The notes below the pieces were generated by a model, which did no database searches, had not been told where the DNA came from, and saw only the letters and a program-made list of their open reading frames with translations. From a virus, in the IMG/VR virus record IMGVR_UViG_3300027779_002770, positions 1-64,000 of that record: a DNA stretch of 64,000 bases; one strand, written 5' to 3'. Below, piece after piece: positions 1 through 64,000 of the stretch. The translations under genes and the position numbers were made by a program. The stretch's first letter is position 1, and each line of letters begins with the position of its first letter.

Positions 1-1
1 T

Positions 2-748
2 AGTTTGAAATATGCATCAGATGATTTAGTTATAGTCAAAACTAAAATTGAAGGAATTAAGTGGCATCATGTGATAACTGATAATACTTTTGATAAAAAT
101 GAGTCTGAGATAATATCATCATATTTAAAAGAGTATGATGAATTACACAGTGAAGAAAATTATATTAGATATGTAACCGGAAAAGAATACAAATTAGCAG
201 GATTTTCTGGTATAGCATTTTTTCCAAATACGCTTAGATGGACAAATATAATACAAGATATTTTAGATAATACACATGGCGCTAAAAAGTTTTATGGAAA
301 TGCAAATGATTATGTTGTTACACTAGAATTAGTAATTACAGCTCCAAATTTCAATTATAAATGGCATACAGACGTTGAAAGAAAAGCATTTACAGGAGTC
401 TGCTATTGGGGCGACAAAGGTGAAGGGACAATACTGCGCTCAAAAGACACAAATAAGATAGTAAACTGGAAACATAACAGAGCATTATGGTTTTCAAATT
501 ATGATCGTAATAGTAATATTGATAAAGAGTTACAACCCTGGCACAAATATGAAAATAATTCAGATAATGCAAGAACAACTGTGAACATAAATTTTACACC
601 TCAAAATCATATTCATGAATTTTTAAATCAAAAGAAGGATCAATTACAATATTGGCTTATTAATAAAAGGCCGCTCTGGTTACCAATGTTCAGCGGGGAT
701 ACTGTAAATGAAATGAAAAAAAATGAAAGAATACTTAATAGAAAATAA
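2..748 (+). CDS. 2OG-Fe(II) oxygenase-like protein (5' end cut by window)
   Basis: Probable 2-oxoglutarate/Fe(II)-dependent hydroxylase. Counting from the TTG at position 5 as residue 1, the iron-binding pattern is visible as H121-x-D123 (in YKWHTDVE), a distal H180 and R190 ten residues later, which would hold 2-oxoglutarate. This is the usual H-x-D...H...R layout of the fold. No stop lies upstream in frame, so the gene may begin before the window; TTG is only the first usable start. Its end overlaps the next oxygenase gene by 26 nt, so the two are probably translated together. Such enzymes are frequent in marine T4-like phages, with substrates mostly unknown. The fold is fairly likely; the substrate cannot be named. 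Confidence 0.5.
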   Translation, partial: SLKYASDDLVIVKTKIEGIKWHHVITDNTFDKNESEIISSYLKEYDELHSEENYIRYVTGKEYKLAGFSGIAFFPNTLRWTNIIQDILDNTHGAKKFYGNANDYVVTLELVITAPNFNYKWHTDVERKAFTGVCYWGDKGEGTILRSKDTNKIVNWKHNRALWFSNYDRNSNIDKELQPWHKYENNSDNARTTVNINFTPQNHIHEFLNQKKDQLQYWLINKRPLWLPMFSGDTVNEMKKNERILNRK

Positions 749-1289
749 AGCAAAATCTTTAATTGGTGGTTGGTTCATTGACAATAAAATATGTGATAAG
801 ATTATAACAGAGTTCAATGATAGGCGTGAACATACAACCTATGATAGCTTAAGAAAATATTCTAGATTAGCTACTTCACGTATAGACTCTAATATAGAAA
901 AACAATACATTTTTTATTTAAAGAATTGTATAGCAGAGTATAAAGAAAAATATAAGTGGTGTGTTAAAAATAACGAACCTTGGGCACTAACACTCCCAAT
1001 GAATATTCAATTATTTAAACCAGGCGACGCTTATGCTATGTTACATATTGAGTCTGGTGGGCCAAAAAAAGGAAAGCTACAAAGACATTTAGCATTTATG
1101 ACATATTTAAATGATGTGCAAGATGGAGGACAAACAGAATTTGAATCTCAAAATACACTTGTTCAACCACAAAAAGGGCTAACATTAATATGGCCTGCAA
1201 CTTGGTCACATCCACATCGTGGAATACCAGCAGTTAGCGAGGCTAAGTATATTATAACCGGTTGGTGCTCATACTACCATAGAAGTTAA
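723..1289 (+). CDS. prolyl 4-hydroxylase-like 2OG-Fe(II) oxygenase
   Basis: 188 aa with the C-terminal oxygenase core of the prolyl-4-hydroxylase type. H108-x-E110 takes the place of the usual H-x-D, followed by a YLND...GGQTEF strand, the distal H165 (WSHPHRG) and K175 as the 2-oxoglutarate-binding basic residue ten positions on, then ITGW. Glu instead of Asp as the carboxylate iron ligand is less common and could alter activity. The ATG lies inside the end of the preceding oxygenase gene, which suggests coupled translation. It sits directly upstream of tail structural genes, so a virion or envelope protein is a possible substrate (inference). Confidence 0.75.
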   Translation: MKEYLIENKAKSLIGGWFIDNKICDKIITEFNDRREHTTYDSLRKYSRLATSRIDSNIEKQYIFYLKNCIAEYKEKYKWCVKNNEPWALTLPMNIQLFKPGDAYAMLHIESGGPKKGKLQRHLAFMTYLNDVQDGGQTEFESQNTLVQPQKGLTLIWPATWSHPHRGIPAVSEAKYIITGWCSYYHRS

Positions 1290-1319
1290 AATAAATTAAA
1301 TTTTTGGGAATTAAAACCA

Positions 1320-1333
1320 TATATATTATAAAT
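1320..1333 (+). promoter_or_regulatory. putative late-type promoter element
   Basis: A TATATATTATAAAT tract in the gap before the 1353 gene. It resembles the T4 late promoter box (TATAAATA) and matches related TATATATTAA tracts at 21074, 27482, 36969, 36986 and 46643. All lie just upstream of genes. A+T richness makes chance matches possible. Confidence 0.35.
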
Positions 1334-1352
1334 CGTTACAAGGAGATAAATC

Positions 1353-1658
1353 ATGGCGAAAGAAGTAAAATTCACAGATAGTGAATTAAAATCATTACAA
1401 GAAATTCAGGTAAATTATCAACAAATACAGCTTGAAATGGGCGGACTTAAACTACAACTAATCGCACAGGATAGGAATGCAGAAAGACTTATGGACTTAG
1501 AAGACCAGCTTATGCAAAAATTAAGTGATCTAAATGCGAAAGAAAACGAAACAGCTGCAGATCTTAATAAAAAATACGGCCCTGGATCATTAGATCCCGC
1601 GACTGGTGTGTTTACACCTACGCCACCTGCACCAGCAGCTCCGGACACAGCTAAATAA
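1353..1658 (+). CDS. small coiled-coil protein before tail sheath
   Basis: 101 aa, unrecognised. Residues about 8-75 are charged and heptad-like with many Leu, Gln and Glu, predicting a long helix or coiled coil. The tail end is Pro/Ala-rich (PTPPAPAAP) and looks disordered. AAGGAG precedes the ATG at a good distance. It lies between the oxygenase pair and the tail sheath gene, so it may be a minor virion or tail-assembly protein; that is inferred from position only. The coding signal (good RBS, clean frame) makes it a real gene. Confidence 0.7.
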   Translation: MAKEVKFTDSELKSLQEIQVNYQQIQLEMGGLKLQLIAQDRNAERLMDLEDQLMQKLSDLNAKENETAADLNKKYGPGSLDPATGVFTPTPPAPAAPDTAK

Positions 1659-1664
1659 TATTTA

Positions 1665-1715
1665 ATATACACGCTCCATTAAAGATAAGAGCACTTTCAC
1701 ATTTTGAGCGTATAT
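1665..1715 (+). terminator. hairpin between 1353 gene and tail sheath
   Basis: CGCTC at 1672-1676 can pair with GAGCG at 1706-1710, extended by ATATA/TATAT after a two-base bulge, with a loop of about 29 nt and a T-rich run after it. The long loop makes it a weak terminator candidate; it could instead be an mRNA processing or stability element. Confidence 0.3.
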
Positions 1716-1737
1716 TTATTTTAAATTGTACTCTATA

Positions 1738-1748
1738 AACACTTAACG
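1738..1748 (+). promoter_or_regulatory. shared leader element AACACTTAACG (copy 1)
   Basis: AACACTTAACG lies just before the ribosome-binding site of the tail sheath gene. The same 11 bases occur at 21102-21112 just before the RBS of the SSB gene. Both genes should be made in large amounts, so this may be a shared translation or mRNA-stability leader. Confidence 0.3.
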
Positions 1749-1758
1749 GAGAAATTCA

Positions 1759-4140
1759 ATGGCCGAGAGAATAGTCTCACCAGGAGTATTTACTCGTGAA
1801 AAAGACCTCTCATTCTTACCTCAAGGAATCGCTGAGATTGGTGCAGCATTAGTAGGCCCAACTAAAAAAGGACCTGCTTTTACACCAACTGTAGTGAGAA
1901 ATTTCCAAGAGTTTGAAGGAATGTTTGGATCTTTAGACGATAGATATTACATCCCAATGACTGCTAGAGAGTATTTAAGAAGTGCAGGAACTGTAACAAT
2001 AGTTAGAGTTCTTGGAATTGGCGGCTATAGTGCCGGCGGTGTTCAAATTGGTGTACAAAGTGGTGATGCTGGCTCTGATGCTTTAGCAATCCAACTTGTA
2101 CTTGCACCAAGCGCGTTCACAGAAGGTGAATCGACACCTCTCGCTGGAACAATAGCAGCAGGAACATCAGCAGCATGGGACATACGTTCTGGCAGCTATC
2201 AATTTTCCGCTTCTTTTAGTAACTCTAGTAACAAATACTACAAAGATGTCTTTAGTGATAATCCCCTTGTGACAAAAGCACAAGGTAATGATTGTCCATT
2301 CTACATCTATAAACAATTCCCAACTGCAGCGGCAAGCAATGGCACTGCTAACATTGTATCATCATCTAACTTCACATTAAATATGCTGAAAGATTATCAA
2401 CGTGCAGAAACGCCGTTTATAACAAGTCAGAAATCTGATGGAAATGTAGAAAACTTATTTAAGGTAGCACTTAGACATGATGGTGAAAATGAAACAAATA
2501 CCTATTTCAAAGTAGGCCTTTCAAATATTAAGAAGGCTTCTGATGTAGCAGGCTCAGATTATGGAACATTTAGTTTGCAAGTTAGGAAACTGGATCAACA
2601 AACATGGGCTTCAACTGATGATGAGGTTGTTGAACAATTTGATAATCTAAATTTAGATCCGAAATCTACAAACTTTATAGCTCGTAGAATTGGATCAAAA
2701 TGGCAATCAGTTGATTCAGATGGAAAAGTTGTAATGCATGGAGATGCTGAATGGCCGAACTTATCAAAATATGTGTTCATCACAGGTAGTTCTGCAATAA
2801 ATGACGGCAATCTTCCAAAAACACTTGTACCTTACGGACACGCTGCAGCATTATTCCCGCATACTTGTTCAATGACAAATACAGGTAGCGCACATTTCCC
2901 AGCTAACACTTTTGTAACATCACAGGTTAGTTCAACAACTAATCAGTATGATACTAGTATTTTCTTCGGATTTGATTTTTCAACGGTTGATAATAGAAGT
3001 TATTTATCACCATTGGCATCAGACGCAGCTGTTTATCATAACCCATCATTTAGTTTAGATGATATGTTAGGCAACGATACTGCAACAGCAGGTAAGTTTG
3101 GCGGCGCAACAACGTTTGCTTCTGGATCTAATCCAATATCACTCACAGCATCTGCTTTAGGACAAAGAAAATTTGTTGTTCCTATGCAAGGTGGCTTTGA
3201 TGGTATGAACCCTGCTATCAAGAAGAAGGTAGGAAAAGAAATAACTGCAACAAATCAACAAGGTTTTGATTGTTCTGCTGCAACCGCTAGCGGATCTGTA
3301 GCATATGAAAGAGCAATTAATGCCATCAGTAATCAGGATGAGTTTGATATTAATTTACTTGCAACACCTGGTTTGATTTACACGATTCATCCAAACCCAA
3401 TCAATATTGCTATTGATATGGTTAAAGCTAGAGGAGATGCATTCTACATATTTGATTCTTCTGCTTGGGGTGATACTATTGCAACAACTACAAATGCTGT
3501 GGCATCATCTGATACTAACTACGCAGCAACTTATTATCCGTGGGTAAAACTACTTGATGATACAGTCAACTTACCGCTGTGGGTTCCACCTTCAGTTGTT
3601 ATTCCTGGCGTGATAGCTCAAAATGATAGAGTTGCTCACGAATGGTTTGCACCTGCTGGTCTTAACCGTGGTGGTCTAAGGGGAGTTTTAGAAGCCAAGA
3701 CAAGACTAACACATGCTGAAAGAGATATTCTCTATGAAGGACGTGTTAATCCAATTGCTTCATTCCCAGGTCAAGGTGTAGTAGTTTTCGGACAGAAAAC
3801 ATTGCAAGCAAAACCATCAGCTTTGGACAGAATTAATGTTCGTAGGCTGTTAATTAGGCTTAAAAAGTTCATTGCTAGTTCTTCTCGCTATCTATTGTTT
3901 GAAAACAATACGACTGCAACTAGAGCAAGATTTATGAATATTGTGAACCCGTATTTAGATTCAGTACAATCTAATCAAGGGCTCTCGGCTTATAGGGTTG
4001 TAATGGATGACACAAACAATACAGCAGACGTAATTGATCGCAATCAGTTGGTAGGACAGATATTTATCCAGCCAGCACGTGCGGTTGAATTTATCGTTCT
4101 AGACTTTGTTGTTGAGCCATCTGGAGCAACATTCGCTTAA
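1759..4140 (+). CDS. contractile tail sheath protein (gp18-like)
   Basis: 793 aa, the sheath subunit that polymerises around the tail tube and contracts to drive DNA injection. The start (VSPGVFTREKDLSFLPQGIAE) is the typical sheath N-terminus, with the early GPTKKGPAFTPT strand. The conserved C-terminal domain is also clear: a long helix with INVRRLLIRLKKFI, then SRYLLFENN, and VGQIFIQPARAVEFIVLDF near the end. It is longer than T4 gp18 (about 660 aa); the extra mass lies in the variable middle (roughly residues 100-450), which forms surface domains in this family. A GGAG site precedes the ATG, and a strong terminator follows. Confidence 0.95.
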   Translation: MAERIVSPGVFTREKDLSFLPQGIAEIGAALVGPTKKGPAFTPTVVRNFQEFEGMFGSLDDRYYIPMTAREYLRSAGTVTIVRVLGIGGYSAGGVQIGVQSGDAGSDALAIQLVLAPSAFTEGESTPLAGTIAAGTSAAWDIRSGSYQFSASFSNSSNKYYKDVFSDNPLVTKAQGNDCPFYIYKQFPTAAASNGTANIVSSSNFTLNMLKDYQRAETPFITSQKSDGNVENLFKVALRHDGENETNTYFKVGLSNIKKASDVAGSDYGTFSLQVRKLDQQTWASTDDEVVEQFDNLNLDPKSTNFIARRIGSKWQSVDSDGKVVMHGDAEWPNLSKYVFITGSSAINDGNLPKTLVPYGHAAALFPHTCSMTNTGSAHFPANTFVTSQVSSTTNQYDTSIFFGFDFSTVDNRSYLSPLASDAAVYHNPSFSLDDMLGNDTATAGKFGGATTFASGSNPISLTASALGQRKFVVPMQGGFDGMNPAIKKKVGKEITATNQQGFDCSAATASGSVAYERAINAISNQDEFDINLLATPGLIYTIHPNPINIAIDMVKARGDAFYIFDSSAWGDTIATTTNAVASSDTNYAATYYPWVKLLDDTVNLPLWVPPSVVIPGVIAQNDRVAHEWFAPAGLNRGGLRGVLEAKTRLTHAERDILYEGRVNPIASFPGQGVVVFGQKTLQAKPSALDRINVRRLLIRLKKFIASSSRYLLFENNTTATRARFMNIVNPYLDSVQSNQGLSAYRVVMDDTNNTADVIDRNQLVGQIFIQPARAVEFIVLDFVVEPSGATFA

Positions 4141-4161
4141 ATAGCTTGTAAATAAAGTAAT

Positions 4162-4196
4162 AAAAAAAAGCCTGGATTAATCATCTAGGCTTTTTT
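4162..4196 (+). terminator. intrinsic terminator after tail sheath
   Basis: GCCTGGAT (4170-4177) pairs with ATCTAGGC (4183-4190) around the 5-nt loop TAATC, with one G-U pair. It is flanked by an A run before and TTTTTT after, so it is a textbook rho-independent terminator. The A run could also serve the opposite strand. It separates the sheath mRNA from the tube gene. Confidence 0.9.
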
Positions 4197-4266
4197 CTTT
4201 TCTGTTATTTTTCTTGTTTGGTGATATTTATTATCGAAATAACAAAACCTTTAATGGAGAAATAGA

Positions 4267-4755
4267 ATGCCACAGCTGATAGATCCGACAGATATAATGT
4301 TTACCCAATTTGAACCAAAGGTTCAAAATCGGTTCATTATGTACATTGAGGGGATCCCTGCTTACACTATCAAAGCTGCAGCCCGCCCCCAAATTCAATT
4401 TGAAGATATTACACTCGACCATATTAATGTAAAACGTTACGTTAAAGGCAAGGGCGAGTGGCAGCCATTAGTTTGCACACTTTATGATCCAGTTGTTCCA
4501 TCAGCAGCACAGGCAGCAATGGAATGGATTCGATTATCACATGAATCTGTAACTGGTCGTGATGGATATTCAGACTTTTATAAAAAGAACGTCACATTTA
4601 ATGTATTAGGTCCAGTAGGCGATATCGTTGAAGAATGGCAGCTAGTTGGCTGTTTTATTCAACAAGCTAACTTCGGGACACTTGACTGGGCAACTAATGA
4701 GCCAGTTAGCATTGAATTGACACTTAGATACGATTACGCTATACTACAGTTCTAG
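4267..4755 (+). CDS. tail tube protein (gp19-like)
   Basis: 162 aa, matching the length of T4-type tail tube subunits (about 163 aa). It forms the hexameric inner tube through which DNA passes. Family features: the N-terminal DIMFTQFEPKVQNRFIMYI strand, ARPQIQFEDI and KGKGEWQPLVCTLYDP in the middle, and LVGCFIQQANFG followed by EPVSIELTLRYDYAIL at the C-terminus. The start has a GGAG site a few bases upstream. It lies directly after the sheath gene, as in T4-like phages. Confidence 0.92.
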   Translation: MPQLIDPTDIMFTQFEPKVQNRFIMYIEGIPAYTIKAAARPQIQFEDITLDHINVKRYVKGKGEWQPLVCTLYDPVVPSAAQAAMEWIRLSHESVTGRDGYSDFYKKNVTFNVLGPVGDIVEEWQLVGCFIQQANFGTLDWATNEPVSIELTLRYDYAILQF

Positions 4756-4859
4756 AAAATTTAATCTGTGAGAAGCTATGACTAAAGGTCGTGGCATTCA
4801 TTTCGTTAAAGCTGATCACAAATAGTTACAATACGAATAGACTAAAATAAGGAGTTACA

Positions 4860-5627
4860 ATGTCTACAAACACAACAAAAAGTAGATTCCCTACTGAGCT
4901 AGTGGATTTACCAAGCAAAGGCCTTTTATATCCTGAAGGGCACCCTCTATCAGATGGAAAAGTTGAAATAAAGTATATGACTGCAAAAGAAGAGGATATT
5001 TTGACATCTATGAATCTAATTGAGAAGGGTATTGTAATTGATGAGTTACTTAAGTCTATTATAATAACAAAATTCAATTATGGTGATGTTCTTATTGGAG
5101 ATAAAAATGCAATCATGCTTTCAGCAAGAATATTAGGTTACGGCAAAAATTATGATGTTGAAGTGAACTGTGGCGAATGTGGCGTAAAAGAAGACACACC
5201 TTTTGATTTAACTAGTTATGGTTACAAAGAAGTAGATGAGTCTGGTTTTAATGTTGATAATAAATTTAAATGGACGCTTCCTAATTCAGAAAGAGAAGTT
5301 GAATTTAAATTATTAACACATGCAGATGAACAAGGAATAACACAAGCATTAGCAAGTGTAAAAAAAGCAGGAATACAAGCGACAGGTGAAATTACAACTA
5401 GACTTCGATACCAACTATTGTCAGTTGACGGAAATACAGACAAAGAATTTATTAATAACTTTATTATGAATGAGTTCTTTGCGCTTGATTCCAGAGCATT
5501 TAGAGATTATGTTTCGACCATAACACCAGATGTAGATTTTACAAGCTATTTTATATGTAGTGCATGTAAGGATTCAGCAGAGATACAGCTGCCAATCACA
5601 GCAAATTTCTTCTGGCCTTCCCGGTAG
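4860..5627 (+). CDS. baseplate hub / tail assembly protein gp26-like
   Basis: 255 aa, resembling the gp26 proteins of marine T4-like phages. The N-terminus has VDLPSKGLLYPEGHPL and a TAKEEDIL motif. Two CxxC pairs (C104/C107 and C233/C236) probably bind one zinc. It sits between tail tube and tape measure genes, where other tailed phages encode the two tail assembly chaperones. The reading frame ends FFWPSR-stop, and just before that a slippery heptamer (5603-5609) can move ribosomes into the -1 frame and add 75 residues. So it may be the short form of a two-product gene. Function in hub or tape-measure chaperoning is inferred from family and position. Confidence 0.8.
   Translation: MSTNTTKSRFPTELVDLPSKGLLYPEGHPLSDGKVEIKYMTAKEEDILTSMNLIEKGIVIDELLKSIIITKFNYGDVLIGDKNAIMLSARILGYGKNYDVEVNCGECGVKEDTPFDLTSYGYKEVDESGFNVDNKFKWTLPNSEREVEFKLLTHADEQGITQALASVKKAGIQATGEITTRLRYQLLSVDGNTDKEFINNFIMNEFFALDSRAFRDYVSTITPDVDFTSYFICSACKDSAEIQLPITANFFWPSR
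5603..5609 (+). promoter_or_regulatory. -1 frameshift slippery heptamer A AAT TTC
   Basis: In the gp26-like frame the codons read gcA AAT TTC, which fits the X XXY YYZ rule for -1 slippage. After slipping, the frame runs on as CTT CTG GCC ... through a conserved-looking gp51-like region to the stop at 5834-5836. That region has no ATG, GTG or TTG until 5717, and a TAA closes its frame upstream near 5567. Only weak downstream pairing is visible, so no clear stimulatory hairpin is claimed. Confidence 0.65.
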
Positions 5628-5836
5628 ATCCCGAATATAAACCGATAGTACACGACGCAATTTTTAGCTTAGTTTACTACAGTGAAGGCGCATTCTCATT
5701 CGGGGATGTATATGATATGCCCATTTACTTACGAAAATTTTATACTGATAAACTAATTGATGCAAGAAAGGCTGAAAATTCTCAGGCTGAAAAAGCATCC
5801 CGCGGAAAGGGCACTAGTATACAAAGACCCGGTTAA
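5609..5836 (+). CDS. gp51-like extension read by -1 frameshift
   Basis: 75 codons in the -1 frame relative to the gp26-like gene, ending at TAA 5834-5836. The peptide includes AFPVDPEYKPIVHDAIFSLV, then YYSEGAFSFGDVYDMPIYLR and KFYTDKLIDARKAE. This resembles the small gp51 baseplate-hub assembly proteins of T4-like phages. It has no normal start codon ahead of the conserved part and no own RBS, so production as a 325-aa gp26-gp51 fusion by frameshifting is the simplest explanation. Alternatives are initiation at CTG 5612 or a sequencing indel near 5610. The next gene starts 55 bases later. Confidence 0.65.
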   Translation, partial: LLAFPVDPEYKPIVHDAIFSLVYYSEGAFSFGDVYDMPIYLRKFYTDKLIDARKAENSQAEKASRGKGTSIQRPG

Positions 5837-5890
5837 TAATCCATAAACTCGATAATTATTACTGTATTAACTTATAATAGGAGTTTTGAC

Positions 5891-6160
5891 GTGAACAAGA
5901 ATAATTTAAATGAAGCAGCACTGGCAGCAATCATCTCAGGATTGGTCGGCGCATATATTGTATCAAAGTTACAAAACAATAATACAAAAGCAAATAATAT
6001 AAGAAAAGCAGTCAGTAAGTTAGATTCAAATATCGAAGTTGATCTAAGCGCAATTGACAAAAAAGTTGAAAGAGAAGCTGAAATGATCAAGAAAAAAGTA
6101 GCTAAAATGTCAGCTGAAGATAGAGCGCGTGTTGAAAAAATGGCTTCATACTTTAATTAA
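5891..6160 (+). CDS. small membrane-anchored helical protein
   Basis: 89 aa, GTG start preceded by AGGAG. Residues about 8-27 (EAALAAIISGLVGAYIVSKL) form one likely membrane helix; the rest is a charged helix rich in Lys and Glu. It lies between the gp26/gp51 pair and the tape measure gene. No family is recognised. A membrane or tail-tip chaperone role is possible but unsupported. Confidence 0.65.
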   Translation: MNKNNLNEAALAAIISGLVGAYIVSKLQNNNTKANNIRKAVSKLDSNIEVDLSAIDKKVEREAEMIKKKVAKMSAEDRARVEKMASYFN

Positions 6161-6176
6161 ATATTAGAGAATTATT

Positions 6177-8528
6177 ATGCCTGGTGTTAACAAAGAACAA
6201 TTACAAAACTATGAAGCATATGTCAAGCTTACAGCTGAAGAAGCAGCTCTGAGAGAAAAAATCAGGAAGACTGGTGGTTCGAATGATGATGCAAGTAGGA
6301 TTAAACAAGTAAAGGAAGAGTTAGTCCCATTAGTTAAAGGCTTGAAGGCCGTTGATACTACTGTTGAGAAGCTTGTAAAGGATATTGCAAACATAAACGG
6401 CAAGGTAGGAGGACTAACCGGCGGTTTTAAGAAACTATCAGAGCAAAAAACAGACAAATATTTAGATAAAGTTCACACACAAAGTAATAAGGCCGCTGAA
6501 GCAATTGGCACAATGGCTACTAAGCTTGGAAACTTACACAAGCAAGGCAAGGGTAGCGGAGATCTTGCAAGAGGACTATCAAGTATTCTTGCAATAGAGT
6601 CTGACATCCGCAATTTATCGACTGATAAGGCACAATTAGCAGAGGCAAATTTAGCAAAATTAAAACAAGAAGTACAGGCAACGTATCAATTACTAGAGTC
6701 AACAGGGCATTTAACTGACGAAGAAAAAGCAAGATTAAATATACAGTTGCAACAGGTTACTAATTTAGAGATGCAAAAGGCACGAACTGAAAAACTAACA
6801 GATCTCCAATCAAAAGGCGCTGATGCGCAGAAGAGCATAGCAGATTTTATGGCAAACTTTTCTAGTAAGTCACTAGGCGCACTTGCAATATGGGCTGGCT
6901 TAACTAAACTAATGCAATTTTTTACAAAGGGTGCGTTGCAGACACAAGGTGCTTTAGGCACATCCTTAGAAGACTCTTACAAATTTGAAGCTAGCTGGCA
7001 GAAATCATTAAGTCCGTTAGAGCAGGCATCTTTTTTATTGACAGGTGTCCGTGATGATGTTAGGAGTGCAGCTCATGCTGCAGCATTAGCAGGAGACAAT
7101 CTTGACTTAATGAATAATAAAGCAATGGCTGTTAGTGACGCAGCACTTGCAATGCAATCCGGATTAGGCGCAACAGAAGTTGCTGAGCTAGCACAGATGA
7201 TGTCAGAGGTAACTGGCTTATCTAGGGAAGCTGCATCAGCACAACTAGTTGGAACACAAGCATTAGCAACAGCAAATAAAGTTGCACCAGCAAAAGTCCT
7301 TGCAGACATGGCAGCCAATTCAAATCTACTTGCAGCCTCTACTGACGGCTCAGCTGATAGTATGGCAAGGCTAGCAATATTCGCACGAAAGGCAGGAATT
7401 GAAATATCAGGTATGTCTAGCATGGCTGACAGTTTATTAGATATAGAAACATCAATAACTGCTGAGATGAATGCAAGTGTTATGCTCAATAGACAACTTA
7501 ATTTGGATGCAGCAAGACAAGCAGCATCACGAAATGATTTTGAGGGAATGGCGAGAGAGGTTCAACAGCAGCTAGCAGGAATCGATTTTGAAGAATTAGA
7601 CTTTTTTCAAAGAAAACAATTAGCACAGGCTGTAGGAATATCAGATGTTGGTCAGCTTGCAAAAATAATGGCAAGATCAGATACATCAGAGTTGACGCAA
7701 GATATAGCAACAGATGCTCAAAAACAATTAAAGTCATCCGCTCAGTTAGCTAAGCAAGGCGCTACAACAAATGACCTCTTAGGCACAATTAAAAGAATTA
7801 TTATTGCAATTGCTGCAATGCAAGCAGTTGGAGGAATAGCAGGTCTTGCTAAGATGTTTAGAGGCGGTATACCTAAGATGGGAATGAAAAACCCTATGGG
7901 AAAAATGTATAAAGGTGGACAAAAAATGCCAGGAGGTGGAAGGGCCCCAGCAGGCGGTGCGCGAGGAACTTCTATGCTTGGCGCGGCTATGAAAAATCCA
8001 ATGCTGAAAACTGCTGGCAAGATCGGCGGTAGTTCACTTGCTGCTGTAGGCATAGGCATGGATGCATATAGTAATTATCAGCAGTCAGGAGATGTTGGAC
8101 AGACTATAGCAGATACTGCAATGCAGAATAAATATGCATTATTAGGTGCAAGCATAGGTACTGGATTAACAGCATGGTCAGGGCCGGGTGCACTATTTGG
8201 TGCAGGAGCAGGATTTTTAGGAGGCACAGTATTAGATATGATCGCACCACATATTGGGCTTGCAAGCGGCGGAACTGTAGGAAGCTCTGGCACTTATATG
8301 GTTGGTGAAAAAGGACCAGAATTAGTATCACTTGGCAGAGGCTCACAGGTAGTACCAAATCATTATATGGGAGGTCTTGCATCCGGTGCGCTAGGAAGCA
8401 AAATATCATTCATGTCCGGAACAGAAGAAAAATTAGATAAAGTAATAAAAGCATTAGAAGGCATTGCAGGACATACAGCAGGAACTGAAGGCGCTGTTAA
8501 AAATATTCAAATAGCGGGTGGCAAATAA
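6177..8528 (+). CDS. tail tape measure protein
   Basis: 783 aa. Residues about 1-215 are long charged helices; a hydrophobic stretch follows near 235-250 (SLGALAIWAGLTKLMQFF), then Ala-rich helices to about 515, another hydrophobic segment at about 535-560 and a Gly-rich region to about 690. The C-terminal segment has the motif GTYMVGEKGPELVSLGRGSQ with VVPNHY, which is typical of tape measure proteins in many tailed phages. It fixes tail length and enters the cell on infection. At roughly 1.5 angstrom per residue the tail would be near 115 nm (inference). It follows the gp26/gp51-like genes and overlaps the next start by one base (TAATG). Confidence 0.85.
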   Translation: MPGVNKEQLQNYEAYVKLTAEEAALREKIRKTGGSNDDASRIKQVKEELVPLVKGLKAVDTTVEKLVKDIANINGKVGGLTGGFKKLSEQKTDKYLDKVHTQSNKAAEAIGTMATKLGNLHKQGKGSGDLARGLSSILAIESDIRNLSTDKAQLAEANLAKLKQEVQATYQLLESTGHLTDEEKARLNIQLQQVTNLEMQKARTEKLTDLQSKGADAQKSIADFMANFSSKSLGALAIWAGLTKLMQFFTKGALQTQGALGTSLEDSYKFEASWQKSLSPLEQASFLLTGVRDDVRSAAHAAALAGDNLDLMNNKAMAVSDAALAMQSGLGATEVAELAQMMSEVTGLSREAASAQLVGTQALATANKVAPAKVLADMAANSNLLAASTDGSADSMARLAIFARKAGIEISGMSSMADSLLDIETSITAEMNASVMLNRQLNLDAARQAASRNDFEGMAREVQQQLAGIDFEELDFFQRKQLAQAVGISDVGQLAKIMARSDTSELTQDIATDAQKQLKSSAQLAKQGATTNDLLGTIKRIIIAIAAMQAVGGIAGLAKMFRGGIPKMGMKNPMGKMYKGGQKMPGGGRAPAGGARGTSMLGAAMKNPMLKTAGKIGGSSLAAVGIGMDAYSNYQQSGDVGQTIADTAMQNKYALLGASIGTGLTAWSGPGALFGAGAGFLGGTVLDMIAPHIGLASGGTVGSSGTYMVGEKGPELVSLGRGSQVVPNHYMGGLASGALGSKISFMSGTEEKLDKVIKALEGIAGHTAGTEGAVKNIQIAGGK

Positions 8529-11050
8529 TGGCATTAAAAGACTTTGACATATCAAAAATTAAAAGTTGGAAATATCCAACTACGTCGCTGCCACAGACAT
8601 TTCAAGCTAACGGTGGCATAGTTACTGGTGCTAGAAATAAGATAGAAGAACAATTTATCGAAGCAGATAAAATAAATTCAAAGTCTGGCGCAACAAAATC
8701 AGATGACTACATAGGAAAAATAGGAACGCCTCAATCATACCAAGTTCAGAATAGAGCAGGAACAGGTATTATAACTGGGCTGCAAGGAATAATATCAGAT
8801 GATTTAGATGAGTTAAAGAGTAAAAGTTTAATCATAAAGACATATGATGAAATGATAATAAATGAAGATGGAATATTTACATCATTTAATTATAGAACAG
8901 AAAATCCAACACACGGTTTTAGACACATACCAATTATGTTAAAAGATCTTGGAATAGGTTCACTTGACGCACAACCAGAAAGATTTGCCCCACCACAAAT
9001 AGGACAACATTCATCACTAACACGTGGCGGAATCTTTACAGACGCTGTTACAAAAGATCACGTAAATATTTTATACGGAACAGATCAACACAGAGGCGTG
9101 ATGGGGAAATTTTTAGCAGATCAACTTCTTCTTCAGACTGAGGCGATATCAAAAGGAAATTCTTTTGGTATACCCTCACCATTTGGCATCTTTAATGTTG
9201 CTGAATTTGGATCAAACTTAGTTCCTGGTGCAAGAGTTTATAGACATGGCTTAGTTCCTAACCCATTTGGCAAACCGGCAAATTATAAAGATAACTATCC
9301 AAAGATTGGTGAAGCTTTCTCACTGGGCGGCGATGAACTAAATATTACGGCCGGTGCTTTAGCAGGCGCAGATTTAAATATCGATAATAAATTATCAATA
9401 CTTTATGATTATTTTCTTTTATCAGATACAAAAGCAGGCAGTGGAGGTGGATGGTTTGCAAGGAATATCTCAGACCCTCTTAGCAATAGTTTAACATCAT
9501 TATTTACAGATCCTTATCCAATAATACCTTCACAAAATGTAGTTGGTTCACCCTCATTAAAAGAAGGTATGAATCAAGCATACTTCTTAGATAACAAAGA
9601 AAATTATGAGGGATATACTGAGCAAGGAGATTATCAACTTCCTGTGGACGGCGGCGGTTTATTATCACAATTAACAACAGGTGAAAGTGCTGCAAAATAT
9701 TCATTTTTCTCCAAATCAAAACAAACAGTATTTAATCTACAACAGCCGGCTGCAAAAAAAGGCGAGTCAGCATTCGCAAATCTTAAATTCTTTGGCGATG
9801 GTGAGGCCCGCCCTAAAATAGGTGATGATAAGTCATTAAAAGATATACCTCTGTCAGTAGGCGGAATAGCTCCAGAACTGGGCCTACAAATAAATCCTGA
9901 AACTGGCAATAAACTAGCAACGGCAAACAATGATGCCTTATTAAACTATAGTCAAAGAGCTGGTTTGAATTATTCTACACTTGCATATAATGCACTTGGT
10001 GCTGATGATACAAGTAATGTTATTGATGCTGGCGGCGCGGCTTCAGTGCGATATGAAGAGGCGTTAAGAAGTCCAAGTGAAATTAATCAGACATTAGCAA
10101 CAAAGTTCGGTGGCCTCGGAAAAGCTAGAACAGACGCACTTATAGCAGAGAGCGGACTCAACGGAGATAAAATGATCACCGGGCATACCGGTGTTAGAGA
10201 CCATTTTAAAGAAAAAGTTTACAACATTGGAAGACAAGGAATCACATCTGTAAACCCTGTTGCAGATACTAAAAAGATATTATATGGTGCAATTCATAAA
10301 GGCGGATCGAGTAATGAGAGTTATAAAACAGATTTAGTTGATAAAGTCAATATGATACCTTACGGACATAATGCTGGCGAAGATTCTTTTGATGCGCATA
10401 GTAAGGCTGAGGCGCTTGACTTTGTGCCACTAGTCTTTTATGATGTTTATAATAAAAAGTCAATAGCATTCAGAGCAATATTAGATGATATCACAGATAC
10501 AGTAACACCTGATTGGGACGAAACAGGCTACATTGGAAGACCAATAAAATCAGCAACATATAAGGGAGTTTCTAGAAAGATTGGATTTACTTTTGAAATT
10601 TTCCCAAAGACAAAACAAGAATTTCCTGTATTGTTAGAAAAGGTAAACTATTTAGTTGGGCAGTGTTATCCTAATTTAGATTCAAATTTAAGACAAACAG
10701 GACCATTGATAAGATTAACGCTTGGTGATATAATGCATAAGCAATTGGGCTATATTACAGAATGTACTGTTACATTTCCAAAAGCTAGCCCATGGGAAAT
10801 AGATCCGGGATTAAGATTTACAAAACACATTACAGTTTCAATAGGCTTTACACATGTTGGAGGATACATTCCAATGGCAACAGGAAAACATTATGGTCTC
10901 CCTTGGTTAACAGGTAATACATTGAAGTGGACAAAAGCAGGTAATGCAAATTATGATAACTATCCTAATCGCACATCATCAGAAAATACACCACATGGCG
11001 CGAAAAACGATTATAGAGAACTCTTTCAAGATCTTGGGCAAGCAGACTAA
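8528..11050 (+). CDS. baseplate tail-tube cap-like protein (gp48/gp54 type)
   Basis: 840 aa. The last about 220 residues carry the recognisable domain: LDFVPLVFYDVYNKKSIAFR, ILDDITDTVTPDWDE, YIGRPIKSATYKG, then RKIGFTFEIFPKTKQE and a GYI...VTFP strand. This pattern is found in baseplate tube-cap or wedge proteins of marine T4-like phages, where it contacts the first tube ring. The long N-terminal part (residues 1-600) is Gly/Asn/Asp-rich and not recognised; the protein is more than twice the usual length of gp48. It overlaps its neighbours by single bases on both sides, so it belongs to the tail operon. Confidence 0.6.
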   Translation: MALKDFDISKIKSWKYPTTSLPQTFQANGGIVTGARNKIEEQFIEADKINSKSGATKSDDYIGKIGTPQSYQVQNRAGTGIITGLQGIISDDLDELKSKSLIIKTYDEMIINEDGIFTSFNYRTENPTHGFRHIPIMLKDLGIGSLDAQPERFAPPQIGQHSSLTRGGIFTDAVTKDHVNILYGTDQHRGVMGKFLADQLLLQTEAISKGNSFGIPSPFGIFNVAEFGSNLVPGARVYRHGLVPNPFGKPANYKDNYPKIGEAFSLGGDELNITAGALAGADLNIDNKLSILYDYFLLSDTKAGSGGGWFARNISDPLSNSLTSLFTDPYPIIPSQNVVGSPSLKEGMNQAYFLDNKENYEGYTEQGDYQLPVDGGGLLSQLTTGESAAKYSFFSKSKQTVFNLQQPAAKKGESAFANLKFFGDGEARPKIGDDKSLKDIPLSVGGIAPELGLQINPETGNKLATANNDALLNYSQRAGLNYSTLAYNALGADDTSNVIDAGGAASVRYEEALRSPSEINQTLATKFGGLGKARTDALIAESGLNGDKMITGHTGVRDHFKEKVYNIGRQGITSVNPVADTKKILYGAIHKGGSSNESYKTDLVDKVNMIPYGHNAGEDSFDAHSKAEALDFVPLVFYDVYNKKSIAFRAILDDITDTVTPDWDETGYIGRPIKSATYKGVSRKIGFTFEIFPKTKQEFPVLLEKVNYLVGQCYPNLDSNLRQTGPLIRLTLGDIMHKQLGYITECTVTFPKASPWEIDPGLRFTKHITVSIGFTHVGGYIPMATGKHYGLPWLTGNTLKWTKAGNANYDNYPNRTSSENTPHGAKNDYRELFQDLGQAD

Positions 11051-11355
11051 TGTTCAATAGATACAGACACACAGGCGTAAAAGTAGATACTAAAACAGGT
11101 ATAAGATATCAGAAGCCAACATTATATCCTGACATCCCTGAAAGTGATTCAGATAGCTATCATATTGTTGTTGTAGGTGAACGATTAGACCTATTGGCAT
11201 ATAAATATTATAATGATAGTGGCTTATGGTGGGTAATATCCAGAGCTAACAATCTTGATCCAAGCATAACAACAGCTGAGGTTGGAACAGAATTAAGAAT
11301 ACCTAGTGATATAGGATCAATATTGTCAAGGCTACAAGCCATAAACTCAGGATAG
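11050..11355 (+). CDS. LysM-domain baseplate wedge protein (gp53-like)
   Basis: 101 aa. Residues about 35-90 form a LysM-like fold: YHIVVVGERLDLLAYKYYND, then GLWWVISRANNL and the closing GTELRIP. In T4-like phages this arrangement occurs in gp53, a baseplate wedge subunit; in other phages it occurs in small tail protein X. Here LysM probably acts in assembly rather than in binding murein. It begins on the last base of the preceding tail gene's stop region and is followed closely by another large baseplate gene. Confidence 0.75.
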   Translation: MFNRYRHTGVKVDTKTGIRYQKPTLYPDIPESDSDSYHIVVVGERLDLLAYKYYNDSGLWWVISRANNLDPSITTAEVGTELRIPSDIGSILSRLQAINSG

Positions 11356-11359
11356 TAAA

Positions 11360-14300
11360 ATGGCACAATTTAGAAGAAATATAGCTGAAAAGATCCAAAT
11401 TGCTTTAAATGCTAGACTTAAGGCAATGAATACATTTGGCAAAGATAATTCTCTTACACATCCTATACTAGCAGCTCATAATTCAGATTGGGCAAACAAA
11501 GATAGTTTTTCACTTTCTAGAGAAGCAGTTGAAGCAAAATCACCGTTTACGAGAATGATAGGCATCGGTGATGGATCAATTGATGTAATAGGCGGAACAT
11601 TTAATCAAAATATAACTGATAAAAACGCTACAGAGGTTTTAAACAAAGGGCAACAAAGACCAGCAACATCAAATCTAACAGGTGGTCCAGAAGCAAAATA
11701 TAACTTAGAACGAGGAGAGGATATAACAGTCAATAGATTCGGTTACAAAGCTCCCGGAATTACAGGTTTAACATGTGCATTTCTAGACGCATCTTCTAAT
11801 GGCGGCGCTATTAGAAAAACAGAGATAACTTGGACGTGCTGGTCTATGGCAGATATTGCAACGTATCAAAAACATTCATTTCTCTCTATGGGCGCATTTA
11901 TAATTGTAGACTGGGGTTGGGTAAGGGCTGATAAGCAACACGCAAATACATATCCACCACCAAATTTTCTCACTTATGACGAAGCTGGGAAGCCAGAATT
12001 AAATAAGGAGATGTTTGATTCAGGAAAGACTGAAGATGGAGAGAGAAAAGTACATCCCTGGGCCAGTATGTCAACTGATAAATATGGTGACTGGGACGGA
12101 GTAATAGGGACCGTTACAAATGCACAATGGGCATTAAGAGATGACGGAGGAATAGATTGCACAACAACAGTGTTTTCCGAAAGTGAGTCATCATTATTTT
12201 CAGAACCAATGATACAAGAAGGTTCTGAAGAAGATGGAATAGAACCCTTCATACCATACACTGCTGAATCTGATACTGATCTTAGCTATGAAGAAATTTT
12301 AAACAAATTTTATGATGATCTTGGAAAAGAAATAAAAGATACAGGTGCAGCACATGATGCCAATGCAGCAACCCCGGGGGGCGCAGTTATAGCTGATCGC
12401 TCACTCCAAGAGAAAATTAAGGATAAGGCAAAAGGGCTTGGTTTATCAATGCTTCAAGGCCCACAATTAAATCTAGATGCTAGATTGAATATTCTAGATC
12501 TTGAGATAATATACAAGTATTTTCCAGAAATATGGAACCCAACTTATAAGATGAAGGGGAAGAAGCCAAATATCCCTGAACATGATAGTACAGATCCATT
12601 AGTTAAAATATCTAGGGATAAACAAATTGCAATAATATTATATCCTTATAAGCTAAAAGATGAAGATGAGTTCAGAAGTCAAGCAGTTATAACAGATGAA
12701 AGAGGACTTTCACAAAGAAATTCAGAATTTAGATCAGAAATATGGGTTACATGGGGGTGGTTTGAAGATAATGTAGTATCTTACTACGGAAGCGCTGGAA
12801 GAAAACAAGGTGATAAACAAGTACAATTTAGATCGATAAAATTACCACCGTCTGAAGGTGAAGACAGAGTAGGCTCTCAAGAAATAAAAAATTCAGAGCA
12901 TCTATATACACACAATCGTGACTTTCTTATCCCAGGTCAAACTCCAATACACTGGTTTCCAACTCAGGTACAAAATGGAAAAGATGAAAAGATTGATAAT
13001 CCATACAGAAAATTAGCAAAAATGATCAATGAAGACTTTGAACCATTTAGACCAGCAGGTGTAGACAGCAGAGACTCTTCGAATGATGTGGGACATATTC
13101 GTCATCTGCTTATCAGCCTAGACGCTATCAAGCATGCATTTTCATATCCAGGAATCTCTATAGAGAAAGGAATGTTAAATTTAGCAGAAATGTTAAATAG
13201 TGATATAAATCTTTGGCATTTTGATGTAGGCATTCATTTAAATGAGACAATCAACCCAGAAAATAATCAAGCTTTAATAATACCTACAACATATTATATT
13301 AAAGATACTTTTACAGCACCAAACCCAACTAGTGAATCAACAAAATCTTCACCAAAACATTCATATGTTTTTGAAAATTACGGTATGTATTCACTAATAA
13401 AAAGTATGGACGTGCAGACCAACATAGGCGATATGTATCAAGCACAAATGACACTTGCAAGACAAAAAAGTGTAGGGCCAATTGGTCAGTTATTAGGAGA
13501 AAAAATACTGCCAACTGAAGATGCAGAAAAAGCATACGAAGTTGCACAGTTTTTCGCATCGCAGACAAGCGCAGAAACTTATAAAGACTATTTAAAAGTA
13601 ATCTTAGAGCCTGATGCCCTAACCAATGATATTTCAGCTAATAAGTTTTATGGGTCTAGCTACGCAACAGGAGCTGTAACTCCAATCTTAAAACAAGATG
13701 AGCTCAGCAAACGCCAACATGAGTGGAGTCATGATATACCTCCAGATGTATATAAGATGGCACCAAATTCTAGAACAAAAAAGATCGCAAATGTAATAGA
13801 TAAGATGGGAAATTATGCACACCAAGGAAACCAAGAGATAGATATAGAGAGCATTAAGAAAGGGGGCATCACTGCTCTAGAGAAAGAGTTTGCTGAAATG
13901 AACATGTATGCTTTTCCGCCGGCTGAGGGCCCGCTAGCATTATCTGATGAAGGGTCAAAACAGACTGTAGATGTCTTCTTGCCATACTCAACAGGATTTA
14001 ATATGAATCCAAAGTATACACGAACACTTACCTGGTATTTATCTGAAAATGCTATTACATCACTTTTAAGAGTAAGTACATCTAAAGGAGTAACGGGATT
14101 ACCTGTAAGCACAACATTGACACTTGAGGGCATTGGAGGATTGGCAATAGGCGATATGTTTAGATTAGCATATCTTCCACAAGATTTGTATAAGCAAGTA
14201 CGACATAACTATAGCTCAGAAGGTAAGGCTGAAGCTACTGATTCTGAATTTAATCCTGGAACATATTTTGTAATGTGGGGAATAGAACACAAAATAACTG

Positions 14301-14602
14301 AAAGTGGTTGGGAAACAACGATAACAGGAAAGATGCAAGCAAATTTTAAAGAGATCACAAAAGATGACATAATGTCAGAATTTGGCGGAGGGCTGAGATT
14401 GGAGCAATCTCTAAAACAAACTATGGAGAACTCTTTTAAAAATGTATTTAAGATAGGCGAAAAATCAATAGAAAAGACACAACAAAAAAAGCAGAAAAAA
14501 GCTAAAGCTGTCATCCCACCACCAGCTGCAGAAGATTATGGAAGACTAAAAGGCAAGGAAAGCTATTTACCAGGCCCCTTCCGGAATACACCAAAGGAAT
14601 AA
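11360..14602 (+). CDS. large baseplate/hub structural protein
   Basis: 1080 aa. No domain is identified with certainty. Visible features: a Trp-rich segment near residues 155-190 (ITWTCWSMADIATYQKHSF ... DWGWVRAD), which looks like a hub or tube-type beta domain; a second WVTWGWFEDN segment near 460; a beta-rich C-terminal region with TGLPVSTTLTLEGIGGLAIG (about 910-935); and a Lys/Gln-rich tail. Position after the LysM/gp53-like gene and size argue for a central baseplate hub or wedge protein (gp27- or gp6-like role). That assignment is from context. Confidence 0.55.
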   Translation: MAQFRRNIAEKIQIALNARLKAMNTFGKDNSLTHPILAAHNSDWANKDSFSLSREAVEAKSPFTRMIGIGDGSIDVIGGTFNQNITDKNATEVLNKGQQRPATSNLTGGPEAKYNLERGEDITVNRFGYKAPGITGLTCAFLDASSNGGAIRKTEITWTCWSMADIATYQKHSFLSMGAFIIVDWGWVRADKQHANTYPPPNFLTYDEAGKPELNKEMFDSGKTEDGERKVHPWASMSTDKYGDWDGVIGTVTNAQWALRDDGGIDCTTTVFSESESSLFSEPMIQEGSEEDGIEPFIPYTAESDTDLSYEEILNKFYDDLGKEIKDTGAAHDANAATPGGAVIADRSLQEKIKDKAKGLGLSMLQGPQLNLDARLNILDLEIIYKYFPEIWNPTYKMKGKKPNIPEHDSTDPLVKISRDKQIAIILYPYKLKDEDEFRSQAVITDERGLSQRNSEFRSEIWVTWGWFEDNVVSYYGSAGRKQGDKQVQFRSIKLPPSEGEDRVGSQEIKNSEHLYTHNRDFLIPGQTPIHWFPTQVQNGKDEKIDNPYRKLAKMINEDFEPFRPAGVDSRDSSNDVGHIRHLLISLDAIKHAFSYPGISIEKGMLNLAEMLNSDINLWHFDVGIHLNETINPENNQALIIPTTYYIKDTFTAPNPTSESTKSSPKHSYVFENYGMYSLIKSMDVQTNIGDMYQAQMTLARQKSVGPIGQLLGEKILPTEDAEKAYEVAQFFASQTSAETYKDYLKVILEPDALTNDISANKFYGSSYATGAVTPILKQDELSKRQHEWSHDIPPDVYKMAPNSRTKKIANVIDKMGNYAHQGNQEIDIESIKKGGITALEKEFAEMNMYAFPPAEGPLALSDEGSKQTVDVFLPYSTGFNMNPKYTRTLTWYLSENAITSLLRVSTSKGVTGLPVSTTLTLEGIGGLAIGDMFRLAYLPQDLYKQVRHNYSSEGKAEATDSEFNPGTYFVMWGIEHKITESGWETTITGKMQANFKEITKDDIMSEFGGGLRLEQSLKQTMENSFKNVFKIGEKSIEKTQQKKQKKAKAVIPPPAAEDYGRLKGKESYLPGPFRNTPKE

Positions 14603-14603
14603 T

Positions 14604-15179
14604 ATGGCAATAGAGAGAACAGAAGGCCCTTTTACCACTGAACAAGGTGAATTTCATTATTGGGAATTAGATGCTGATGATAAAGAGATCTTTGTGAGAC
14701 AAGGACAAAAATACACCAAGCTCATAACAACAGCAAAAAAAGTAAAGTATGAATTAGTTATGACAGAGCAAGAAATAGTAAAGATAAATGAGATGGATCA
14801 ATTAGCAAAATATTCAAGTATAGGTAATGCAAGAAAAAAAGATAATTATCCTGTAAAAACACATCCTACATCTATAAAGTTAGATAGAAATAAGGAATTT
14901 ATAAATAGAGTATTCGCACGTAGCAAGATTGATGGAATAGGTGAAATATTTGAAGTGGTGTCATCAACGAATGCTACCGTTTACAACTTTGTTAATATTC
15001 AGTGGCAAGTAGGCGGTGAGGTAGAAGATGCTAGGCTATTCAATAAAAAACAATTAGATAATGCAGAAGCAAATATGAATGGCATAACTGCAGTACTGCC
15101 AACAGATCAACTACATTTTTCTAAATTTGATAATCTTTTAAATATAGCGCCAACATACCAAAATAGCAACAACAATTAG
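14604..15179 (+). CDS. unknown protein at end of tail operon
   Basis: 191 aa, unrecognised. It begins one base after the preceding stop, so it is co-translated with the large baseplate gene. The N-terminal half is charged (DADDKEIFVRQGQKYTKL), the C-terminal half less so with an Asn-rich end. No signal peptide or membrane helix. Probably a minor tail protein by position only. Confidence 0.65.
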   Translation: MAIERTEGPFTTEQGEFHYWELDADDKEIFVRQGQKYTKLITTAKKVKYELVMTEQEIVKINEMDQLAKYSSIGNARKKDNYPVKTHPTSIKLDRNKEFINRVFARSKIDGIGEIFEVVSSTNATVYNFVNIQWQVGGEVEDARLFNKKQLDNAEANMNGITAVLPTDQLHFSKFDNLLNIAPTYQNSNNN

Positions 15180-15224
15180 CAAATAATAAGCTCTTTCAGC
15201 ATTACTCAAAGATATATATATAAA

Positions 15225-16529
15225 ATGGTTATAGAAGATAATAAAGGTTATAGCGCTTTTTTAGAGCGTGTTTCTGGCAAAAGTGTTTGTGCTGTATTTG
15301 CACGTGAAGACAATAGAGTCCACCCAGCAGAGTCAAAACCAATAATAGCATCAATTAGCTATGAAGACGAATTATTTGATATAATATTTGATCATAGCGA
15401 ATCATTCTCATCAGATTTAGATATTAGTTGCCTATCATCAATTAAGCGGTTTTGGGTTGATGATACAAAGGAATTCTTTCATCTAACAGGGCTGCATAAT
15501 GGATATGATGTTAGACTCAATAATTATTTAGAAAATACAGAGTACACACTAACAAATGAGCCAGAAGTATTTAGTCACATTTATGAAAATGTATTTTCAT
15601 TTAGAAAAGCTAATAAAATTATTCCAATAGTAAAGATTCTAGAATATTGTCATGATAGACTTGATAAGATAACTAAAAATATACCTAAAAGTATCGCAAA
15701 ATCATACATAAAATATAATCAAGCATTATATGAATTTGCAAAATTAGAAAGTTCTGGTATTAAAATAATCCCCAATTCATTTAAAAAAGTTTTTACAGAA
15801 GGCTATGGGTATACAAATTACAATATTTTTACAGCAACTGGAAGACCATCAAATACATTCCGCGGCGTAAATTTTGGAGCACTTAATAAACATGATAACA
15901 CAAGAAACAACATTATTTCTAGATTTGATAAAGGTTTGCTAGTTGAGTTTGATTATGATGCATATCACTTAAGACTTTTGGCAGAAATATTAAATATTAA
16001 TGTTCCAATAGATAAGTCATTACATCAATACTTTGCAGATACTGTATACGAAACAACTTATGAGGAATCAAAAAAAATATCTTGGCAAATATTATATGGA
16101 AATATACAAGTTGATGAGAAAGACAATCCATTTTTCTATAAAGTAGAAAAGATGGCTGACAGGCTATACAGTTATTTCATTAACAATAAACACTTCAAAT
16201 CACATATTTATAGACGACAATTTGTCCCTGCTCAAATTTCTGAGCCAAATAAGAAAAAAGTATTGAACTACTTTATTCAATCGTACGAAACAGAGAAAAA
16301 TATTGAAATTATTACAAAAATTAATAAACACCTGGAAGATCGTAATACGCGTATGATGTTATATACGTACGACAGCTTCCTGTTCGATCTAGATAGGAAG
16401 GAGAGCCTTAAAACAGTACTCCAGATCAAAGAAATTTTACAGGACAATAAATACCCTGTTAAGGTAAAAGCAGGTTTAAATTACGGATCGATGGAAGAAA
16501 TAACGGAGAGACTAAATGGACTTACGTAA
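15225..16529 (+). CDS. divergent family A DNA polymerase
   Basis: 434 aa with a reduced family A (Pol I-like) polymerase domain. Motifs in order: TATGRPSNTFRGVNFG (203-218) matches the Pol I T-A-T-G-R segment; motif A is D243-Y-D-A-Y-H-L-R250; motif B is KKISWQILYG, with K283 in the place of the O-helix lysine and W287 for the Phe/Tyr; motif C is Y382-D383-S384 instead of H-D-E. Both catalytic aspartates are kept, but the motif A Glu is His248 and motif C lacks Glu. No clear 3'-5' exonuclease motifs are seen in the short N-terminal part. It lies away from the other replication genes, between tail genes and a charged protein, so repair or a special synthesis role is possible. Confidence 0.7.
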   Translation: MVIEDNKGYSAFLERVSGKSVCAVFAREDNRVHPAESKPIIASISYEDELFDIIFDHSESFSSDLDISCLSSIKRFWVDDTKEFFHLTGLHNGYDVRLNNYLENTEYTLTNEPEVFSHIYENVFSFRKANKIIPIVKILEYCHDRLDKITKNIPKSIAKSYIKYNQALYEFAKLESSGIKIIPNSFKKVFTEGYGYTNYNIFTATGRPSNTFRGVNFGALNKHDNTRNNIISRFDKGLLVEFDYDAYHLRLLAEILNINVPIDKSLHQYFADTVYETTYEESKKISWQILYGNIQVDEKDNPFFYKVEKMADRLYSYFINNKHFKSHIYRRQFVPAQISEPNKKKVLNYFIQSYETEKNIEIITKINKHLEDRNTRMMLYTYDSFLFDLDRKESLKTVLQIKEILQDNKYPVKVKAGLNYGSMEEITERLNGLT

Positions 16530-18747
16530 AGTTATAAGTAATGCTGTTGATGAGGCATCATACAAGACAACAAATGGTATGGTAAACTTAAATGATGCAT
16601 ACCATGTATACTTAATTCAAGAAGAATTAAAAAAGCATATAGACCCAAGTATAGTTACTAGTGTTTTGTATGAGGCTAACAAAGCAGAATACAAAGCACT
16701 CTCACCAAATGGTCCTTATGCAAAAGTAAGTAATTTACCAGATGATTGGAAAATGGGTGATGATGTCCCAACAAACATCCAGAAATTTAGAAAGACAGAT
16801 GCAGGTCAATATGAGAAAATTGTTGATAAAGACAAGAAAGATAAGAAAGATCCACAAGCATTAGAGCCAGATGACTTTACAAAAAAGACAGGTGAACAAG
16901 ACCCAGAAGGACAGGGGCCTCAGCCAGGTGAGGAACATCATGGTGCAAAAATGCCAACAAAACAACAAGTAGAGACAGATGTCCAAAAGAAGTCTGCTAA
17001 AACTCAAGAAAGAATTGATGCGATGCCTGAAGGTGAACAAAAAGAGAATGCAAAAAAAGTACTTGATATGCTTAAGCGTTTTTCTGAGGCTGAGACAAAA
17101 GAAGAAAAGATAGCAATACTTCAAGAAATGCAAGCCAGCGGACTTATACAAAGAAATGACAGAGGAAGTGGAACAAAGAAAATCTATTTTTCAGGTGATA
17201 CAGGATTGCACTATAAAGAGTTCGGACAAAATACAGCACTTCACAGAGAGATTGCAATATTAGATGAAGAACAACATACAGAAACAGGTGCTGGATTATT
17301 AGACACAAAAGATCAAGCAAATTATGGTAAAAAGAAAATGGCTCCAATGAATCTTCATAATGGTCAAGAAAACGATGTGCCTGTAAAAATAAATGAAGAT
17401 GGGTCTGTTACAATAGGTGAAGATCCAGGAACAACAATAAAAAAAATACCAGATCCAAATGAAGATAAAGACGCTGATGCACTATTAAGAGAAAGAACAG
17501 ACGAAGCTTATACAAAAGATGGTGTATTGGATGAAAAAGAATATGAAAAAGCAAAGCGAGCAATCAAACGGCATAATAGACTTGTTGAAGAAGTAGAAAA
17601 AGTTATTGCTGCAGGAGGCGGATCAATAACATGTATAGACCCAATCCCAGGAGTTCAACCTGATACGCCTGAAAATAGGGACAAATTAAAAAATAAGACA
17701 GGTGATCAAATTGCAGATAGGCTGACTGAGTTAGGCGGCGGAGAAGATAATTTAACTGACTCACAAAAGAAGATAGTTGACAGATTTAAAAATTTAAACT
17801 CCCCTCCGTTATCACAAGAAGAATATGAAGCTGAGTTAATGTCAATTGCAACCGCAGTATCCAATGATATTGATTTTTCAACAGGTTATGCAGACCTTGT
17901 TGAGACATTATCTTATATGCGTCATCTAAATAGAGGAAGCGCAGCATACTTACCCTCAGCAGGAAATTTCCCACTTGGTGATGTACTTACATTTCCAAAT
18001 AATGAATCACAACCAGACTTTGAAAATGATTCACCTGAACAAATAGCAACAAAAATGCAAGCAATTCATACATCAGTTGATAATAGAAGTATTAAAAAGG
18101 GTGAAGGCGGCGCAAGTTCAACGCATACAAAAGTAGATTTAACAGAGTTTGTTGATATGGATGGAGTCCCTGCGGAAACAGTTAAAGAAGACCAAAAATA
18201 TTTATCAGACAAAGGATATGATGATATATTTGGAGTTAGGCCAAATAAGAAAAAAGGTGTTAAAGGTCATGAATCATCCCCAGACGAAGTAGAAGCAGCA
18301 CACGATAAAGTAAGGGCGCAAGCTGATAAATACGGTGTTGATGTAACAAGTGATGAGCATATAGCGACTAGAAAGAAAAGAGTTGATAGCTCTATTGACA
18401 AAATTATACGAGATAGAAAGAAAAATGGTGATGCTGAACTCACAGACGATGAAATAGCTTTCTTAAGACAAAAACATGAAGCGTATTATGATCTTGGAAA
18501 AGTTCAAGCTGAAGTTTACAATAGACAATTGGATGAAGGCGCAACTCAGCTATACACGAATGAAGTTTGGACAGAAGATGACAATGGAAATGCTACAACA
18601 AGCGAGACAGATGGAATTGAATGTAAAGCATATTTAAAATTTGAATTTGCTGCTGGATGGTTAAGAAGCGGGAAACCAAATAACAAAGTACCATCTAGAT
18701 TTCATAATCAAAAGAGAGATGCTGAAGGAAATTTGGTTGATTGTTAA
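16516..18747 (+). CDS. large charged protein, possibly structural
   Basis: 743 aa, unrecognised. The ATG overlaps the end of the polymerase gene by 14 nt. It is rich in Lys, Asp, Glu and Gly with low-complexity stretches (DKDKKDKKDPQ near 105; EQDPEGQGPQPGEE near 125), mostly hydrophilic, with no membrane segment. The C-terminal third (LRQKHEAYYDLGKVQAEVYN ... ECKAYLKFEFAAGWLRSGKP) looks globular. It could be a virion-associated or internal protein given the neighbouring structural genes. No function is assigned. Confidence 0.65.
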   Translation: MDLRKVISNAVDEASYKTTNGMVNLNDAYHVYLIQEELKKHIDPSIVTSVLYEANKAEYKALSPNGPYAKVSNLPDDWKMGDDVPTNIQKFRKTDAGQYEKIVDKDKKDKKDPQALEPDDFTKKTGEQDPEGQGPQPGEEHHGAKMPTKQQVETDVQKKSAKTQERIDAMPEGEQKENAKKVLDMLKRFSEAETKEEKIAILQEMQASGLIQRNDRGSGTKKIYFSGDTGLHYKEFGQNTALHREIAILDEEQHTETGAGLLDTKDQANYGKKKMAPMNLHNGQENDVPVKINEDGSVTIGEDPGTTIKKIPDPNEDKDADALLRERTDEAYTKDGVLDEKEYEKAKRAIKRHNRLVEEVEKVIAAGGGSITCIDPIPGVQPDTPENRDKLKNKTGDQIADRLTELGGGEDNLTDSQKKIVDRFKNLNSPPLSQEEYEAELMSIATAVSNDIDFSTGYADLVETLSYMRHLNRGSAAYLPSAGNFPLGDVLTFPNNESQPDFENDSPEQIATKMQAIHTSVDNRSIKKGEGGASSTHTKVDLTEFVDMDGVPAETVKEDQKYLSDKGYDDIFGVRPNKKKGVKGHESSPDEVEAAHDKVRAQADKYGVDVTSDEHIATRKKRVDSSIDKIIRDRKKNGDAELTDDEIAFLRQKHEAYYDLGKVQAEVYNRQLDEGATQLYTNEVWTEDDNGNATTSETDGIECKAYLKFEFAAGWLRSGKPNNKVPSRFHNQKRDAEGNLVDC

Positions 18748-19148
18748 TGATTAAATTGAAAGACATATTATACGAAGAAAAAATTACAGATACTGCTGGA
18801 ATTATATTAAGAGATAAGCTAGCAGGCATTGTACTGGTTAAAGAAACAGAATGGTGGGGTATTCCAAAAGGAAAAGTGGATCCTGGAGAGACGCCCATAC
18901 ATGCAGCATGTCGTGAAACGCTTGAAGAGGTATCAATTTTAGTTAGTGTTAGCGGATCACATATTAATGAGCCTATTAGGCTGCTTACAAAAGAAAAAAA
19001 TTCTAGAGGGGGCGATTTCTATATTTACGAATCAAAACTCAAAATGGCTGTTGTTCCAGTTAAAAGTCATGAGCATGAAGAGGTCCGATACTTTACAAAA
19101 TTTGAGTTACCTGACAACATAGATCCACGCATTAAGGGGCTACTATAA
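18747..19148 (+). CDS. Nudix hydrolase
   Basis: 133 aa with a complete Nudix box at about residues 41-63: G-KVDPG-E-TPIHAAC-RE-TLEE-VSI fits Gx5Ex7REUxEExxU, giving the magnesium-binding glutamates. It would cleave a nucleoside diphosphate linked to another group: a damaged nucleotide, dinucleoside polyphosphate or sugar nucleotide. WWGIPKGKVDPGE is like diadenosine-polyphosphate or T4 NudE-type enzymes. ATG 18747 is chosen because it overlaps the previous stop (TAATG); the in-frame TTG at 18741 lacks support. The next gene also starts on this gene's last base. Confidence 0.88.
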   Translation: MIKLKDILYEEKITDTAGIILRDKLAGIVLVKETEWWGIPKGKVDPGETPIHAACRETLEEVSILVSVSGSHINEPIRLLTKEKNSRGGDFYIYESKLKMAVVPVKSHEHEEVRYFTKFELPDNIDPRIKGLL

Positions 19149-19537
19149 TGAAGACACAATTATTATGCACATTTTGTTCAAAAGATGAACTAGATGATTG
19201 TACAGAATTAATAAAACTAGGTACATCTGTTGTATTTAATAAAATTTATGTATTTGAGAGTTTAGATGAAGAAAATTATTTAATATGTACCTACAATGTA
19301 GAGAAGACAGATGATTTTGTACAAAATTCAAAGACAATGGCAATACATCGTAAAAAAGAAACAAATACACTATACACGATTAATGCCTTAAACGAGGCAA
19401 TAAGAAAAGCCAACAACGGCCTACTAGATAAGCAATACTCACTAGAATGGTCAGAATATCAAAATAGCTTATTATTGACAAATGATCAAGGACTCAATGT
19501 AGTGAAAACAAAGCTTTACAAAATAGTTGAAATATAA
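19148..19537 (+). CDS. conserved-looking hypothetical protein
   Basis: 129 aa, unrecognised. The N-terminus MKTQLLCTFCSKDELDDCTE has three cysteines (C7, C10, C18) that could bind a metal or be redox active; the rest is mixed alpha/beta without a membrane helix. It starts on the last base of the Nudix stop codon, so the two are translationally coupled. Such small proteins occur next to tail genes in T4-like marine phages, but no role is known to me. Confidence 0.6.
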   Translation: MKTQLLCTFCSKDELDDCTELIKLGTSVVFNKIYVFESLDEENYLICTYNVEKTDDFVQNSKTMAIHRKKETNTLYTINALNEAIRKANNGLLDKQYSLEWSEYQNSLLLTNDQGLNVVKTKLYKIVEI

Positions 19538-19563
19538 AGCAAATAATAGGGAAAAGAATCAAA

Positions 19564-20115
19564 GTGGAAAACATCAAAATAAAAGACGTTATAAGTAAAG
19601 AGTACAAGACAAAGTTAACCGAATACCACAGTAGTAATAAAAAGTGGGGCGGCGCAGTAACAAGTAAAACAGCTGAAATTCATAAATTAATGATCTTAAC
19701 AGATTCTAAATCAGTATTAGATTATGGTGCTGGTAGCAGTGCTTATCTTGACACAATGAACGCATATAATATGGATCTTCCGTATAGCATACATGAGTAT
19801 GAACCCGGAAGAGAAGAATTATCAGGAGATCCCCCAGTTGTAGATTTCACAGTTTGTTGTGATGTACTAGAACATGTTGAACCTGCGAAAGTAGATATCA
19901 CCTTACAGCACATTGCTAATAAAACAAGAAAGTTTGCGTATTTTACAATATGTCTTGTTCCTTCAAGTGGCACATTTTCTGATGGAACTAACTTACACTT
20001 AACTATACATCCAGCAGATTGGTGGCTGAAGAAATTAGAAGCTGATTGGGAAATTATAACCAATACCACTACATGGGCACATCTAGTACTGTGTCTTAAG
20101 AGAAAATCTAAATAA
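19564..20115 (+). CDS. class I SAM-dependent methyltransferase
   Basis: 183 aa, GTG start. Motif I is SVLDYGAGSSAYLD (about residues 46-59), the SAM-binding glycine loop. VDFTVCCDVLEHVEP (about 97-111) matches motif II/post-I of methyltransferases such as the UbiE/type 11 group. The substrate is unknown. It is followed at once by a sugar epimerase, so a small-molecule or glycan substrate is as likely as protein or nucleic acid. Confidence 0.7.
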   Translation: MENIKIKDVISKEYKTKLTEYHSSNKKWGGAVTSKTAEIHKLMILTDSKSVLDYGAGSSAYLDTMNAYNMDLPYSIHEYEPGREELSGDPPVVDFTVCCDVLEHVEPAKVDITLQHIANKTRKFAYFTICLVPSSGTFSDGTNLHLTIHPADWWLKKLEADWEIITNTTTWAHLVLCLKRKSK

Positions 20116-20145
20116 TATTAAAGTTAACGTATAAAGGAAAATGTT

Positions 20146-21048
20146 ATGAAAGTAATTGTTACAGGAGGCGCAGGCTTTATAGGCAGCGCATTAGTAGATA
20201 AATTAATAAAAAAGAAGCATGAAGTAATAATTTTAGATAATTTATCAACAGGAACAGAAAAATACTTAAATCCAAAAGCTAGATTTATAGAGTGCGACAT
20301 TTCAGATGACAAACAGTTTGAATATGCAGAGTACTTTTTTGACGGTGTAGATGTAGTATTTCATACAGCTGCAATGCCAAGAGTACAACCATCAATTGAT
20401 GATCCTATTCGATATCATGAAGTAAATGTTTTAGGGACATTAAAGTTATTAATGGCGTGTAGAGATAACAATGTAAGAAGGTTTGTATTTAGTTCATCTT
20501 CTTCTGTATACGGAAATCCAAAAATACTTCCAGCTTTGGAAGATCATGAGTTGAATCCATTGAGTCCCTATGCATTGAATAAACAAATGGGAGAACAGTA
20601 TTGTAAAATTTTTAGTGAGCTCTATGGCCTTGAAACTGTCGCGTTAAGATACTTTAATGTGTATGGCGATAGACAACCGACTGAGGGTGCTTATTGCTTG
20701 GTCATGGGTGTATTTTTAAATCAGCTTCTTAATGGTAAAAAATTAACAATCAATGGTGATGGAGAGCAGCGAAGAGATTTTACTTATGTTGGTGACGTTG
20801 TTGATGCAAATATAAAAGCAGCCTATACATCTTTAGATAAGTTTGAGGTCTTTAATATTGGGGCAGGAAGTAGTAAATCTGTAAATCATGTTGCTGATCT
20901 ATTTGATTGTGACAGAATACATAGAGATCCTGTTATAGAACCAAGAGAGCTACAGGCAGATGTTACTAAAGCAAAAAATATTCTAGATTGGAAGCCAACA
21001 GGTGATTTTGATAGTTGGTGTAAAAATTGGATAAAAAAGTATATATAA
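20146..21048 (+). CDS. NAD-dependent sugar epimerase/dehydratase
   Basis: 300 aa extended short-chain dehydrogenase of the UDP-glucose 4-epimerase type. The N-terminal Rossmann motif is VTGGAGFIGSALVDKL (6-21); D32 follows beta-2 (IILDN); the catalytic Ser region is FSSSSSVYG, and the YxxxK pair lies in SPYALNKQMG. RYFNVYGDRQP and RRDFTYVGDVVDAN are typical of UDP-galactose/N-acetylglucosamine epimerases. It interconverts nucleotide sugars in the cytoplasm. With the adjacent methyltransferase it forms a small sugar island between the structural and replication genes, linked in theme to the cluster at 37-54 kb. Confidence 0.85.
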   Translation: MKVIVTGGAGFIGSALVDKLIKKKHEVIILDNLSTGTEKYLNPKARFIECDISDDKQFEYAEYFFDGVDVVFHTAAMPRVQPSIDDPIRYHEVNVLGTLKLLMACRDNNVRRFVFSSSSSVYGNPKILPALEDHELNPLSPYALNKQMGEQYCKIFSELYGLETVALRYFNVYGDRQPTEGAYCLVMGVFLNQLLNGKKLTINGDGEQRRDFTYVGDVVDANIKAAYTSLDKFEVFNIGAGSSKSVNHVADLFDCDRIHRDPVIEPRELQADVTKAKNILDWKPTGDFDSWCKNWIKKYI

Positions 21049-21073
21049 ACTAACTTTTGAAAGTCTTGCATAA

Positions 21074-21083
21074 TATATATTAA
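21074..21083 (+). promoter_or_regulatory. putative late-type promoter TATATATTAA
   Basis: TATATATTAA about 43 bases before the SSB start, in a 78-base gap. The same ten bases are found in four other intergenic positions (27482, 36969, 36986, 46643). Meaning inferred from repetition and position. Confidence 0.4.
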
Positions 21084-21101
21084 CGTATTAAATGAACAAT
21101 G

Positions 21102-21112
21102 AACACTTAACG
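21102..21112 (+). promoter_or_regulatory. shared leader element AACACTTAACG (copy 2)
   Basis: Identical to 1738-1748 upstream of the tail sheath. It is directly followed by AAGGAG (21113-21118). Probably a common leader of highly expressed messages. Confidence 0.3.
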
Positions 21113-21126
21113 AAGGAGAAATGATA

Positions 21127-21888
21127 ATGGACTTAAGCGTAATAAAATCCAGGTTATCACAACTACAACAATCAAATCAAAGAACTACAAATCTATGGAA
21201 ACCCTCCCCGGGTAAGACTCAAATCCGAATTGTACCTTATAAATTTAACAAGGACAATCCGTTTATTGAACTCTATTTCCATTATGATATGGGTGAGAAG
21301 AATTATCTTTCACCAATTTCATTTGGTCGTCCAGACCCAATGGAAGAGTTCGCAACTAAGTTAAAGACTTCCGGTAATAAGGAAGACTATAAGCTTGGTA
21401 GGAAAATAGAAGCTAAGATGCGTACCTACGCTCCTGTCATCGTTCGCGGTGAGGAGAATGAAGGTGTAAAATTCTGGGGCTTCGGAAAAATGGTGTATCA
21501 GGAATTACTTTCTGTTATAGCTGATCCAGACTACGGTGACATCACTGATCCAGTAAAAGGTCGTGATATTGTCGTTGAGTTTAAGACTAGCGAAGAGACA
21601 GGACGTGCTTTCCCGATGACGACTATTAGGGTTAAACCTAATCAGACGGCACTCACAGAGAACACTGAAGTTATGAAAGTAGTAAAAGATACTCAGCGAA
21701 ACATTACTGATATCTATTCAGAATTAGAGTATGATGATCTTCAAAAGGCATTAGAGGCTTGGCTAAATCAAGAAAATGATGTTAAAGAAGGTGAGATATC
21801 TGATCCTGCAAAAGCTGCTGATTCAAAAAAGAATGGTCAAGTGACTGAAGATGTTTCTTCAGCTTTCGATGACCTATTTAATTCTTAA
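21127..21888 (+). CDS. single-stranded DNA-binding protein (gp32-like)
   Basis: 253 aa. It coats ssDNA at the fork and during recombination, working with UvsX and the helicase encoded next. The N-terminal LSQLQQSNQRTTNLWKPSPG and QIRIVPY match marine T4-like gp32 cores, with many aromatic residues in the OB-fold region (PFIELYFHYDMGEKNYLSP, VKFWGFGK). The C-terminal 40 residues are acidic and end DDLFNS, the usual tail that binds partner proteins. ATG 21127 is preferred to ATG 21121 because AAGGAG at 21113-21118 is eight bases away from the former and only two from the latter. CGT codons are frequent, as in other strongly expressed genes here. Confidence 0.88.
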   Translation: MDLSVIKSRLSQLQQSNQRTTNLWKPSPGKTQIRIVPYKFNKDNPFIELYFHYDMGEKNYLSPISFGRPDPMEEFATKLKTSGNKEDYKLGRKIEAKMRTYAPVIVRGEENEGVKFWGFGKMVYQELLSVIADPDYGDITDPVKGRDIVVEFKTSEETGRAFPMTTIRVKPNQTALTENTEVMKVVKDTQRNITDIYSELEYDDLQKALEAWLNQENDVKEGEISDPAKAADSKKNGQVTEDVSSAFDDLFNS

Positions 21889-21905
21889 GTTATAGGAGAA
21901 CCACT

Positions 21906-23009
21906 ATGAGCGCAAGACGTGATGTTCTTGCTAGTGAGCTAGCAGAAAGTCTAAACTCGAAAGTAAAAGGGCAAAAAGTAGCATTTTTCTTAGATGGAAC
22001 AGATGACACGCCAACTGATATTAAAGATTTCATATCTACAGGATCATCTTTACTTGACTTAGCAGTATCAAACAGACCGAATGGTGGAATAGCAGTGGGA
22101 AGAATCACGGAGATCAATGGTCTTCAGGCTTCCGGAAAATCACTGCTTGGTGCACATATTCTTGCTGAGACACAGAAAAAAGGTGGCATCGCAGTTTATA
22201 TTGACACAGAAACTTCTGTTAGTAAGGAATTTCTAGATGCAATTGGTGCTGATACTAAGAATATCCTGTATCTTCATATGGAAACTGTTGAAGATATATT
22301 TCAAGGAATCGAAGATATTGTAACTAAAGTAAGAGAATCTGACAAAAACAAGTATGTTACCATACTGGTCGACAGTCTTGCTGGAGCATCTACTAAGGTT
22401 GAAATGTCATCTGATTATGAAAAAGATGGATGGGCTACATCCAAAGCAATCATAATCTCTAAGGCAATGCGTAAGATTACACAGATGATTGGTAGACAAA
22501 AAATCACACTTGTGTTTACAAATCAATTGAGACAGAAATTGGGTGTTATGTTTGGTGATCCATATACGACTAGTGGTGGTTTGGCATTGCCATTCCACGC
22601 TTCAACTCGTATACGATTATCGAATATGGGCATGATTAAGGACAAAGAATCAAATGTAATCGGACATAAATGCCGTGCTAAAATTATCAAGAATAGAATC
22701 GGACCGCCACTGCGAATATCAGATTACGAGATGTATTTTGATCGTGGTATTGATGATGCTGGTGGCTGGCTGCTAACTCTTAAGAATATTAAGGTAGCGC
22801 AAGGTGCTGGAGCTTGGTATACTATTGACTACAACGGTACACCTGTAAAATTCTTATCAAAAGACTTCAAAGATAAGCTAGAAGAAATAGACGGACTCAA
22901 AGAATATCTCTATGATAAAATCTGTGAAGCTAACATCTTGAAGTATGATGACAAGAGAGGCATTGATGATGTTGAATTTACAGATGAAGTAGTCGGCGAA
23001 GATGCGTGA
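21906..23009 (+). CDS. uvsX: UvsX/RecA-like recombinase
   Basis: 367 aa ATPase forming filaments on ssDNA for strand exchange and recombination-dependent replication. Walker A is GLQASGKSLLGAH (about residues 74-86); Walker B is VTILVDSLAGAS (about 150-161); the polymerase-core signature follows with KITLVFTNQLRQKLGVMFGD, then TTSGGLALPFHASTRIRL. Length is close to T4 UvsX (391 aa). It starts 17 bases after the SSB gene, with an AGGAG site, and overlaps the exonuclease gene by 8 bases, so the replication genes form one operon. Confidence 0.93.
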   Translation: MSARRDVLASELAESLNSKVKGQKVAFFLDGTDDTPTDIKDFISTGSSLLDLAVSNRPNGGIAVGRITEINGLQASGKSLLGAHILAETQKKGGIAVYIDTETSVSKEFLDAIGADTKNILYLHMETVEDIFQGIEDIVTKVRESDKNKYVTILVDSLAGASTKVEMSSDYEKDGWATSKAIIISKAMRKITQMIGRQKITLVFTNQLRQKLGVMFGDPYTTSGGLALPFHASTRIRLSNMGMIKDKESNVIGHKCRAKIIKNRIGPPLRISDYEMYFDRGIDDAGGWLLTLKNIKVAQGAGAWYTIDYNGTPVKFLSKDFKDKLEEIDGLKEYLYDKICEANILKYDDKRGIDDVEFTDEVVGEDA

Positions 23010-24015
23010 GAGGTACAAAGAGATACTTTCTCAAATTAGTGAACATGTAAGAAAAGAGCATAGTGTTGATGACCACGTCCTGATAATAGACGGTTTAAAT
23101 AACTTTATCAGGACGTGGGCCGCATCACCTGCTACTAATTCCGATGGTCAACATATCGGTGGCATTGTAGGTTTTTTACAGACAATTGGTTTAGCAATTA
23201 GAACTCTTGGCCCCACAAGAGTTATTATTACATTTGATGGTAAAGGCGGATCAGCTCGAAGAAAGAAACTCTACCCAGAATATAAAGCTGGAAGGAAGCC
23301 CCTTAAGCGACCGAATAGAGTTGAAGGAATGACAGATGAAGGTGAAGCTGAGAACATGCGCAGGCAGTTTAGACGCTTAATTGAGTACCTAGACTGTCTG
23401 CCTGTTGGAGTAATTACAATTGAAAATATCGAAGCTGATGACACGATAGCTTATATTTCAAAGCAGATACTCAAAGATTCAAAAGTAACAATAATGAGTA
23501 CAGATAAAGATTTTTATCAAATTATAAATGATAGAATTTCAGTATGGTCACCAACAAAAAAAGTTTTATATGATAGAAAAAAGCTTGAAGAAGAATTTGA
23601 AATACTTGCTGAAAATTTTGTATATTATAGAATAATTGATGGTGATAAGTCTGATAATATAAGCGGAATCAGAGGCTTAGGTCTTAAAACAATTCGAAAG
23701 AAATTTCCATTTTTAGAAAATAAAGTAATAGCTGACATTGATAATTTTTTAAATGTTACAAAGCTACATGAACATAAAGAAGTTCTAGAACGTAATTATA
23801 AATTAATGCAATTACATAATGTCGATATTCCTGGAAATGCAAAGTTACAAATAATAGACCAAGTAAGAGATGGATCTTCAAGATTAGTAAAATATAAGAT
23901 CCATAAAATGTTTTTAGAAGATACAATTGATCATGCAATTAGAAATCCTGATGTCTGGTTGCAAGACAGTTTTAACAAATTAGATTTGATACTAAATAAT
24001 GTCCCCAATAAATGA
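23002..24015 (+). CDS. 5'-3' exonuclease / RNase H (T4 Rnh-like, FEN family)
   Basis: 337 aa flap/5'-exonuclease of the PIN-like FEN superfamily. Metal-binding acidic residues are visible: D30 in HVLIIDGLNNF, D79 in IITFDGKG, the cluster IENIEADDTIAYI (about 146-158) and STDKDFYQII (about 170-179). These are followed by the helix-hairpin-helix segment IDGDKSDNISGIRGLGLKTI. It removes RNA primers and 5' flaps on the lagging strand. The ATG overlaps the uvsX end and the gene overlaps the helicase start by 17 bases. Confidence 0.88.
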   Translation: MRERYKEILSQISEHVRKEHSVDDHVLIIDGLNNFIRTWAASPATNSDGQHIGGIVGFLQTIGLAIRTLGPTRVIITFDGKGGSARRKKLYPEYKAGRKPLKRPNRVEGMTDEGEAENMRRQFRRLIEYLDCLPVGVITIENIEADDTIAYISKQILKDSKVTIMSTDKDFYQIINDRISVWSPTKKVLYDRKKLEEEFEILAENFVYYRIIDGDKSDNISGIRGLGLKTIRKKFPFLENKVIADIDNFLNVTKLHEHKEVLERNYKLMQLHNVDIPGNAKLQIIDQVRDGSSRLVKYKIHKMFLEDTIDHAIRNPDVWLQDSFNKLDLILNNVPNK

Positions 24016-25408
24016 TTCACTAACAAAATACGGATCCGTCTTTCAGACTAAGATCATAACATCATTATTAACTGATCAGCAGTTCGCAATAACAGTGTAT
24101 GATATGATATTGCCAGAACTTTTAGATACAGAAGCAAAACAATGGTTAGTTAGGCAGGTTAAAGAGTACTATTACGAATATAAAGTTACGCCAACACTAG
24201 CAGCATTAAAAGTGAAAATAAATGAAGTATCAACAGAGCTATTAAAAGATGCAATTGTTGATGAGCTTCGTGAAGTTACAAAAAATATTGAAGCACCTGA
24301 TCTTCAATTCGTTAAGAATGAAACAGTTATCTTTTGTAAAAATCAAATGTTAAAATCTGCAATTATTAAGTCTGTTGATCTGCTACAATTAGGGCAATAT
24401 GATGAGATAAAGCGTGTTGTTGATGATGCATTGCGTGCCGGGACACATAGAGACATTGGCTTAGAATATGTAAAAGATTTTGATTCAATTTTAGATGATA
24501 TTGTTAGAGACACTGTTAAAAGTGGCTGGGAGCCAATTGATGAAATAATGGATGGCGGCCTTGCGGGAGGAGAACTCGGAGTTGTAGTAGCGCCTTCAGG
24601 AATTGGAAAGAGTTGGTGCTTACAAGCACTCGGAGTAAATGCATTAAAAGCAGGAAAAAATGTCGTACATTACACATTAGAATTAAATCAAGCTTATGTT
24701 GGAATGAGATATGCAACAATTTTTGCAGGTGTGCCTGTTGCAAATATCAAAGATAATAAAGAAGAAGTTAAGACAGTAATTACAAATGAGTGCAAAGGTG
24801 AATTAATTATAAAATATTTTCCAACAAGATCAGCAACTGTGCAAACAATTCACACACATTTAAAGACAATAGAATTAATGGGTCATAGCCCTGATGTAAT
24901 ACTTCTAGATTATGCAGACTTATTACGAGATGTTGGATCAAATAAGGATGCAGCTGTTCGACATATGTTAGGAAATATTTATGAAGATTTACGCGGCTTA
25001 AGCGGAGAATTTCAAATACCGATTTGGACAGCATCACAGTCTAATAGGTCATCATTAGAAGATGAGGTAATCGGCGCAGACAAAATTGCAGAATCATATG
25101 CAAAAATAATGACGGCTGATTTCGTTATGTCATTATCTAGAAAGATAGAGGATAAGATCGCAAATACAGGACGTATTCATATTATAAAAAATAGATTCGG
25201 TCCTGATGGCATGACTTATCCAACAACTATGAATACATCAATAGGCCATATAGATGTGTATGACACCGCATCTGTTAGTGGAAAAGCTGAACAACAAAAG
25301 CAAAATAACGGCGCTGAATATACCAGAAAGCTGCTTGCTAAAAAGTACGATGATTTTAAACCAACAAATAAAGATGATCAAAAACATAAAGATTTTGTAC
25401 AAAATTAA
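23999..25408 (+). CDS. replicative DNA helicase (gp41/DnaB-like)
   Basis: 469 aa ring helicase that unwinds the fork 5'-3'. The N-terminal domain (1-150) is helical, as in gp41. The RecA-like core starts with a conserved GWEPIDEIMDGGLAGGELGV, and Walker A is APSGIGKSWCL (about 197-207). Walker B is PDVILLDYADLLRD (about 300-313). The H3/H4 region has PIWTASQSNRSS, and the arginine-finger region KNRFGPDG closes the core. The C-terminus is Lys-rich. A DnaG-type primase is not seen in the window. Confidence 0.92.
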   Translation: MSPINDSLTKYGSVFQTKIITSLLTDQQFAITVYDMILPELLDTEAKQWLVRQVKEYYYEYKVTPTLAALKVKINEVSTELLKDAIVDELREVTKNIEAPDLQFVKNETVIFCKNQMLKSAIIKSVDLLQLGQYDEIKRVVDDALRAGTHRDIGLEYVKDFDSILDDIVRDTVKSGWEPIDEIMDGGLAGGELGVVVAPSGIGKSWCLQALGVNALKAGKNVVHYTLELNQAYVGMRYATIFAGVPVANIKDNKEEVKTVITNECKGELIIKYFPTRSATVQTIHTHLKTIELMGHSPDVILLDYADLLRDVGSNKDAAVRHMLGNIYEDLRGLSGEFQIPIWTASQSNRSSLEDEVIGADKIAESYAKIMTADFVMSLSRKIEDKIANTGRIHIIKNRFGPDGMTYPTTMNTSIGHIDVYDTASVSGKAEQQKQNNGAEYTRKLLAKKYDDFKPTNKDDQKHKDFVQN

Positions 25409-25477
25409 TGTATATCTTGTTATTTAAAGTGGCAGTATGAGATCAAGTTTTAATAATTTTGCAAAGGAGAAGTTTTA

Positions 25478-27448
25478 ATGCAACAAAAGTTCAAGTTATC
25501 ACAGGCATTTATAGACAAGTTCAAACGAAAAAAACCGCCTTTTGGCTTTAACGGATTAGGTGAGCTGGTTTACATGAGAACATACTCACGCCTTAAAGAA
25601 GATGGAAAAAATGAAAAATGGTGGGAGACAGTAAGGCGAGTTGTAGAAGGCACATATTCAATGCAAATGAATTGGATTGACTCACATCAGTTAGGATGGA
25701 ATCCCTGGCGCGCTCAAAAATCTGCACAAGAAATGTATGACCGTATTTTCAATATGAAATTCTTGCCGCCTGGTAGAGGTTTATGGGCAATGGGATCACC
25801 AATAACAGAAGAAAGAAATTTATATGCAGCACTAAACAATTGTGCCTTCGTTTCTACAGAAACAATTAAAGATGATGGTTCAAAACCGTTTACATTTTTA
25901 ATGGATGCCAGTATGTTAGGTGTTGGTGTAGGCTTTGATACAAAGGGTGCAGAAAAAATTATGGTCAAGGGACCTTCACTAAAAAGAGATCCTGAACTTT
26001 TTGTAGTACCAGATACGCGTGAAGGCTGGGTTGAAGCAGTAGCTGCTTTAATTGATTCTTATTTTCACGGAACATCTGACTTATCATTTGATTATACAAA
26101 AATAAGACCAGCGGGTGTACCAATCAAAGGTTTTGGAGGGCAATCAAGCGGCCCGGAGCCATTAAAAGAATTACATGATACAATCAGAGAAGTACTAGAT
26201 AGAAATATTGGAGCACCAATTACTATTACAACAATTGTAGATATAATGAACCTCATCGGCAAGTGTGTAGTAGCAGGAAATGTACGTAGAACAGCTGAGA
26301 TTGTATTCGGTGACCCATATTCTGATGAATACATGGACCTCAAAAACTACGATCAAAACCCCCACAGAGATCAATATGGATGGACATCAAATAATTCTAT
26401 ATTTGCAGAGTTAGGCATGGATTATTCAGAGCCCTGTAAGAGAATTATAAAAAATGGGGAACCAGGCTTTGCTTGGCTAGAAAATATGCAAGGCTATTCT
26501 AGAATGAAAAATGGGAAAGATGATAAAGATCATAGAGCAGCTGGCGGCAATCCGTGCTTGGAACAAACGCTTGAAAGCTATGAGCTATGTTGCCTCGTAG
26601 AAACATTTCCGTTTGCGCATGATTCATTAGATGATTATAAAAGAACATTAAAATATGCTTATCTGTATGCCAAAACCGTAACATTAGGAAAGACACACTG
26701 GCCAGAAACAAATAGGGTAATGTTAAGAAATCGCAGAATCGGCTGTTCAGTTAGCGGAGTTGCACAATTTTTAACTTATAGAGGCATTGGTGAGCTAAGA
26801 GATTGGTTAGAATCAGGATACGATGAAATCCAAAGATTAGATCATGTCTATTCAGATTTTTTTGCAATCCCAAAGTCAATTAAAACAACATCAGTAAAAC
26901 CAAGCGGAACAGTATCCCTGCTTGCAGGTGCTACACCAGGAGTACATTATCCTGAGTCAAGATTTTATATTCGTAGAATGCGACTATCAAATCAGTCAGA
27001 ATTATTGCAGCCACTAAGATCTGCAGGTTATAAAATTGAACCAGCATACGGATCTGAAGATTCTACAGTCTGTGTAGAGGTACCAATTGATGTTGGTGAT
27101 GGAGTTAGAACAGCTAAAGAATTGACTATTTGGGAACAATTTAGTCTTGCTGCATTTATGCAAAGACACTGGGCAGATAATCAAGTAAGCTGTACTGTGA
27201 CATTTGATCCTGAAAAAGAAGCTGATCAATTAGAACAAGCACTTAATTATTTTCAATATCAATTAAAAGGTATTAGCTGTCTTCCAAGATCTGACACCGG
27301 TGCATACAAACAAATGCCTTATGAGGCGATTGATGAGAAAGCATACAATAAAATAAGTAAAAAACTCAATAAATTATCATTTGCCAAGATGAAAGGTGAA
27401 GATGCAGAGGTAGAATTATTTTGTGATGGAGATGTTTGTATTATTTAA
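25478..27448 (+). CDS. nrdJ: adenosylcobalamin-dependent ribonucleotide reductase (class II)
   Basis: 656 aa. It reduces ribonucleoside triphosphates to deoxy forms with a radical from coenzyme B12, so no oxygen or second subunit is needed. Visible: NCAFVSTETI with the first redox cysteine, FLMDASMLGVGVGFDTKG, AAGGNPCLEQTLESYELCCL containing the N-x-C-x-E active site, SVKPSGTVSLLAGATPGVHY with the phosphate-binding loop, and a C-terminal C-x4-C (FCDGDVCII) that would re-reduce the active site. Size fits the monomeric Lactobacillus-type enzyme (739 aa) somewhat shortened. AAAGGAG lies before the ATG. It opens the nucleotide-metabolism block; the host must supply or import B12. Confidence 0.9.
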   Translation: MQQKFKLSQAFIDKFKRKKPPFGFNGLGELVYMRTYSRLKEDGKNEKWWETVRRVVEGTYSMQMNWIDSHQLGWNPWRAQKSAQEMYDRIFNMKFLPPGRGLWAMGSPITEERNLYAALNNCAFVSTETIKDDGSKPFTFLMDASMLGVGVGFDTKGAEKIMVKGPSLKRDPELFVVPDTREGWVEAVAALIDSYFHGTSDLSFDYTKIRPAGVPIKGFGGQSSGPEPLKELHDTIREVLDRNIGAPITITTIVDIMNLIGKCVVAGNVRRTAEIVFGDPYSDEYMDLKNYDQNPHRDQYGWTSNNSIFAELGMDYSEPCKRIIKNGEPGFAWLENMQGYSRMKNGKDDKDHRAAGGNPCLEQTLESYELCCLVETFPFAHDSLDDYKRTLKYAYLYAKTVTLGKTHWPETNRVMLRNRRIGCSVSGVAQFLTYRGIGELRDWLESGYDEIQRLDHVYSDFFAIPKSIKTTSVKPSGTVSLLAGATPGVHYPESRFYIRRMRLSNQSELLQPLRSAGYKIEPAYGSEDSTVCVEVPIDVGDGVRTAKELTIWEQFSLAAFMQRHWADNQVSCTVTFDPEKEADQLEQALNYFQYQLKGISCLPRSDTGAYKQMPYEAIDEKAYNKISKKLNKLSFAKMKGEDAEVELFCDGDVCII

Positions 27449-27481
27449 AAAAAATATATATTTTGAATAATTAGCACTATA

Positions 27482-27491
27482 TATATATTAA
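27482..27491 (+). promoter_or_regulatory. putative late-type promoter TATATATTAA
   Basis: TATATATTAA in the 68-base gap after the reductase, within CACTATATATATATTAAATG. It is 25 bases before the deoxyribosyltransferase ATG and identical to copies at 21074 and 46643. Confidence 0.4.
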
Positions 27492-27516
27492 ATGGTTATA
27501 CATAAAGGAGTTATAA

Positions 27517-27951
27517 ATGTACGATTGCTATATTGCTAGTGGTTGGTTCAATGAGAATCAAGCACGAGACTTAGAAAACATAAAATCTACACTTGATGAA
27601 ATGGGTGTTAAATATTTTTCACCAAAAGATGAAATCGTTGCCAAGCGTGATGCCACATTGGAAGAGCAAGAAATGATTTTTAAGGGAAATGTTGATGCTA
27701 TCACAAGTGGAAAATTTGTTGTTTGTAATACACGTGATAAAGATCTGGGAACAATATTTGAGGCAGGATTTTCATATGCATCAGGTATTCCGCTAATCTA
27801 TTATGCTGAAGGGCTACAAGGTAATTTCAATCTTATGCTTTCTCGTAGTGGAAGGGCTGTTGCAACAAATGTAGATGAATTAAAAGAACACGTAAAAGGA
27901 ATAATGGAAAATCCAAAATATGAAAAAGAATACGTCGGTTTCGTTGAGTGA
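27517..27951 (+). CDS. nucleoside 2-deoxyribosyltransferase
   Basis: 144 aa. It swaps bases on deoxynucleosides for salvage. Family features: the N-terminal YDCYIASGWFNENQ strand and loop, VKYFSPKDE, KGNVDAITSGKFVVCNTRDKD with the substrate-binding aspartates, and GTIFEAGFSYASGIPLIYY where E92 is the expected catalytic glutamate. Phage members are known. AAAGGAG precedes the start. The end overlaps the next gene by 32 bases. Confidence 0.85.
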   Translation: MYDCYIASGWFNENQARDLENIKSTLDEMGVKYFSPKDEIVAKRDATLEEQEMIFKGNVDAITSGKFVVCNTRDKDLGTIFEAGFSYASGIPLIYYAEGLQGNFNLMLSRSGRAVATNVDELKEHVKGIMENPKYEKEYVGFVE

Positions 27952-28453
27952 TTTTGTAGATAATATCTATATTTTAAAAGCACTTACAAGATATAATAAT
28001 AAATTTAAAATAATTAATGAATCAGTAGCAGAACATTCTTATTTTGTTGCTGTATTAACACTTAAAATGCATGATGATTATAATTTTGATCTAGAAGAGG
28101 CGCTCAAAATGGCACTAATTCATGACATTCCGGAATTACATTTATCAGATGTCACACATGATGTAAAGCGTAATTTTCCAAAGCTTGCACAAGAAGTAAC
28201 TAATGCTGAATATGTCATTATGAAGCAAAAATATCCGCAATGGTTCACAGAATTCAAAAAATTTGAAGATCAGGAGTCAGTTGAGGCATTAGTTGTAAAG
28301 ATGGCAGATAATCTTAGTTGTGTGCAATATGCAACTGCAGAAATGTTGCTTGGCAATAAGGGTTATATGAAAGAAGTCGCTGAAAATGCCGCTAAAAGAG
28401 TTATGCAATGTGAAAGAAAATTAAAAAAATGGAGAAAAATAAATGCCAATTAA
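27920..28453 (+). CDS. HD-domain 5'-deoxynucleotidase (YfbR-like)
   Basis: 177 aa HD phosphohydrolase. Metal ligands: H38 in VAEHSYFVA, H68-D69 in ALIHDIPELHLSDVTHD, and D128 in VVKMADNL. YfbR-type enzymes dephosphorylate dNMPs; phages use them to adjust pools or destroy unwanted nucleotides. The start is inside the preceding gene and the end overlaps ThyX by 11 bases, so the pool-shaping genes are translated as a chain. Confidence 0.82.
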   Translation: MKKNTSVSLSDFVDNIYILKALTRYNNKFKIINESVAEHSYFVAVLTLKMHDDYNFDLEEALKMALIHDIPELHLSDVTHDVKRNFPKLAQEVTNAEYVIMKQKYPQWFTEFKKFEDQESVEALVVKMADNLSCVQYATAEMLLGNKGYMKEVAENAAKRVMQCERKLKKWRKINAN

Positions 28454-29408
28454 CAATGATTTACCAGTAGTTGAACTTCCAACTGGTCTGGGATTTAACG
28501 AACCAATAAAAACAGACTTCCATGATCATCTGGACTCTGTAAAAATAAAGCTAGTAAGCAGCCCTTCAATAGAAGAATTAAGAAACTATATACCTGACTT
28601 TTGTACTGCTACATGGGCAGAACAGCCTTTCAATAAAGCCGGACTGTCAAATTATGAAAAAGATAAAATGATTTGGATGTTATTTGATGGAAAGCTATTG
28701 CCAACAGCATTCGAAACAATAAACTGTACGTTTACCATAGAGGGTATTGACACTCAATTTGTAACACACTTAATCAGACATCGTACATTCAGCTTTTCAG
28801 CGCAATGTACAGGTGACAGATCACAAAGAAATGATAATGCTGTCATACCCCATGCAATCATTAACACACCTGAGATGGCTGAACGCTATAAACAATTAGT
28901 CAATGACACAAAGCAGCTTTACGCTGACATGGTTGACACAAAGCAAATTTCTGTTATGGATGCCAGGCATATTTTGCCAAAATGCCTAAGTACATTTTAC
29001 TGGGCAAGAGGTAACATAAGAGATGTAATGGCTTTTATCAAGACCCGCATCGATAAACAAATCCAACCAACAGAAGATAATTTAGTTGCATACTACATGT
29101 GGTTAGAACTGGTAAGGCAATATCCAATGCTTATTGACTGTATCGACATCCACACGCCTGCAAGATATTATATTTCTACAGCAAGAACAGGTACAGGCAC
29201 AAATCTTTACTGGCCAGATGAAGACTCTGATCTGTTTGACTATAATGAAGATGATTTTTTATATCAGTCTATACGTGAAGATCTTAACGGAACTAAAGAC
29301 TCTGGTAGAAATACATTCATTGAAAAGCTAATAGAAGTAGATAAAGAATTAGAAGAAATAAGACAAGTCGCATATGAAAGATATGATTTTTTAAAAGAAG
29401 GAAAATAG
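28443..29408 (+). CDS. thyX: flavin-dependent thymidylate synthase ThyX
   Basis: 321 aa. It makes dTMP from dUMP using FAD, NADPH and methylene-folate. The ThyX signature is present at residues 112-130: R112-H-R-T-F-S117 then CTGDRSQR, close to RHRxxSxxxxSxRY. A second conserved part is ARHILPKCLSTFYWARGNIR with DVMAFIKTR, the dUMP-binding and catalytic region. It is longer than bacterial ThyX (about 220-250 aa), with an extended C-terminus (about 250-321, acidic). A ThyA-like half-domain is encoded separately at 33.5 kb. Confidence 0.92.
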   Translation: MPINNDLPVVELPTGLGFNEPIKTDFHDHLDSVKIKLVSSPSIEELRNYIPDFCTATWAEQPFNKAGLSNYEKDKMIWMLFDGKLLPTAFETINCTFTIEGIDTQFVTHLIRHRTFSFSAQCTGDRSQRNDNAVIPHAIINTPEMAERYKQLVNDTKQLYADMVDTKQISVMDARHILPKCLSTFYWARGNIRDVMAFIKTRIDKQIQPTEDNLVAYYMWLELVRQYPMLIDCIDIHTPARYYISTARTGTGTNLYWPDEDSDLFDYNEDDFLYQSIREDLNGTKDSGRNTFIEKLIEVDKELEEIRQVAYERYDFLKEGK

Positions 29409-29761
29409 TGGAACGGCTAGAAGAAATATACGAACTACAGAAACATTTTACAGAAAGATTCTTTAAAGAAAAACAAGGGTTAACATTAGATGAAGTAAGA
29501 TCTGATAAAGAACAACTTGTAAAATGGAACAAAGAATACATACTCGCTTTAATAGCTGAGGCGACTGAGGTTTTAAACGAAGTTGATTGGAAGATGCATA
29601 AAAAAATGAATCTTCCAAATGATGCAAGAGAACGATTACTGGAAGAAAGTATTGATGTCATGAAATTCTTATTGGGACTGATGATAGTCAATGGATTCAG
29701 CCTTGAAGACATCTATACTATGTTTGTAAAGAAATCAAAAATAGTTGAAAAAAGACTATAA
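29408..29761 (+). CDS. dimeric all-alpha dUTPase-like (MazG-type) NTP pyrophosphatase
   Basis: 117 aa, GTG start on the last base of thyX. The magnesium-binding signature ExxE-x(n)-ExxD appears as EATEVLNEVDW (about 55-65) and EESIDVMKFLLG (about 79-90). It fits the all-alpha dUTPase/dCTPase group common in phages, which keeps uracil out of DNA and feeds dUMP to ThyX. Gene order next to thyX supports this. Confidence 0.78.
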   Translation: MERLEEIYELQKHFTERFFKEKQGLTLDEVRSDKEQLVKWNKEYILALIAEATEVLNEVDWKMHKKMNLPNDARERLLEESIDVMKFLLGLMIVNGFSLEDIYTMFVKKSKIVEKRL

Positions 29762-29767
29762 AAAGCC

Positions 29768-29796
29768 TTTACACTTAAGCGAAAAAGGCTTAGATT
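29768..29796 (+). promoter_or_regulatory. promoter of TTTACA-N17-TAGATTCT family (copy A)
   Basis: TTTACA (29768-29773), 17-base spacer, TAGATT (29791-29796), followed by CTAATACAATA. The boxes are embedded in an inverted repeat, AAGCCTTT (29763-29770) and AAAGGCTT (29784-29791). It lies upstream of the polymerase III gene. Matching sites occur at 33448, 44874 and 58649. Confidence 0.7.
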
Positions 29797-29821
29797 CTAA
29801 TACAATAAAAAAGGTAATAAT

Positions 29822-32800
29822 TTGTCATTAAAAAATATAACACCACCAGATAGATTCACCGGGTTACATTCACACACAACATTTAGTACATTCGATGCAA
29901 TAGGCTACCCATCAGATCATATTGATTTTATTACAAGTGATCCGCAAGGCGGCGATTCATGGGCAATTACTGATCATGGAAATGGTAACGGATTAGGCCA
30001 CGCAAATGCGCATGCCAATATAGTTAAAAAGTCTGGTAGAAAATATCGTCAGTTATACGGTGTTGAATTTTATTTTATACCCTCAATAAAAACTTGGCAG
30101 CAACAATATGAAGCACATCGTGCAACTGTTCAAGCAGAAAGAGATGCTAAAAAACAAGAGAAGCTAGCAAATACACCAGTTATTATTGATGCTGAAAAAG
30201 AAGTAGAGGCAGGCGGCCATGTGTTAGAGGACGAATCTGAAACAAAGGGCTCTGCAAAAGGTAAACCGGCTTGGAAGAGGTATCATCATCTAGTTGTTGT
30301 TGCAAAAAATAGGCAAGGATTAGCTAATCTATTTACACTTGTTAAGAAGTCTTATAAAGATGGATTCTATAGATTCCCTCGTATTGATTTTGAAATGCTT
30401 AAAGCACATGGTGATGGGCTAGTTGTATCAACAGCATGTGTTGGAGGCCTGGCATCGGGTATAATTTACAATGAGTTTCAAGATTTAACTTTTGATCAAT
30501 TCCATCCTGATCTATTAAATAATTCATTGAAATACAATACAATCATGAAAAGATTAACAAATATGACTGATTATTTTGTTGATTGCGTTGGGCCAGAGAA
30601 CTTCTTCCTAGAAATACAATTTAATAAATTAACAGCACAACAAATGACAAATCGTATGTTGCTTGATTTATCTAAAAATACAGGTATCAAATTAGTTGCA
30701 ACTGCTGATTCACATTATCCATCACCTGATGTTTGGGAGGCAAGAGAACTTTATAAAAAATTAGGTTGGTTTAGCAACGATCCTAAAAAGATGATACTCC
30801 CAAAAGAAGAAGAACTAAAGTGCTTATTATACCCTAAAAATGCACAACAGATGTGGTCTGAATTTACAGAAAATTATAATGAATATGATTTTTATAAAGG
30901 TCATGAAACTGAAGTTCGCGATGCGATAAATAGAACACATGATATTGCGTGGGATCTATGTGAAGATACATGGATTGATCAATCAGCAAAGCTACCAATT
31001 CACGGAACAACAGAAAAACCTGCATTTAATATGCTTGTTGATTTAGCTAGAGAGGGCTTGATCCGTGAAGGCTTAGATAAAAAACAGGAATATATTGATC
31101 GTACAAAAAAAGAGTTAGCAGATATAAAGACACTTGGTCATGAATCATATTTTATAACAATGTATCAGATCTTTGACAAGTCTTCCAAGCGGACATTATT
31201 GGGCCCCGGTCGTGGTTCAGGCGCAGGTAGTCTTGTAAACTTCTTATTAGGAATAACTCAGCTTGATCCACTTGAATATGGCTTATTATGGGAAAGATTT
31301 TTAGGACCGCATAAAGTATCCTGGCCAGATATTGATACTGATGCAGGTGATCGCGATGTCCTAATTGAGGTATCAAAAGAGCTGTATGGCGAAGAATCAG
31401 TTATTCCTGTATCAAATTTCAATACACTAAAATTAAAATCACTTCTTAAAGATGTATCAAAGTTTTATGGCGTACCATTTGCAGAAGTAAACAATCTTTC
31501 AAACGGACTCCAGGAAGAAGTCATGCCTTTTGCACGTGGTGATAATGAAGAAAAATCAATGTTCATGCTTAAACATGAAGATTGTATGGAACATTCCAAA
31601 CGTTACAAAGATTTTATGGAAAAATATCCTAATGTTGCAAGACAAATCAGTTCTTTATTTTTACAAAATAGAAGTATTGGACGACATGCAGGCGGTGTTA
31701 TAATAGCACCTGAAAAAGATCTCACAAGCTGTATGCCTATTATATCAGTTAGAGGTGAATTACAAACACCGTGGTCTGAAGGCATGAATGTTAGAAATTT
31801 AGAACCTAATGGATTCCTTAAATTTGATTTCTTAGGTTTAACATTGTTACGAGATGTAGAAAATTGTATTAGACGTATTCTTAAAAAACAAGGTAATTCT
31901 GATCCAACATTTTTAGAAGTAAAAGAGTTCTTTGATAAAAAATTAAATTGTCGAAATGCAAAGATGGATGACCCAAAAGTCTGGAAACATGTGTATGAAG
32001 ATGGAAAGTTTACAGCAATCTTCCAGTTTACTGCAGATGGTGCAAGACGATTTTGTCTAGACGCAAAGCCAACCGACATTGAAACACTTGGAGCGATAAC
32101 AGCAATCTACAGACCTGGTCCGCTTAAAGCTAATGTACATCAAAAATTTGTTAAAAATAAACGACAAGCAGCGATGATAGACTATGATCATCCTTTAATT
32201 GAAAAAATATTAGGACCAACATTCAATAATATTGTATTTCAAGAACAGTTCATGTTGCTAGCACAAGATCTTTCAGGCTTTACATTAGGTGAGGCAGATA
32301 AGCTTAGGAAGACATTAGTTAAGATGTCACATGATTCTCTTAGCGGTAAGAAAAATGAAAGACAATTTGCAAAAGAGAAGTTTATTTCTGGTGCTAAGAA
32401 GCTTAATGGCATTGATGAAAAAATTACAACTGATTTGTGGGAAAAAATTGAAGCATTTTCTACGTATGGATTTAATAAATCACATGCAATTGCTTACGCA
32501 ATTGACTCTTACTATGGTGCATGGTTACACACATATTATGAAGTAGAATGGTTAGCAACAATACTTGATTCTGAAAATAATAATCCCAAAGGCTTAACAA
32601 AAACAATTTCTGAAATAAAATCTTATGGCTACCAAATTATTGATGCTGATATAAACTATTCTGGTATACAATGGGAATATTCAACTGAAATAGATGCATT
32701 TGTTCCTCCGCTATCTTCAATCAAAGGTGTAGGTGCTGCAGCAATGAATGAAGTTATGGGAGCTAGACCCTTTAGAAATATTAAAGAATTGTTATATGAT

Positions 32801-33457
32801 TCTGAAGGTAGCTGGAGATGGTCAAAGTTTAATAAGTCTGCAATTAAATCACTGTGTACTGTTGAGGCATTAGGCTCGATTGCGGAATTCAATAATGGAA
32901 CTTTAAATAATCATAATCAATTACTCCACGTGCTAACAGATGATAAAAATTATGAAACACTTAGAAAGCACATAAGCGGTTTAACAAAGACACAACGTCA
33001 GAAACTTGAAAAGCAAAATGAATACCCAACAGACTATATTGATGGATTATTTAGTAAATATGCAGATATTCCTGATTGGTCTAGAATGGAAAAGATCGAG
33101 AATTATGCTTCAATGACAGCAACAATAAAAAATGATCTTGTATTTCCGGAAGAAGTTATGGACCAAATTGGCTTACATAATGTAATATGTGCTTTTGATA
33201 TACCTGAAGGGACAAGGAAGCAAGGATGGTTTTCTGTTATTGAAAAGACTAAAAAGAAATCAAAAAATAATAGAGTTTTCTGGAGTCTAAAGATAATCGA
33301 TAATCAAAATAATACAGGCTGGTTACGTGTTTGGGGCGATTTTTACGAAGATAAAGAGCCAGGTAAATATACATTTTGTCTTGCTGATATTCACAATGAT
33401 TCACAATGGGGAATGTCAACAAATGCAGCAAAATTTAAAATAATACCTTTACAATAA
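29822..33457 (+). CDS. dnaE: DNA polymerase III alpha subunit (DnaE-like)
   Basis: 1211 aa family C replicative polymerase. The N-terminal PHP domain starts at FTGLHSHTTFSTFDAIGYPS with TDHGNGNG, has an insertion of about 50 residues (near 105-155) and continues with TADSHYP. Polymerase motifs: GPGRGSGAGSLVNFLLGIT (about 462-480), PDIDTD with D503 and D505 as catalytic metal ligands, GRHAGGVIIAP, FKFDFLGL, then FQFTADGARRF and GEADKLRKTLVK in the fingers. The C-terminal part has a helix-hairpin-helix-like SSIKGVGAAAMNEV and a putative OB fold. The start is TTG with AAGG upstream. T4-like phages normally use a family B polymerase, so this is unusual. Confidence 0.93.
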   Translation: MSLKNITPPDRFTGLHSHTTFSTFDAIGYPSDHIDFITSDPQGGDSWAITDHGNGNGLGHANAHANIVKKSGRKYRQLYGVEFYFIPSIKTWQQQYEAHRATVQAERDAKKQEKLANTPVIIDAEKEVEAGGHVLEDESETKGSAKGKPAWKRYHHLVVVAKNRQGLANLFTLVKKSYKDGFYRFPRIDFEMLKAHGDGLVVSTACVGGLASGIIYNEFQDLTFDQFHPDLLNNSLKYNTIMKRLTNMTDYFVDCVGPENFFLEIQFNKLTAQQMTNRMLLDLSKNTGIKLVATADSHYPSPDVWEARELYKKLGWFSNDPKKMILPKEEELKCLLYPKNAQQMWSEFTENYNEYDFYKGHETEVRDAINRTHDIAWDLCEDTWIDQSAKLPIHGTTEKPAFNMLVDLAREGLIREGLDKKQEYIDRTKKELADIKTLGHESYFITMYQIFDKSSKRTLLGPGRGSGAGSLVNFLLGITQLDPLEYGLLWERFLGPHKVSWPDIDTDAGDRDVLIEVSKELYGEESVIPVSNFNTLKLKSLLKDVSKFYGVPFAEVNNLSNGLQEEVMPFARGDNEEKSMFMLKHEDCMEHSKRYKDFMEKYPNVARQISSLFLQNRSIGRHAGGVIIAPEKDLTSCMPIISVRGELQTPWSEGMNVRNLEPNGFLKFDFLGLTLLRDVENCIRRILKKQGNSDPTFLEVKEFFDKKLNCRNAKMDDPKVWKHVYEDGKFTAIFQFTADGARRFCLDAKPTDIETLGAITAIYRPGPLKANVHQKFVKNKRQAAMIDYDHPLIEKILGPTFNNIVFQEQFMLLAQDLSGFTLGEADKLRKTLVKMSHDSLSGKKNERQFAKEKFISGAKKLNGIDEKITTDLWEKIEAFSTYGFNKSHAIAYAIDSYYGAWLHTYYEVEWLATILDSENNNPKGLTKTISEIKSYGYQIIDADINYSGIQWEYSTEIDAFVPPLSSIKGVGAAAMNEVMGARPFRNIKELLYDSEGSWRWSKFNKSAIKSLCTVEALGSIAEFNNGTLNNHNQLLHVLTDDKNYETLRKHISGLTKTQRQKLEKQNEYPTDYIDGLFSKYADIPDWSRMEKIENYASMTATIKNDLVFPEEVMDQIGLHNVICAFDIPEGTRKQGWFSVIEKTKKKSKNNRVFWSLKIIDNQNNTGWLRVWGDFYEDKEPGKYTFCLADIHNDSQWGMSTNAAKFKIIPLQ

Positions 33458-33476
33458 CATGAAAAAGTATTAGATT
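33448..33476 (+). promoter_or_regulatory. promoter of TTTACA-N17-TAGATTCT family (copy C)
   Basis: TTTACA (33448-33453), 17-base spacer, TAGATT (33471-33476). The ATG of the next gene begins at 33482, six bases after the -10 box, so the transcript would start at or next to the ATG and be leaderless. The -35 box lies inside the end of the polymerase III gene. Confidence 0.65.
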
Positions 33477-33481
33477 CTATT

Positions 33482-34390
33482 ATGCTATTATTAAATAATA
33501 TTACACTTGAAGGTGCAGATTTGGCAGGAAAAACTACGCTAATGAAAAGACTTCACAAAGAGACAAAAAATAAATACAATATTATTGACAGATCTCTTAT
33601 GTCAGCGCTAGTTTATGCTAGGTTATATAAACGACCAAATATCTCACTTCTAGAAAAACAACTAAGAGATGATTTAAATAACTTAAATAATCGGACAATC
33701 GTATTAATGCCAGATTTAGAGTTATTAGGAGAGCGATACAATAAAAGAGGTGATGAGATTCAAAATTGGCATGGAATTATAAAGATAAGAGAAGCATACG
33801 AAGAAGTATTAAATATTTATGAATCATTTAGCACTGTCCATGTTGTTAGAAACTCATCTGAACTCCCATGGGAACCACATGATGAAGTATTGAAATATCT
33901 TGCGAATAGTGAGACTAGTGATATTCCTTATCAAGTTAGACAAAATGCTATTGCTTCTGATAATGAAGCATTTCCGGTAACATTTGAAGTTAATCTTAGC
34001 GCTAGTTTTATGACATCACATGCTGATGCATTAGAACATCAATCTGAAAAAGCTTATTATACAAAAATACTTTCTAAGATGTTGACAACAATTACAAAAG
34101 AAAATATTGGTGATAATCCTTACGGCAAACCACAAGATCCAAAAGCTACGAGACGATATATTTATGCAGATGATTCTTGTATAGCATTATTTCATATGAT
34201 GTATCGCAAAGATAGATTAAATTTCTATGCAACGTTAAGGTCATCAGATGTTGTAAATATATTTGAACACGATTATAAATTCTTATTGTATTTATGTGGT
34301 CAATGTGCAAAAGCCGTGGGAATAAAAGATTATGAAATACCAAAAGAAAATACGTTAACAATTACGCTACATTCAGCACACATAACATAA
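33482..34390 (+). CDS. dNMP kinase-like P-loop protein fused to thymidylate synthase C-terminal half
   Basis: 302 aa. Residues 8-20 (TLEGADLAGKTTL) are a Walker A loop as in thymidylate/deoxynucleoside kinases, with DRS (36-38) as a possible base-binding site. From about 210 the sequence resembles the C-terminal half of ThyA. C233 in DDSCIALFHMMYR aligns with the catalytic cysteine; LRSSD (252-256) aligns with ThyA RSCD; LHSAHI ends the protein where ThyA has its dUMP-binding HxY. The N-terminal half of ThyA is absent, so normal synthase activity is doubtful; a dUMP-binding or hydroxymethylase-like role is possible. No RBS is seen, and a promoter ends six bases before the ATG. Confidence 0.65.
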   Translation: MLLLNNITLEGADLAGKTTLMKRLHKETKNKYNIIDRSLMSALVYARLYKRPNISLLEKQLRDDLNNLNNRTIVLMPDLELLGERYNKRGDEIQNWHGIIKIREAYEEVLNIYESFSTVHVVRNSSELPWEPHDEVLKYLANSETSDIPYQVRQNAIASDNEAFPVTFEVNLSASFMTSHADALEHQSEKAYYTKILSKMLTTITKENIGDNPYGKPQDPKATRRYIYADDSCIALFHMMYRKDRLNFYATLRSSDVVNIFEHDYKFLLYLCGQCAKAVGIKDYEIPKENTLTITLHSAHIT

Positions 34391-34824
34391 TGCCAAATTA
34401 TAACAAGTACTTTAAACAAATATTAAAAGAGACAGCTGCTATGTCAACATGTGCAAGGGTACAAGTTGGTTGTGTAATTGTAAGAGATGGAAGAATAATA
34501 TCAACAGGATGGAACGGTGTACCTGCTGGACAAGAGCATTGTAAAGATGAGTATGTATTTGGTGGTTTGCCAATTGAATCACATCACACATGGTCAACAA
34601 AGCATGAAGTTCATGCTGAGACAAACGCAATAGGCTATGCTGCGAAAAATGGGGTAGCTACACAAGGTGCAACAATTTACACGTCAGTCTCACCTTGTAT
34701 TGACTGCGCAAAATTAATAATAGCAGCAGGTATAAAGTGTGTTTATTATATAGACGAGTATGATAGAAGTAATACTGGAGAAGCATTTTTACGTAGAAAT
34801 AAAATAGGTTGTACAAAATTATGA
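34390..34824 (+). CDS. deoxycytidylate deaminase
   Basis: 144 aa zinc enzyme turning dCMP into dUMP for thymidylate synthesis. Zinc/catalytic motif: HAETNAI (about 76-82) with H and catalytic E, then SVSPCIDCAKLI (about 98-109) with both cysteines. CARVQVGCVIVRDGRIISTG is the usual N-terminal strand. It begins on the last base of the kinase/ThyA-like gene and ends in an ATGA overlap with the next gene. Confidence 0.92.
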   Translation: MPNYNKYFKQILKETAAMSTCARVQVGCVIVRDGRIISTGWNGVPAGQEHCKDEYVFGGLPIESHHTWSTKHEVHAETNAIGYAAKNGVATQGATIYTSVSPCIDCAKLIIAAGIKCVYYIDEYDRSNTGEAFLRRNKIGCTKL

Positions 34825-35231
34825 AAAGAATAAATAGAAATCTTTACAAGATAGAAGAAGATGATAGAGACAGTGCTGAAAGCAAGAACTGGAACAACAG
34901 CATAAATACTTTTATAGGTAATCTTTCTGAGATAGCAGCATGCAGTTATTTGGGAATTGACTGGTCAACAGCAGATAAAGCTACAGCTGATATTATCGAT
35001 GATGATGGGCTAAGGTATCAAGTAAAAGGGACAAAAGAAGGGTTCAATAAAAAAAGATACTGGCTAGAACAGGGTATAACTAAACAATTTGATAGGTACA
35101 TATTTGTTGTAGTTGATGAAGAAGAAAAGTTTGCTAAAATAGAAATGGATGTAGTTAAGCAAATACCACACCAAAACGTGCATGAAGTCACATTAAGTGG
35201 TAAAAGGCTTCAAGCTATATTTAGAAAATAG
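34821..35231 (+). CDS. possible PD-(D/E)xK nuclease-like protein
   Basis: 136 aa from ATG 34821, chosen because it forms ATGA with the deaminase stop. IGNLSEIAACSYLG gives an N-terminal helix with a Glu; ATADIIDDDGLRYQVKGTKE gives D...QVK, which resembles the D-x(n)-(E/Q)xK core of restriction-type nucleases. EKFAKIEMD follows as the next strand. Assignment is by pattern only. A role in host DNA degradation or recombination would fit with the nuclease two genes on. Confidence 0.45.
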   Translation: MKRINRNLYKIEEDDRDSAESKNWNNSINTFIGNLSEIAACSYLGIDWSTADKATADIIDDDGLRYQVKGTKEGFNKKRYWLEQGITKQFDRYIFVVVDEEEKFAKIEMDVVKQIPHQNVHEVTLSGKRLQAIFRK

Positions 35232-35239
35232 GAGTTGTA

Positions 35240-35656
35240 ATGAGTATCAGAGAGAGTGATATGACAATAAAAAAGAGTTTAAAGAAGAATGCAAGAACGC
35301 AGGCTGGGAGACAGAAAAGTAATGCAGAATCAGTACTTAGACAAGCTTACCCTCAAATGATCAATGAATTTAGACAAATTCAAGAAGAACAATTTGATTT
35401 ATTTTGTAAAAAGCAGCATGATTACGGCCCAGGGAATATTTCAGTTGGAACACAATTACAGACAGAAGAAGAAATAAAATTATCTCTTACAGGATTATGG
35501 TTCAGAATTAATGACAAATGCCAGAGACTAAAAACTTTGTTAATGAACAACCGAGAAAGTGCAGTTAAAGATGAACCATTAGAAGATACATTTCTTGACA
35601 TTTCTAATTATGGAATTATGGCAACTATTGTCAGTAGAGGGAAGTGGGGTAAATAA
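35240..35656 (+). CDS. DUF1599/Nmad1-like nucleotide-related protein
   Basis: 138 aa. The core KKQHDYGPGNISVGTQLQTE followed by TGLWFRINDKCQRLKTLL and DTFLDISNYG resembles DUF1599 (nucleotide modification associated domain 1), a MazG-related helical family frequent in phages. Conserved Asp/Glu pairs (EDTFLDI) could bind magnesium. AGGAG sits before the ATG. Position in the nucleotide block agrees, but the activity is unknown. Confidence 0.6.
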   Translation: MSIRESDMTIKKSLKKNARTQAGRQKSNAESVLRQAYPQMINEFRQIQEEQFDLFCKKQHDYGPGNISVGTQLQTEEEIKLSLTGLWFRINDKCQRLKTLLMNNRESAVKDEPLEDTFLDISNYGIMATIVSRGKWGK

Positions 35657-35659
35657 CTA

Positions 35660-36523
35660 ATGGGAAGAATTAGCTGGTCGCAAGTCCAAACATATACACA
35701 GTGTCCTTATAAGTGGAAGTTAAATTATATTGATGGGCACAAAACATTCACAGATTCAATATTTACAGTGTATGGTAAGGCACTTCACGATACACTACAA
35801 ACATACTTAACAAAAATGTATTCTGTGTCTATTAAAGAAGCTGACGAAATAGATTTGTCAAATATGGTCGTTGACAGGCTTAAGTATCATTATGGTGAAG
35901 GTGTTAAAAATGCAAATGGAGTTCATTTTTCTACACAATCACAACTAACTGAGTTTTGTATTCAAGGAGCAAAAGCACTTGATTGGTTTAAACGACATAG
36001 ATCTGATTATTTTAACAAGAAAGACTGGGAATTATTGGGTGTTGAGACACCGATAGAGACACATTATAAGACTGTAGACGTGCTGGGCTATATTGATGTA
36101 TTAATGAGAAATACAAAGACAGGTCGAATTAAGGTTATTGATATCAAGACATCAACTAGAGGCTGGAAAAAAGAAAAGACAGACCAAATGAAGCGAGGCC
36201 AACTTTTATTTTATAAAAAATTCACAGCTGAAAAATATAATGTCGATATTTCAATGGTAGATGTAGAATTCATTATCGTAAAACGAATGGTGTGGGAAAA
36301 TTCAGACTTTCCAGTAAAATATATTCAAAGATTTGAGCCACCGTCTGCAGGTGTATCAATTAATAGAATTTTTGATAAAGTTGACCTATTTATTAGTGAA
36401 TGTTTTAATAAAGATGGAAGTTACAAGGTAGAAACAAAGTATGAAAAACTTGGCGTACAAAATAAATGTAAGTGGTGTGAATTTGCGGACAAGCCAGCAC
36501 TATGCGATAAGGGCAAATCATGA
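35660..36523 (+). CDS. RecB/Cas4-like PD-(D/E)xK nuclease with possible Fe-S cluster
   Basis: 287 aa. N-terminal ISWSQVQTYTQCPYKWKLNY is the classic PDDEXK_1 start with the first cluster cysteine (C13). VLGYIDVLMRN and KVIDIKTSTRGW provide the nuclease D and D-x-K residues (about 139-168). The C-terminus has C-x2-C-x8-C (NKCKWCEFADKPALC), giving four cysteines as in AddB/Cas4 iron-sulfur nucleases. Likely an exonuclease for recombination or host DNA breakdown. It is not next to any CRISPR gene or array, so a Cas4 role is unlikely. Confidence 0.8.
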   Translation: MGRISWSQVQTYTQCPYKWKLNYIDGHKTFTDSIFTVYGKALHDTLQTYLTKMYSVSIKEADEIDLSNMVVDRLKYHYGEGVKNANGVHFSTQSQLTEFCIQGAKALDWFKRHRSDYFNKKDWELLGVETPIETHYKTVDVLGYIDVLMRNTKTGRIKVIDIKTSTRGWKKEKTDQMKRGQLLFYKKFTAEKYNVDISMVDVEFIIVKRMVWENSDFPVKYIQRFEPPSAGVSINRIFDKVDLFISECFNKDGSYKVETKYEKLGVQNKCKWCEFADKPALCDKGKS

Positions 36524-36948
36524 TACCAACTGTTAGAATACCAGCAAATTTTATAATGTCTGAATATAGAGATCCAGTTTGGAAATATATTTCTAATACA
36601 ATTGATGAAACTAAAGACTTTATACTGTGTATTTATTGTGACACTACACATGATATGGCAGAAGTTGCAAATTTTGTTGATAGCCATAGTGAAAAATTAA
36701 GAATAAAGACAACAATAAAGGTTTGGGATGTATGCAAACAAGAAAGAGTGTTCTTGGATGTACCAAATGGCAACAAAACAGACGCTAGATTTGTTGTAGG
36801 ACGACATAATGTTGATGGAATTATAGCAGCTATGGTTTTTTTAAGAAGTCATTTTGAATTTCTTAGTCGCGAGAAAACAGGACATCCTGTTATAAAACAT
36901 CAAAAAAGGAACGATTCAAAGAATTATGATGGTATATATAAAAAGTAA
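36520..36948 (+). CDS. unknown protein after nuclease
   Basis: 142 aa starting in an ATGA overlap with the nuclease gene. FILCIYCDTTHDMAEVANFV and TTIKVWDVCKQERVFLDVPN suggest alternating strands and helices, possibly a small Rossmann-like or TOPRIM-like fold. The C-terminus is basic. No family recognised. Confidence 0.55.
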   Translation: MIPTVRIPANFIMSEYRDPVWKYISNTIDETKDFILCIYCDTTHDMAEVANFVDSHSEKLRIKTTIKVWDVCKQERVFLDVPNGNKTDARFVVGRHNVDGIIAAMVFLRSHFEFLSREKTGHPVIKHQKRNDSKNYDGIYKK

Positions 36949-36966
36949 TTTTTTATCTCATTTCTT

Positions 36967-37000
36967 GATATATATTAAAAATAGATATATATTAAAAATA
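36967..37000 (+). repeat. perfect tandem 17-bp repeat upstream of RHH-like gene
   Basis: GATATATATTAAAAATA occurs twice head to tail (36967-36983 and 36984-37000), ending nine bases before the ATG at 37010. Each copy contains the TATATATTAA promoter-like core. Tandem sites next to a ribbon-helix-helix-type gene suggest an operator or a doubled promoter. Confidence 0.7.
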
Positions 37001-37009
37001 AAGGATGTT

Positions 37010-37225
37010 ATGATGATAAAACAAACACATGATTTTTGGAAATTGACATCGATTAAAGTGCTAGTAGAACTATACACGGACTTTCGAAAAAGCAGTAAAT
37101 CAGAGAATATGACACTACAAAAACTAGTTAATAGATCAATGTATCTTTTTCTAAACGATCCAGATTTTAAAAGTACTATAAAAGATGTTAATGAATTAAA
37201 AGAAAACTATAAAAAAGGTTATTAA
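37010..37225 (+). CDS. small ribbon-helix-helix-like regulator
   Basis: 71 aa from ATG 37010, which follows AAGGATG; a longer frame reaching back to 36926 would run through the tandem repeat and overlap the preceding gene. LTSIKVLVELYTDFRKSSK is a short strand plus helix and MTLQKLVNRSMYLFLND a second helix, the layout of ribbon-helix-helix DNA-binding proteins of phages. It may bind the 17-bp tandem repeat just upstream and regulate itself or the glycan cluster that starts on its last base. RNA binding is an alternative. Confidence 0.55.
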   Translation: MMIKQTHDFWKLTSIKVLVELYTDFRKSSKSENMTLQKLVNRSMYLFLNDPDFKSTIKDVNELKENYKKGY

Positions 37226-38704
37226 ATGCTTAAGCTAGGTGACGTTCGTAATGGATACGAAGTTCTCCCGCATAACAAAAGAAAAACAGTCCTGCTATTA
37301 AGTGACGATTTAAGAATGACGTCAGGTGTCGGGAATATGTCAAGAGAATTTGTTATGGGAACTTTGCATCAAATTAATTGGATTCAAATTGGTGGTGCAA
37401 TAAACCATCCAGACGCTGATAAGGCGATAGACATGAATGAAGATGTGCAAAAAAGAACTGGAATTGAAGACGCATATTTAAAAATACATCCAGTAAATGG
37501 TTATGGAAACCAAGAGATTGTTCGACAATGTCTAAATTTTTATAAACCTGATGCAATCATGATCTATACAGATCCAAGATTCTGGGGATGGTTGTTCCAA
37601 ATGGAAAATGAAATACGTCAAAATCTGCCTATTTTTTATTACAATATATGGGATGATCTTCCGTACCCGATGTGGAACCAAAAATATTATGATTCTGTAG
37701 ATGCATTATTTAATATATCACGACAAAGTGTTAATATTGTAAAGCAAGTAAGATCATCATACGAAGATTGGCAAGCAACATACATTCCGCATGGTATCAA
37801 TGAAGATGATTTTTTTCCATTACCTAAGAAATATGAGAAACAAAAAGAATACGAAGAATTTAAAAAAGATGCATTGCAACACAGTAAAAAAGATTTTGTA
37901 CTTTTCTATAATGCTAGAAATATTAGAAGGAAATTACCAGCAGATATTGTTTATGCGTATAGAACATTTTGTGATTCTATTCCAAAAGAAGATGCTGCTA
38001 GGTGTTTATTATTAATGCATTGTGCACCAGCAGATGAAAATGGAACTGATCTTCCTGAAGTTGTAGCAAATTTATGCCCTGATTATTCTGTTGGCTTCTC
38101 TTCCGGAAAGCTTGAAAGAGAACAAATGAATTGGTTATATAATTTATCAGATTGTTCGATACTAATAAGTTCTAATGAAGGATTTGGCTTAATGGGTGCA
38201 GAATCATTAATTACTGGCACGCCATTAATTGTAAATGTTTCAGGCGGAATGCAAGATTATTGTGGATTTAAAAAAGAAAACGGAGAGTATCTAACAGTTG
38301 ATGATTACACTCTAGAGTGGGGATCAAATCATGATGGACGATATAAGGATCACGGTGAGTGGGTATTTCCTGTATATCCAATGTCGCGATCAATTCAGGG
38401 CTCAATACCAACTCCATATATTTCTGATGATAGACCTGATTGGCAAGATGTTGCAATACAAATTAAAAAAGCATGGTCTATGAGAGGTAAGAAATTACAA
38501 GAAGCAGGTATGAAAGGAAGAGAATTTATTCTTGATCCGGAAATAGGAATGACATCATCAGAAATGTGTAGAAGGTTTGTACATGATATGCATCAAGTAT
38601 GGGAAAACTGGAAACCAAGAGCAAGAATGACAATAGATAATGCTACATTATGGAATCCAAGAAAGATAAAATTTAACGGTCTAACATTAAACAAGGAGAT
38701 ATAA
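37226..38704 (+). CDS. GT-B glycosyltransferase (group 1/GT4-like)
   Basis: 492 aa. The first domain begins KTVLLLSDDLRMTSGVGNMS, where the acceptor-side glycine loop is visible; the C-terminal domain has VLFYNARNIRRKLP and the donor-binding ISSNEGFGLMGAESLITGTP (about 311-330), the E-x7-E motif of GT4 enzymes. It likely adds a sugar from a nucleotide donor. It opens the polysaccharide cluster, starting directly after the RHH-like gene and overlapping the next glycosyltransferase (TAATG). Confidence 0.8.
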   Translation: MLKLGDVRNGYEVLPHNKRKTVLLLSDDLRMTSGVGNMSREFVMGTLHQINWIQIGGAINHPDADKAIDMNEDVQKRTGIEDAYLKIHPVNGYGNQEIVRQCLNFYKPDAIMIYTDPRFWGWLFQMENEIRQNLPIFYYNIWDDLPYPMWNQKYYDSVDALFNISRQSVNIVKQVRSSYEDWQATYIPHGINEDDFFPLPKKYEKQKEYEEFKKDALQHSKKDFVLFYNARNIRRKLPADIVYAYRTFCDSIPKEDAARCLLLMHCAPADENGTDLPEVVANLCPDYSVGFSSGKLEREQMNWLYNLSDCSILISSNEGFGLMGAESLITGTPLIVNVSGGMQDYCGFKKENGEYLTVDDYTLEWGSNHDGRYKDHGEWVFPVYPMSRSIQGSIPTPYISDDRPDWQDVAIQIKKAWSMRGKKLQEAGMKGREFILDPEIGMTSSEMCRRFVHDMHQVWENWKPRARMTIDNATLWNPRKIKFNGLTLNKEI

Positions 38705-39996
38705 TGGGAAAACCGAGTGTTTTAGTTACTGCACCTGTTGCAACAAGATCAGGATACGGGGCAAGATCAAGAGACGTTGTGCATGCATTATTAAAATTAG
38801 ATAAGTATGACGTCAGTGTATTTCCTGTACCGTGGGGAACAACAGCACAAAATGCTCTAGTCATTGATAACCCTAGAGATAAAGCAATATTTGATTGTAT
38901 AGTAACAAGTCAAGATGCGCTACCAAAGAATCCTGATGTTCATATACATATCGTTGTTCCAAATGAATTTATGCCAGTTGGAAAATATAATATTGGAATA
39001 ACAGCCGGCCTCGAGGCAACAGCAATTCCGCAATCTTGGATCGAAGGTATTAATCGAATGGACTTGACACTGGTAAGCTCAGTATTTAGCAAGGATGTTT
39101 GTCTGCTAACAGAGTACACTGACAAGGCTGTAAACAAAGTTATGAAAGTTGAAAAGCCAGTTGAGGTTTTATTTGAAGGAACAGATACTGATATATTTCA
39201 TAAGAAAGCTTCAGGGTCAAGCTTCTCAAAGCCTATTGTTGATGTAATGAAACAAATTAAAGAGAACTGGTGCTTTTTATTTGTTGGCCATTGGCTTCAA
39301 GGACCAGAAGGACATGATAGAAAAGATGTTGCAAATCTTATTAGATCTTTTATGACAACTTTTAGAAATAAAAAAGATACTGCGCTAATACTAAAGACAT
39401 CTGGCGCAACAAATTGTGTATTAGATAGAGAAGAGTTATTACGAAAAATAAGAAATATAAAAATATCACTTGATCTCCCTGAGAGCGCGCTACCAAGTGT
39501 TTATCTATTACATGCAGATTTATATGATGATGAAGTGAATGATTTGTACAACCATCCAAAGGTAAAAGCTCATATTACATTTACACACGGAGAAGGATTT
39601 GGAAGGCCATTGCTAGAAGCAAGTCTGTCAGCTAAGCCAATTCTTGCTACAGGGTGGTCCGGACACACAGATTTTCTTAATAAAACCAATACAGTTTTAT
39701 TGCCAGGCAGCATGATAGATGTTCATCCTGCTTCACTTCCAGAGAATATTTTTGTCAAAGGACAACAATGGTTTTGTGTTAATTATCCTGAGGCAGCAAG
39801 ACAAATGCTAAGTGTTCGAAAAAATCATAAGGTATTTAAAGCAAAGGCTGCAAAACAAGCAATGTGGAACAAATCAAAATTTAGTTTTGATAGTATGACG
39901 AAGAGGTTAGGCAGTATATTAAATGATAATCTTCCAAAATTTACAGAAACAGTTATACCAAAGATTAACTTACCAAAATTAGAAAAAACATCATGA
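38704..39996 (+). CDS. GT-B glycosyltransferase (GT4-like)
   Basis: 430 aa. N-terminal VLVTAPVATRSGYGARSRDV has the glycine-rich acceptor loop. The donor domain shows WCFLFVGHWLQGPEGHDRK and ITFTHGEGFGRPLLEASLSA (the E-x7-E type), then KPILATGWSGHTDFL. Together with the preceding gene it resembles the pair of GT4 enzymes that build O-antigen-like chains. The end overlaps the next ATG (ATGATG). Confidence 0.8.
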   Translation: MGKPSVLVTAPVATRSGYGARSRDVVHALLKLDKYDVSVFPVPWGTTAQNALVIDNPRDKAIFDCIVTSQDALPKNPDVHIHIVVPNEFMPVGKYNIGITAGLEATAIPQSWIEGINRMDLTLVSSVFSKDVCLLTEYTDKAVNKVMKVEKPVEVLFEGTDTDIFHKKASGSSFSKPIVDVMKQIKENWCFLFVGHWLQGPEGHDRKDVANLIRSFMTTFRNKKDTALILKTSGATNCVLDREELLRKIRNIKISLDLPESALPSVYLLHADLYDDEVNDLYNHPKVKAHITFTHGEGFGRPLLEASLSAKPILATGWSGHTDFLNKTNTVLLPGSMIDVHPASLPENIFVKGQQWFCVNYPEAARQMLSVRKNHKVFKAKAAKQAMWNKSKFSFDSMTKRLGSILNDNLPKFTETVIPKINLPKLEKTS

Positions 39997-40205
39997 TGCA
40001 ACTAGGCTCATCAATTGTGAAAGCTATAAGAAAAAAGCTTGAAGGCGAAATTGAAACTCATAAAGTTAACATTCAAATTATGCTTGAAAACACGGTTGGC
40101 ATTGCTAACCATCCTAATGTTATAGAGACAATTGAAGATAAGCTTAGCATTATGGCTGCTTGTGAAGATAAAATATTAGTTTTAGAAAAATACTTTGAGG
40201 TATGA
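39993..40205 (+). CDS. small helical protein
   Basis: 70 aa, charged amphipathic helices (SIVKAIRKKLEGEIETHKVN ... NVIETIEDKLSIMAACEDKI). Overlaps the end of the glycosyltransferase gene by four bases and the following small gene by four. No family recognised. Confidence 0.55.
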   Translation: MMQLGSSIVKAIRKKLEGEIETHKVNIQIMLENTVGIANHPNVIETIEDKLSIMAACEDKILVLEKYFEV

Positions 40206-40324
40206 ATATGATGTTAGCTATAATACCAAGCTTTATGCAAAATTGGGAAATGATCTACTTTTGTATGTTTTGCTTATTAATGATGGATTTTACAGATTGG
40301 ATAGATAGAAAATGGAAAAAGTAA
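40202..40324 (+). CDS. 40-residue membrane peptide
   Basis: ATG 40202 to TAA 40322-40324. The peptide starts MNMMLAIIPSFMQNWEM and has a hydrophobic stretch IYFCMFCLLMMDF before a basic end (WIDRKWKK), giving one likely membrane helix. It is linked by short overlaps to the genes on both sides (4 and 13 bases), which argues for translation. Function unknown. Confidence 0.5.
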   Translation: MNMMLAIIPSFMQNWEMIYFCMFCLLMMDFTDWIDRKWKK

Positions 40325-40758
40325 TACAATGTTTTGTGTGTGAAGATCTAGACCACTGCTTCGAAGAAGTACAAGAAGCATATAGCAGTTTTATGTGTTT
40401 TAAATGTGGCTTCATGAGTGATACAAGATTCAATAATGATCATGATAGAGAGTCTGAACAAAATATGGCGTTGTTAATGAATAAGATTAAAGTCTTTGAT
40501 GAAGTAAGAAGAATCTGGTGGTATCCCTCTGTTGTTAATATGGGTAAGTTGGGTATGATTTTTCCTGAAGGCTCTAGCAAATATGACTGGCAATGGAAAT
40601 TTGCTAAGGTCGTACCTGTTTCACAAGGTGATACTGCGGCAGAAGGTTATACTGAAAAATTAGATATTGAAAATGCAGATACCTATAACAAAGCTGATTT
40701 TATATCAGCTATCAAAGATATGGGAATAACAAAGGATCTAAGAAATGCGAAGAATTAG
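40312..40758 (+). CDS. zinc-ribbon-like hypothetical protein
   Basis: 148 aa. The N-terminus has C7-x2-C10, C16 and C29-x2-C32 (QCFVCEDLDHCFE ... FMCFKCGF), probably a zinc ribbon. The remainder contains Trp-rich strands (RRIWWYPSVVNMG, DWQWKFAKVV). Overlaps both neighbours. Such proteins occur near the glycan or DNA-metabolism genes of marine myoviruses, but no role is known to me. Confidence 0.6.
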   Translation: MEKVIQCFVCEDLDHCFEEVQEAYSSFMCFKCGFMSDTRFNNDHDRESEQNMALLMNKIKVFDEVRRIWWYPSVVNMGKLGMIFPEGSSKYDWQWKFAKVVPVSQGDTAAEGYTEKLDIENADTYNKADFISAIKDMGITKDLRNAKN

Positions 40759-41239
40759 TTGGGCATCTTCACAGCCAGGCCAAGTTGTAAAATTTAGATA
40801 CAAAGGCAAACGTCCAGGCGCAAAAGCTCGTCTTCGTGAGTGTTTTATTTTAAACCCACAACACATGTATAAACGAAAAGATGGAAAAAGAGTAAGATTA
40901 GTTCACGCAGTGCAATTTAGTGCAGTACCTCCCAAAAAAGGAACAAGAAATCTACAAACAAATCAAATTAGCATGATCTTAGAAGGACTATCAGATGAAT
41001 TATTACTTCTAGAAAGCGGTGAAGTGGAAGCTCTTGTAAAAAACCCACCAAGAGTGACATACCAAAAAGTTCAAAGATTGCTCAAGCAGATATCATCACC
41101 AATATACAGAACTTTTTCTTGGCAACTTCTTCAGAGAAGCGCTGTATTTGTTGTTGACGATCTTGAGTTGACACCTGCCCTTCAAAGCAAGCTAATTTCA
41201 TTCAGCCCTGATCCAAATGTTGATGAGTCTGACATATGA
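40745..41239 (+). CDS. basic hypothetical protein
   Basis: 164 aa, basic N-terminal half with a beta-rich core (VVKFRYKGKRPGAKARLREC ... LVHAVQFSAVPP) and a helical C-terminal half (TYQKVQRLLKQISSPIYRTF). No family recognised. It overlaps the preceding gene by 14 bases and the following glycosyltransferase by an ATGA. Nucleic-acid binding would fit the charge but is a guess. Confidence 0.55.
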   Translation: MRRISWASSQPGQVVKFRYKGKRPGAKARLRECFILNPQHMYKRKDGKRVRLVHAVQFSAVPPKKGTRNLQTNQISMILEGLSDELLLLESGEVEALVKNPPRVTYQKVQRLLKQISSPIYRTFSWQLLQRSAVFVVDDLELTPALQSKLISFSPDPNVDESDI

Positions 41240-41871
41240 TTTCAATAAGTTACGCGGTTACAACACATAATGAACATAAAGAGATAGAAGAGCTTATACC
41301 TTTTATACTAAATAATAAAGATAAAGAAGATGAGCTAGTTATCCTTGATGATTATTCCAGCTATGAGACATGGCGAGTATTTGATGAGTACATTCATATT
41401 CCAGATGCAAATATTAAATTTGTAGAACGTGGATTTCATGGAGACTTTTCTACACATAAAAATTTTATGAATGATCAATGCAGTGGAGATTGGATTGTTA
41501 ATATTGATGCCGATGAAATGCCAAATAAATTTTTAATGTCAAATATTAAGGGTTTACTAGAGGCGAATCCAGAAGTTGAATTATTTTGGGTGCCAAGAGT
41601 GAATACTGTCAAGGGTATAACACCACAACATGCAAGACAATGGCATTATAAGATAAATGAACAGGGATGGGTTAATTGGCCAGACCCACAACAAAGAATT
41701 TATAAAAATAAAGATGATATTAAGTGGACAAGAAGAGTTCATGAACGATTAATTGGTGCAAAAAAAGATGCATTCTTGCCGTATGAAGAACAATGGTGTT
41801 TTTATCATCATAAGACAATAGAAAAACAAGAAGCACAAAATAAGTTATATGGAGACATACAAGCTAATTGA
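41236..41871 (+). CDS. family 2 glycosyltransferase
   Basis: 211 aa GT-A fold enzyme. ISYAVTTHNEHKEIEELIP is the typical GT2 N-terminus, ELVILDDYSSYETW holds the first Asp pair, and WIVNIDADEMPNKF the D-x-D metal site. The later WFVH-like segment is KWTRRVHERLIG. It resembles WaaE/KdtX-type core glucosyltransferases in length and order. Overlaps the next gene by 23 bases. Confidence 0.82.
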   Translation: MISISYAVTTHNEHKEIEELIPFILNNKDKEDELVILDDYSSYETWRVFDEYIHIPDANIKFVERGFHGDFSTHKNFMNDQCSGDWIVNIDADEMPNKFLMSNIKGLLEANPEVELFWVPRVNTVKGITPQHARQWHYKINEQGWVNWPDPQQRIYKNKDDIKWTRRVHERLIGAKKDAFLPYEEQWCFYHHKTIEKQEAQNKLYGDIQAN

Positions 41872-42643
41872 GTTTATAGTTCCAGAACCTTTTCGTTTTG
41901 GAAATAGAACTAATACAACAGCAGATGATTTAAGATCTGTTCGAGGTGATGTGAAAATATCATCTAGATTAAATGAGCGTTTAAAGGGCAAGTCAGTTAT
42001 TATAATAGGTCCTTCTCCATACTTACAAGGGTTAGGCAGAGGAAAAGAAATTGATAAATTTGATGTGGTTATTAGGCTAAATAAAGGCTGGAATGTTAGC
42101 AAAGAACTACAAGCTGATTATGGAAAAAAGACGACAATGAGGTATCATTGTATGATGGAACATGAAAGTAATGGTGGAAAATACGACATAAGTGGTATGA
42201 AAGACTATGGCGTAGAATGGTTGGCATCCCAATTTCCATATAATCTAGACTATTTCCATGAAGATAATAAAAAATTTAGAGATCTAAATGAAAATCAAAT
42301 TAATTTTCATGTTCCAGCTGATTTATTATATCACTTAAACTTACATGAAATGATGGAGACAAGAGCAAATGTTGCAACGTCAGCAGTCTTTGATTTAATC
42401 AATTATGACATAGATCATTTACACCTATCAGGTATCTCATTTTATAGAGATGGATGGGTTGGTAATTATAAAGACGGTGCTGAAAATACAGATGATGAGG
42501 GCAATTATAAAATGGACATGAAACATATGCAGAAAGAAGGTCACGCACAGGAAGCACAAATGCATTTACTTAAACTTTTATTATCAACGGACGACAAGTT
42601 TTCTGTTGATAATGAGATACAAAATATACTGGAGTCAAAATGA
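41849..42643 (+). CDS. sialyltransferase-like protein (GT29 type)
   Basis: 264 aa. The segment KSVIIIGPSPYLQGLGRGKE followed by IDKFDVVIRLNKG (about 49-81) matches sialyl motif L, which binds the CMP-sugar donor. A later ATSAVFDLINYDIDHLHLSG with a following ISFY looks like motif S. GT29 enzymes transfer sialic acid or Kdo-like sugars. A CMP-sugar synthetase (47.8 kb) and a Kdo-8-phosphate synthase (57.2 kb) in the same window could supply donor. Acceptor unknown. Confidence 0.65.
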   Translation: METYKLIEFIVPEPFRFGNRTNTTADDLRSVRGDVKISSRLNERLKGKSVIIIGPSPYLQGLGRGKEIDKFDVVIRLNKGWNVSKELQADYGKKTTMRYHCMMEHESNGGKYDISGMKDYGVEWLASQFPYNLDYFHEDNKKFRDLNENQINFHVPADLLYHLNLHEMMETRANVATSAVFDLINYDIDHLHLSGISFYRDGWVGNYKDGAENTDDEGNYKMDMKHMQKEGHAQEAQMHLLKLLLSTDDKFSVDNEIQNILESK

Positions 42644-43614
42644 ATTCTTTAAACATACATGATCAGAAAATATTAATTACAGGTGGCGCAGGTTATATTG
42701 GAACGGAGCTCACGAAGTTACTATTAGAAAGCGGATACTATGTCACAGTGTACGATAGGTTAATGTACGATGGTGCAGTTTTAATTCCATTTTTCAGCGA
42801 TCCAAATTTCAACTTTATAAAAGGAGACATCCTAGACAAAGACAAATTATCAGATGCAATGACAGATAAAGATGTTATTATTCATTTAGCAGCTGTTGTG
42901 GGCTATTTTGCATGTGACAAGAATAAGAACATGTCAACAGATATTAATGTACAAGGTACACAAAATGTACTTGACGCAATTGAACCATCTCAACTGCTAT
43001 TATTCGGATCAACAGGATCAAATTACGGCAAAGTTGATGGTATATGTCTCGAGACAACGCCGTTAAACCCATCAACACTTTATGGAAGAACAAAAACAGA
43101 AGCAGAAGATATTGTAATGAATCAACATAATAATTCAATTGCGTATAGATTTGCAACAGCATTCGGTATTTCACCAAGACTTCGTATGGATTTATTAATA
43201 AATGATCTTGTGTATAAAGCTGTAACTGAGGGAGCATTAGTAATCTATCAATCAAGCGCAATGAGAACATTCATTCATGTTAGAGATATGGCGATGTCAT
43301 TTTTATTTGCAATTGTAAATCATGATAAAATGTCAGGTGAAGTATACAATTGCGGATCTAATGACTTAAACTATTCAAAACGTGATATTTGTGATATGAT
43401 TAAGGATAAGACTGGGTGCTATATACACTATAATGATTTTGACTATGACAAAGATAACAGAGATTATGAGGTATCGTATGACAAGTTATATGATTTGGGC
43501 TATGATATCAGTGTAAGTATTGATGAAGGGATTGATGAATTATTAAATGTTTACAATGTACTAAATTTTGTTGATAAGAGATATTTGAATACTGGATTTC
43601 CAGAAATAAATTAA
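42640..43614 (+). CDS. NAD-dependent sugar epimerase/dehydratase
   Basis: 324 aa extended SDR. Rossmann motif ILITGGAGYIGTELTKLL (about 11-28), DVIIHLAAVVGY, the catalytic LLFGSTGSNYG and STLYGRTKTEAE with the YxxxK pair, then AYRFATAFGISPRLR and MRTFIHVRDMA. Similar to WbpK/dTDP-sugar reductase groups. It lies two genes before the GT29 donor-sugar genes and ten bases before the PLP dehydrase, so it probably converts the same nucleotide sugar. Confidence 0.85.
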   Translation: MNSLNIHDQKILITGGAGYIGTELTKLLLESGYYVTVYDRLMYDGAVLIPFFSDPNFNFIKGDILDKDKLSDAMTDKDVIIHLAAVVGYFACDKNKNMSTDINVQGTQNVLDAIEPSQLLLFGSTGSNYGKVDGICLETTPLNPSTLYGRTKTEAEDIVMNQHNNSIAYRFATAFGISPRLRMDLLINDLVYKAVTEGALVIYQSSAMRTFIHVRDMAMSFLFAIVNHDKMSGEVYNCGSNDLNYSKRDICDMIKDKTGCYIHYNDFDYDKDNRDYEVSYDKLYDLGYDISVSIDEGIDELLNVYNVLNFVDKRYLNTGFPEIN

Positions 43615-43623
43615 GGAGTTATA

Positions 43624-44868
43624 ATGAAAACAATAGAGACATATTGGCCGCTAATGAAAGACTGCATAACACAGGAAGATAAAGATGAAATGCTACAGTT
43701 TATTAGCACATCAAATAGATTTACAAATGGACCTCATGTAAAAGAATTTGAGAAACAATGGTCTGCGTGGCTGGGTGTTAAAAAATCATTATTTGTTTCC
43801 TCAGGTAGCACAGCAAATTTTTTATTGTTAGCTTCGCTTAAAGAATTATATGGATTAAAAGATGGAGATAAAGTTGTTGTTCCTGCTATAACATGGGTAA
43901 CTAATATTTCACCAGTGATTCAACTAGGACTTAAACCAATTTTTTGTGATGTAGATAAAAGAACATTTTCATTTGATAAAAAAGCACTTTATAAAATTGC
44001 AAAAGAACATGATGATATAAAAGCATGTTTTGTATCACATTTATTCGGCGTCCCTGCAGAAATAGAAGATTATAAATCCATATTTAAAGATGCAGGATAT
44101 GACTATGAATATGTTAAATGGATTGAAGATGTATGTGAATCACATGGAGCAGTCTGTGACGGCCAGATGGGCGTAGCAAATGCTGGTACACTGAGTGAGG
44201 GATCAACATTTAGTTTTTATTTTGGGCATCACATGACAACAGTTGAAGGCGGAATGGTATCAACTGACAATGAAGAGTTGTATCAAGTAATGAAAGCAAA
44301 AAGATCACATGGAATGGCGCGTGAATTAGATGAAGAATATTATGAAGCAGCTAAGAAGAAGAATCCTAAAATTCATCCAATGTTCTTATTTGTTACAGAT
44401 GGCTATAATTTTAGAAATACAGAAATATATGCTGTTCTTGGCAAAAGTCAATTAAAAAGATTGAACTCGCAAAATTTCCAACGTAAGCAAAATTATAACC
44501 GATTTTTAGAAATAATCTCTGAGTATAAGTCTTTTATACATAATGATCTTATTAAAGAAGGCGTTTCATCATTCTGTTTACAATTTATTTGTAAGACAGA
44601 AGCAATCAGAAATAAGCTTGAAAAATCTTTACAAGAAGCTGGTGTTGAAACAAGGCCACTTTGCAGTGGAAATTTATTACGTCAACCATTTTTAACAGAA
44701 TATGGTTATAAGCCAGAAGACTTCCCAAATGCAGAATATCTAGATGCGCATGGCTTTTTTATAGGAAATAATCATTTAATAACAGATGATGATTTTAATA
44801 AACTTCATGCTAATATTGATGCTGTATGCAAACAGATGTCAGAAAAAGTTACAAAATTAAACAAATAA
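43624..44868 (+). CDS. PLP-dependent sugar 3-dehydrase (ColD/RfbH-like, DegT family)
   Basis: 414 aa DegT/DnrJ/EryC1/StrS-family enzyme. SSGSTANFLLLASLKE binds the PLP phosphate, PAITWVTNISPVI and IEDVCESHGA (D169 contacts the pyridine ring) are typical. In the position of the PLP-binding lysine there is H202 (SFYFGHHMTTVEGGMV), as in GDP-4-keto-6-deoxymannose 3-dehydrase (ColD) and CDP-sugar 3-dehydrase (RfbH/E1). So it probably removes the 3-hydroxyl to make a 3,6-dideoxy sugar rather than transferring an amine. RfbH-type iron-sulfur cysteines are not obvious, which favours the ColD type. AAGGAG lies before the ATG. Confidence 0.8.
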   Translation: MKTIETYWPLMKDCITQEDKDEMLQFISTSNRFTNGPHVKEFEKQWSAWLGVKKSLFVSSGSTANFLLLASLKELYGLKDGDKVVVPAITWVTNISPVIQLGLKPIFCDVDKRTFSFDKKALYKIAKEHDDIKACFVSHLFGVPAEIEDYKSIFKDAGYDYEYVKWIEDVCESHGAVCDGQMGVANAGTLSEGSTFSFYFGHHMTTVEGGMVSTDNEELYQVMKAKRSHGMARELDEEYYEAAKKKNPKIHPMFLFVTDGYNFRNTEIYAVLGKSQLKRLNSQNFQRKQNYNRFLEIISEYKSFIHNDLIKEGVSSFCLQFICKTEAIRNKLEKSLQEAGVETRPLCSGNLLRQPFLTEYGYKPEDFPNAEYLDAHGFFIGNNHLITDDDFNKLHANIDAVCKQMSEKVTKLNK

Positions 44869-44873
44869 AAGCC

Positions 44874-44902
44874 TTTACATTTAAACAAAAAAGGGTTAGA
44901 TT
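44874..44902 (+). promoter_or_regulatory. promoter of TTTACA-N17-TAGATTCT family (copy B)
   Basis: TTTACA (44874-44879), 17-base spacer, TAGATT (44897-44902), then CTAATACAATAATC as in copy A. An imperfect inverted repeat AAGCC/GGGTT surrounds the boxes. It serves the small genes from 44930. Confidence 0.7.
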
Positions 44903-44929
44903 CTAATACAATAATCAAAGGAATACAGA

Positions 44930-45112
44930 ATGACAAGAAGAGAAGAGCTAGACACAAAGCATGAATTTTCAATTTACGGAGTGTTTAGATTTGCAGCGTA
45001 CTTACTGGCTTCAATGGCCATGTACTTAGATAATTTACAAATAGCTGCAATAGCATTTGGATTTGGAGCCACACTTGGCTTTATTCGTAGGCTAGCAAGG
45101 ATTTGGGAATAA
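44930..45112 (+). CDS. small two-helix membrane protein
   Basis: 60 aa. Two hydrophobic segments, YGVFRFAAYLLASMAMYLD and IAAIAFGFGATLGFI, with a short turn, then a basic end. Preceded by a promoter and AAAGG. No known family; small phage membrane proteins often act on host envelope or superinfection, but there is no direct evidence here. Confidence 0.6.
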   Translation: MTRREELDTKHEFSIYGVFRFAAYLLASMAMYLDNLQIAAIAFGFGATLGFIRRLARIWE

Positions 45113-45152
45113 TAATTACCATGAAAATAAAATACAAAAAGGAAACAACAAA

Positions 45153-45368
45153 ATGAAATACTATGTTGCAACAGTTATACAGGAAATAGAAGTACCGGTT
45201 GGTAACAAAGGCCAGGTGAAGACAAAGAAACTAAAAGAAGAAATTCTTGTAGGTGAATCTACATCTGTATCTATTGTCGAAAAGAAAGTTGGCGAATTGA
45301 TGTCTGCTAATCCCAATGAGTGGGAACTAACGTCAGTAAGAGAATCACGCATTGTAGAAGTAATTTAA
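45153..45368 (+). CDS. small beta-rich protein (DUF4494-like?)
   Basis: 71 aa: YYVATVIQEIEVP, then EEILVGESTSVSIVEKKVGE and WELTSVRESRIVEVI. The order of strand, helix and final strand is reminiscent of DUF4494 proteins known from Bacteroidota and their phages; the match is from memory and weak. AAAGGA precedes the ATG. Confidence 0.55.
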   Translation: MKYYVATVIQEIEVPVGNKGQVKTKKLKEEILVGESTSVSIVEKKVGELMSANPNEWELTSVRESRIVEVI

Positions 45369-45383
45369 CAAAAAGGAATTAAT

Positions 45384-45620
45384 ATGCCAAGAATGAAAAA
45401 ATATGTAAGAGAGACAATAAGAAGAAAATGTCATCATTGTGGAAAGATGGCGACAAATCCGCTTGTCCACCATACAGTCCCGGGATTAATGGTTATCGGT
45501 GAGGCACCACCTACATATTCTAGAAATGCAGTGAAAACTAATCGAGTTGATTTGCGGGGTGATATGAAGATAATAACTAAAAATTATTGTAATAGAGAAT
45601 GTAAACGGCTGGCAACGTGA
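45384..45620 (+). CDS. small zinc-binding protein
   Basis: 78 aa. C16-x2-C19 in RRKCHHCGKMATN, a H-H pair in LVHHTVPG and C-x3-C near the end (YCNRECKRL) form a likely zinc site, somewhat like a degenerate HNH or zinc-ribbon domain. AAAGGA upstream; ends in overlap with the next ORF. Function unknown. Confidence 0.6.
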   Translation: MPRMKKYVRETIRRKCHHCGKMATNPLVHHTVPGLMVIGEAPPTYSRNAVKTNRVDLRGDMKIITKNYCNRECKRLAT

Positions 45621-46636
45621 TTCACAAAGACAAATACGTAATTTATCTTTGTGGTTATACACAGTTTGGGCATACAAATTGGTATCCGTGGAAAAAATTC
45701 TATGATGTTTTCAAGCATTTAGGCTATGAAGTATACTGGACAGAAAAAGAACAAATAAAAAAGCACACAGGAAAAAATAGAGTTTTTATTACTTGGTGCA
45801 ATCCTGATACTATTGAACTTTTGAACGATAGCATTTATGAAGAAGGTGATGTAATTTTGCATAAGTTAGTTGCATTTGGTCAATATGATTCTGGCATAGA
45901 GTGGGGAAATAACATGGATGAGTGTCTAGAATTTTTTAAAAATTTTAGATGGTCGTTATACCAAGTTTTAGAACAAGCTTATGATGCAGGTGTTAATATA
46001 TGGGGATTCGGCGCAAAAACAGAACATAAAGGTTTTGGTGAGAAAGAAAGAATTGTAGAGAAATTAAAAGATAGAATCTTTTGGATCCCATGGGGATCTA
46101 GTCTATGTACATATGATGAGGTTTATAACTCAAAACCGATTATGGACGGATTTACACAAGATCTGGGTTTTGTTGGCTCAATATGGGGAACGCCAGGAAG
46201 AGGAAATATAATGTCAGTTCAAGATTATATGGTTCCTCTTTTAGATGATCCAGAAATAACGTCAGATCTTGGAGGTCCAGGAACAGCTAGAGGACATGTT
46301 GATGATGCAACACACATGCATATTCTAAGACATTCGCGTGTTTGTCCAATTATTAATGCACCATCTTTTAAGGTTGAAAAAGGTGTCATGGACAGATTTT
46401 GGACAATTCATACAATAGGGAGATTTGGCGTTGCAGATACAGAAGGCGTCTATGAATTTTTTAATGAAGATGAGGTTGTATATGCAGCAACACCTGAAGA
46501 ATGGAGAGATAAAGTAAAATATTACATAAAGAATGTTGATAAGCAACTTCCTTTTATAGAAAAGATACAAAAAAGAATTAGAGAAGAGTACAATTATTAT
46601 CACACATGGGAAAATATTTTAAATTCTGCAAATTGA
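45617..46636 (+). CDS. GT-B-like glycosyltransferase
   Basis: 339 aa. N-terminal YVIYLCGYTQFGHTNWYPWK and FKHLGYEVYW suggest a Rossmann acceptor domain; the C-terminal half has RIFWIPWGSS, LGFVGSIWGTPGRGN and a terminal segment (FGVADTEGVYEFFNEDEVVY ... YNYYHTWENIL) like the donor domain end of GT-B enzymes, where sugars bind after an F-G-V turn. The exact donor is not visible. Confidence 0.6.
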   Translation: MIHKDKYVIYLCGYTQFGHTNWYPWKKFYDVFKHLGYEVYWTEKEQIKKHTGKNRVFITWCNPDTIELLNDSIYEEGDVILHKLVAFGQYDSGIEWGNNMDECLEFFKNFRWSLYQVLEQAYDAGVNIWGFGAKTEHKGFGEKERIVEKLKDRIFWIPWGSSLCTYDEVYNSKPIMDGFTQDLGFVGSIWGTPGRGNIMSVQDYMVPLLDDPEITSDLGGPGTARGHVDDATHMHILRHSRVCPIINAPSFKVEKGVMDRFWTIHTIGRFGVADTEGVYEFFNEDEVVYAATPEEWRDKVKYYIKNVDKQLPFIEKIQKRIREEYNYYHTWENILNSAN

Positions 46637-46642
46637 ATACTA

Positions 46643-46652
46643 TATATATTAA
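46643..46652 (+). promoter_or_regulatory. putative late-type promoter TATATATTAA
   Basis: TATATATTAA in the 35-base gap before the cupin gene, preceded by GAATACTA. The ATG follows 20 bases later. Confidence 0.4.
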
Positions 46653-46671
46653 TGTAAAATAAAAAGTTATA

Positions 46672-47094
46672 ATGAAATCAGAAACAGATGTTGTAAAAGT
46701 GTTGCAAGATGATGGTCTAAAAGATATAGACTGGAATACTTTAGAAAAGTATCAAAATGCAACAACCACTAATTTAGATAACCTTAGAGATGAGTTCGGA
46801 TGGCATGATTCATGGGCAGTGAGAATCGCTTACAATGATGCCTTTGGTGGCGTCATAATAAATCAACAGTCAGGAGAAGGCAATAGAAAGCATTACCATC
46901 CAGATGCAGATGAAAACTGGGTCATTCTTGATGGTGAATGGGAGTGGTGGATAGATGGACAAGGCACAAAAAAAGTATGGCAGAATGATATCATAGTGGT
47001 TCCAAAAGGAGTACCACACCTAATAAAATGCATTAGAGGCCCAGGAGCTAGATATGCAATAACAAAACCGGATGTAAATCATGTATACGCTTAA
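46672..47094 (+). CDS. cupin-domain protein
   Basis: 140 aa single cupin. Motif 1 is HYHPDADENWVILDGEWEWW with the metal ligands H, H and E spaced as in cupins; motif 2 is DIIVVPKGVPHLIKC with the last His. Probably a sugar isomerase, epimerase-like or small-molecule enzyme given its place in the glycan cluster. The gene end overlaps the following SDR start by 14 bases. Confidence 0.72.
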   Translation: MKSETDVVKVLQDDGLKDIDWNTLEKYQNATTTNLDNLRDEFGWHDSWAVRIAYNDAFGGVIINQQSGEGNRKHYHPDADENWVILDGEWEWWIDGQGTKKVWQNDIIVVPKGVPHLIKCIRGPGARYAITKPDVNHVYA

Positions 47095-47830
47095 AGAAGA
47101 AAATATTGGAATGCCATATAAAAAAGCATTAGTTGTAGGTGGCAGTAAAGGAATTGGGAAAGGTATTGTAAATGCATTTCAAGGGCTTGGATACGATACA
47201 TACTATTTTTCTAGAACAGAAAAGCCAAAAGAAAGAGTTCCAAGTCAAAGACCCTATCACCATTCAACTCATATTAAAGTAGATCTAAGTTCTTCAGGAA
47301 ATATCATGGCAGGATTTAAGCAATATGATAAATATGAAAGCTCGCTTGACATACTAGTCAATGCTGCAGGAATAAACTACTGTAAGCATAATGAAGAAAT
47401 TTCAAATAATGAATGGGATGAAGTTTTAAATACAAATTTAAGATCGTTCTTTATTACATGCAGAGAAGCAATAAATAGAATGCCCGCCGGCGGAAAAATA
47501 GTGAATGTATCATCAATTGCAGGGCGAAATAAAAGTATCGTTAGTGGCGTCCACTATACAGCATCAAAGGCAGGAATCATTGGGTTAACACGCCAATTGG
47601 CACATGAAGTAGAGGACATTAATATTAATTGCGTGTGTCCGAGCCAAACACTGACTAAAATGCTAGATAAATCAATGAATGAAAAACAAAAGAAAGAATT
47701 AGCATCAAAAATACCGCTTAAAAGATTGGCAACAGTTGATGAAATTGTTAAGCCAATTCTATTTTTATGTTCTAATGATGCAGCATATATTCACGGCGCA
47801 TGTCTGGATATAAACGGAGGTCAATTATAA
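47081..47830 (+). CDS. short-chain dehydrogenase/reductase
   Basis: 249 aa classical SDR. The coenzyme loop KALVVGGSKGIGKGIVNAF, LDILVNAAGINYC (NAAG motif), the catalytic S in VNVSSIAGRN, and Y-x3-K in VHYTASKAGIIGLTR are all present; the C-terminus has the usual HGACLDINGGQL. The start could be ATG 47081 or ATG 47111, where the coenzyme loop begins more normally; the reader should treat the first ten residues as uncertain. Likely reduces or epimerises an intermediate of the CMP- or NDP-sugar made by neighbours. Confidence 0.85.
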   Translation: MYTLKEENIGMPYKKALVVGGSKGIGKGIVNAFQGLGYDTYYFSRTEKPKERVPSQRPYHHSTHIKVDLSSSGNIMAGFKQYDKYESSLDILVNAAGINYCKHNEEISNNEWDEVLNTNLRSFFITCREAINRMPAGGKIVNVSSIAGRNKSIVSGVHYTASKAGIIGLTRQLAHEVEDININCVCPSQTLTKMLDKSMNEKQKKELASKIPLKRLATVDEIVKPILFLCSNDAAYIHGACLDINGGQL

Positions 47831-48474
47831 TGATAGCTGTTATTGCTGTTAGAGCCGGCTCACAAAGAATTAAAAATAAGAATTTACAAAAATTAGGTGA
47901 GCTAACATTGTTAGAGCATAAGATTAATACTTTGTTAAAAGTCCGCGCAGCAGGATTTATAGATAGTATTGTTGTCAATAGCGATAGTGAAGAAATGTTA
48001 AAGATAGGAGCTGATGCCGGCATTGAGACACAGAAGAGGGACGCTTATTTTGCTAGCTCAGACTGCACAAATTCTGAATTTCATAGACATATTGGTGAAG
48101 TAACAAAAGCAGATGATATATTTTTAGCGCCTGTTTGCTCACCATTTGTTACTGTAGCAACGCATATTACTGCAATAAAATATTATCATGATAAGTCATT
48201 CGATTCACTAACATCAGTTACTGACGTAAAAAATCATTTGTGGATGGGTGGACATCCTCTAAACTATGAATTAGATAATGTACCAAATAGTCAGGATCTT
48301 CCTGATGTTGTAAAATTAAATTATGGTGTTACAATAGTAAAGAAAGAAATTATGAGAGCTCTAGGGCGAGTTGTTGGAGATAATCCTGGATTTTTAAAAA
48401 TTGATGAAAAAGAATCAATTGATATTGACACACCATTTGATCTCGCAATTGCAAGGGGAATTTTAAATGCTTAA
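47830..48474 (+). CDS. CMP-sugar synthetase (acylneuraminate/Kdo cytidylyltransferase family)
   Basis: 214 aa. IAVIAVRAGSQRIKNKNL matches the NeuA-type CTP-binding loop (ARxGSKxIxxKN); VVNSDSEEM and APVCSPFVT follow, and the C-terminal ESIDIDTPFDLAIA is the usual metal-binding end. It activates a nonulosonate such as sialic, legionaminic or pseudaminic acid, or Kdo, with CTP. ATG 47830 is preferred to 47800 because GGAGG precedes it and the family loop starts at once. It starts on the last base of the SDR gene. Confidence 0.85.
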   Translation: MIAVIAVRAGSQRIKNKNLQKLGELTLLEHKINTLLKVRAAGFIDSIVVNSDSEEMLKIGADAGIETQKRDAYFASSDCTNSEFHRHIGEVTKADDIFLAPVCSPFVTVATHITAIKYYHDKSFDSLTSVTDVKNHLWMGGHPLNYELDNVPNSQDLPDVVKLNYGVTIVKKEIMRALGRVVGDNPGFLKIDEKESIDIDTPFDLAIARGILNA

Positions 48475-49432
48475 TATGGAAAGTATAGAACAGAAGTTTT
48501 ATAATACTATTGAATCAGAAGAGTGGCTAGCACTTCAAGAGAAGTTTAATAACTGTAATGACATATTTGTTTTGGGTCACGGCGGCAATTTAGCTGTTGC
48601 AAGTCATGCTGCAATTGACATTACAAGGTTGAGTAATGGAACAAAAAATGCTACTTGCCCTGACAGTGCTACAGTTGTTACGTCACTAATCAACGACACA
48701 GATTTTGATCATTGGATGCATCAATGGCTTAAACAGGTAACATCAACAAAGACACAGGAACAGAAGAAAAAATGTTTAATTCTTGGAATATCATCATCAG
48801 GGACATCACGTGATTTAATTAAGGCATTACAATGGGGTTATTCAAATGATTTCCAACTGGGTTGCTTGACAGGAAGATCAATGGTTGAAAAAATACCAAA
48901 GGTAACAGAGATCAATTTAGATTGCCAATACTATCACACAGTTGAATGCTTATCTCTCATGCTACAATATGAGTTAACTCATGGCAGCGGGAAGGTTTGT
49001 CCACCCATTGGCGGAAATAAGCCAGAAGATATTGCACATTATAATGCAAATCAAGAGATAAGAGAGCATAGCTTTCTTGATGAATCAAAAAATATAGCAG
49101 TTGATTTTGATGGCGTCATCCACAACAGCAACAAAGGCTATCATGATGGTACAGTTTATGGTGATGTTATAGAGGGCTCAAAAGATTCATTGAAAAAGTT
49201 ATCTGAGAAGTACGATGTCGTAATATTTACAGCAAAAGCAAAGCCTGATAGGGGATTAATAAACGGAAAGACAGGCACACAGTTAGTATGGGAATGGTTA
49301 AAGCAACATGATATGGACCAATATGTAACAAAAGTTACTGCTGAGAAACCAAGAGCTGTTGCATATATTGATGATAAAGCTATAAAATTTAAAACATGGA
49401 AAGAATATTGGAAGACTCACAAAAAGATTTAA
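48467..49432 (+). CDS. SIS-domain sugar phosphate isomerase fused to HAD-like phosphatase
   Basis: 321 aa. Residues about 1-180 form a SIS domain like GmhA or KdsD: NDIFVLGHGGNLAVASHAAI binds the phosphosugar, LGISSSGTSRDLIKAL is the second SIS loop. Residues about 205-321 are a HAD fold: NIAVDFDGVIHN with the nucleophile D-x-D, VVIFTAKAKP (motif II), EKPRAVAYIDDKAIKF (motif III/IV). A combined isomerase and phosphatase would suit a heptose or Kdo/nonulosonate route, as kdsD and kdsC act around KdsA. The start may be ATG 48467 or 48476. Confidence 0.75.
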   Translation: MLNMESIEQKFYNTIESEEWLALQEKFNNCNDIFVLGHGGNLAVASHAAIDITRLSNGTKNATCPDSATVVTSLINDTDFDHWMHQWLKQVTSTKTQEQKKKCLILGISSSGTSRDLIKALQWGYSNDFQLGCLTGRSMVEKIPKVTEINLDCQYYHTVECLSLMLQYELTHGSGKVCPPIGGNKPEDIAHYNANQEIREHSFLDESKNIAVDFDGVIHNSNKGYHDGTVYGDVIEGSKDSLKKLSEKYDVVIFTAKAKPDRGLINGKTGTQLVWEWLKQHDMDQYVTKVTAEKPRAVAYIDDKAIKFKTWKEYWKTHKKI

Positions 49433-50073
49433 TAATATTTGTTGCACATGCTGATGATGTAGAGCTTTCATCTTTTGGTTACATAGCAAAGCATTACGAT
49501 GAGTACGAATCAATTAAAATTATTTTAGCTACAGAATGGGAGCCTAAAGAAGCTACGTGGCTTGAAAATTTAGCACAAATAAACAATTATCTTTCATGCA
49601 CAACAATACCTCATAGGTTTGATATTATAGAATATACAAATTTGGGTTATCCAGCAAGACGACTTCATAGTGAATTTGATAATTTAAAAGATGATTTCTA
49701 TAAGTTGATAGACTTTAAGAAAAGGTTTGACATTTTGACACATGATAGTAAAGATTGTCATACTGATCATTTGGCAGTGAATCAAATCGCGATGGGCATG
49801 TATAAGTACGCGAATAGATTCTTGACAGCATACTCTCCAAGCTCTGCACATTTTGATGCAAATTATTTTGTCCCAATGGATGAGGGTGCTTACTCTCTTA
49901 AGAAAGAAATGTGTATGAAATATGATATTGCCAAAGAGCAATCGTATTCAAAATTAGGATACTATCTTGAAAGTGAAGAACATTGGAATATTGGAAAAGC
50001 TTACCAAATGGAAAATTTTGTACATACAGATTATGAACATTACGAAGTATATAGGATTATAAAATGGCTTTAA
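49396..50073 (+). CDS. PIG-L/LmbE-type N-acetyl-sugar deacetylase
   Basis: 225 aa. LIIFVAHADDVELSSFGYIA has the AHxDDxE zinc motif of the PIG-L family and DSKDCHTDHLAVNQ supplies the later zinc His. It would remove an acetyl group from an N-acetylated sugar. It overlaps the SIS-HAD gene by 37 bases and the next gene by ten, so it is embedded in the cluster. Confidence 0.82.
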   Translation: MERILEDSQKDLIIFVAHADDVELSSFGYIAKHYDEYESIKIILATEWEPKEATWLENLAQINNYLSCTTIPHRFDIIEYTNLGYPARRLHSEFDNLKDDFYKLIDFKKRFDILTHDSKDCHTDHLAVNQIAMGMYKYANRFLTAYSPSSAHFDANYFVPMDEGAYSLKKEMCMKYDIAKEQSYSKLGYYLESEEHWNIGKAYQMENFVHTDYEHYEVYRIIKWL

Positions 50074-50732
50074 TTGATATAGCAAATAGAGACAGAGGCA
50101 CTATGATTAATAGGACACATGGTACTAGAAGTGTCGTAAAGTACTTACAAGATAATGCTGTAATAAATGAAGTATTAGATGTGTTTGCAGGTGACGGCAG
50201 CTTCTGTAGTTATTTATTATACAGGCTTAACAGCGCGCTATCCCTTCCAAGCATAACACATTTAGAGCAGGATGCTGTAAAGTGGAAAAAACTAAATAAT
50301 CAGTTTGGTAGAAATAGAAATAATTGTTTGAATGTTGATTCATATGATTGGATGAGTAATAAATCTGAACCGAATAAATATGATTTAATTTTTTGTGACA
50401 ACGGAATGAATTCAAATGAGTATTTTGATATTATCCCATTATTGGGAGCAAATTTAAATAATACATCTGATGGAATAAACTCTTGGTTTGTGCATAATAT
50501 AAACGTAAGACCTTATGGCAATTTTTCAAGTAACGTAGCTTGGCAACAACAAAGATCACATTTTTATGAAATGGATGATACATCAGATTGTGACCCTGAA
50601 GATTTATTAGAAGCAACAGCAAAGAGAATAAAGGAGCATTATGGGGATGTTGTTAACTACGGAACATTATTTCCACGTGAGCTATACAATGGCCACACTT
50701 ATTTATATCATGCTGTATGGAGTCTTAAGTGA
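50064..50732 (+). CDS. methyltransferase-like Rossmann protein
   Basis: 222 aa. NEVLDVFAGDGSFCSYLLYR is a SAM-binding motif I; THLEQDAVKWKKLNNQFG carries the acidic residue after strand 2, and KYDLIFCDNGMN the catalytic-like D. Methylation of a sugar or lipid is plausible; the sequence lacks the DPPY-type motif of adenine methyltransferases, so DNA methylation is less likely. Confidence 0.55.
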   Translation: MALIDIANRDRGTMINRTHGTRSVVKYLQDNAVINEVLDVFAGDGSFCSYLLYRLNSALSLPSITHLEQDAVKWKKLNNQFGRNRNNCLNVDSYDWMSNKSEPNKYDLIFCDNGMNSNEYFDIIPLLGANLNNTSDGINSWFVHNINVRPYGNFSSNVAWQQQRSHFYEMDDTSDCDPEDLLEATAKRIKEHYGDVVNYGTLFPRELYNGHTYLYHAVWSLK

Positions 50733-51298
50733 TAGTATCAATACACCAACCAGAACATTTTCCTTACTTAGGCTACTTCCAAAAAATGGCTGATGCTGAC
50801 ATGTTTGTATTCTTAGACAATGTAAATTATAGGAAAAATTATTTTCAAAATAGAAATAGGTTTCTTAATAAAAACGGTATTGAAGAATGGTTTACAATAC
50901 CAGTGCCAAAAGACTCAGTTAAAAAACACATAAAAGATGTTGTTCCTATTGAAAGTAACTGGAGAAGAAAAATTATAAAGCAACATAAACAACACTTTGG
51001 ACTAGACTTAAGCTTTGTATATGATATGGAAACATTGACTAAAATCAATATAGCAAGTATAGTATATTGCATGCATAGATTACATATCACTACGCCCTTT
51101 ATCAGGGTATCGACGCTATCTGTGACAGGAACAAAATCAGAATTGTTAGCTAACATATGCAAAGAGCTCAAAGCTACAAAATATATCAGTGGTCCTTCTG
51201 GTAAGGATTATTTAGAAATGAAATATTTTGAAGGAATTGAAGTAGAATTTTTTAAACCAAACGTACCAGATATTTACACAACATTGAGCCACATATGA
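50729..51298 (+). CDS. WbqC-like protein
   Basis: 189 aa, GTG start. VSIHQPEHFPYLGYFQKMAD followed by MFVFLDNVNYRKN is the diagnostic start of the WbqC family, usually found in O-antigen gene clusters. TIPVPK and YISGPSGKDYLE fit the rest. The family is thought to act in amino-sugar acylation but is not characterised with certainty. It supports reading the region as an O-antigen-like locus. Confidence 0.85.
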   Translation: MIVSIHQPEHFPYLGYFQKMADADMFVFLDNVNYRKNYFQNRNRFLNKNGIEEWFTIPVPKDSVKKHIKDVVPIESNWRRKIIKQHKQHFGLDLSFVYDMETLTKINIASIVYCMHRLHITTPFIRVSTLSVTGTKSELLANICKELKATKYISGPSGKDYLEMKYFEGIEVEFFKPNVPDIYTTLSHI

Positions 51299-52260
51299 AA
51301 ATAAATTATTGTACTACAGAGATGGGAATAATAGGCAAAATGCCTAAAGACAATCCTAACATGAGAGTTTTAGAATCACAAATACTTGCGTGGGATGCTG
51401 AACACATTCCAATAACCAAACTGCTAAGTGAGGATACAGTATACGATGGCAATGTTGTTGTTGTTCTTCCAAAAGGCGGTGCAGATAAAGAACTTATTGG
51501 CTGGTTAGTAGAAAAGTATTTTAATACGTTCAAAAGTATAAAATCAAAATTCACAGGAGAAGTATGGTTTTATCAAGATGGCGAAGCAGGATATTGGAAT
51601 CAACATACAGCTACACTACAAGTTTGGTGGTATAATAATGTAAGCCAATGTGATAAAATTTTATGTCCTAACGAAACAGATGTAAAATATTATAAAGGGA
51701 TGTTTCCTGATATTCCAGTTGCAGTAATGAGAAGTATAATGGCACATGTGCCCGATGTGTCTGTTGCTATGGAAGAAAAAGTTATTATTTCTGGTCCGCT
51801 AACCAGAGAATACAATGGATTACAGCAGATTATTGTTGCAAAACAATTTGATGTACCTATTTTTATTCCACCCATGGGACTAGAAAGAATGCCAGCTGAT
51901 TCATGGACAACAGCTAGCTCACTTGATGTTAAATATTTAGATTATACAGACTGGAATACCTGGATGAAGAATTTGGGAACATATAAATATGCAGTTAATC
52001 TCCCGGGTGTGACAGCAGCTGCAAGTTTTAGTTTAAATTGTGCTTGGCATGGAATTCCATGTATTGGCGATAGAAAAGCAGATACACAATCGATATGTTA
52101 CCCGTGGACATCTGTTGATTATAATGATATTGATTCTGCAGTTAAGATAGCAAGAGGATTAAAGACAGATAAAAAGTTTTATAATAAGTGTGCAGATTAT
52201 GCACAAAAATCAGCTAGAAAGCACTTTACAAATGAAACATTTCTAAAAGGGCTTATATGA
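51295..52260 (+). CDS. putative GT-B glycosyltransferase
   Basis: 321 aa. VVVVLPKGGADKE, EVWFYQDGEAGYW and KILCPNETDVKYYKG resemble the acceptor domain, and VIISGPLTREYNGLQQI the start of the donor domain; AVNLPGVTAAASFSLNCAWH then GIPCIG stands where a GT-B enzyme has its E-x7-E. No exact family is recognised. Position next to WbqC and the sulfotransferase agrees with glycan assembly. Confidence 0.5.
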   Translation: MKINYCTTEMGIIGKMPKDNPNMRVLESQILAWDAEHIPITKLLSEDTVYDGNVVVVLPKGGADKELIGWLVEKYFNTFKSIKSKFTGEVWFYQDGEAGYWNQHTATLQVWWYNNVSQCDKILCPNETDVKYYKGMFPDIPVAVMRSIMAHVPDVSVAMEEKVIISGPLTREYNGLQQIIVAKQFDVPIFIPPMGLERMPADSWTTASSLDVKYLDYTDWNTWMKNLGTYKYAVNLPGVTAAASFSLNCAWHGIPCIGDRKADTQSICYPWTSVDYNDIDSAVKIARGLKTDKKFYNKCADYAQKSARKHFTNETFLKGLI

Positions 52261-54251
52261 CACAACGCAAAAGTGGGATACAGCTTACCAATGCAACGGT
52301 AGGCAAAAAAGGAAACGCGAAAATACTATGTACAGGTGCACCGAGATCTGGAACTAGTATGCTTACTTTGTTAATGACATATTTTAAAGGCATTAATGTA
52401 TTTACACATGGCACACCAAGCGACCTTTGGAAAAAGCATGATTGCTTTACAACACAGCAAAGACCTGATGGTTTAATTTGGAATGACTTCATTCAAAAAA
52501 CATCATTAAGAGAGATCGCAGATGACAATGTAAAGGTTGTTTGCATTTACAGGGATGGAAGAGATTCACTAATTTCAAAAAGAAAGCAATTCGTAGAAAG
52601 CTCATTAGGAAAAATAGAAAGCAAAGTGGATGATGCTTATTGGTACGGGCCTGAGATACATCACACTAAAAAATGGATAACATCAATTGATGTTGTTTTA
52701 GATATTATTGAAAACCCTCATGACAATATTTTTCTTATAAAGTACGAAGAACTAGTATCAAATCATAGTAAAGTAATGCCAGAGTTAGCAAAGTTTTTGG
52801 GACTAGAATTAAGAAAAGGATACACAGAATTTTATAAAGACTACTCGGGCAAATATAATTTATCAACTGAGGGCGCGATTGGTGCAGAGCATGATGGGCT
52901 GAGACCTTTAGCACCAAATTCTGGCAATTGGAAAATGCAAAAGCATTTTGAAAGAATGACAGAAATTGTGAATTATATTCCAGAGATTTCTGATAGATTA
53001 ATTAAACTAGATTATGAAGATGATGATAAATGGAGGGAAAGATTTGGTCCAATTACATTCGTCATACCCAGTAGAAATAATTTAGAACTTTTACAGTTAG
53101 CATATAAATCAATAAAGCAGTTAGGAAATAATCATCACATTTTAGTTTTAGATGATGCGAGTGAAGATGGAACTGATAAATGGTTAAAACGATCCGAAAT
53201 AGCTTCAGATGAAAATCTTCATGTTTATACAAATCCAGGGCCAGAAAGAGTTGGAATAGTCGGCATGTTTGATAAGGGTATTGAGATGGCACCAACATCA
53301 ATAATAATGGCATTCCATTCAGATATGGTTGCTGGCAGAAATTTAGACATGCATGTATTGAAACACCTTAAAAGAGGAAATGTTGTAACTGCAACAAGAT
53401 TAGAGCCACCACTACACCCACCCGGCCCAGAAAAAATTATAGTAGATTGTGGTGTTGAGCCAGCGGATTTTAATACAAATCTATTTCACACGACTGTTTA
53501 TGATTTGCAAACAAAACCTGAACTGAGGTATAACAGAGACGTGACAAGTGGAATATTCGCACCGTGGTGTATGTACAAAGAAGATTTCTTAGCAATCGGC
53601 GGCCATGATGAATTATTTGCACCTCAGTCTAGAGAGGATTCAGATTTATTTAACCGGTTTTTATTAAACGGTTATAAGTTAATACAAACTTGGGAAGGAT
53701 TTGTATATCATTTTACTAGTAGAGGAAGTAGGTTTAATACGTATGCAGGTGGTGATATTGGAAAAGATTCACCAGAATGGCAACAAACAAATGAAAAGAA
53801 TATGAGAAATTTTATTCGTAAATGGAAATCTACTGTATTACATGATGAGCTAATGTTGCCAGTAGTGGCGCCAATATATAACATAGGCTTCGTAGTACAT
53901 AACTGTTCAACAGAGCATCTTGCAGCCTTAGAGATATGGTGTGATGATATTTATGGCGATTGGGTTGGTCATAAAGGGTATGGTGTAAATGGTTATATCG
54001 AAGAAGAACAAAAGAAGACAACAATAGACCTCAGCAAAAAGATACATTCACAGTACTATGAAGACTACAAAAATGATGTTGTTCTAGAATTTGATGTGAC
54101 AAGGCTGACAGACGATGATTACAAGGTAATTCAAAATTTAGGGTCGATTTTAGAAGATAGCGGTTCTGTTGGTAATTTTAAATTAGGAAATTTAAAATTT
54201 ATAATTAATAAGTTAGAACAACTTCAAAATAATAATATAAAATCTAAGTAA
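52257..54251 (+). CDS. sulfotransferase-glycosyltransferase fusion
   Basis: 664 aa in three parts. Residues about 15-255 are a PAPS sulfotransferase domain: KILCTGAPRSGTSMLTLLM is the 5'-phosphosulfate loop and VVCIYRDGRDSLISKRK the 3'-phosphate site. Residues about 260-500 are a GT2 domain: ITFVIPSRNNLELLQLAYKS, ILVLDDASEDGTD, IIMAFHSDMVAG, where HSD is in the D-x-D place. The last about 130 residues (MLPVVAPIYNIGFVVHNCST onward) are unassigned. A single protein may glycosylate and sulfate the same chain. ATGA overlap with the preceding gene. Confidence 0.75.
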   Translation: MTQRKSGIQLTNATVGKKGNAKILCTGAPRSGTSMLTLLMTYFKGINVFTHGTPSDLWKKHDCFTTQQRPDGLIWNDFIQKTSLREIADDNVKVVCIYRDGRDSLISKRKQFVESSLGKIESKVDDAYWYGPEIHHTKKWITSIDVVLDIIENPHDNIFLIKYEELVSNHSKVMPELAKFLGLELRKGYTEFYKDYSGKYNLSTEGAIGAEHDGLRPLAPNSGNWKMQKHFERMTEIVNYIPEISDRLIKLDYEDDDKWRERFGPITFVIPSRNNLELLQLAYKSIKQLGNNHHILVLDDASEDGTDKWLKRSEIASDENLHVYTNPGPERVGIVGMFDKGIEMAPTSIIMAFHSDMVAGRNLDMHVLKHLKRGNVVTATRLEPPLHPPGPEKIIVDCGVEPADFNTNLFHTTVYDLQTKPELRYNRDVTSGIFAPWCMYKEDFLAIGGHDELFAPQSREDSDLFNRFLLNGYKLIQTWEGFVYHFTSRGSRFNTYAGGDIGKDSPEWQQTNEKNMRNFIRKWKSTVLHDELMLPVVAPIYNIGFVVHNCSTEHLAALEIWCDDIYGDWVGHKGYGVNGYIEEEQKKTTIDLSKKIHSQYYEDYKNDVVLEFDVTRLTDDDYKVIQNLGSILEDSGSVGNFKLGNLKFIINKLEQLQNNNIKSK

Positions 54252-54314
54252 ATACTAATATCTATAAATGCAAATTTCACATATGCAGTAAGAAGAACCA
54301 GCGGATAGGCAGTT

Positions 54315-54338
54315 GACGCACCTATAGAAAAATGCGTC
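54315..54338 (+). promoter_or_regulatory. inverted repeat in leader of TonB receptor gene
   Basis: GACGCA (54315-54320) and TGCGTC (54333-54338) form a six-pair stem with a 12-base loop, 30 bases before the receptor ATG, in the 116-base gap after the glycan cluster. It could be an operator (regulated uptake receptor) or an mRNA hairpin. No T run follows, so it is not an intrinsic terminator. Confidence 0.35.
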
Positions 54339-54367
54339 TTAAACGTAATAACAAAAGGAGAACGTTT

Positions 54368-57136
54368 ATGAATAAGCGTAACCTAGTAATATCATTATTA
54401 ATGATGACAGGATTGTTCGCGCAATCTATTGTTGGAGTTGTTAATAGTGGTACTGAACCATTGATTGGAGCAAATGTTGCTGTCGAAGGAACTGACAAAG
54501 GTGGTGTAACAGATGAATCTGGTAAATACACTATCGATGTTGGGGCTGAAGGCACATTCACATTGACAGCTTCATTCATTGGGTACTCATCTGCAACATT
54601 AGATGTTGTGGTGGGTGATATAGTTGGAACACTCAACTTCAATTTAGAAGAAGATGTTCTAATTATGTCAGCATTAGAAGTCTTGGCTTCTAGAGCTGAT
54701 GAAAATACACCTGTTGCACACACTACAGTTGGCAAAGCCGAAATGGAAATGCGTCTTGGATCTCAAGACCTTCCAATGGCACTTAACATGACGCCAAGTG
54801 TGTATGCAACTCAACAAGGCGGCGGCGCAGGTGATGCACGTATCAATGTTCGTGGGTTCAACCAGAATAACGTAGCTGTTATGATAAATGGTGTTCCGCA
54901 AAATGATATGGAGAACGGATGGGTCTACTGGTCTAACTGGGATGGTGTAGCTGATGCTGCTCATTCTATTCAGATGCAAAGAGGATTAAGTGCAGTTAAC
55001 TTAGCAACACCCTCAATTGGTGGAACGATGAACATCATTACAGATCCTGCTGCTTATGAAAAAGGCGGCAAGGTAAAACAAGAAGGTGGTGCAGGTGGTT
55101 TTTTAAAGACTACACTTAACTACAATTCTGGTCTTATGATGGGCGACAAGTTAGCTTTAAGCGGAACAGTCGTGCGCAAGACAGGTGATGGAATCATTGA
55201 TGGTACTTGGACAGATGCATGGGCATACTATTTTGGTAGTAGCTATGCAATGAATAATGATCATCGCTTTGAGTTGTATGCAATAGGTGCACCGCAACGT
55301 CATGGACATAACTTATACAAACAGAACATAGCTACATATTCACAAGAATTGGCTGGTGATGTTAGTGGCTACGATGTAGCGGCTTTTGCAGATAGTGCAA
55401 AATTCGAAACTGAAGCTGGTAGGTTATTCAATCAAAATGTTGCAAATGTCGACGCATCATACACTGGAAAACAGTACTACTATATGTACGGTGAAAATAC
55501 TGTTGACAGACATGATCCCAATTCTCTAAACGAAAGAGAGAATTATTTTCATAAACCGCTTGTTAACTTAAACCATTTCTGGACAATAAACGATAAGGCA
55601 CGATTAAGTTCAGTAGCTTATTGGTCCGGCGGATCTGGTGGAGGTACTGGTACTTATGGAAGCGTTAAACGATTCGTTGCCGCAGGTGCTTCAGATCAAG
55701 ATTTATCTTGGTACAAGAGCTCTCCGTGGACTTGGGATTGGAATGGCGAAATTGCTGAAAACTCAGCAAACGTTGATTCAGCCTGGTCAGACACAGAGAA
55801 CAGATCAACGGGTATTCTTCGTAATAGTATCAATCGTCAAAATACTTACGGCTTGATTTCTAAACTTAACTATGACATTAGTGATGAGTTTGAAGTTCAA
55901 GTTGGTATTGATTGGAGAACTGCTAGTATAGAACACGCACGTGAAGTTCGTGATCTACTCGGTGGTGACTACTATGTAGATTATGCTGATGACAATACAC
56001 CTGATGGTAAAGTAGTTAAGTTAGGTGATGAGATCGCTTATCACTATGATACTTCAGTTGATTGGTTTGGTACATTTGCGCAAGGTAAGTATACCACTGA
56101 TAAGTTTAATGTGTATGGTATGGGCGGTTTGTCCACAATCGCATACTCTTATGAGGACCATTTTGCAGCAGATACTGATTCTCTTGGTGAAACAATCGAC
56201 AACTATGACGAAGCTGATGCTATCACTACTTTTCAATTGAAAGGTGGCGGTACCTATAACTTGGATGATCGTATGTCTGTATTTGCTAATGCTGGATACG
56301 TTCAAAAACCACCAATTATGGATAATGTAATTGGCTCCGGGTATGTATCATCAGATCCAGATAATGAGAAGTTTAAAAGCTTTGAGTTAGGTGGAAAGTA
56401 CAACAGCGACTTGGTTAGCATTAAGTTGAGCACGTATGCTACACAATGGATTGATAGAAACGTTGTTAAAAATGTATCTACTGGACAAGGTGATAGCGGT
56501 GATTCAGACATAATTTTCTTACGCGGTGTACAACAAGATCATTCAGGCTTTGAAGTCGAAAGCAAAATCGCACTTCATGAAATGGTTGATCTAGATCTTG
56601 TAATCAGTAAGGGAAAATGGGAATTTGTTGGTGACGCAGATGGTTCGTATAAAGAGCAGGAGTTTAATGAAGCAGACGAAGTCATTGGTATGACATCAAC
56701 TGAGTATTCTTATGCACTTAACGGGCTTATGGTTGGCGATCAACCACAAACATCATATGCCGGCGGATTAACAGTTAAACCAATTAAGGGACTCAACATA
56801 CAGGGTATTTACAAAATGTATGATGACAACTACGCTGATTGGTCTCCCGATTCTCGTGAGATTGGTAGTGATGACTACAATGATGCTCCAGTTTGGCAAG
56901 CTCCTAAGTATGGAAGATTAGATATTCATGCTTCATACAAGCTGCCAGAAGTTGCTGGGCTAGATGTAACAGTATCAGCACATATTTTCAATGCACTTGA
57001 TGAAGTATACATTCAAGATGCAGTTGATAATAGTCAATACAATGGGTTTGGTGATGGAAATCACTTGGCTCATAACGCGGAAGTATTTCTTGGGACACCA
57101 AGATATGCTAACGTAGGAATTTCAGTTAATTTCTAA
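54368..57136 (+). CDS. TonB-dependent outer-membrane receptor
   Basis: 922 aa from ATG 54368, chosen because AAAAGGAG lies before it and the signal peptide (MNKRNLVISLLMMTGLFA) starts there. Residues about 20-100 are a CarboxypepD_reg-like beta domain (GANVAVEGTDKGGVTDESGK ... ASFIGYSSATL). The plug follows with INVRGFNQNNVAVMINGVPQ and SIGGTMNIITDP. The rest is a beta-barrel ending GTPRYANVGISVNF with the C-terminal Phe needed for outer-membrane insertion. It takes up an unknown substrate (siderophore, cobalamin or glycan) using host TonB. This layout is common in FCB-group bacteria and very unusual in a phage. Confidence 0.92.
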   Translation: MNKRNLVISLLMMTGLFAQSIVGVVNSGTEPLIGANVAVEGTDKGGVTDESGKYTIDVGAEGTFTLTASFIGYSSATLDVVVGDIVGTLNFNLEEDVLIMSALEVLASRADENTPVAHTTVGKAEMEMRLGSQDLPMALNMTPSVYATQQGGGAGDARINVRGFNQNNVAVMINGVPQNDMENGWVYWSNWDGVADAAHSIQMQRGLSAVNLATPSIGGTMNIITDPAAYEKGGKVKQEGGAGGFLKTTLNYNSGLMMGDKLALSGTVVRKTGDGIIDGTWTDAWAYYFGSSYAMNNDHRFELYAIGAPQRHGHNLYKQNIATYSQELAGDVSGYDVAAFADSAKFETEAGRLFNQNVANVDASYTGKQYYYMYGENTVDRHDPNSLNERENYFHKPLVNLNHFWTINDKARLSSVAYWSGGSGGGTGTYGSVKRFVAAGASDQDLSWYKSSPWTWDWNGEIAENSANVDSAWSDTENRSTGILRNSINRQNTYGLISKLNYDISDEFEVQVGIDWRTASIEHAREVRDLLGGDYYVDYADDNTPDGKVVKLGDEIAYHYDTSVDWFGTFAQGKYTTDKFNVYGMGGLSTIAYSYEDHFAADTDSLGETIDNYDEADAITTFQLKGGGTYNLDDRMSVFANAGYVQKPPIMDNVIGSGYVSSDPDNEKFKSFELGGKYNSDLVSIKLSTYATQWIDRNVVKNVSTGQGDSGDSDIIFLRGVQQDHSGFEVESKIALHEMVDLDLVISKGKWEFVGDADGSYKEQEFNEADEVIGMTSTEYSYALNGLMVGDQPQTSYAGGLTVKPIKGLNIQGIYKMYDDNYADWSPDSREIGSDDYNDAPVWQAPKYGRLDIHASYKLPEVAGLDVTVSAHIFNALDEVYIQDAVDNSQYNGFGDGNHLAHNAEVFLGTPRYANVGISVNF

Positions 57137-57146
57137 CATGAAATTA

Positions 57147-57219
57147 GGGGCTGTAGCTCAGTTGGGAGAGCGCCGCACTTGCACTGCGGAGGTCGTAGGT
57201 TCGATCCCTATCAGCTCCA
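57147..57219 (+). tRNA. tRNA-Ala(UGC)
   Basis: 73-nt cloverleaf: acceptor GGGGCTG pairs with CAGCTCC (one G-U), D arm GCTC/GAGC, anticodon arm CCGCA/TGCGG with loop CTTGCAC giving anticodon TGC, T arm GTAGG/CCTAT (one G-T pair) with TTCGATC, discriminator A. The CCA end is not encoded. It lies ten bases after the TonB receptor gene and 23 before kdsA. Confidence 0.95.
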
Positions 57220-57242
57220 CTTAAAATTATAGAGGTCTACTC

Positions 57243-57947
57243 ATGAAAATTATAGCAGGACCATGCGCAATAGAAGGCAGAGAAATGGCCTTCATAACAG
57301 CAGAACAAGTTGTACTACAACAGGAAATATTCCCATATTTTGATTTTGTGTATAAGTCATCGTATGATAAAGCAAATCGTACAAGCATCAATTCAAAACG
57401 TGGAATAGGGCTTGATGAAGGACTCAAAATACTTCAAGAAGTTAAAGATAATTTTGGCCTTAAGCTCACAACTGATGTACACGAAACATATCAAGTAGAA
57501 GCTGTTGCTGAAGTAGTAGACGAAATCCAAATTCCAGCACTATTAAGTAGACAGACAGATTTAATACGTGCAGCTGCAGATACTGGAAAATATGTTAATA
57601 TAAAACGATCTCAATCAGCATCAGGAATGGACGCAAATACGATGATTGAAAAGTGTTGGCCGAATACAAAAGTACAGATGATTGAAAGAGGAAGTTCAGT
57701 TTTAAATGATATAGTTATAGACTGGAGAAATGTAATTGATATGATGAATTTCGATTGTAAAGTCATAGTGGATATTACTCATCCTCACGGCCCAACATAC
57801 GCAACTCAATACGCAATGATGGCAGAATCTATAGGCTGTGATGGTTTATTTATGGAAGTTCATCCCGATCCGTTAAACGGACATTCTGATGGAAGTAAAA
57901 TGATAGATTTTAAACAATTTTCTGAAATACTTAACACTGTAGCATAG
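57243..57947 (+). CDS. kdsA: 3-deoxy-8-phosphooctulonate synthase KdsA (short, metal-type)
   Basis: 234 aa. It condenses arabinose-5-phosphate and PEP to Kdo-8-phosphate. Conserved: IIAGPCAIEG with Cys8, which marks the metal-dependent class; YKSSYDKANRTS, LTTDVHETYQ, IPALLSRQTDL, YVNIKRSQSASGM, VIVDITHPHGP with the metal His, and FMEVHPDP with Glu. DP...NGHSDG holds the last metal Asp. About 40 residues shorter than bacterial KdsA (about 275-280), mostly in loops and the C-terminus. With the CMP-sugar synthetase, SIS-HAD enzyme and GT29-like transferase it suggests a phage Kdo or related acid pathway. Confidence 0.9.
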   Translation: MKIIAGPCAIEGREMAFITAEQVVLQQEIFPYFDFVYKSSYDKANRTSINSKRGIGLDEGLKILQEVKDNFGLKLTTDVHETYQVEAVAEVVDEIQIPALLSRQTDLIRAAADTGKYVNIKRSQSASGMDANTMIEKCWPNTKVQMIERGSSVLNDIVIDWRNVIDMMNFDCKVIVDITHPHGPTYATQYAMMAESIGCDGLFMEVHPDPLNGHSDGSKMIDFKQFSEILNTVA

Positions 57948-58003
57948 AAAGTACAACTTATAAATAATGCTAGCTATATTTAATAATATAAAGGAGCAAC
58001 AAC

Positions 58004-58105
58004 ATGATACACGAAACTCATGAATGCGATTGTAAAAAATGTAAATGTAAAGAATCGGAATCTTGCAAATGTAAATGTTGTAATTGTAAAAATATAAATG
58101 CGTAA
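58004..58105 (+). CDS. 33-residue Cys-rich metallothionein-like peptide
   Basis: ATG 58004 to TAA 58103-58105, with AAAGGAG eight bases before the ATG. The 33 residues contain nine cysteines at 8, 10, 13, 15, 21, 23, 25, 26 and 28, giving CxC-xx-CxC and CxCxCCxC clusters with Lys between them, and His at 3 and 6. This is the layout of metallothioneins that chelate Cu, Zn or Cd through thiolates, although shorter than most. It lies between kdsA and a nuclease gene. An antimicrobial or purely redox peptide cannot be excluded. Confidence 0.65.
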   Translation: MIHETHECDCKKCKCKESESCKCKCCNCKNINA

Positions 58106-58117
58106 TGGAGAAAAGTT

Positions 58118-58633
58118 ATGCCACAAAAGCCGGCGTCGTTTGAATATAACGGCACACTCATTAAAGTTTTAGATGGAGATACAATAGATTGTTTTATTGA
58201 TTTAGGTTTCGATTTAAAAATAAAGAAAAGAATTAGATACATGGGTATCGATACTTGGGAAAGTAGAACAAGAGATTTAGATGAGAAAGCAAAAGGACTG
58301 TTAGCAAAAGCTCGTAATAAAGAATTGCTAGAGGCTGGAGTTTTTAAAATCATATCTCATGGAACTGGTAAATTTGGCAGAGTACTTGGTGAAATATTTG
58401 TATCGCCAGATGCAGTAGGACATGCAGTATCAGAAGACATAGATAGAAGCTCAGATGGTCTTGTAAGCATCAATGATATTTTGATTGCTGAAGGTCATGC
58501 TTACGAATACTCAGGTGGAAAGAAGAAAGACTTTAAAGCTGAAATAGCAAAAGAAAAGGCAGCTAAGAAAGAAGACTTAATTGACAAGCCAGCAGAAGAA
58601 GCAGAATCGAAAGACAATTCACAAGAGGTATAA
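58118..58633 (+). CDS. staphylococcal-nuclease-like thermonuclease
   Basis: 171 aa. YNGTLIKVLDGDTIDCFIDL is the calcium-binding strand with D24 and D28 type residues; RIRYMGIDTWESR holds the catalytic R and E, and GKFGRVLGEIFV the second Arg. INDILIAEGHAYEYSGG ends the fold, then a Lys/Glu-rich tail (KAEIAKEKAAKKEDLIDKPA). No signal peptide, so it acts inside the cell, as in other marine T4-like phages where it may degrade host DNA. Confidence 0.85.
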   Translation: MPQKPASFEYNGTLIKVLDGDTIDCFIDLGFDLKIKKRIRYMGIDTWESRTRDLDEKAKGLLAKARNKELLEAGVFKIISHGTGKFGRVLGEIFVSPDAVGHAVSEDIDRSSDGLVSINDILIAEGHAYEYSGGKKKDFKAEIAKEKAAKKEDLIDKPAEEAESKDNSQEV

Positions 58634-58648
58634 AAGCAAACAAATACC

Positions 58649-58677
58649 TTTCATTTGTGGCAAATAAGTATTAGATT
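58649..58677 (+). promoter_or_regulatory. promoter of TTTACA-N17-TAGATTCT family (copy D)
   Basis: TTTCAT (58649-58654), 17-base spacer, TAGATT (58672-58677). Flanking AATAC/GTATT repeat as in copy C. The ATG of the next gene is at 58683, again six bases after the -10 box, so the mRNA would be leaderless. Confidence 0.65.
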
Positions 58678-58682
58678 CTTAT

Positions 58683-58928
58683 ATGACAACATATTACATT
58701 AAGATGGAAGGTGACTCTAATCATGAGTTACAATTCGATAGCAATATATTAGGCAATGAAAGCTTTGGTACATTTTATACTGAAAGAGGTGTGAAAGCAT
58801 TAATTAATATAATAGCAACTCAACCAGAGGTTATTGACACTATAAAGATAGTCACTGACAAAGGTGAGGAATTTACAATTACAGAGTTCATTGATAAGTT
58901 AAATGAGCTCAAGGTTTTGTTTAATTAA
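58683..58928 (+). CDS. small phage hypothetical protein
   Basis: 81 aa, YYIKMEGDSNHELQFDSNIL and VKALINIIATQPEVIDTIKI, ending DKLNELKVLFN: a small alpha/beta protein. No RBS is seen; the start follows a -10 box at six bases. Similar small proteins are common in marine myoviruses, function unknown. Confidence 0.65.
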   Translation: MTTYYIKMEGDSNHELQFDSNILGNESFGTFYTERGVKALINIIATQPEVIDTIKIVTDKGEEFTITEFIDKLNELKVLFN

Positions 58929-58940
58929 GGAGCGGTAGCT

Positions 58941-59108
58941 GTGAGTCAACATTGGACAAGATATATTGAAGATATAGAGCATGAAAATGATCGTGAACAC
59001 GTTAAATCACGTAAACACAAAAAACAAAAACTTAATCATAAACAAGCCAAGCAGCTCAAGGAGGCTAAGCGAAATGGTATTAAATACCCTAAAAAACATA
59101 AGCGTTAG
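58941..59108 (+). CDS. 55-residue basic protein
   Basis: GTG 58941 to TAG 59106-59108, with AAGGAG eight bases before. The sequence is strongly basic (HVKSRKHKKQKLNHKQAKQL ... KYPKKHKR), likely RNA- or DNA-binding. Its last 35 bases overlap the start of the lipoprotein gene in another frame, so the AAGGAGG site for the next gene is inside its coding sequence. Confidence 0.65.
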   Translation: MSQHWTRYIEDIEHENDREHVKSRKHKKQKLNHKQAKQLKEAKRNGIKYPKKHKR

Positions 59109-59595
59109 TGCGCTTTTAATATTAATAGTTGGTTGTGAATTACCAACTACACCGAATGAACCAGTTGATGATTTACATGGCACAACTTTTGTTGAAGTTG
59201 AAGCCATTGATGAAATCGAATTGCATGATGGTACATATCAAACTCTTTATACGATGTGGGGACTCATGTGGTCAGAGTCTTATGATGTAACACATACTCG
59301 AATTGAATGGGAGTCTAATATGTACTGGAAGGTATATGATACAGATGGATATTTTAAGGTAGACTGCCGAGGATGTACGTCTGGAACTTGGTATGATGGT
59401 GATGGCAGCACTGCGCAAGAGACACTTGATTTACATACAATGGCTCCTGTTACAAATCAAGTTTCTTTAGTCAATGGGGATGGTGAATTTTATAATGTGC
59501 TAGCACCTGTAACTTCTATGAACGGAAAATATATGTTACTTTGGTGGTCAACAGCTGATGCTGTAATTGACTCACAAATGATATACATAAATTAG
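59074..59595 (+). CDS. secreted lipoprotein
   Basis: 173 aa from ATG 59074, chosen because AAGGAGG (59058-59064) lies nine bases before it. MVLNTLKNISVSALLILIVG followed by C is a lipoprotein signal peptide with lipobox LIVG-C; the mature protein is mostly beta, Trp/Tyr-rich (TLYTMWGLMWSES, WESNMYWKVYD), without known domain. Anchored in the inner or outer membrane; a surface role or superinfection exclusion is possible. Confidence 0.7.
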   Translation: MVLNTLKNISVSALLILIVGCELPTTPNEPVDDLHGTTFVEVEAIDEIELHDGTYQTLYTMWGLMWSESYDVTHTRIEWESNMYWKVYDTDGYFKVDCRGCTSGTWYDGDGSTAQETLDLHTMAPVTNQVSLVNGDGEFYNVLAPVTSMNGKYMLLWWSTADAVIDSQMIYIN

Positions 59596-59607
59596 AGAGG
59601 AATGCTA

Positions 59608-60156
59608 ATGAAACAAATAGGCAGTGGAATAATATGTGCATGCATTTTTGTATTTATATCATATTCTATAATGCACATGTCAAAGATAAATGATAAAGTA
59701 GATGAATGGGAAAAGTCTTATAAGCTCATAGAGCAAGATGTGTCTGCATTTATTAAAGTTTCAGATCCAAAAACAATTCGATTGTATGTTAATGAATTAA
59801 ATAAGATATTAGATGAGATACATTTTCTTGGAAAACTTATTGAGAATGGACAGTTAGCAGATGACGGACTTACAGCGATATTAAATCAGCAGTCCGAACT
59901 GAACAAGAAGATTCTAGAGATGGTAACACTGAAAGCTCATAATAAAACTAGAGATGAGATTGAAGATCTATCCGATCGAACTGTAGGTGCCTTAGATCAG
60001 ACATATGAAGACATGATGGACATTGATAACAAGTTAGATAAGACAAATAAAAAGATTCATAAACAATTAGATGGTATACAGGATGAGATTAATGATATCA
60101 AAGGTATATTAAAGACTATGAGCAAAAAGAAATTTTTTCATACGCATAAGGATTAG
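59608..60156 (+). CDS. membrane-anchored coiled-coil protein
   Basis: 182 aa from ATG 59608 (AGAGGA seven bases before; ATG 59602 is too close). Residues 7-23 (GIICACIFVFISYSIMH) are one membrane helix, followed by about 150 residues of heptad-like coiled coil (KLIEQDVSAF ... LDKTNKKIHKQLDGIQDEIN). It could span the periplasm, like a spanin or tether, though no lipobox or partner is seen. Confidence 0.65.
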   Translation: MKQIGSGIICACIFVFISYSIMHMSKINDKVDEWEKSYKLIEQDVSAFIKVSDPKTIRLYVNELNKILDEIHFLGKLIENGQLADDGLTAILNQQSELNKKILEMVTLKAHNKTRDEIEDLSDRTVGALDQTYEDMMDIDNKLDKTNKKIHKQLDGIQDEINDIKGILKTMSKKKFFHTHKD

Positions 60157-60163
60157 GTAAAAA

Positions 60164-60310
60164 ATGGCAAAAGCAAAATCAATTACAACAATAGGAAAAC
60201 CAACTACAACCAAAAAAAAGACACGACAAGGCATGGGTAGAGGGACAAAATTTAATACAACTCCTACAAGTAAAAGATTCAAAAAAAAATATAGAGGACA
60301 AGGAAAATAA
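60164..60310 (+). CDS. 48-residue basic phage peptide (YRGQGK type)
   Basis: ATG 60164 to TAA 60308-60310. Very basic: MAKAKSITTIGKPTTTKKKT and the end KRFKKKYRGQGK. I recall similar short basic proteins ending YRGQG(K/R) in marine T4-like phages, so this supports phage origin for this part of the window. Likely nucleic-acid binding or virion-packed. No RBS stronger than AGG. Confidence 0.6.
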   Translation: MAKAKSITTIGKPTTTKKKTRQGMGRGTKFNTTPTSKRFKKKYRGQGK

Positions 60311-60311
60311 A

Positions 60312-60503
60312 GTGGAAAAATTAATTAAAGAATTTCTAGACAAATATAAGAAAACTGATGTGCCAAACGATCAATTAGCTAAACTATTAATGACAACTAT
60401 AAGAACAAATAAAGGTGGATGGCTAATGGATTTAAATAGACTTGCCGGAAGACCAGAAGCTGATGCGGCATTTATACAGATGGCTGAGGAGGACTGGCGA
60501 TGA
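60312..60503 (+). CDS. small helical protein
   Basis: 63 aa, GTG start right after the preceding stop with AGGA upstream. Contains KTDVPNDQLAKLLMTTIRTN and GRPEADAAFIQMAEEDW. Helical, no family recognised. Overlaps the next ATG by four bases (ATGA). Confidence 0.55.
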   Translation: MEKLIKEFLDKYKKTDVPNDQLAKLLMTTIRTNKGGWLMDLNRLAGRPEADAAFIQMAEEDWR

Positions 60504-60757
60504 AGTATGTGTTAGTGGATAATCATGACAATATCGTCCACACAGTTAGCTTACCTACTGAATATACTCAAGAAGAAGCACGATTATATTTTTTAAATTT
60601 AAAAAAAATAGATGACAAGTCCTTTGATGAGTTGTGGAAAGTTCATTCTTCAGAAGAATGGAAAAATATTCAACATGCTCACCAAAGACCTCCATCATCA
60701 TCTCCAAACAGGGATTGGTGGAAAGAAGAAGAGCCATGGTTAGATTTAGAAAAATGA
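60500..60757 (+). CDS. small hypothetical protein
   Basis: 85 aa. KYVLVDNHDNIVHTVSLPTE forms a beta hairpin, then a Tyr-rich helix and a Pro/Trp-rich tail (RPPSSSPNRDWWKEEEPWLD). ATGA overlaps at both ends join it to the preceding small gene and to the selenoprotein gene, showing that the latter belongs to this operon. Confidence 0.6.
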   Translation: MKYVLVDNHDNIVHTVSLPTEYTQEEARLYFLNLKKIDDKSFDELWKVHSSEEWKNIQHAHQRPPSSSPNRDWWKEEEPWLDLEK

Positions 60758-61644
60758 TGAAAACATTTATAAGAAAACTCATATTTTGGTTTTGTATTTG
60801 TACAACATTTGTAGATGCTCAAACCTACACAGTAGGTGATATTGTAGATAATTTTGGTGCAGAGGCATGTGTTAACGGAGAAGGTTACTGGGATTACGAT
60901 ACAGATGGTTTAAACAAAATTGTATGGTTAAACTTATTCACATCATGGTGACCAAGTTGTCAAGCGGAGGCTCCGTTGTCAGAATTTATTCACCAATCAT
61001 ATCAAGACTTACCAGTAACAGTAATAGCCGCCGGAAGTGATTGGTCAACTTATAGTTGTGAGGGATGGGCAAATGCATTTGGAATAACGTATCCGATATT
61101 GGATGATGATGTTGGTACTATCTATCCCTTGTTTGGAACTGGATACATACCACACAATATTGTAATCGATGGAAGCGGTGTAGTTTTATATTCCCAATCA
61201 GGTTTTAATCAAGATGCCATTCTTGCTGCAATACAAGAGGGATTATCTTATCTTGAAGTGGATACTGATAGTGATGGTCTATTAGATGAGTACGATAATT
61301 GTCCAGAAGATTACAACCCGAACCAAGATGATATTGATAATGATGGAGATGGAGATGCTTGTGATCAATGTAATAACTTAATATTTACTGGTGGTAATAT
61401 TGATGGTAACGAAAGTATAGATATAATAGATGTACTAATGTTAGTAGATGTTATTTTAGGTGAGAATGAATATATTTGTTCATTCGAGGCGGGTGATATA
61501 ACACAAGACGGATTTTTAAATGTTATGGATGTTATAGGTTTAATTCAAATAATAATGGGTAGTACTGAATCTCAAGCGATGATATGGATAGAAAAGAGCT
61601 TCGAATACATCCCAATGAACACAATCACTATTGATACACTTTGA
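60754..61644 (+). CDS. secreted thioredoxin-like selenoprotein with dockerin domain (UGA read as Sec)
   Basis: 296 aa if UGA 60949-60951 is read as selenocysteine. Residues 1-22 are a signal peptide (MMKTFIRKLIFWFCICTTFV-DA). The thioredoxin/TlpA-like domain has the active site W65-U66-P67-S68-C69, where C-x-x-C is normal, and later TGYIPHNIVIDGSGVVLYS with the cis-Pro. Residues about 168-206 are thrombospondin type-3 calcium repeats (DTDSDGLLDEYDNCPEDYNP) and about 215-270 a dockerin-like pair (DIIDVLMLVD, DGFLNVMDVIG). The frame stays open on both sides of the UGA, and a SECIS-like hairpin follows. UGA is a normal stop in many genes here, so recoding is specific. A nonsense mutation is the alternative. 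Confidence 0.75.
60949..60982 (+). promoter_or_regulatory. UGA (Sec) codon and SECIS-like hairpin
   Basis: UGA at 60949-60951. CAAGCGGA (60961-60968) pairs with TCCGTTG (60972-60978) with one bulged G at 60964 and apical loop GGC; GTTG... pairing extends outwards after a T-T mismatch (G59-C80, T58-A81, T57-G82). The loop lies 17 nt after the UGA and has G in its first two positions, both as required for bacterial SECIS elements that bind SelB. Confidence 0.7.
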
Positions 61645-61651
61645 ATCATAT

Positions 61652-61692
61652 TGTTACACTAATAACACAATGTTACACTATATGTTATACTA
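61652..61692 (+). repeat. direct repeats TGTTACACTA in pilin leader region
   Basis: TGTTACACTA at 61652-61661 and 61671-61680, with a variant TGTTATACTA at 61683-61692, spaced 19 and 12 bases start to start. They lie in the 192-base gap between the selenoprotein and pilin genes and could be regulator-binding sites. Confidence 0.45.
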
Positions 61693-61741
61693 TAAAATAT
61701 TTAAAATCAAAAGTTATGTTCAATAATATTGATACTTATAG

Positions 61742-61757
61742 AGTATTTTAAAATACT
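61742..61757 (+). promoter_or_regulatory. perfect 16-bp palindrome AGTATTTTAAAATACT
   Basis: Perfect two-fold symmetric site in the same gap, 80 bases before the first pilin ATG. Fits a dimeric repressor or activator site. Between it and the gene lie TTGGCA (about 61777) and TATAGTATG (about 61797), a weak promoter candidate, then AAAGGAG. Confidence 0.4.
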
Positions 61758-61836
61758 TTACAAAATCAGCAGGGTTTGGCATAGTTTTTTCCTTATATAG
61801 TATGTAAACACTAATTAATTCTTAAAGGAGAAGAAA

Positions 61837-62493
61837 ATGTTTAACAATTTAATGAAAAAAATAAAGAATAACAGAGGTAATTCACTTGCTGAATTCGCTG
61901 TTGTTACTGCAATGATGGCTACGATGGCTACTACTGCCGCCCCAAAATTTGGTGCTGTTGGTGATTCTGCTAAATCTAAAACATCAATTGCTAATCTAGA
62001 TAAAATCAAGTCTGCAGCTAATAACTTTTATAACGCTGCTGTGTCTGAAGAAGGTCGTGGAAGATTTCCAGGACAAACTAAGTATGATGTAAAAGTTGGT
62101 GGATTTGATTTACCTGCTGAGACTACTACGGATATGGCATTGGAATTGTATTTAGAAACTATTCTAAATTCTTATGAAGGATATGAAGCTGACTTAACTG
62201 ATTTCGTATATGTATTCTCAACTTCAATAACTGATGAAGATGCTCTACAAGGTGATTGGATGAGTGTTGATAATGATGGTGCACACCAGATAGATGCTGG
62301 ATTTGATGAAGATGGTGCTTTAGATTTCAAAGAAAACTTTGGTAACTCAGGTATCTCATCTCCGTTTCAGGATGGTGCTTACATCTATCTTGTTATACCA
62401 GGAAGTGGTAGTGGTTCAGACGCTCAAGCTCCTTGTATGATTATAGCAGATGCTGAGAATCCTGCTGAAATGTACAAAGTATTAACACCTTAA
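61837..62493 (+). CDS. type IV pilin-like protein 1
   Basis: 218 aa. The N-terminus KKIKNNRGNSLAEFAVVTAM is a class III signal: cleavage after G18, with Glu at mature position 5 and a hydrophobic helix. The large C-terminal globular domain is acidic (GDWMSVDNDGAHQIDAGFDE) and Ser/Gly-rich near the end (PGSGSGSDAQ). Hydrophobic helix is Ala/Thr/Met-rich (MMATMATTAAPKFG), different from the three following pilins. AAAGGAG precedes it. Likely the major or an accessory subunit of the pilus or pseudopilus encoded here. Confidence 0.8.
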   Translation: MFNNLMKKIKNNRGNSLAEFAVVTAMMATMATTAAPKFGAVGDSAKSKTSIANLDKIKSAANNFYNAAVSEEGRGRFPGQTKYDVKVGGFDLPAETTTDMALELYLETILNSYEGYEADLTDFVYVFSTSITDEDALQGDWMSVDNDGAHQIDAGFDEDGALDFKENFGNSGISSPFQDGAYIYLVIPGSGSGSDAQAPCMIIADAENPAEMYKVLTP

Positions 62494-62514
62494 TTTTGTG
62501 AAAGGAGAATGACA

Positions 62515-62940
62515 ATGAGAAATAACAAAGGATTTACCCTTATTGAATTAATAATGGTTACAATCATATTAGGTATTCTTGCTGCTGTCGCTATCCCTCG
62601 GTACATGACAACAGTTGCTAAAGCCGAATCGGCTGCAGAAAATGCAGTAATAGGTTCTATATTGGCTGGTTTAGAAGTCTTTGCTACAGAACAATTGATG
62701 GATAATGGTCGAAGATCATGGCCTGATAATCCATTTGACGGTTTGGACACAAAGCCAAATGGTTACACTACAGATGCAACTGATGCTAATGTTGACGGGG
62801 AGTGGACATTTAATACCACTTCACTAAAAATTACACATCAACGTCTTGATAATTCACGTGTTGGCTGGGTTTATGCTAAAGGCACACAAACAGGAGATGC
62901 TGCTAACGTGGGTACTCTCGGTGCTAGAGCAACTTTGTAG
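62515..62940 (+). CDS. type IV pilin-like protein 2
   Basis: 141 aa from ATG 62515 (AAGGAG eight bases before, ATG 62509 too close). NNKGFTLIELIMVTIILGIL is a canonical prepilin site: cleavage after G6, Phe methylated, Glu5. AAVAIPRYMTTVAKAES and SILAGLEVFATEQ follow as in PilE/PulG pilins. The C-terminal domain is small and ends with a Gly/Ala-rich strand. Confidence 0.9.
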   Translation: MRNNKGFTLIELIMVTIILGILAAVAIPRYMTTVAKAESAAENAVIGSILAGLEVFATEQLMDNGRRSWPDNPFDGLDTKPNGYTTDATDANVDGEWTFNTTSLKITHQRLDNSRVGWVYAKGTQTGDAANVGTLGARATL

Positions 62941-62952
62941 AGGAGACTACTT

Positions 62953-63390
62953 ATGAATAACTCTGCTGGATTCACTTTAGCGGAATTAGTCGTAACTATC
63001 GTATTGGTGGGGATACTTGCAGCAGCAGCTATCCCCACTTTTAATAATGTGATGGTATCAACTCAACTCCAAATAAACAAATCAAATATGGAAAGTATAA
63101 AGAATGCCTTTATGCGGTATTATTTTGTAACTCAAAATGATCCTCCACCAATACCAGAAAACCATTTGCTAGATTCAGAATACAAAGATTTAGTTTTACC
63201 TGACGGTAGAACACCCGATAATTTATTTAATGGTAAAGCTGGTTTACCTTATAATAGCAATGGAGACCCTTATAGTTATTACCTAGAGAACGACACAAAT
63301 TCCACAGGATTTGTAACACGGACAATAATAATAAAAGATATGAATACAGATAGCCCGTCATACGAGGAATATGTAATCGGAGGGATTTAA
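62953..63390 (+). CDS. type IV pilin-like protein 3
   Basis: 145 aa. NNSAGFTLAELVVTIVLVGI is a prepilin signal (G-FTLAE), then AAAAIPTFNNVMVSTQLQIN. Pseudopilin-sized. It ends with a beta-rich, Pro-containing domain (DGRTPDNLFNGKAGLPYNSN). GAGG lies 9-13 bases before the ATG. Confidence 0.9.
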   Translation: MNNSAGFTLAELVVTIVLVGILAAAAIPTFNNVMVSTQLQINKSNMESIKNAFMRYYFVTQNDPPPIPENHLLDSEYKDLVLPDGRTPDNLFNGKAGLPYNSNGDPYSYYLENDTNSTGFVTRTIIIKDMNTDSPSYEEYVIGGI

Positions 63391-63785
63391 TGAACAGAGG
63401 ATATACGCTGATCGAAATGGTCGTAGTTATTCTCATAATTGGTATTATGAGTGCAGTAGCAGTACCGAGATACCAAAGAATAATTGAATTAAAAGAATTA
63501 GAAGCTGAAACAGAATTTGTACATCAGATGTGGAAAGAATTAGAATTATATGCTGAAGAACGATTTGTAGCAACAGGCACAGAGAGCTGGCCGGTAAATC
63601 CACTTTCTGTTTTAGGTCGCACAAGAGGTGTCATCGTTACTATGGACTTGGGAATACCCGATGAAGATAATGAATGGCAATTTGATGGAACTGACTTATT
63701 TCATAGGAGAAGGAACAATGAGACTTGGTATTTCAATTACACCCCTAGTAATTTTCATTTGTCTGAACTTCCAGTTAAGTTTTAG
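63390..63785 (+). CDS. type IV pilin-like protein 4
   Basis: 131 aa, starting on the last base of the preceding pilin. MNRGYTLIEMVVVILIIGIM is a short prepilin leader (cleavage after G4), AVAVPRYQRIIELKELEAET follows. The C-terminal part has WPVNPLSVLGRTRG and WQFDGTDLFHRR, matching pilin 2 in layout (WPDNPFDGL ... WTFNTTSLK), so pilins 2 and 4 are paralogues. Confidence 0.9.
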   Translation: MNRGYTLIEMVVVILIIGIMSAVAVPRYQRIIELKELEAETEFVHQMWKELELYAEERFVATGTESWPVNPLSVLGRTRGVIVTMDLGIPDEDNEWQFDGTDLFHRRRNNETWYFNYTPSNFHLSELPVKF

Positions 63786-64000
63786 TCAAGATGAAGTTGA
63801 CTTGGATTTTGATGCCATGTGGGATAATACTATATGGAACGAAATCGAAGATATAGCAGATGAAGAAATACAAGAGGTAGATAACATAACAGCAACAGCT
63901 GGTGTTCGTGGAGCTGAAGCAGAAGATGAAGCGTTAGCACTATTGTATTATAGACGAAGTATGAAAGGACTATCCAAATTAGATTTACAAAAAGCATTAG
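63718..64000 (+). CDS. secreted protein, 3' end beyond window
   Basis: ATG 63718, with AGGAG about ten bases before, overlapping the end of pilin 4 in another frame. MRLGISITPLVIFICLNFQL followed by SFSQ is a signal peptide with probable cleavage before QDE. The mature part is acidic (VDLDFDAMWDN, EDIADEEIQEVD), then a helix with YYRRSMKG. Open to the end of the window. Probably the next member of the pilus or secretion operon. Confidence 0.65.
   Translation, partial: MRLGISITPLVIFICLNFQLSFSQDEVDLDFDAMWDNTIWNEIEDIADEEIQEVDNITATAGVRGAEAEDEALALLYYRRSMKGLSKLDLQKAL

What the first reader, a model, noticed from the sequence alone, without database searches (positions are those of the whole stretch)
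5597..5836. -1 programmed frameshift joins gp26-like and gp51-like tail genes
A AAT TTC at 5603-5609 is a canonical slippery heptamer at the end of the gp26-like frame. The -1 frame then encodes a gp51-like 75-residue domain that has no ATG/GTG/TTG before its conserved part. The pair lies between tail tube and tape measure, exactly where lambda-like phages use frameshifting (G/GT) to make tail assembly chaperones. It suggests that T4-type gp26/gp51 are the equivalent chaperone pair.
Basis: partly seen in the sequence, partly recalled or inferred. Interest (0 to 1): 0.78.

Follow-up and report, generated by a model that had tools for sequence, protein, structure and literature searches.

The report
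Phage tail chaperone made by frameshifting
In this marine T4-like phage the tail assembly helper protein appears to be made in a short and a long form by ribosomes slipping back one base near the end of the gene, and most of its relatives make the same long form by slipping forward one base, so the slip direction has switched once during evolution while the two-form output was kept.

Summary
A_AAT_TTC (5603-5609) lies in the gp26 frame (4860-5627). The -1 frame continues to 5836 and encodes a gp51-like domain with no ATG/GTG/TTG before its conserved core. All 24 window-clade loci scored keep NNA_AAT_TTC and the -1 frame; dN/dS in that frame is about 0.13/1.66.

Going beyond the finding, 222 other loci carry the same domain in the +1 frame, almost all behind TTT_TTT_T (or CTT_T), never in frame. 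The synonymous signature fits the slip direction. In the +1 group no codon before TTT_TTT ends in T (0 of 89, 40 expected), which avoids the -1 heptamer T_TTT_TTT. Cyanophages, Aeh1 and others have NNT_TTT_TTY and the domain in -1. The window clade sits inside the +1 group on the gp26 tree. A 7-nt linker insertion and recoding to AAT_TTC_TTC accompany one +1 to -1 switch.

T4 gp51 is a gp26-like N part plus this C domain on a separate gene. That gp26/gp51 are the tail assembly chaperones of T4-like phages was already published (Vladimirov 2022, read only through citing papers), so the chaperone idea is not new. The family-wide +1 sites and the switch appear to be. No frameshift product has been measured.

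The parts
4860..5627 (+). gp26-like ORF (255 aa), frame 0: short form, tail assembly chaperone N (TAC-N)
   Evidence: PF12322 T4_baseplate E 5.8e-12 and phrog_150 E 2.1e-17; hhalign to cyanophage gp26 98.2%; AlphaFold2 pLDDT 89
5603..5609 (+). A_AAT_TTC, -1 slippery heptamer in the gp26 frame
   Evidence: invariant in 24 of 24 window-clade loci
5606..5836 (+). -1 frame: gp51-like C domain, reached by frameshift; fused to gp26 gives the long form (TAC-NC)
   Evidence: dN 0.13, dS 1.66 in this frame; three predicted helices, pLDDT 80
5607..5615 (+). TTC TTC TGG, the place of the +1 slip site TTT TTT TGG of relatives, destroyed here by two synonymous differences
   Evidence: pattern log10P -8.3 given codon usage, relatedness ignored
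5618..5624 (+). 7-nt linker TTCCCGG present in the window clade, absent in +1 relatives; its length turns a +1 relation into -1
   Evidence: alignment
5625..5627 (+). TAG stop of the gp26 frame (end of short form)
5615..5689 (+). possible weak downstream helix (5615-5627 with 5677-5689), 5 nt after the heptamer; not established
   Evidence: conserved pairs but little covariation, folding z-scores between 0 and -1.9
4267..4755 (+). tail tube protein (context)
   Evidence: phrog_4542 E 4e-25, gp19 family
6177..8528 (+). tape measure protein (context)
   Evidence: blastp E 3e-9 to the annotated tape measure of Flavobacterium phage immuto

Best explanation
gp26 and the gp51-like domain are the short and the extended form of one tail assembly chaperone (TAC-N and TAC-NC, like lambda gpG and gpGT). 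Most ribosomes stop at TAG 5625-5627 and make gp26 alone. A minority slip back one base at A_AAT_TTC (5603-5609; tRNA-Asn from AAU to AAA, tRNA-Phe from UUC to UUU) and read on to 5836, adding about 75 residues. The ancestor of this phage clade used +1 slippage at UUU_UUU_U (peptidyl tRNA-Phe slipping forward on YUU_U), as its relatives still do. A 7-nt insertion in the linker and loss of the +1 site, with gain of A_AAU_UUC, switched the direction once while the two products were kept. Shown: sequence, frame, conservation, selection, tree position. Inferred: that slippage happens on the ribosome, its efficiency, and the chaperone role (from homology, gene order and published work on T4-like phages).
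For: The heptamer and -1 frame are kept in 24/24 window-clade loci down to about 57% gp26 identity. The gp51 frame is open through the slip site in 157/157 non-redundant loci, never in frame 0, and 82/157 have no ATG/GTG/TTG before the core. dN 0.13 against dS 1.66 in the -1 frame beyond the gp26 stop. Among 109 non-redundant +1 loci, 105 have YTT followed by T as the slip codon pair's end; the preceding codon ends in T in 0/89 (40 expected; ratio elsewhere about 0.7) and the second Phe is TTC in 0/104 (33 expected; elsewhere TTC is preferred before T). CTT_T variants break the T run, against transcriptional slippage. Cyanophages, Aeh1, phiM19, Melnitz and OLIVR5 have NNT_TTT_TTY and the domain in -1. 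Tree: window clade support 99, nested in the +1 group, 2 state changes in all. Order tube - gp26 - domain - tape measure as in immuto, SP-15, LIS04. T4 gp51 = gp26-like N + this C domain.
Against: No measurement of the fusion protein. No convincing stimulatory RNA structure and no Rfam match. In-frame heptamers are common by chance in this genome. Some distant relatives (Cygsa01 with TAATG, PhiSH19, Vibrio D506, LR756511) have the domain in -1 without a clean heptamer or with a possible own start. The fold match to the solved HK97 tail assembly chaperone 2ob9 has the highest probability in its list (0.23) but is not significant. Direct hhalign of the window C domain to the T4 gp51 C-terminus is weak (14%). 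The order of events in the switch is not resolved.
Confidence: 0.88

Rival explanations
1. The gp51-like domain is a separate gene translated from its own (non-canonical or downstream) start by re-initiation after the gp26 stop, as annotated in cyanophages.
For: Cyanophage gp51 is annotated with an ATG 2-11 nt after the gp26 stop and Cygsa01 has TAATG; LR756511 has an ATG at the stop.
Against: The window has no ATG/GTG/TTG before the core and no SD; 82/157 loci have none, 75 of them with a stop in the gp51 frame within 30 nt upstream of the slip site. The frame is fixed and never 0; the slip codons carry synonymous constraint that a separate gene would not need. Melnitz and OLIVR5 lack an early ATG although the frame stays open through T_TTT_TTY.
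Confidence: 0.06
2. Transcriptional slippage on the T run, not ribosomal slippage, makes the fused frame (in the +1 relatives; not applicable to AAATTTC).
For: +1 relatives have runs of seven T; runs of eight are avoided.
Against: The window clade has no run longer than three at the site (four in L095); TTT_CTT_T, TTC_TTT_T and TTC_TTT_C variants in the +1 group break the run; seven T is short for polymerase slippage (general knowledge).
Confidence: 0.04
3. Sequencing or assembly indel: gp26 and gp51 are really one continuous gene, or the domain is a pseudogene.
For: Metagenomic contig.
Against: Independent contigs are identical; 24 clade loci and cultured phages (immuto, Mel-JY01, RM378, SP-15, LIS04, GXN1) all have the domain out of frame; strong purifying selection.
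Confidence: 0.01
4. Frameshifting is real, but the pair is a baseplate hub assembly factor rather than a tape measure/tail tube chaperone.
For: T4 gp26 and gp51 are listed as hub assembly chaperones (PMC3004832).
Against: Position between tube and tape measure, N/NC architecture as in lambda G/GT, published assignment as tail assembly chaperones; the two roles may be one, since the T4 length protein gp29 is itself a hub component.
Confidence: 0.12

Closest known systems
Lambda gpG/gpGT tail assembly chaperone frameshift (Xu et al. 2004; reviewed in PMC5009743)
   Same: Short form plus low-level frameshifted extension, encoded between the tail tube and tape measure genes; C extension a small domain without its own start
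   Different: N domain is the T4 gp26 family, contractile tail; slip site A_AAU_UUC; relatives use +1
T4 gp26/gp51 as TAC-N/TAC-NC of T4-like phages (Vladimirov, Gautam & Davidson 2022, pmid 34826709; known here only through PMC10885494 and PMC12846349)
   Same: Homologous N domain and C domain; same two-form logic
   Different: In T4 the long form is a separate gene on the opposite strand, made by duplication of the N part; here one gene plus frameshift
Cyanophage gp26/gp51 (S-PM2, P-SSM2, S-SM2)
   Same: C domain adjacent, open in -1 through T_TTT_TTY at the gp26 end
   Different: Different heptamer; a distant branch of the gp26 tree; gp51 annotated as a separate gene
Known +1 sites YUU_U and UUU_C: prfB CUU_U, influenza PA-X UCC_UUU_CGU (PMC5009743, PMC3498833)
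   Same: +1 relatives have UUU_U or CUU_U; Streptococcus phage GXN1 has UUU_CGU as in PA-X
   Different: No stop codon in the A site; no upstream Shine-Dalgarno stimulator was looked for systematically
Homologous genes that differ in shift direction (Rab-GDI displacement factor in Pezizomycotina; Listeria phage PSA vs A118 capsid; PMC5009743)
   Same: Direction differs between relatives while the product is kept
   Different: Here the switch is placed on a tree, with the linker indel and the synonymous changes visible

Membership tests
Programmed -1 ribosomal frameshift site | X_XXY_YYZ heptamer in the zero frame inside the overlap | tested here: met
   A_AAT_TTC 5603-5609
Programmed -1 ribosomal frameshift site | Heptamer and frame conserved in relatives, downstream frame under selection | tested here: met
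   24/24 clade loci; dN/dS 0.13/1.66
Programmed -1 ribosomal frameshift site | Downstream stimulatory structure or upstream SD-like sequence | tested here: inconclusive
   A possible helix 5 nt downstream, no significant folding or covariation
Programmed -1 ribosomal frameshift site | Fusion product detected | not testable with these tools
   needs reporter or mass spectrometry
Tail assembly chaperone (TAC-N/TAC-NC) | Located between tail tube and tape measure genes | tested here: met
Tail assembly chaperone (TAC-N/TAC-NC) | Two forms, N and N plus C, from one gene with recoding or two genes sharing the N domain | tested here: met
   sequence level only:
Tail assembly chaperone (TAC-N/TAC-NC) | Fold of a solved tail chaperone (HK97, 2ob9) | tested here: inconclusive
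   2ob9 has the highest probability of the list, 0.23, TMt 0.46, E 2.5
Tail assembly chaperone (TAC-N/TAC-NC) | Binds tape measure and tube, absent from virion | not testable with these tools
   needs biochemistry
T4 gp26 family (PF12322) | Profile match over the family's curated cut-off | tested here: met
   46.2 bits, cut-off 24.5
T4 gp51 | Homology to the gp51 C domain | tested here: met
   indirect: window C - cyanophage C 88.9%, cyanophage C - T4 gp51 C 97.3%; direct window - T4 comparison weak (14%)

The most novel reading that the evidence does not exclude
Within one homologous tail chaperone gene the direction of programmed frameshifting switched from +1 (YUU_U) to -1 (A_AAU_UUC), with a compensating 7-nt linker insertion, and synonymous positions around the poly-U site encode the direction across the T4-like superfamily: a U before UUU_UUY in the poly-U -1 lineages, never a U before UUU_UUU_U in +1 lineages. 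T4's two-gene arrangement is a further solution to the same need for a short and a long form.
Probability: 0.6. Interest if true: 0.72.

Novelty: new variant of a known kind. Interest (0 to 1): 0.62.

Why it matters
It gives a natural experiment on how a recoding signal changes direction without loss of the product, with a simple sequence rule that can be tested in a reporter. It also puts T4 tail assembly, long named as the exception to the conserved G-T frameshift (PMC5009743), on one line with lambda: short and extended chaperone by -1, by +1, or by two genes. Practically, the second product is missing from current annotations of several phages examined (immuto, GXN1, PhiSH19, Aeh1) and probably from many environmental genomes.

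Tried and rejected
(1) The heptamer as evidence on its own: rejected, 141 in-frame heptamers in the window. (2) A second candidate found by the same scan, TTTTTTA near the end of 28443-29408, is an ordinary overlapping gene with a GTG start at 29408. (3) A stimulatory RNA: no significant fold, Rfam empty. (4) Pfam/PHROGs for the C domain: no believable match. (5) An alignment of all C domains is too diverged for the search for related loci. (6) hhalign against single T4 sequences was too weak; family profiles resolved it. One shuffled control gave an outlier (133), probably output parsing; the rerun has maximum 18.0 against 55.5. (7) Solved structures by sequence: no believable match; Foldseek of the 76-residue C domain: no significant match. 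(8) -2 instead of +1 in relatives: considered unlikely because TTT_CTT_T sites allow re-pairing at +1 but not at -2.

Full report
Observation. The gp26-like ORF 4860-5627 ends GCA AAT TTC TTC TGG CCT TCC CGG TAG, so AAATTTC at 5603-5609 is an X_XXY_YYZ heptamer in the zero frame. The -1 frame runs to 5836 and reads FLLAFPVDPEYKPIVHDAIFSLVYYSEGAFSFGDVYDMPIYLRKFYTDKL..., with its first ATG (5717) inside the conserved part. Most of the other genes tested here have a clear Shine-Dalgarno sequence; no early position in the gp51 frame does. Since 141 in-frame heptamers occur in 18,039 codons of the window, the heptamer alone would not convince.

Relatives. 477 viral contigs encode a gp26 relative. 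Over the loci fetched plus phage records, a profile of the C domain finds it directly behind gp26 in all but three truncated loci: +1 frame 222, -1 frame 25, frame 0 never. 24 of the 25 form the window clade and keep NNA_AAT_TTC (GCA, ACA or GTA before); the 25th is LR756511, where the domain has a possible ATG. Some contigs recur among these loci; 159 remain at below 90% identity. The gp51 frame is open through the slip site in 157 of 157 non-redundant loci with a recognisable site; 82 have no ATG/GTG/TTG before the core, and in 75 of these a stop in the gp51 frame lies within 30 nt upstream of the slip site. The +1 set includes cultured phages: Flavobacterium phage immuto, Microcystis phage Mel-JY01, Rhodothermus phage RM378, Bacillus phage SP-15, Listeria phage LIS04, Streptococcus phage GXN1.

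Slip sites. In 105 of 109 non-redundant +1 loci the site ends in YTT followed by T: TTT TTT TGG 80, TTT TTT TAC 18, TTT CTT TGG 4, TTT TTT TAT 2, TTC TTT TAC 1. This is YUU_U, the class of prfB CUU_U; GXN1 has UUU_CGU, the influenza PA-X site (PMC5009743, PMC3498833). The codon before TTT TTT ends in T in 0 of 89 testable cases against 40 expected from local codon usage; elsewhere in the same loci the ratio of observed to expected is about 0.7, so the general context bias does not explain it. The second Phe codon is TTC in 0 of 104 against 33 expected, although TTC is preferred before T elsewhere (498 against 318). P values assume independent loci and are therefore only indicative. In cyanophages, Aeh1, avDM12, phiM19, Melnitz and OLIVR5 the domain is in -1 and the gp26 end is NNT TTT TTY, i.e. 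T_TTT_TTY. So the base before the poly-T predicts the direction. In the window clade both Phe codons are TTC (the second is TTT in L095), which removes the +1 site (log10P -8.3 from codon usage, relatedness ignored).

Switch. On a gp26 tree built without the slip codons the window clade is one clade (99) inside the +1 group, with SP-15, LIS04, GXN1, LR756508 and three environmental lineages outside it; three states need only two changes (RM378 is a long branch and its place is unsure; support of the forks that place the clade inside is 82-95). Alignment of the junction shows 7 nt (TTCCCGG, 5618-5624) in the window clade that +1 relatives lack; 7 nt turns a +1 relation into -1. L095 still has TTC TTT TGG, a possible remnant of the old site. 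The order of insertion and site change is inference.

Selection and structure. Beyond the gp26 stop, substitutions in the window clade fall on third positions of the -1 frame (422, 246, 882 by codon position), mean dN 0.13, dS 1.66. A helix 5615-5627 with 5677-5689 would start 5 nt behind the heptamer and is mostly kept, but covariation is slight and folding energies are ordinary. AlphaFold2 gives gp26 with pLDDT 89 and the C domain as three helices with pLDDT 80. Against solved structures nothing is significant; the HK97 tail assembly chaperone 2ob9 has the highest probability (0.23). Against viral models the best named matches are SP-15 and T4-like baseplate hub proteins.

Relation to T4. 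T4 genes 26 and 51 are on opposite strands. Profile comparison shows the N part of T4 gp51 to be homologous to T4 gp26 (99.4%) and its C-terminal 58 residues to the cyanophage -1 domain (97.3%), which in turn matches the window domain (88.9%). T4 gp51 is thus N plus C in one gene. I found no report of +1 frameshifting in this family or of the switch in the searchable papers; absence from an open-access library is weak evidence of novelty.

Verdict. Programmed -1 frameshifting of a gp26-type tail assembly chaperone, in a clade that switched direction from +1, is well supported by sequence evidence and untested at the bench.

Noticed in passing
L184 (Vibrio phage D506), L185 (Salmonella phage PhiSH19, Ackermannviridae), L180 (Pseudomonas phage Cygsa01), junction after gp26: The C domain is in the -1 frame but the site is ATT_TTC or CTT_TTC rather than a clean heptamer; Cygsa01 has TAATG. 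How the domain is expressed there is open.
   Followed up: partly
L090 (LR756511, 595 kb phage), 3640-3930: gp26 runs about 20 codons past FFFP and a weak C domain starts at an ATG overlapping the stop; may be a further solution.
   Followed up: partly
L083 5717-5955, L088 3727-4000, L185 2001-2160, L186 1896-2076: The C domain is unannotated or only partly annotated in the public records of immuto, GXN1, PhiSH19 and Aeh1.
   Followed up: yes
window 54332-63785: The right end holds genes unusual for a T4-like phage: a TonB-dependent receptor plug protein with CarboxypepD_reg-like domain, a DAHP synthase-family enzyme, and three ORFs with a type IV pilin N-methylation motif. Possibly auxiliary genes or host sequence joined to the phage.
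   Followed up: partly
window 37226-54251: A long run of ORFs whose sequences look like sugar-nucleotide, glycosyltransferase and aminotransferase genes (by eye).
   Followed up: no
window 5891-6160: A small ORF (GTG start, good SD) between the C domain and the tape measure; a small ORF is also annotated before the tape measure in immuto, Mel-JY01 and SP-15.
   Followed up: no
window 29387-29408: TTTTTTA heptamer near the end of the gene 28443-29408 (ThyX-like by eye); the following ORF has its own GTG start overlapping the stop, so no frameshift is needed.
   Followed up: yes
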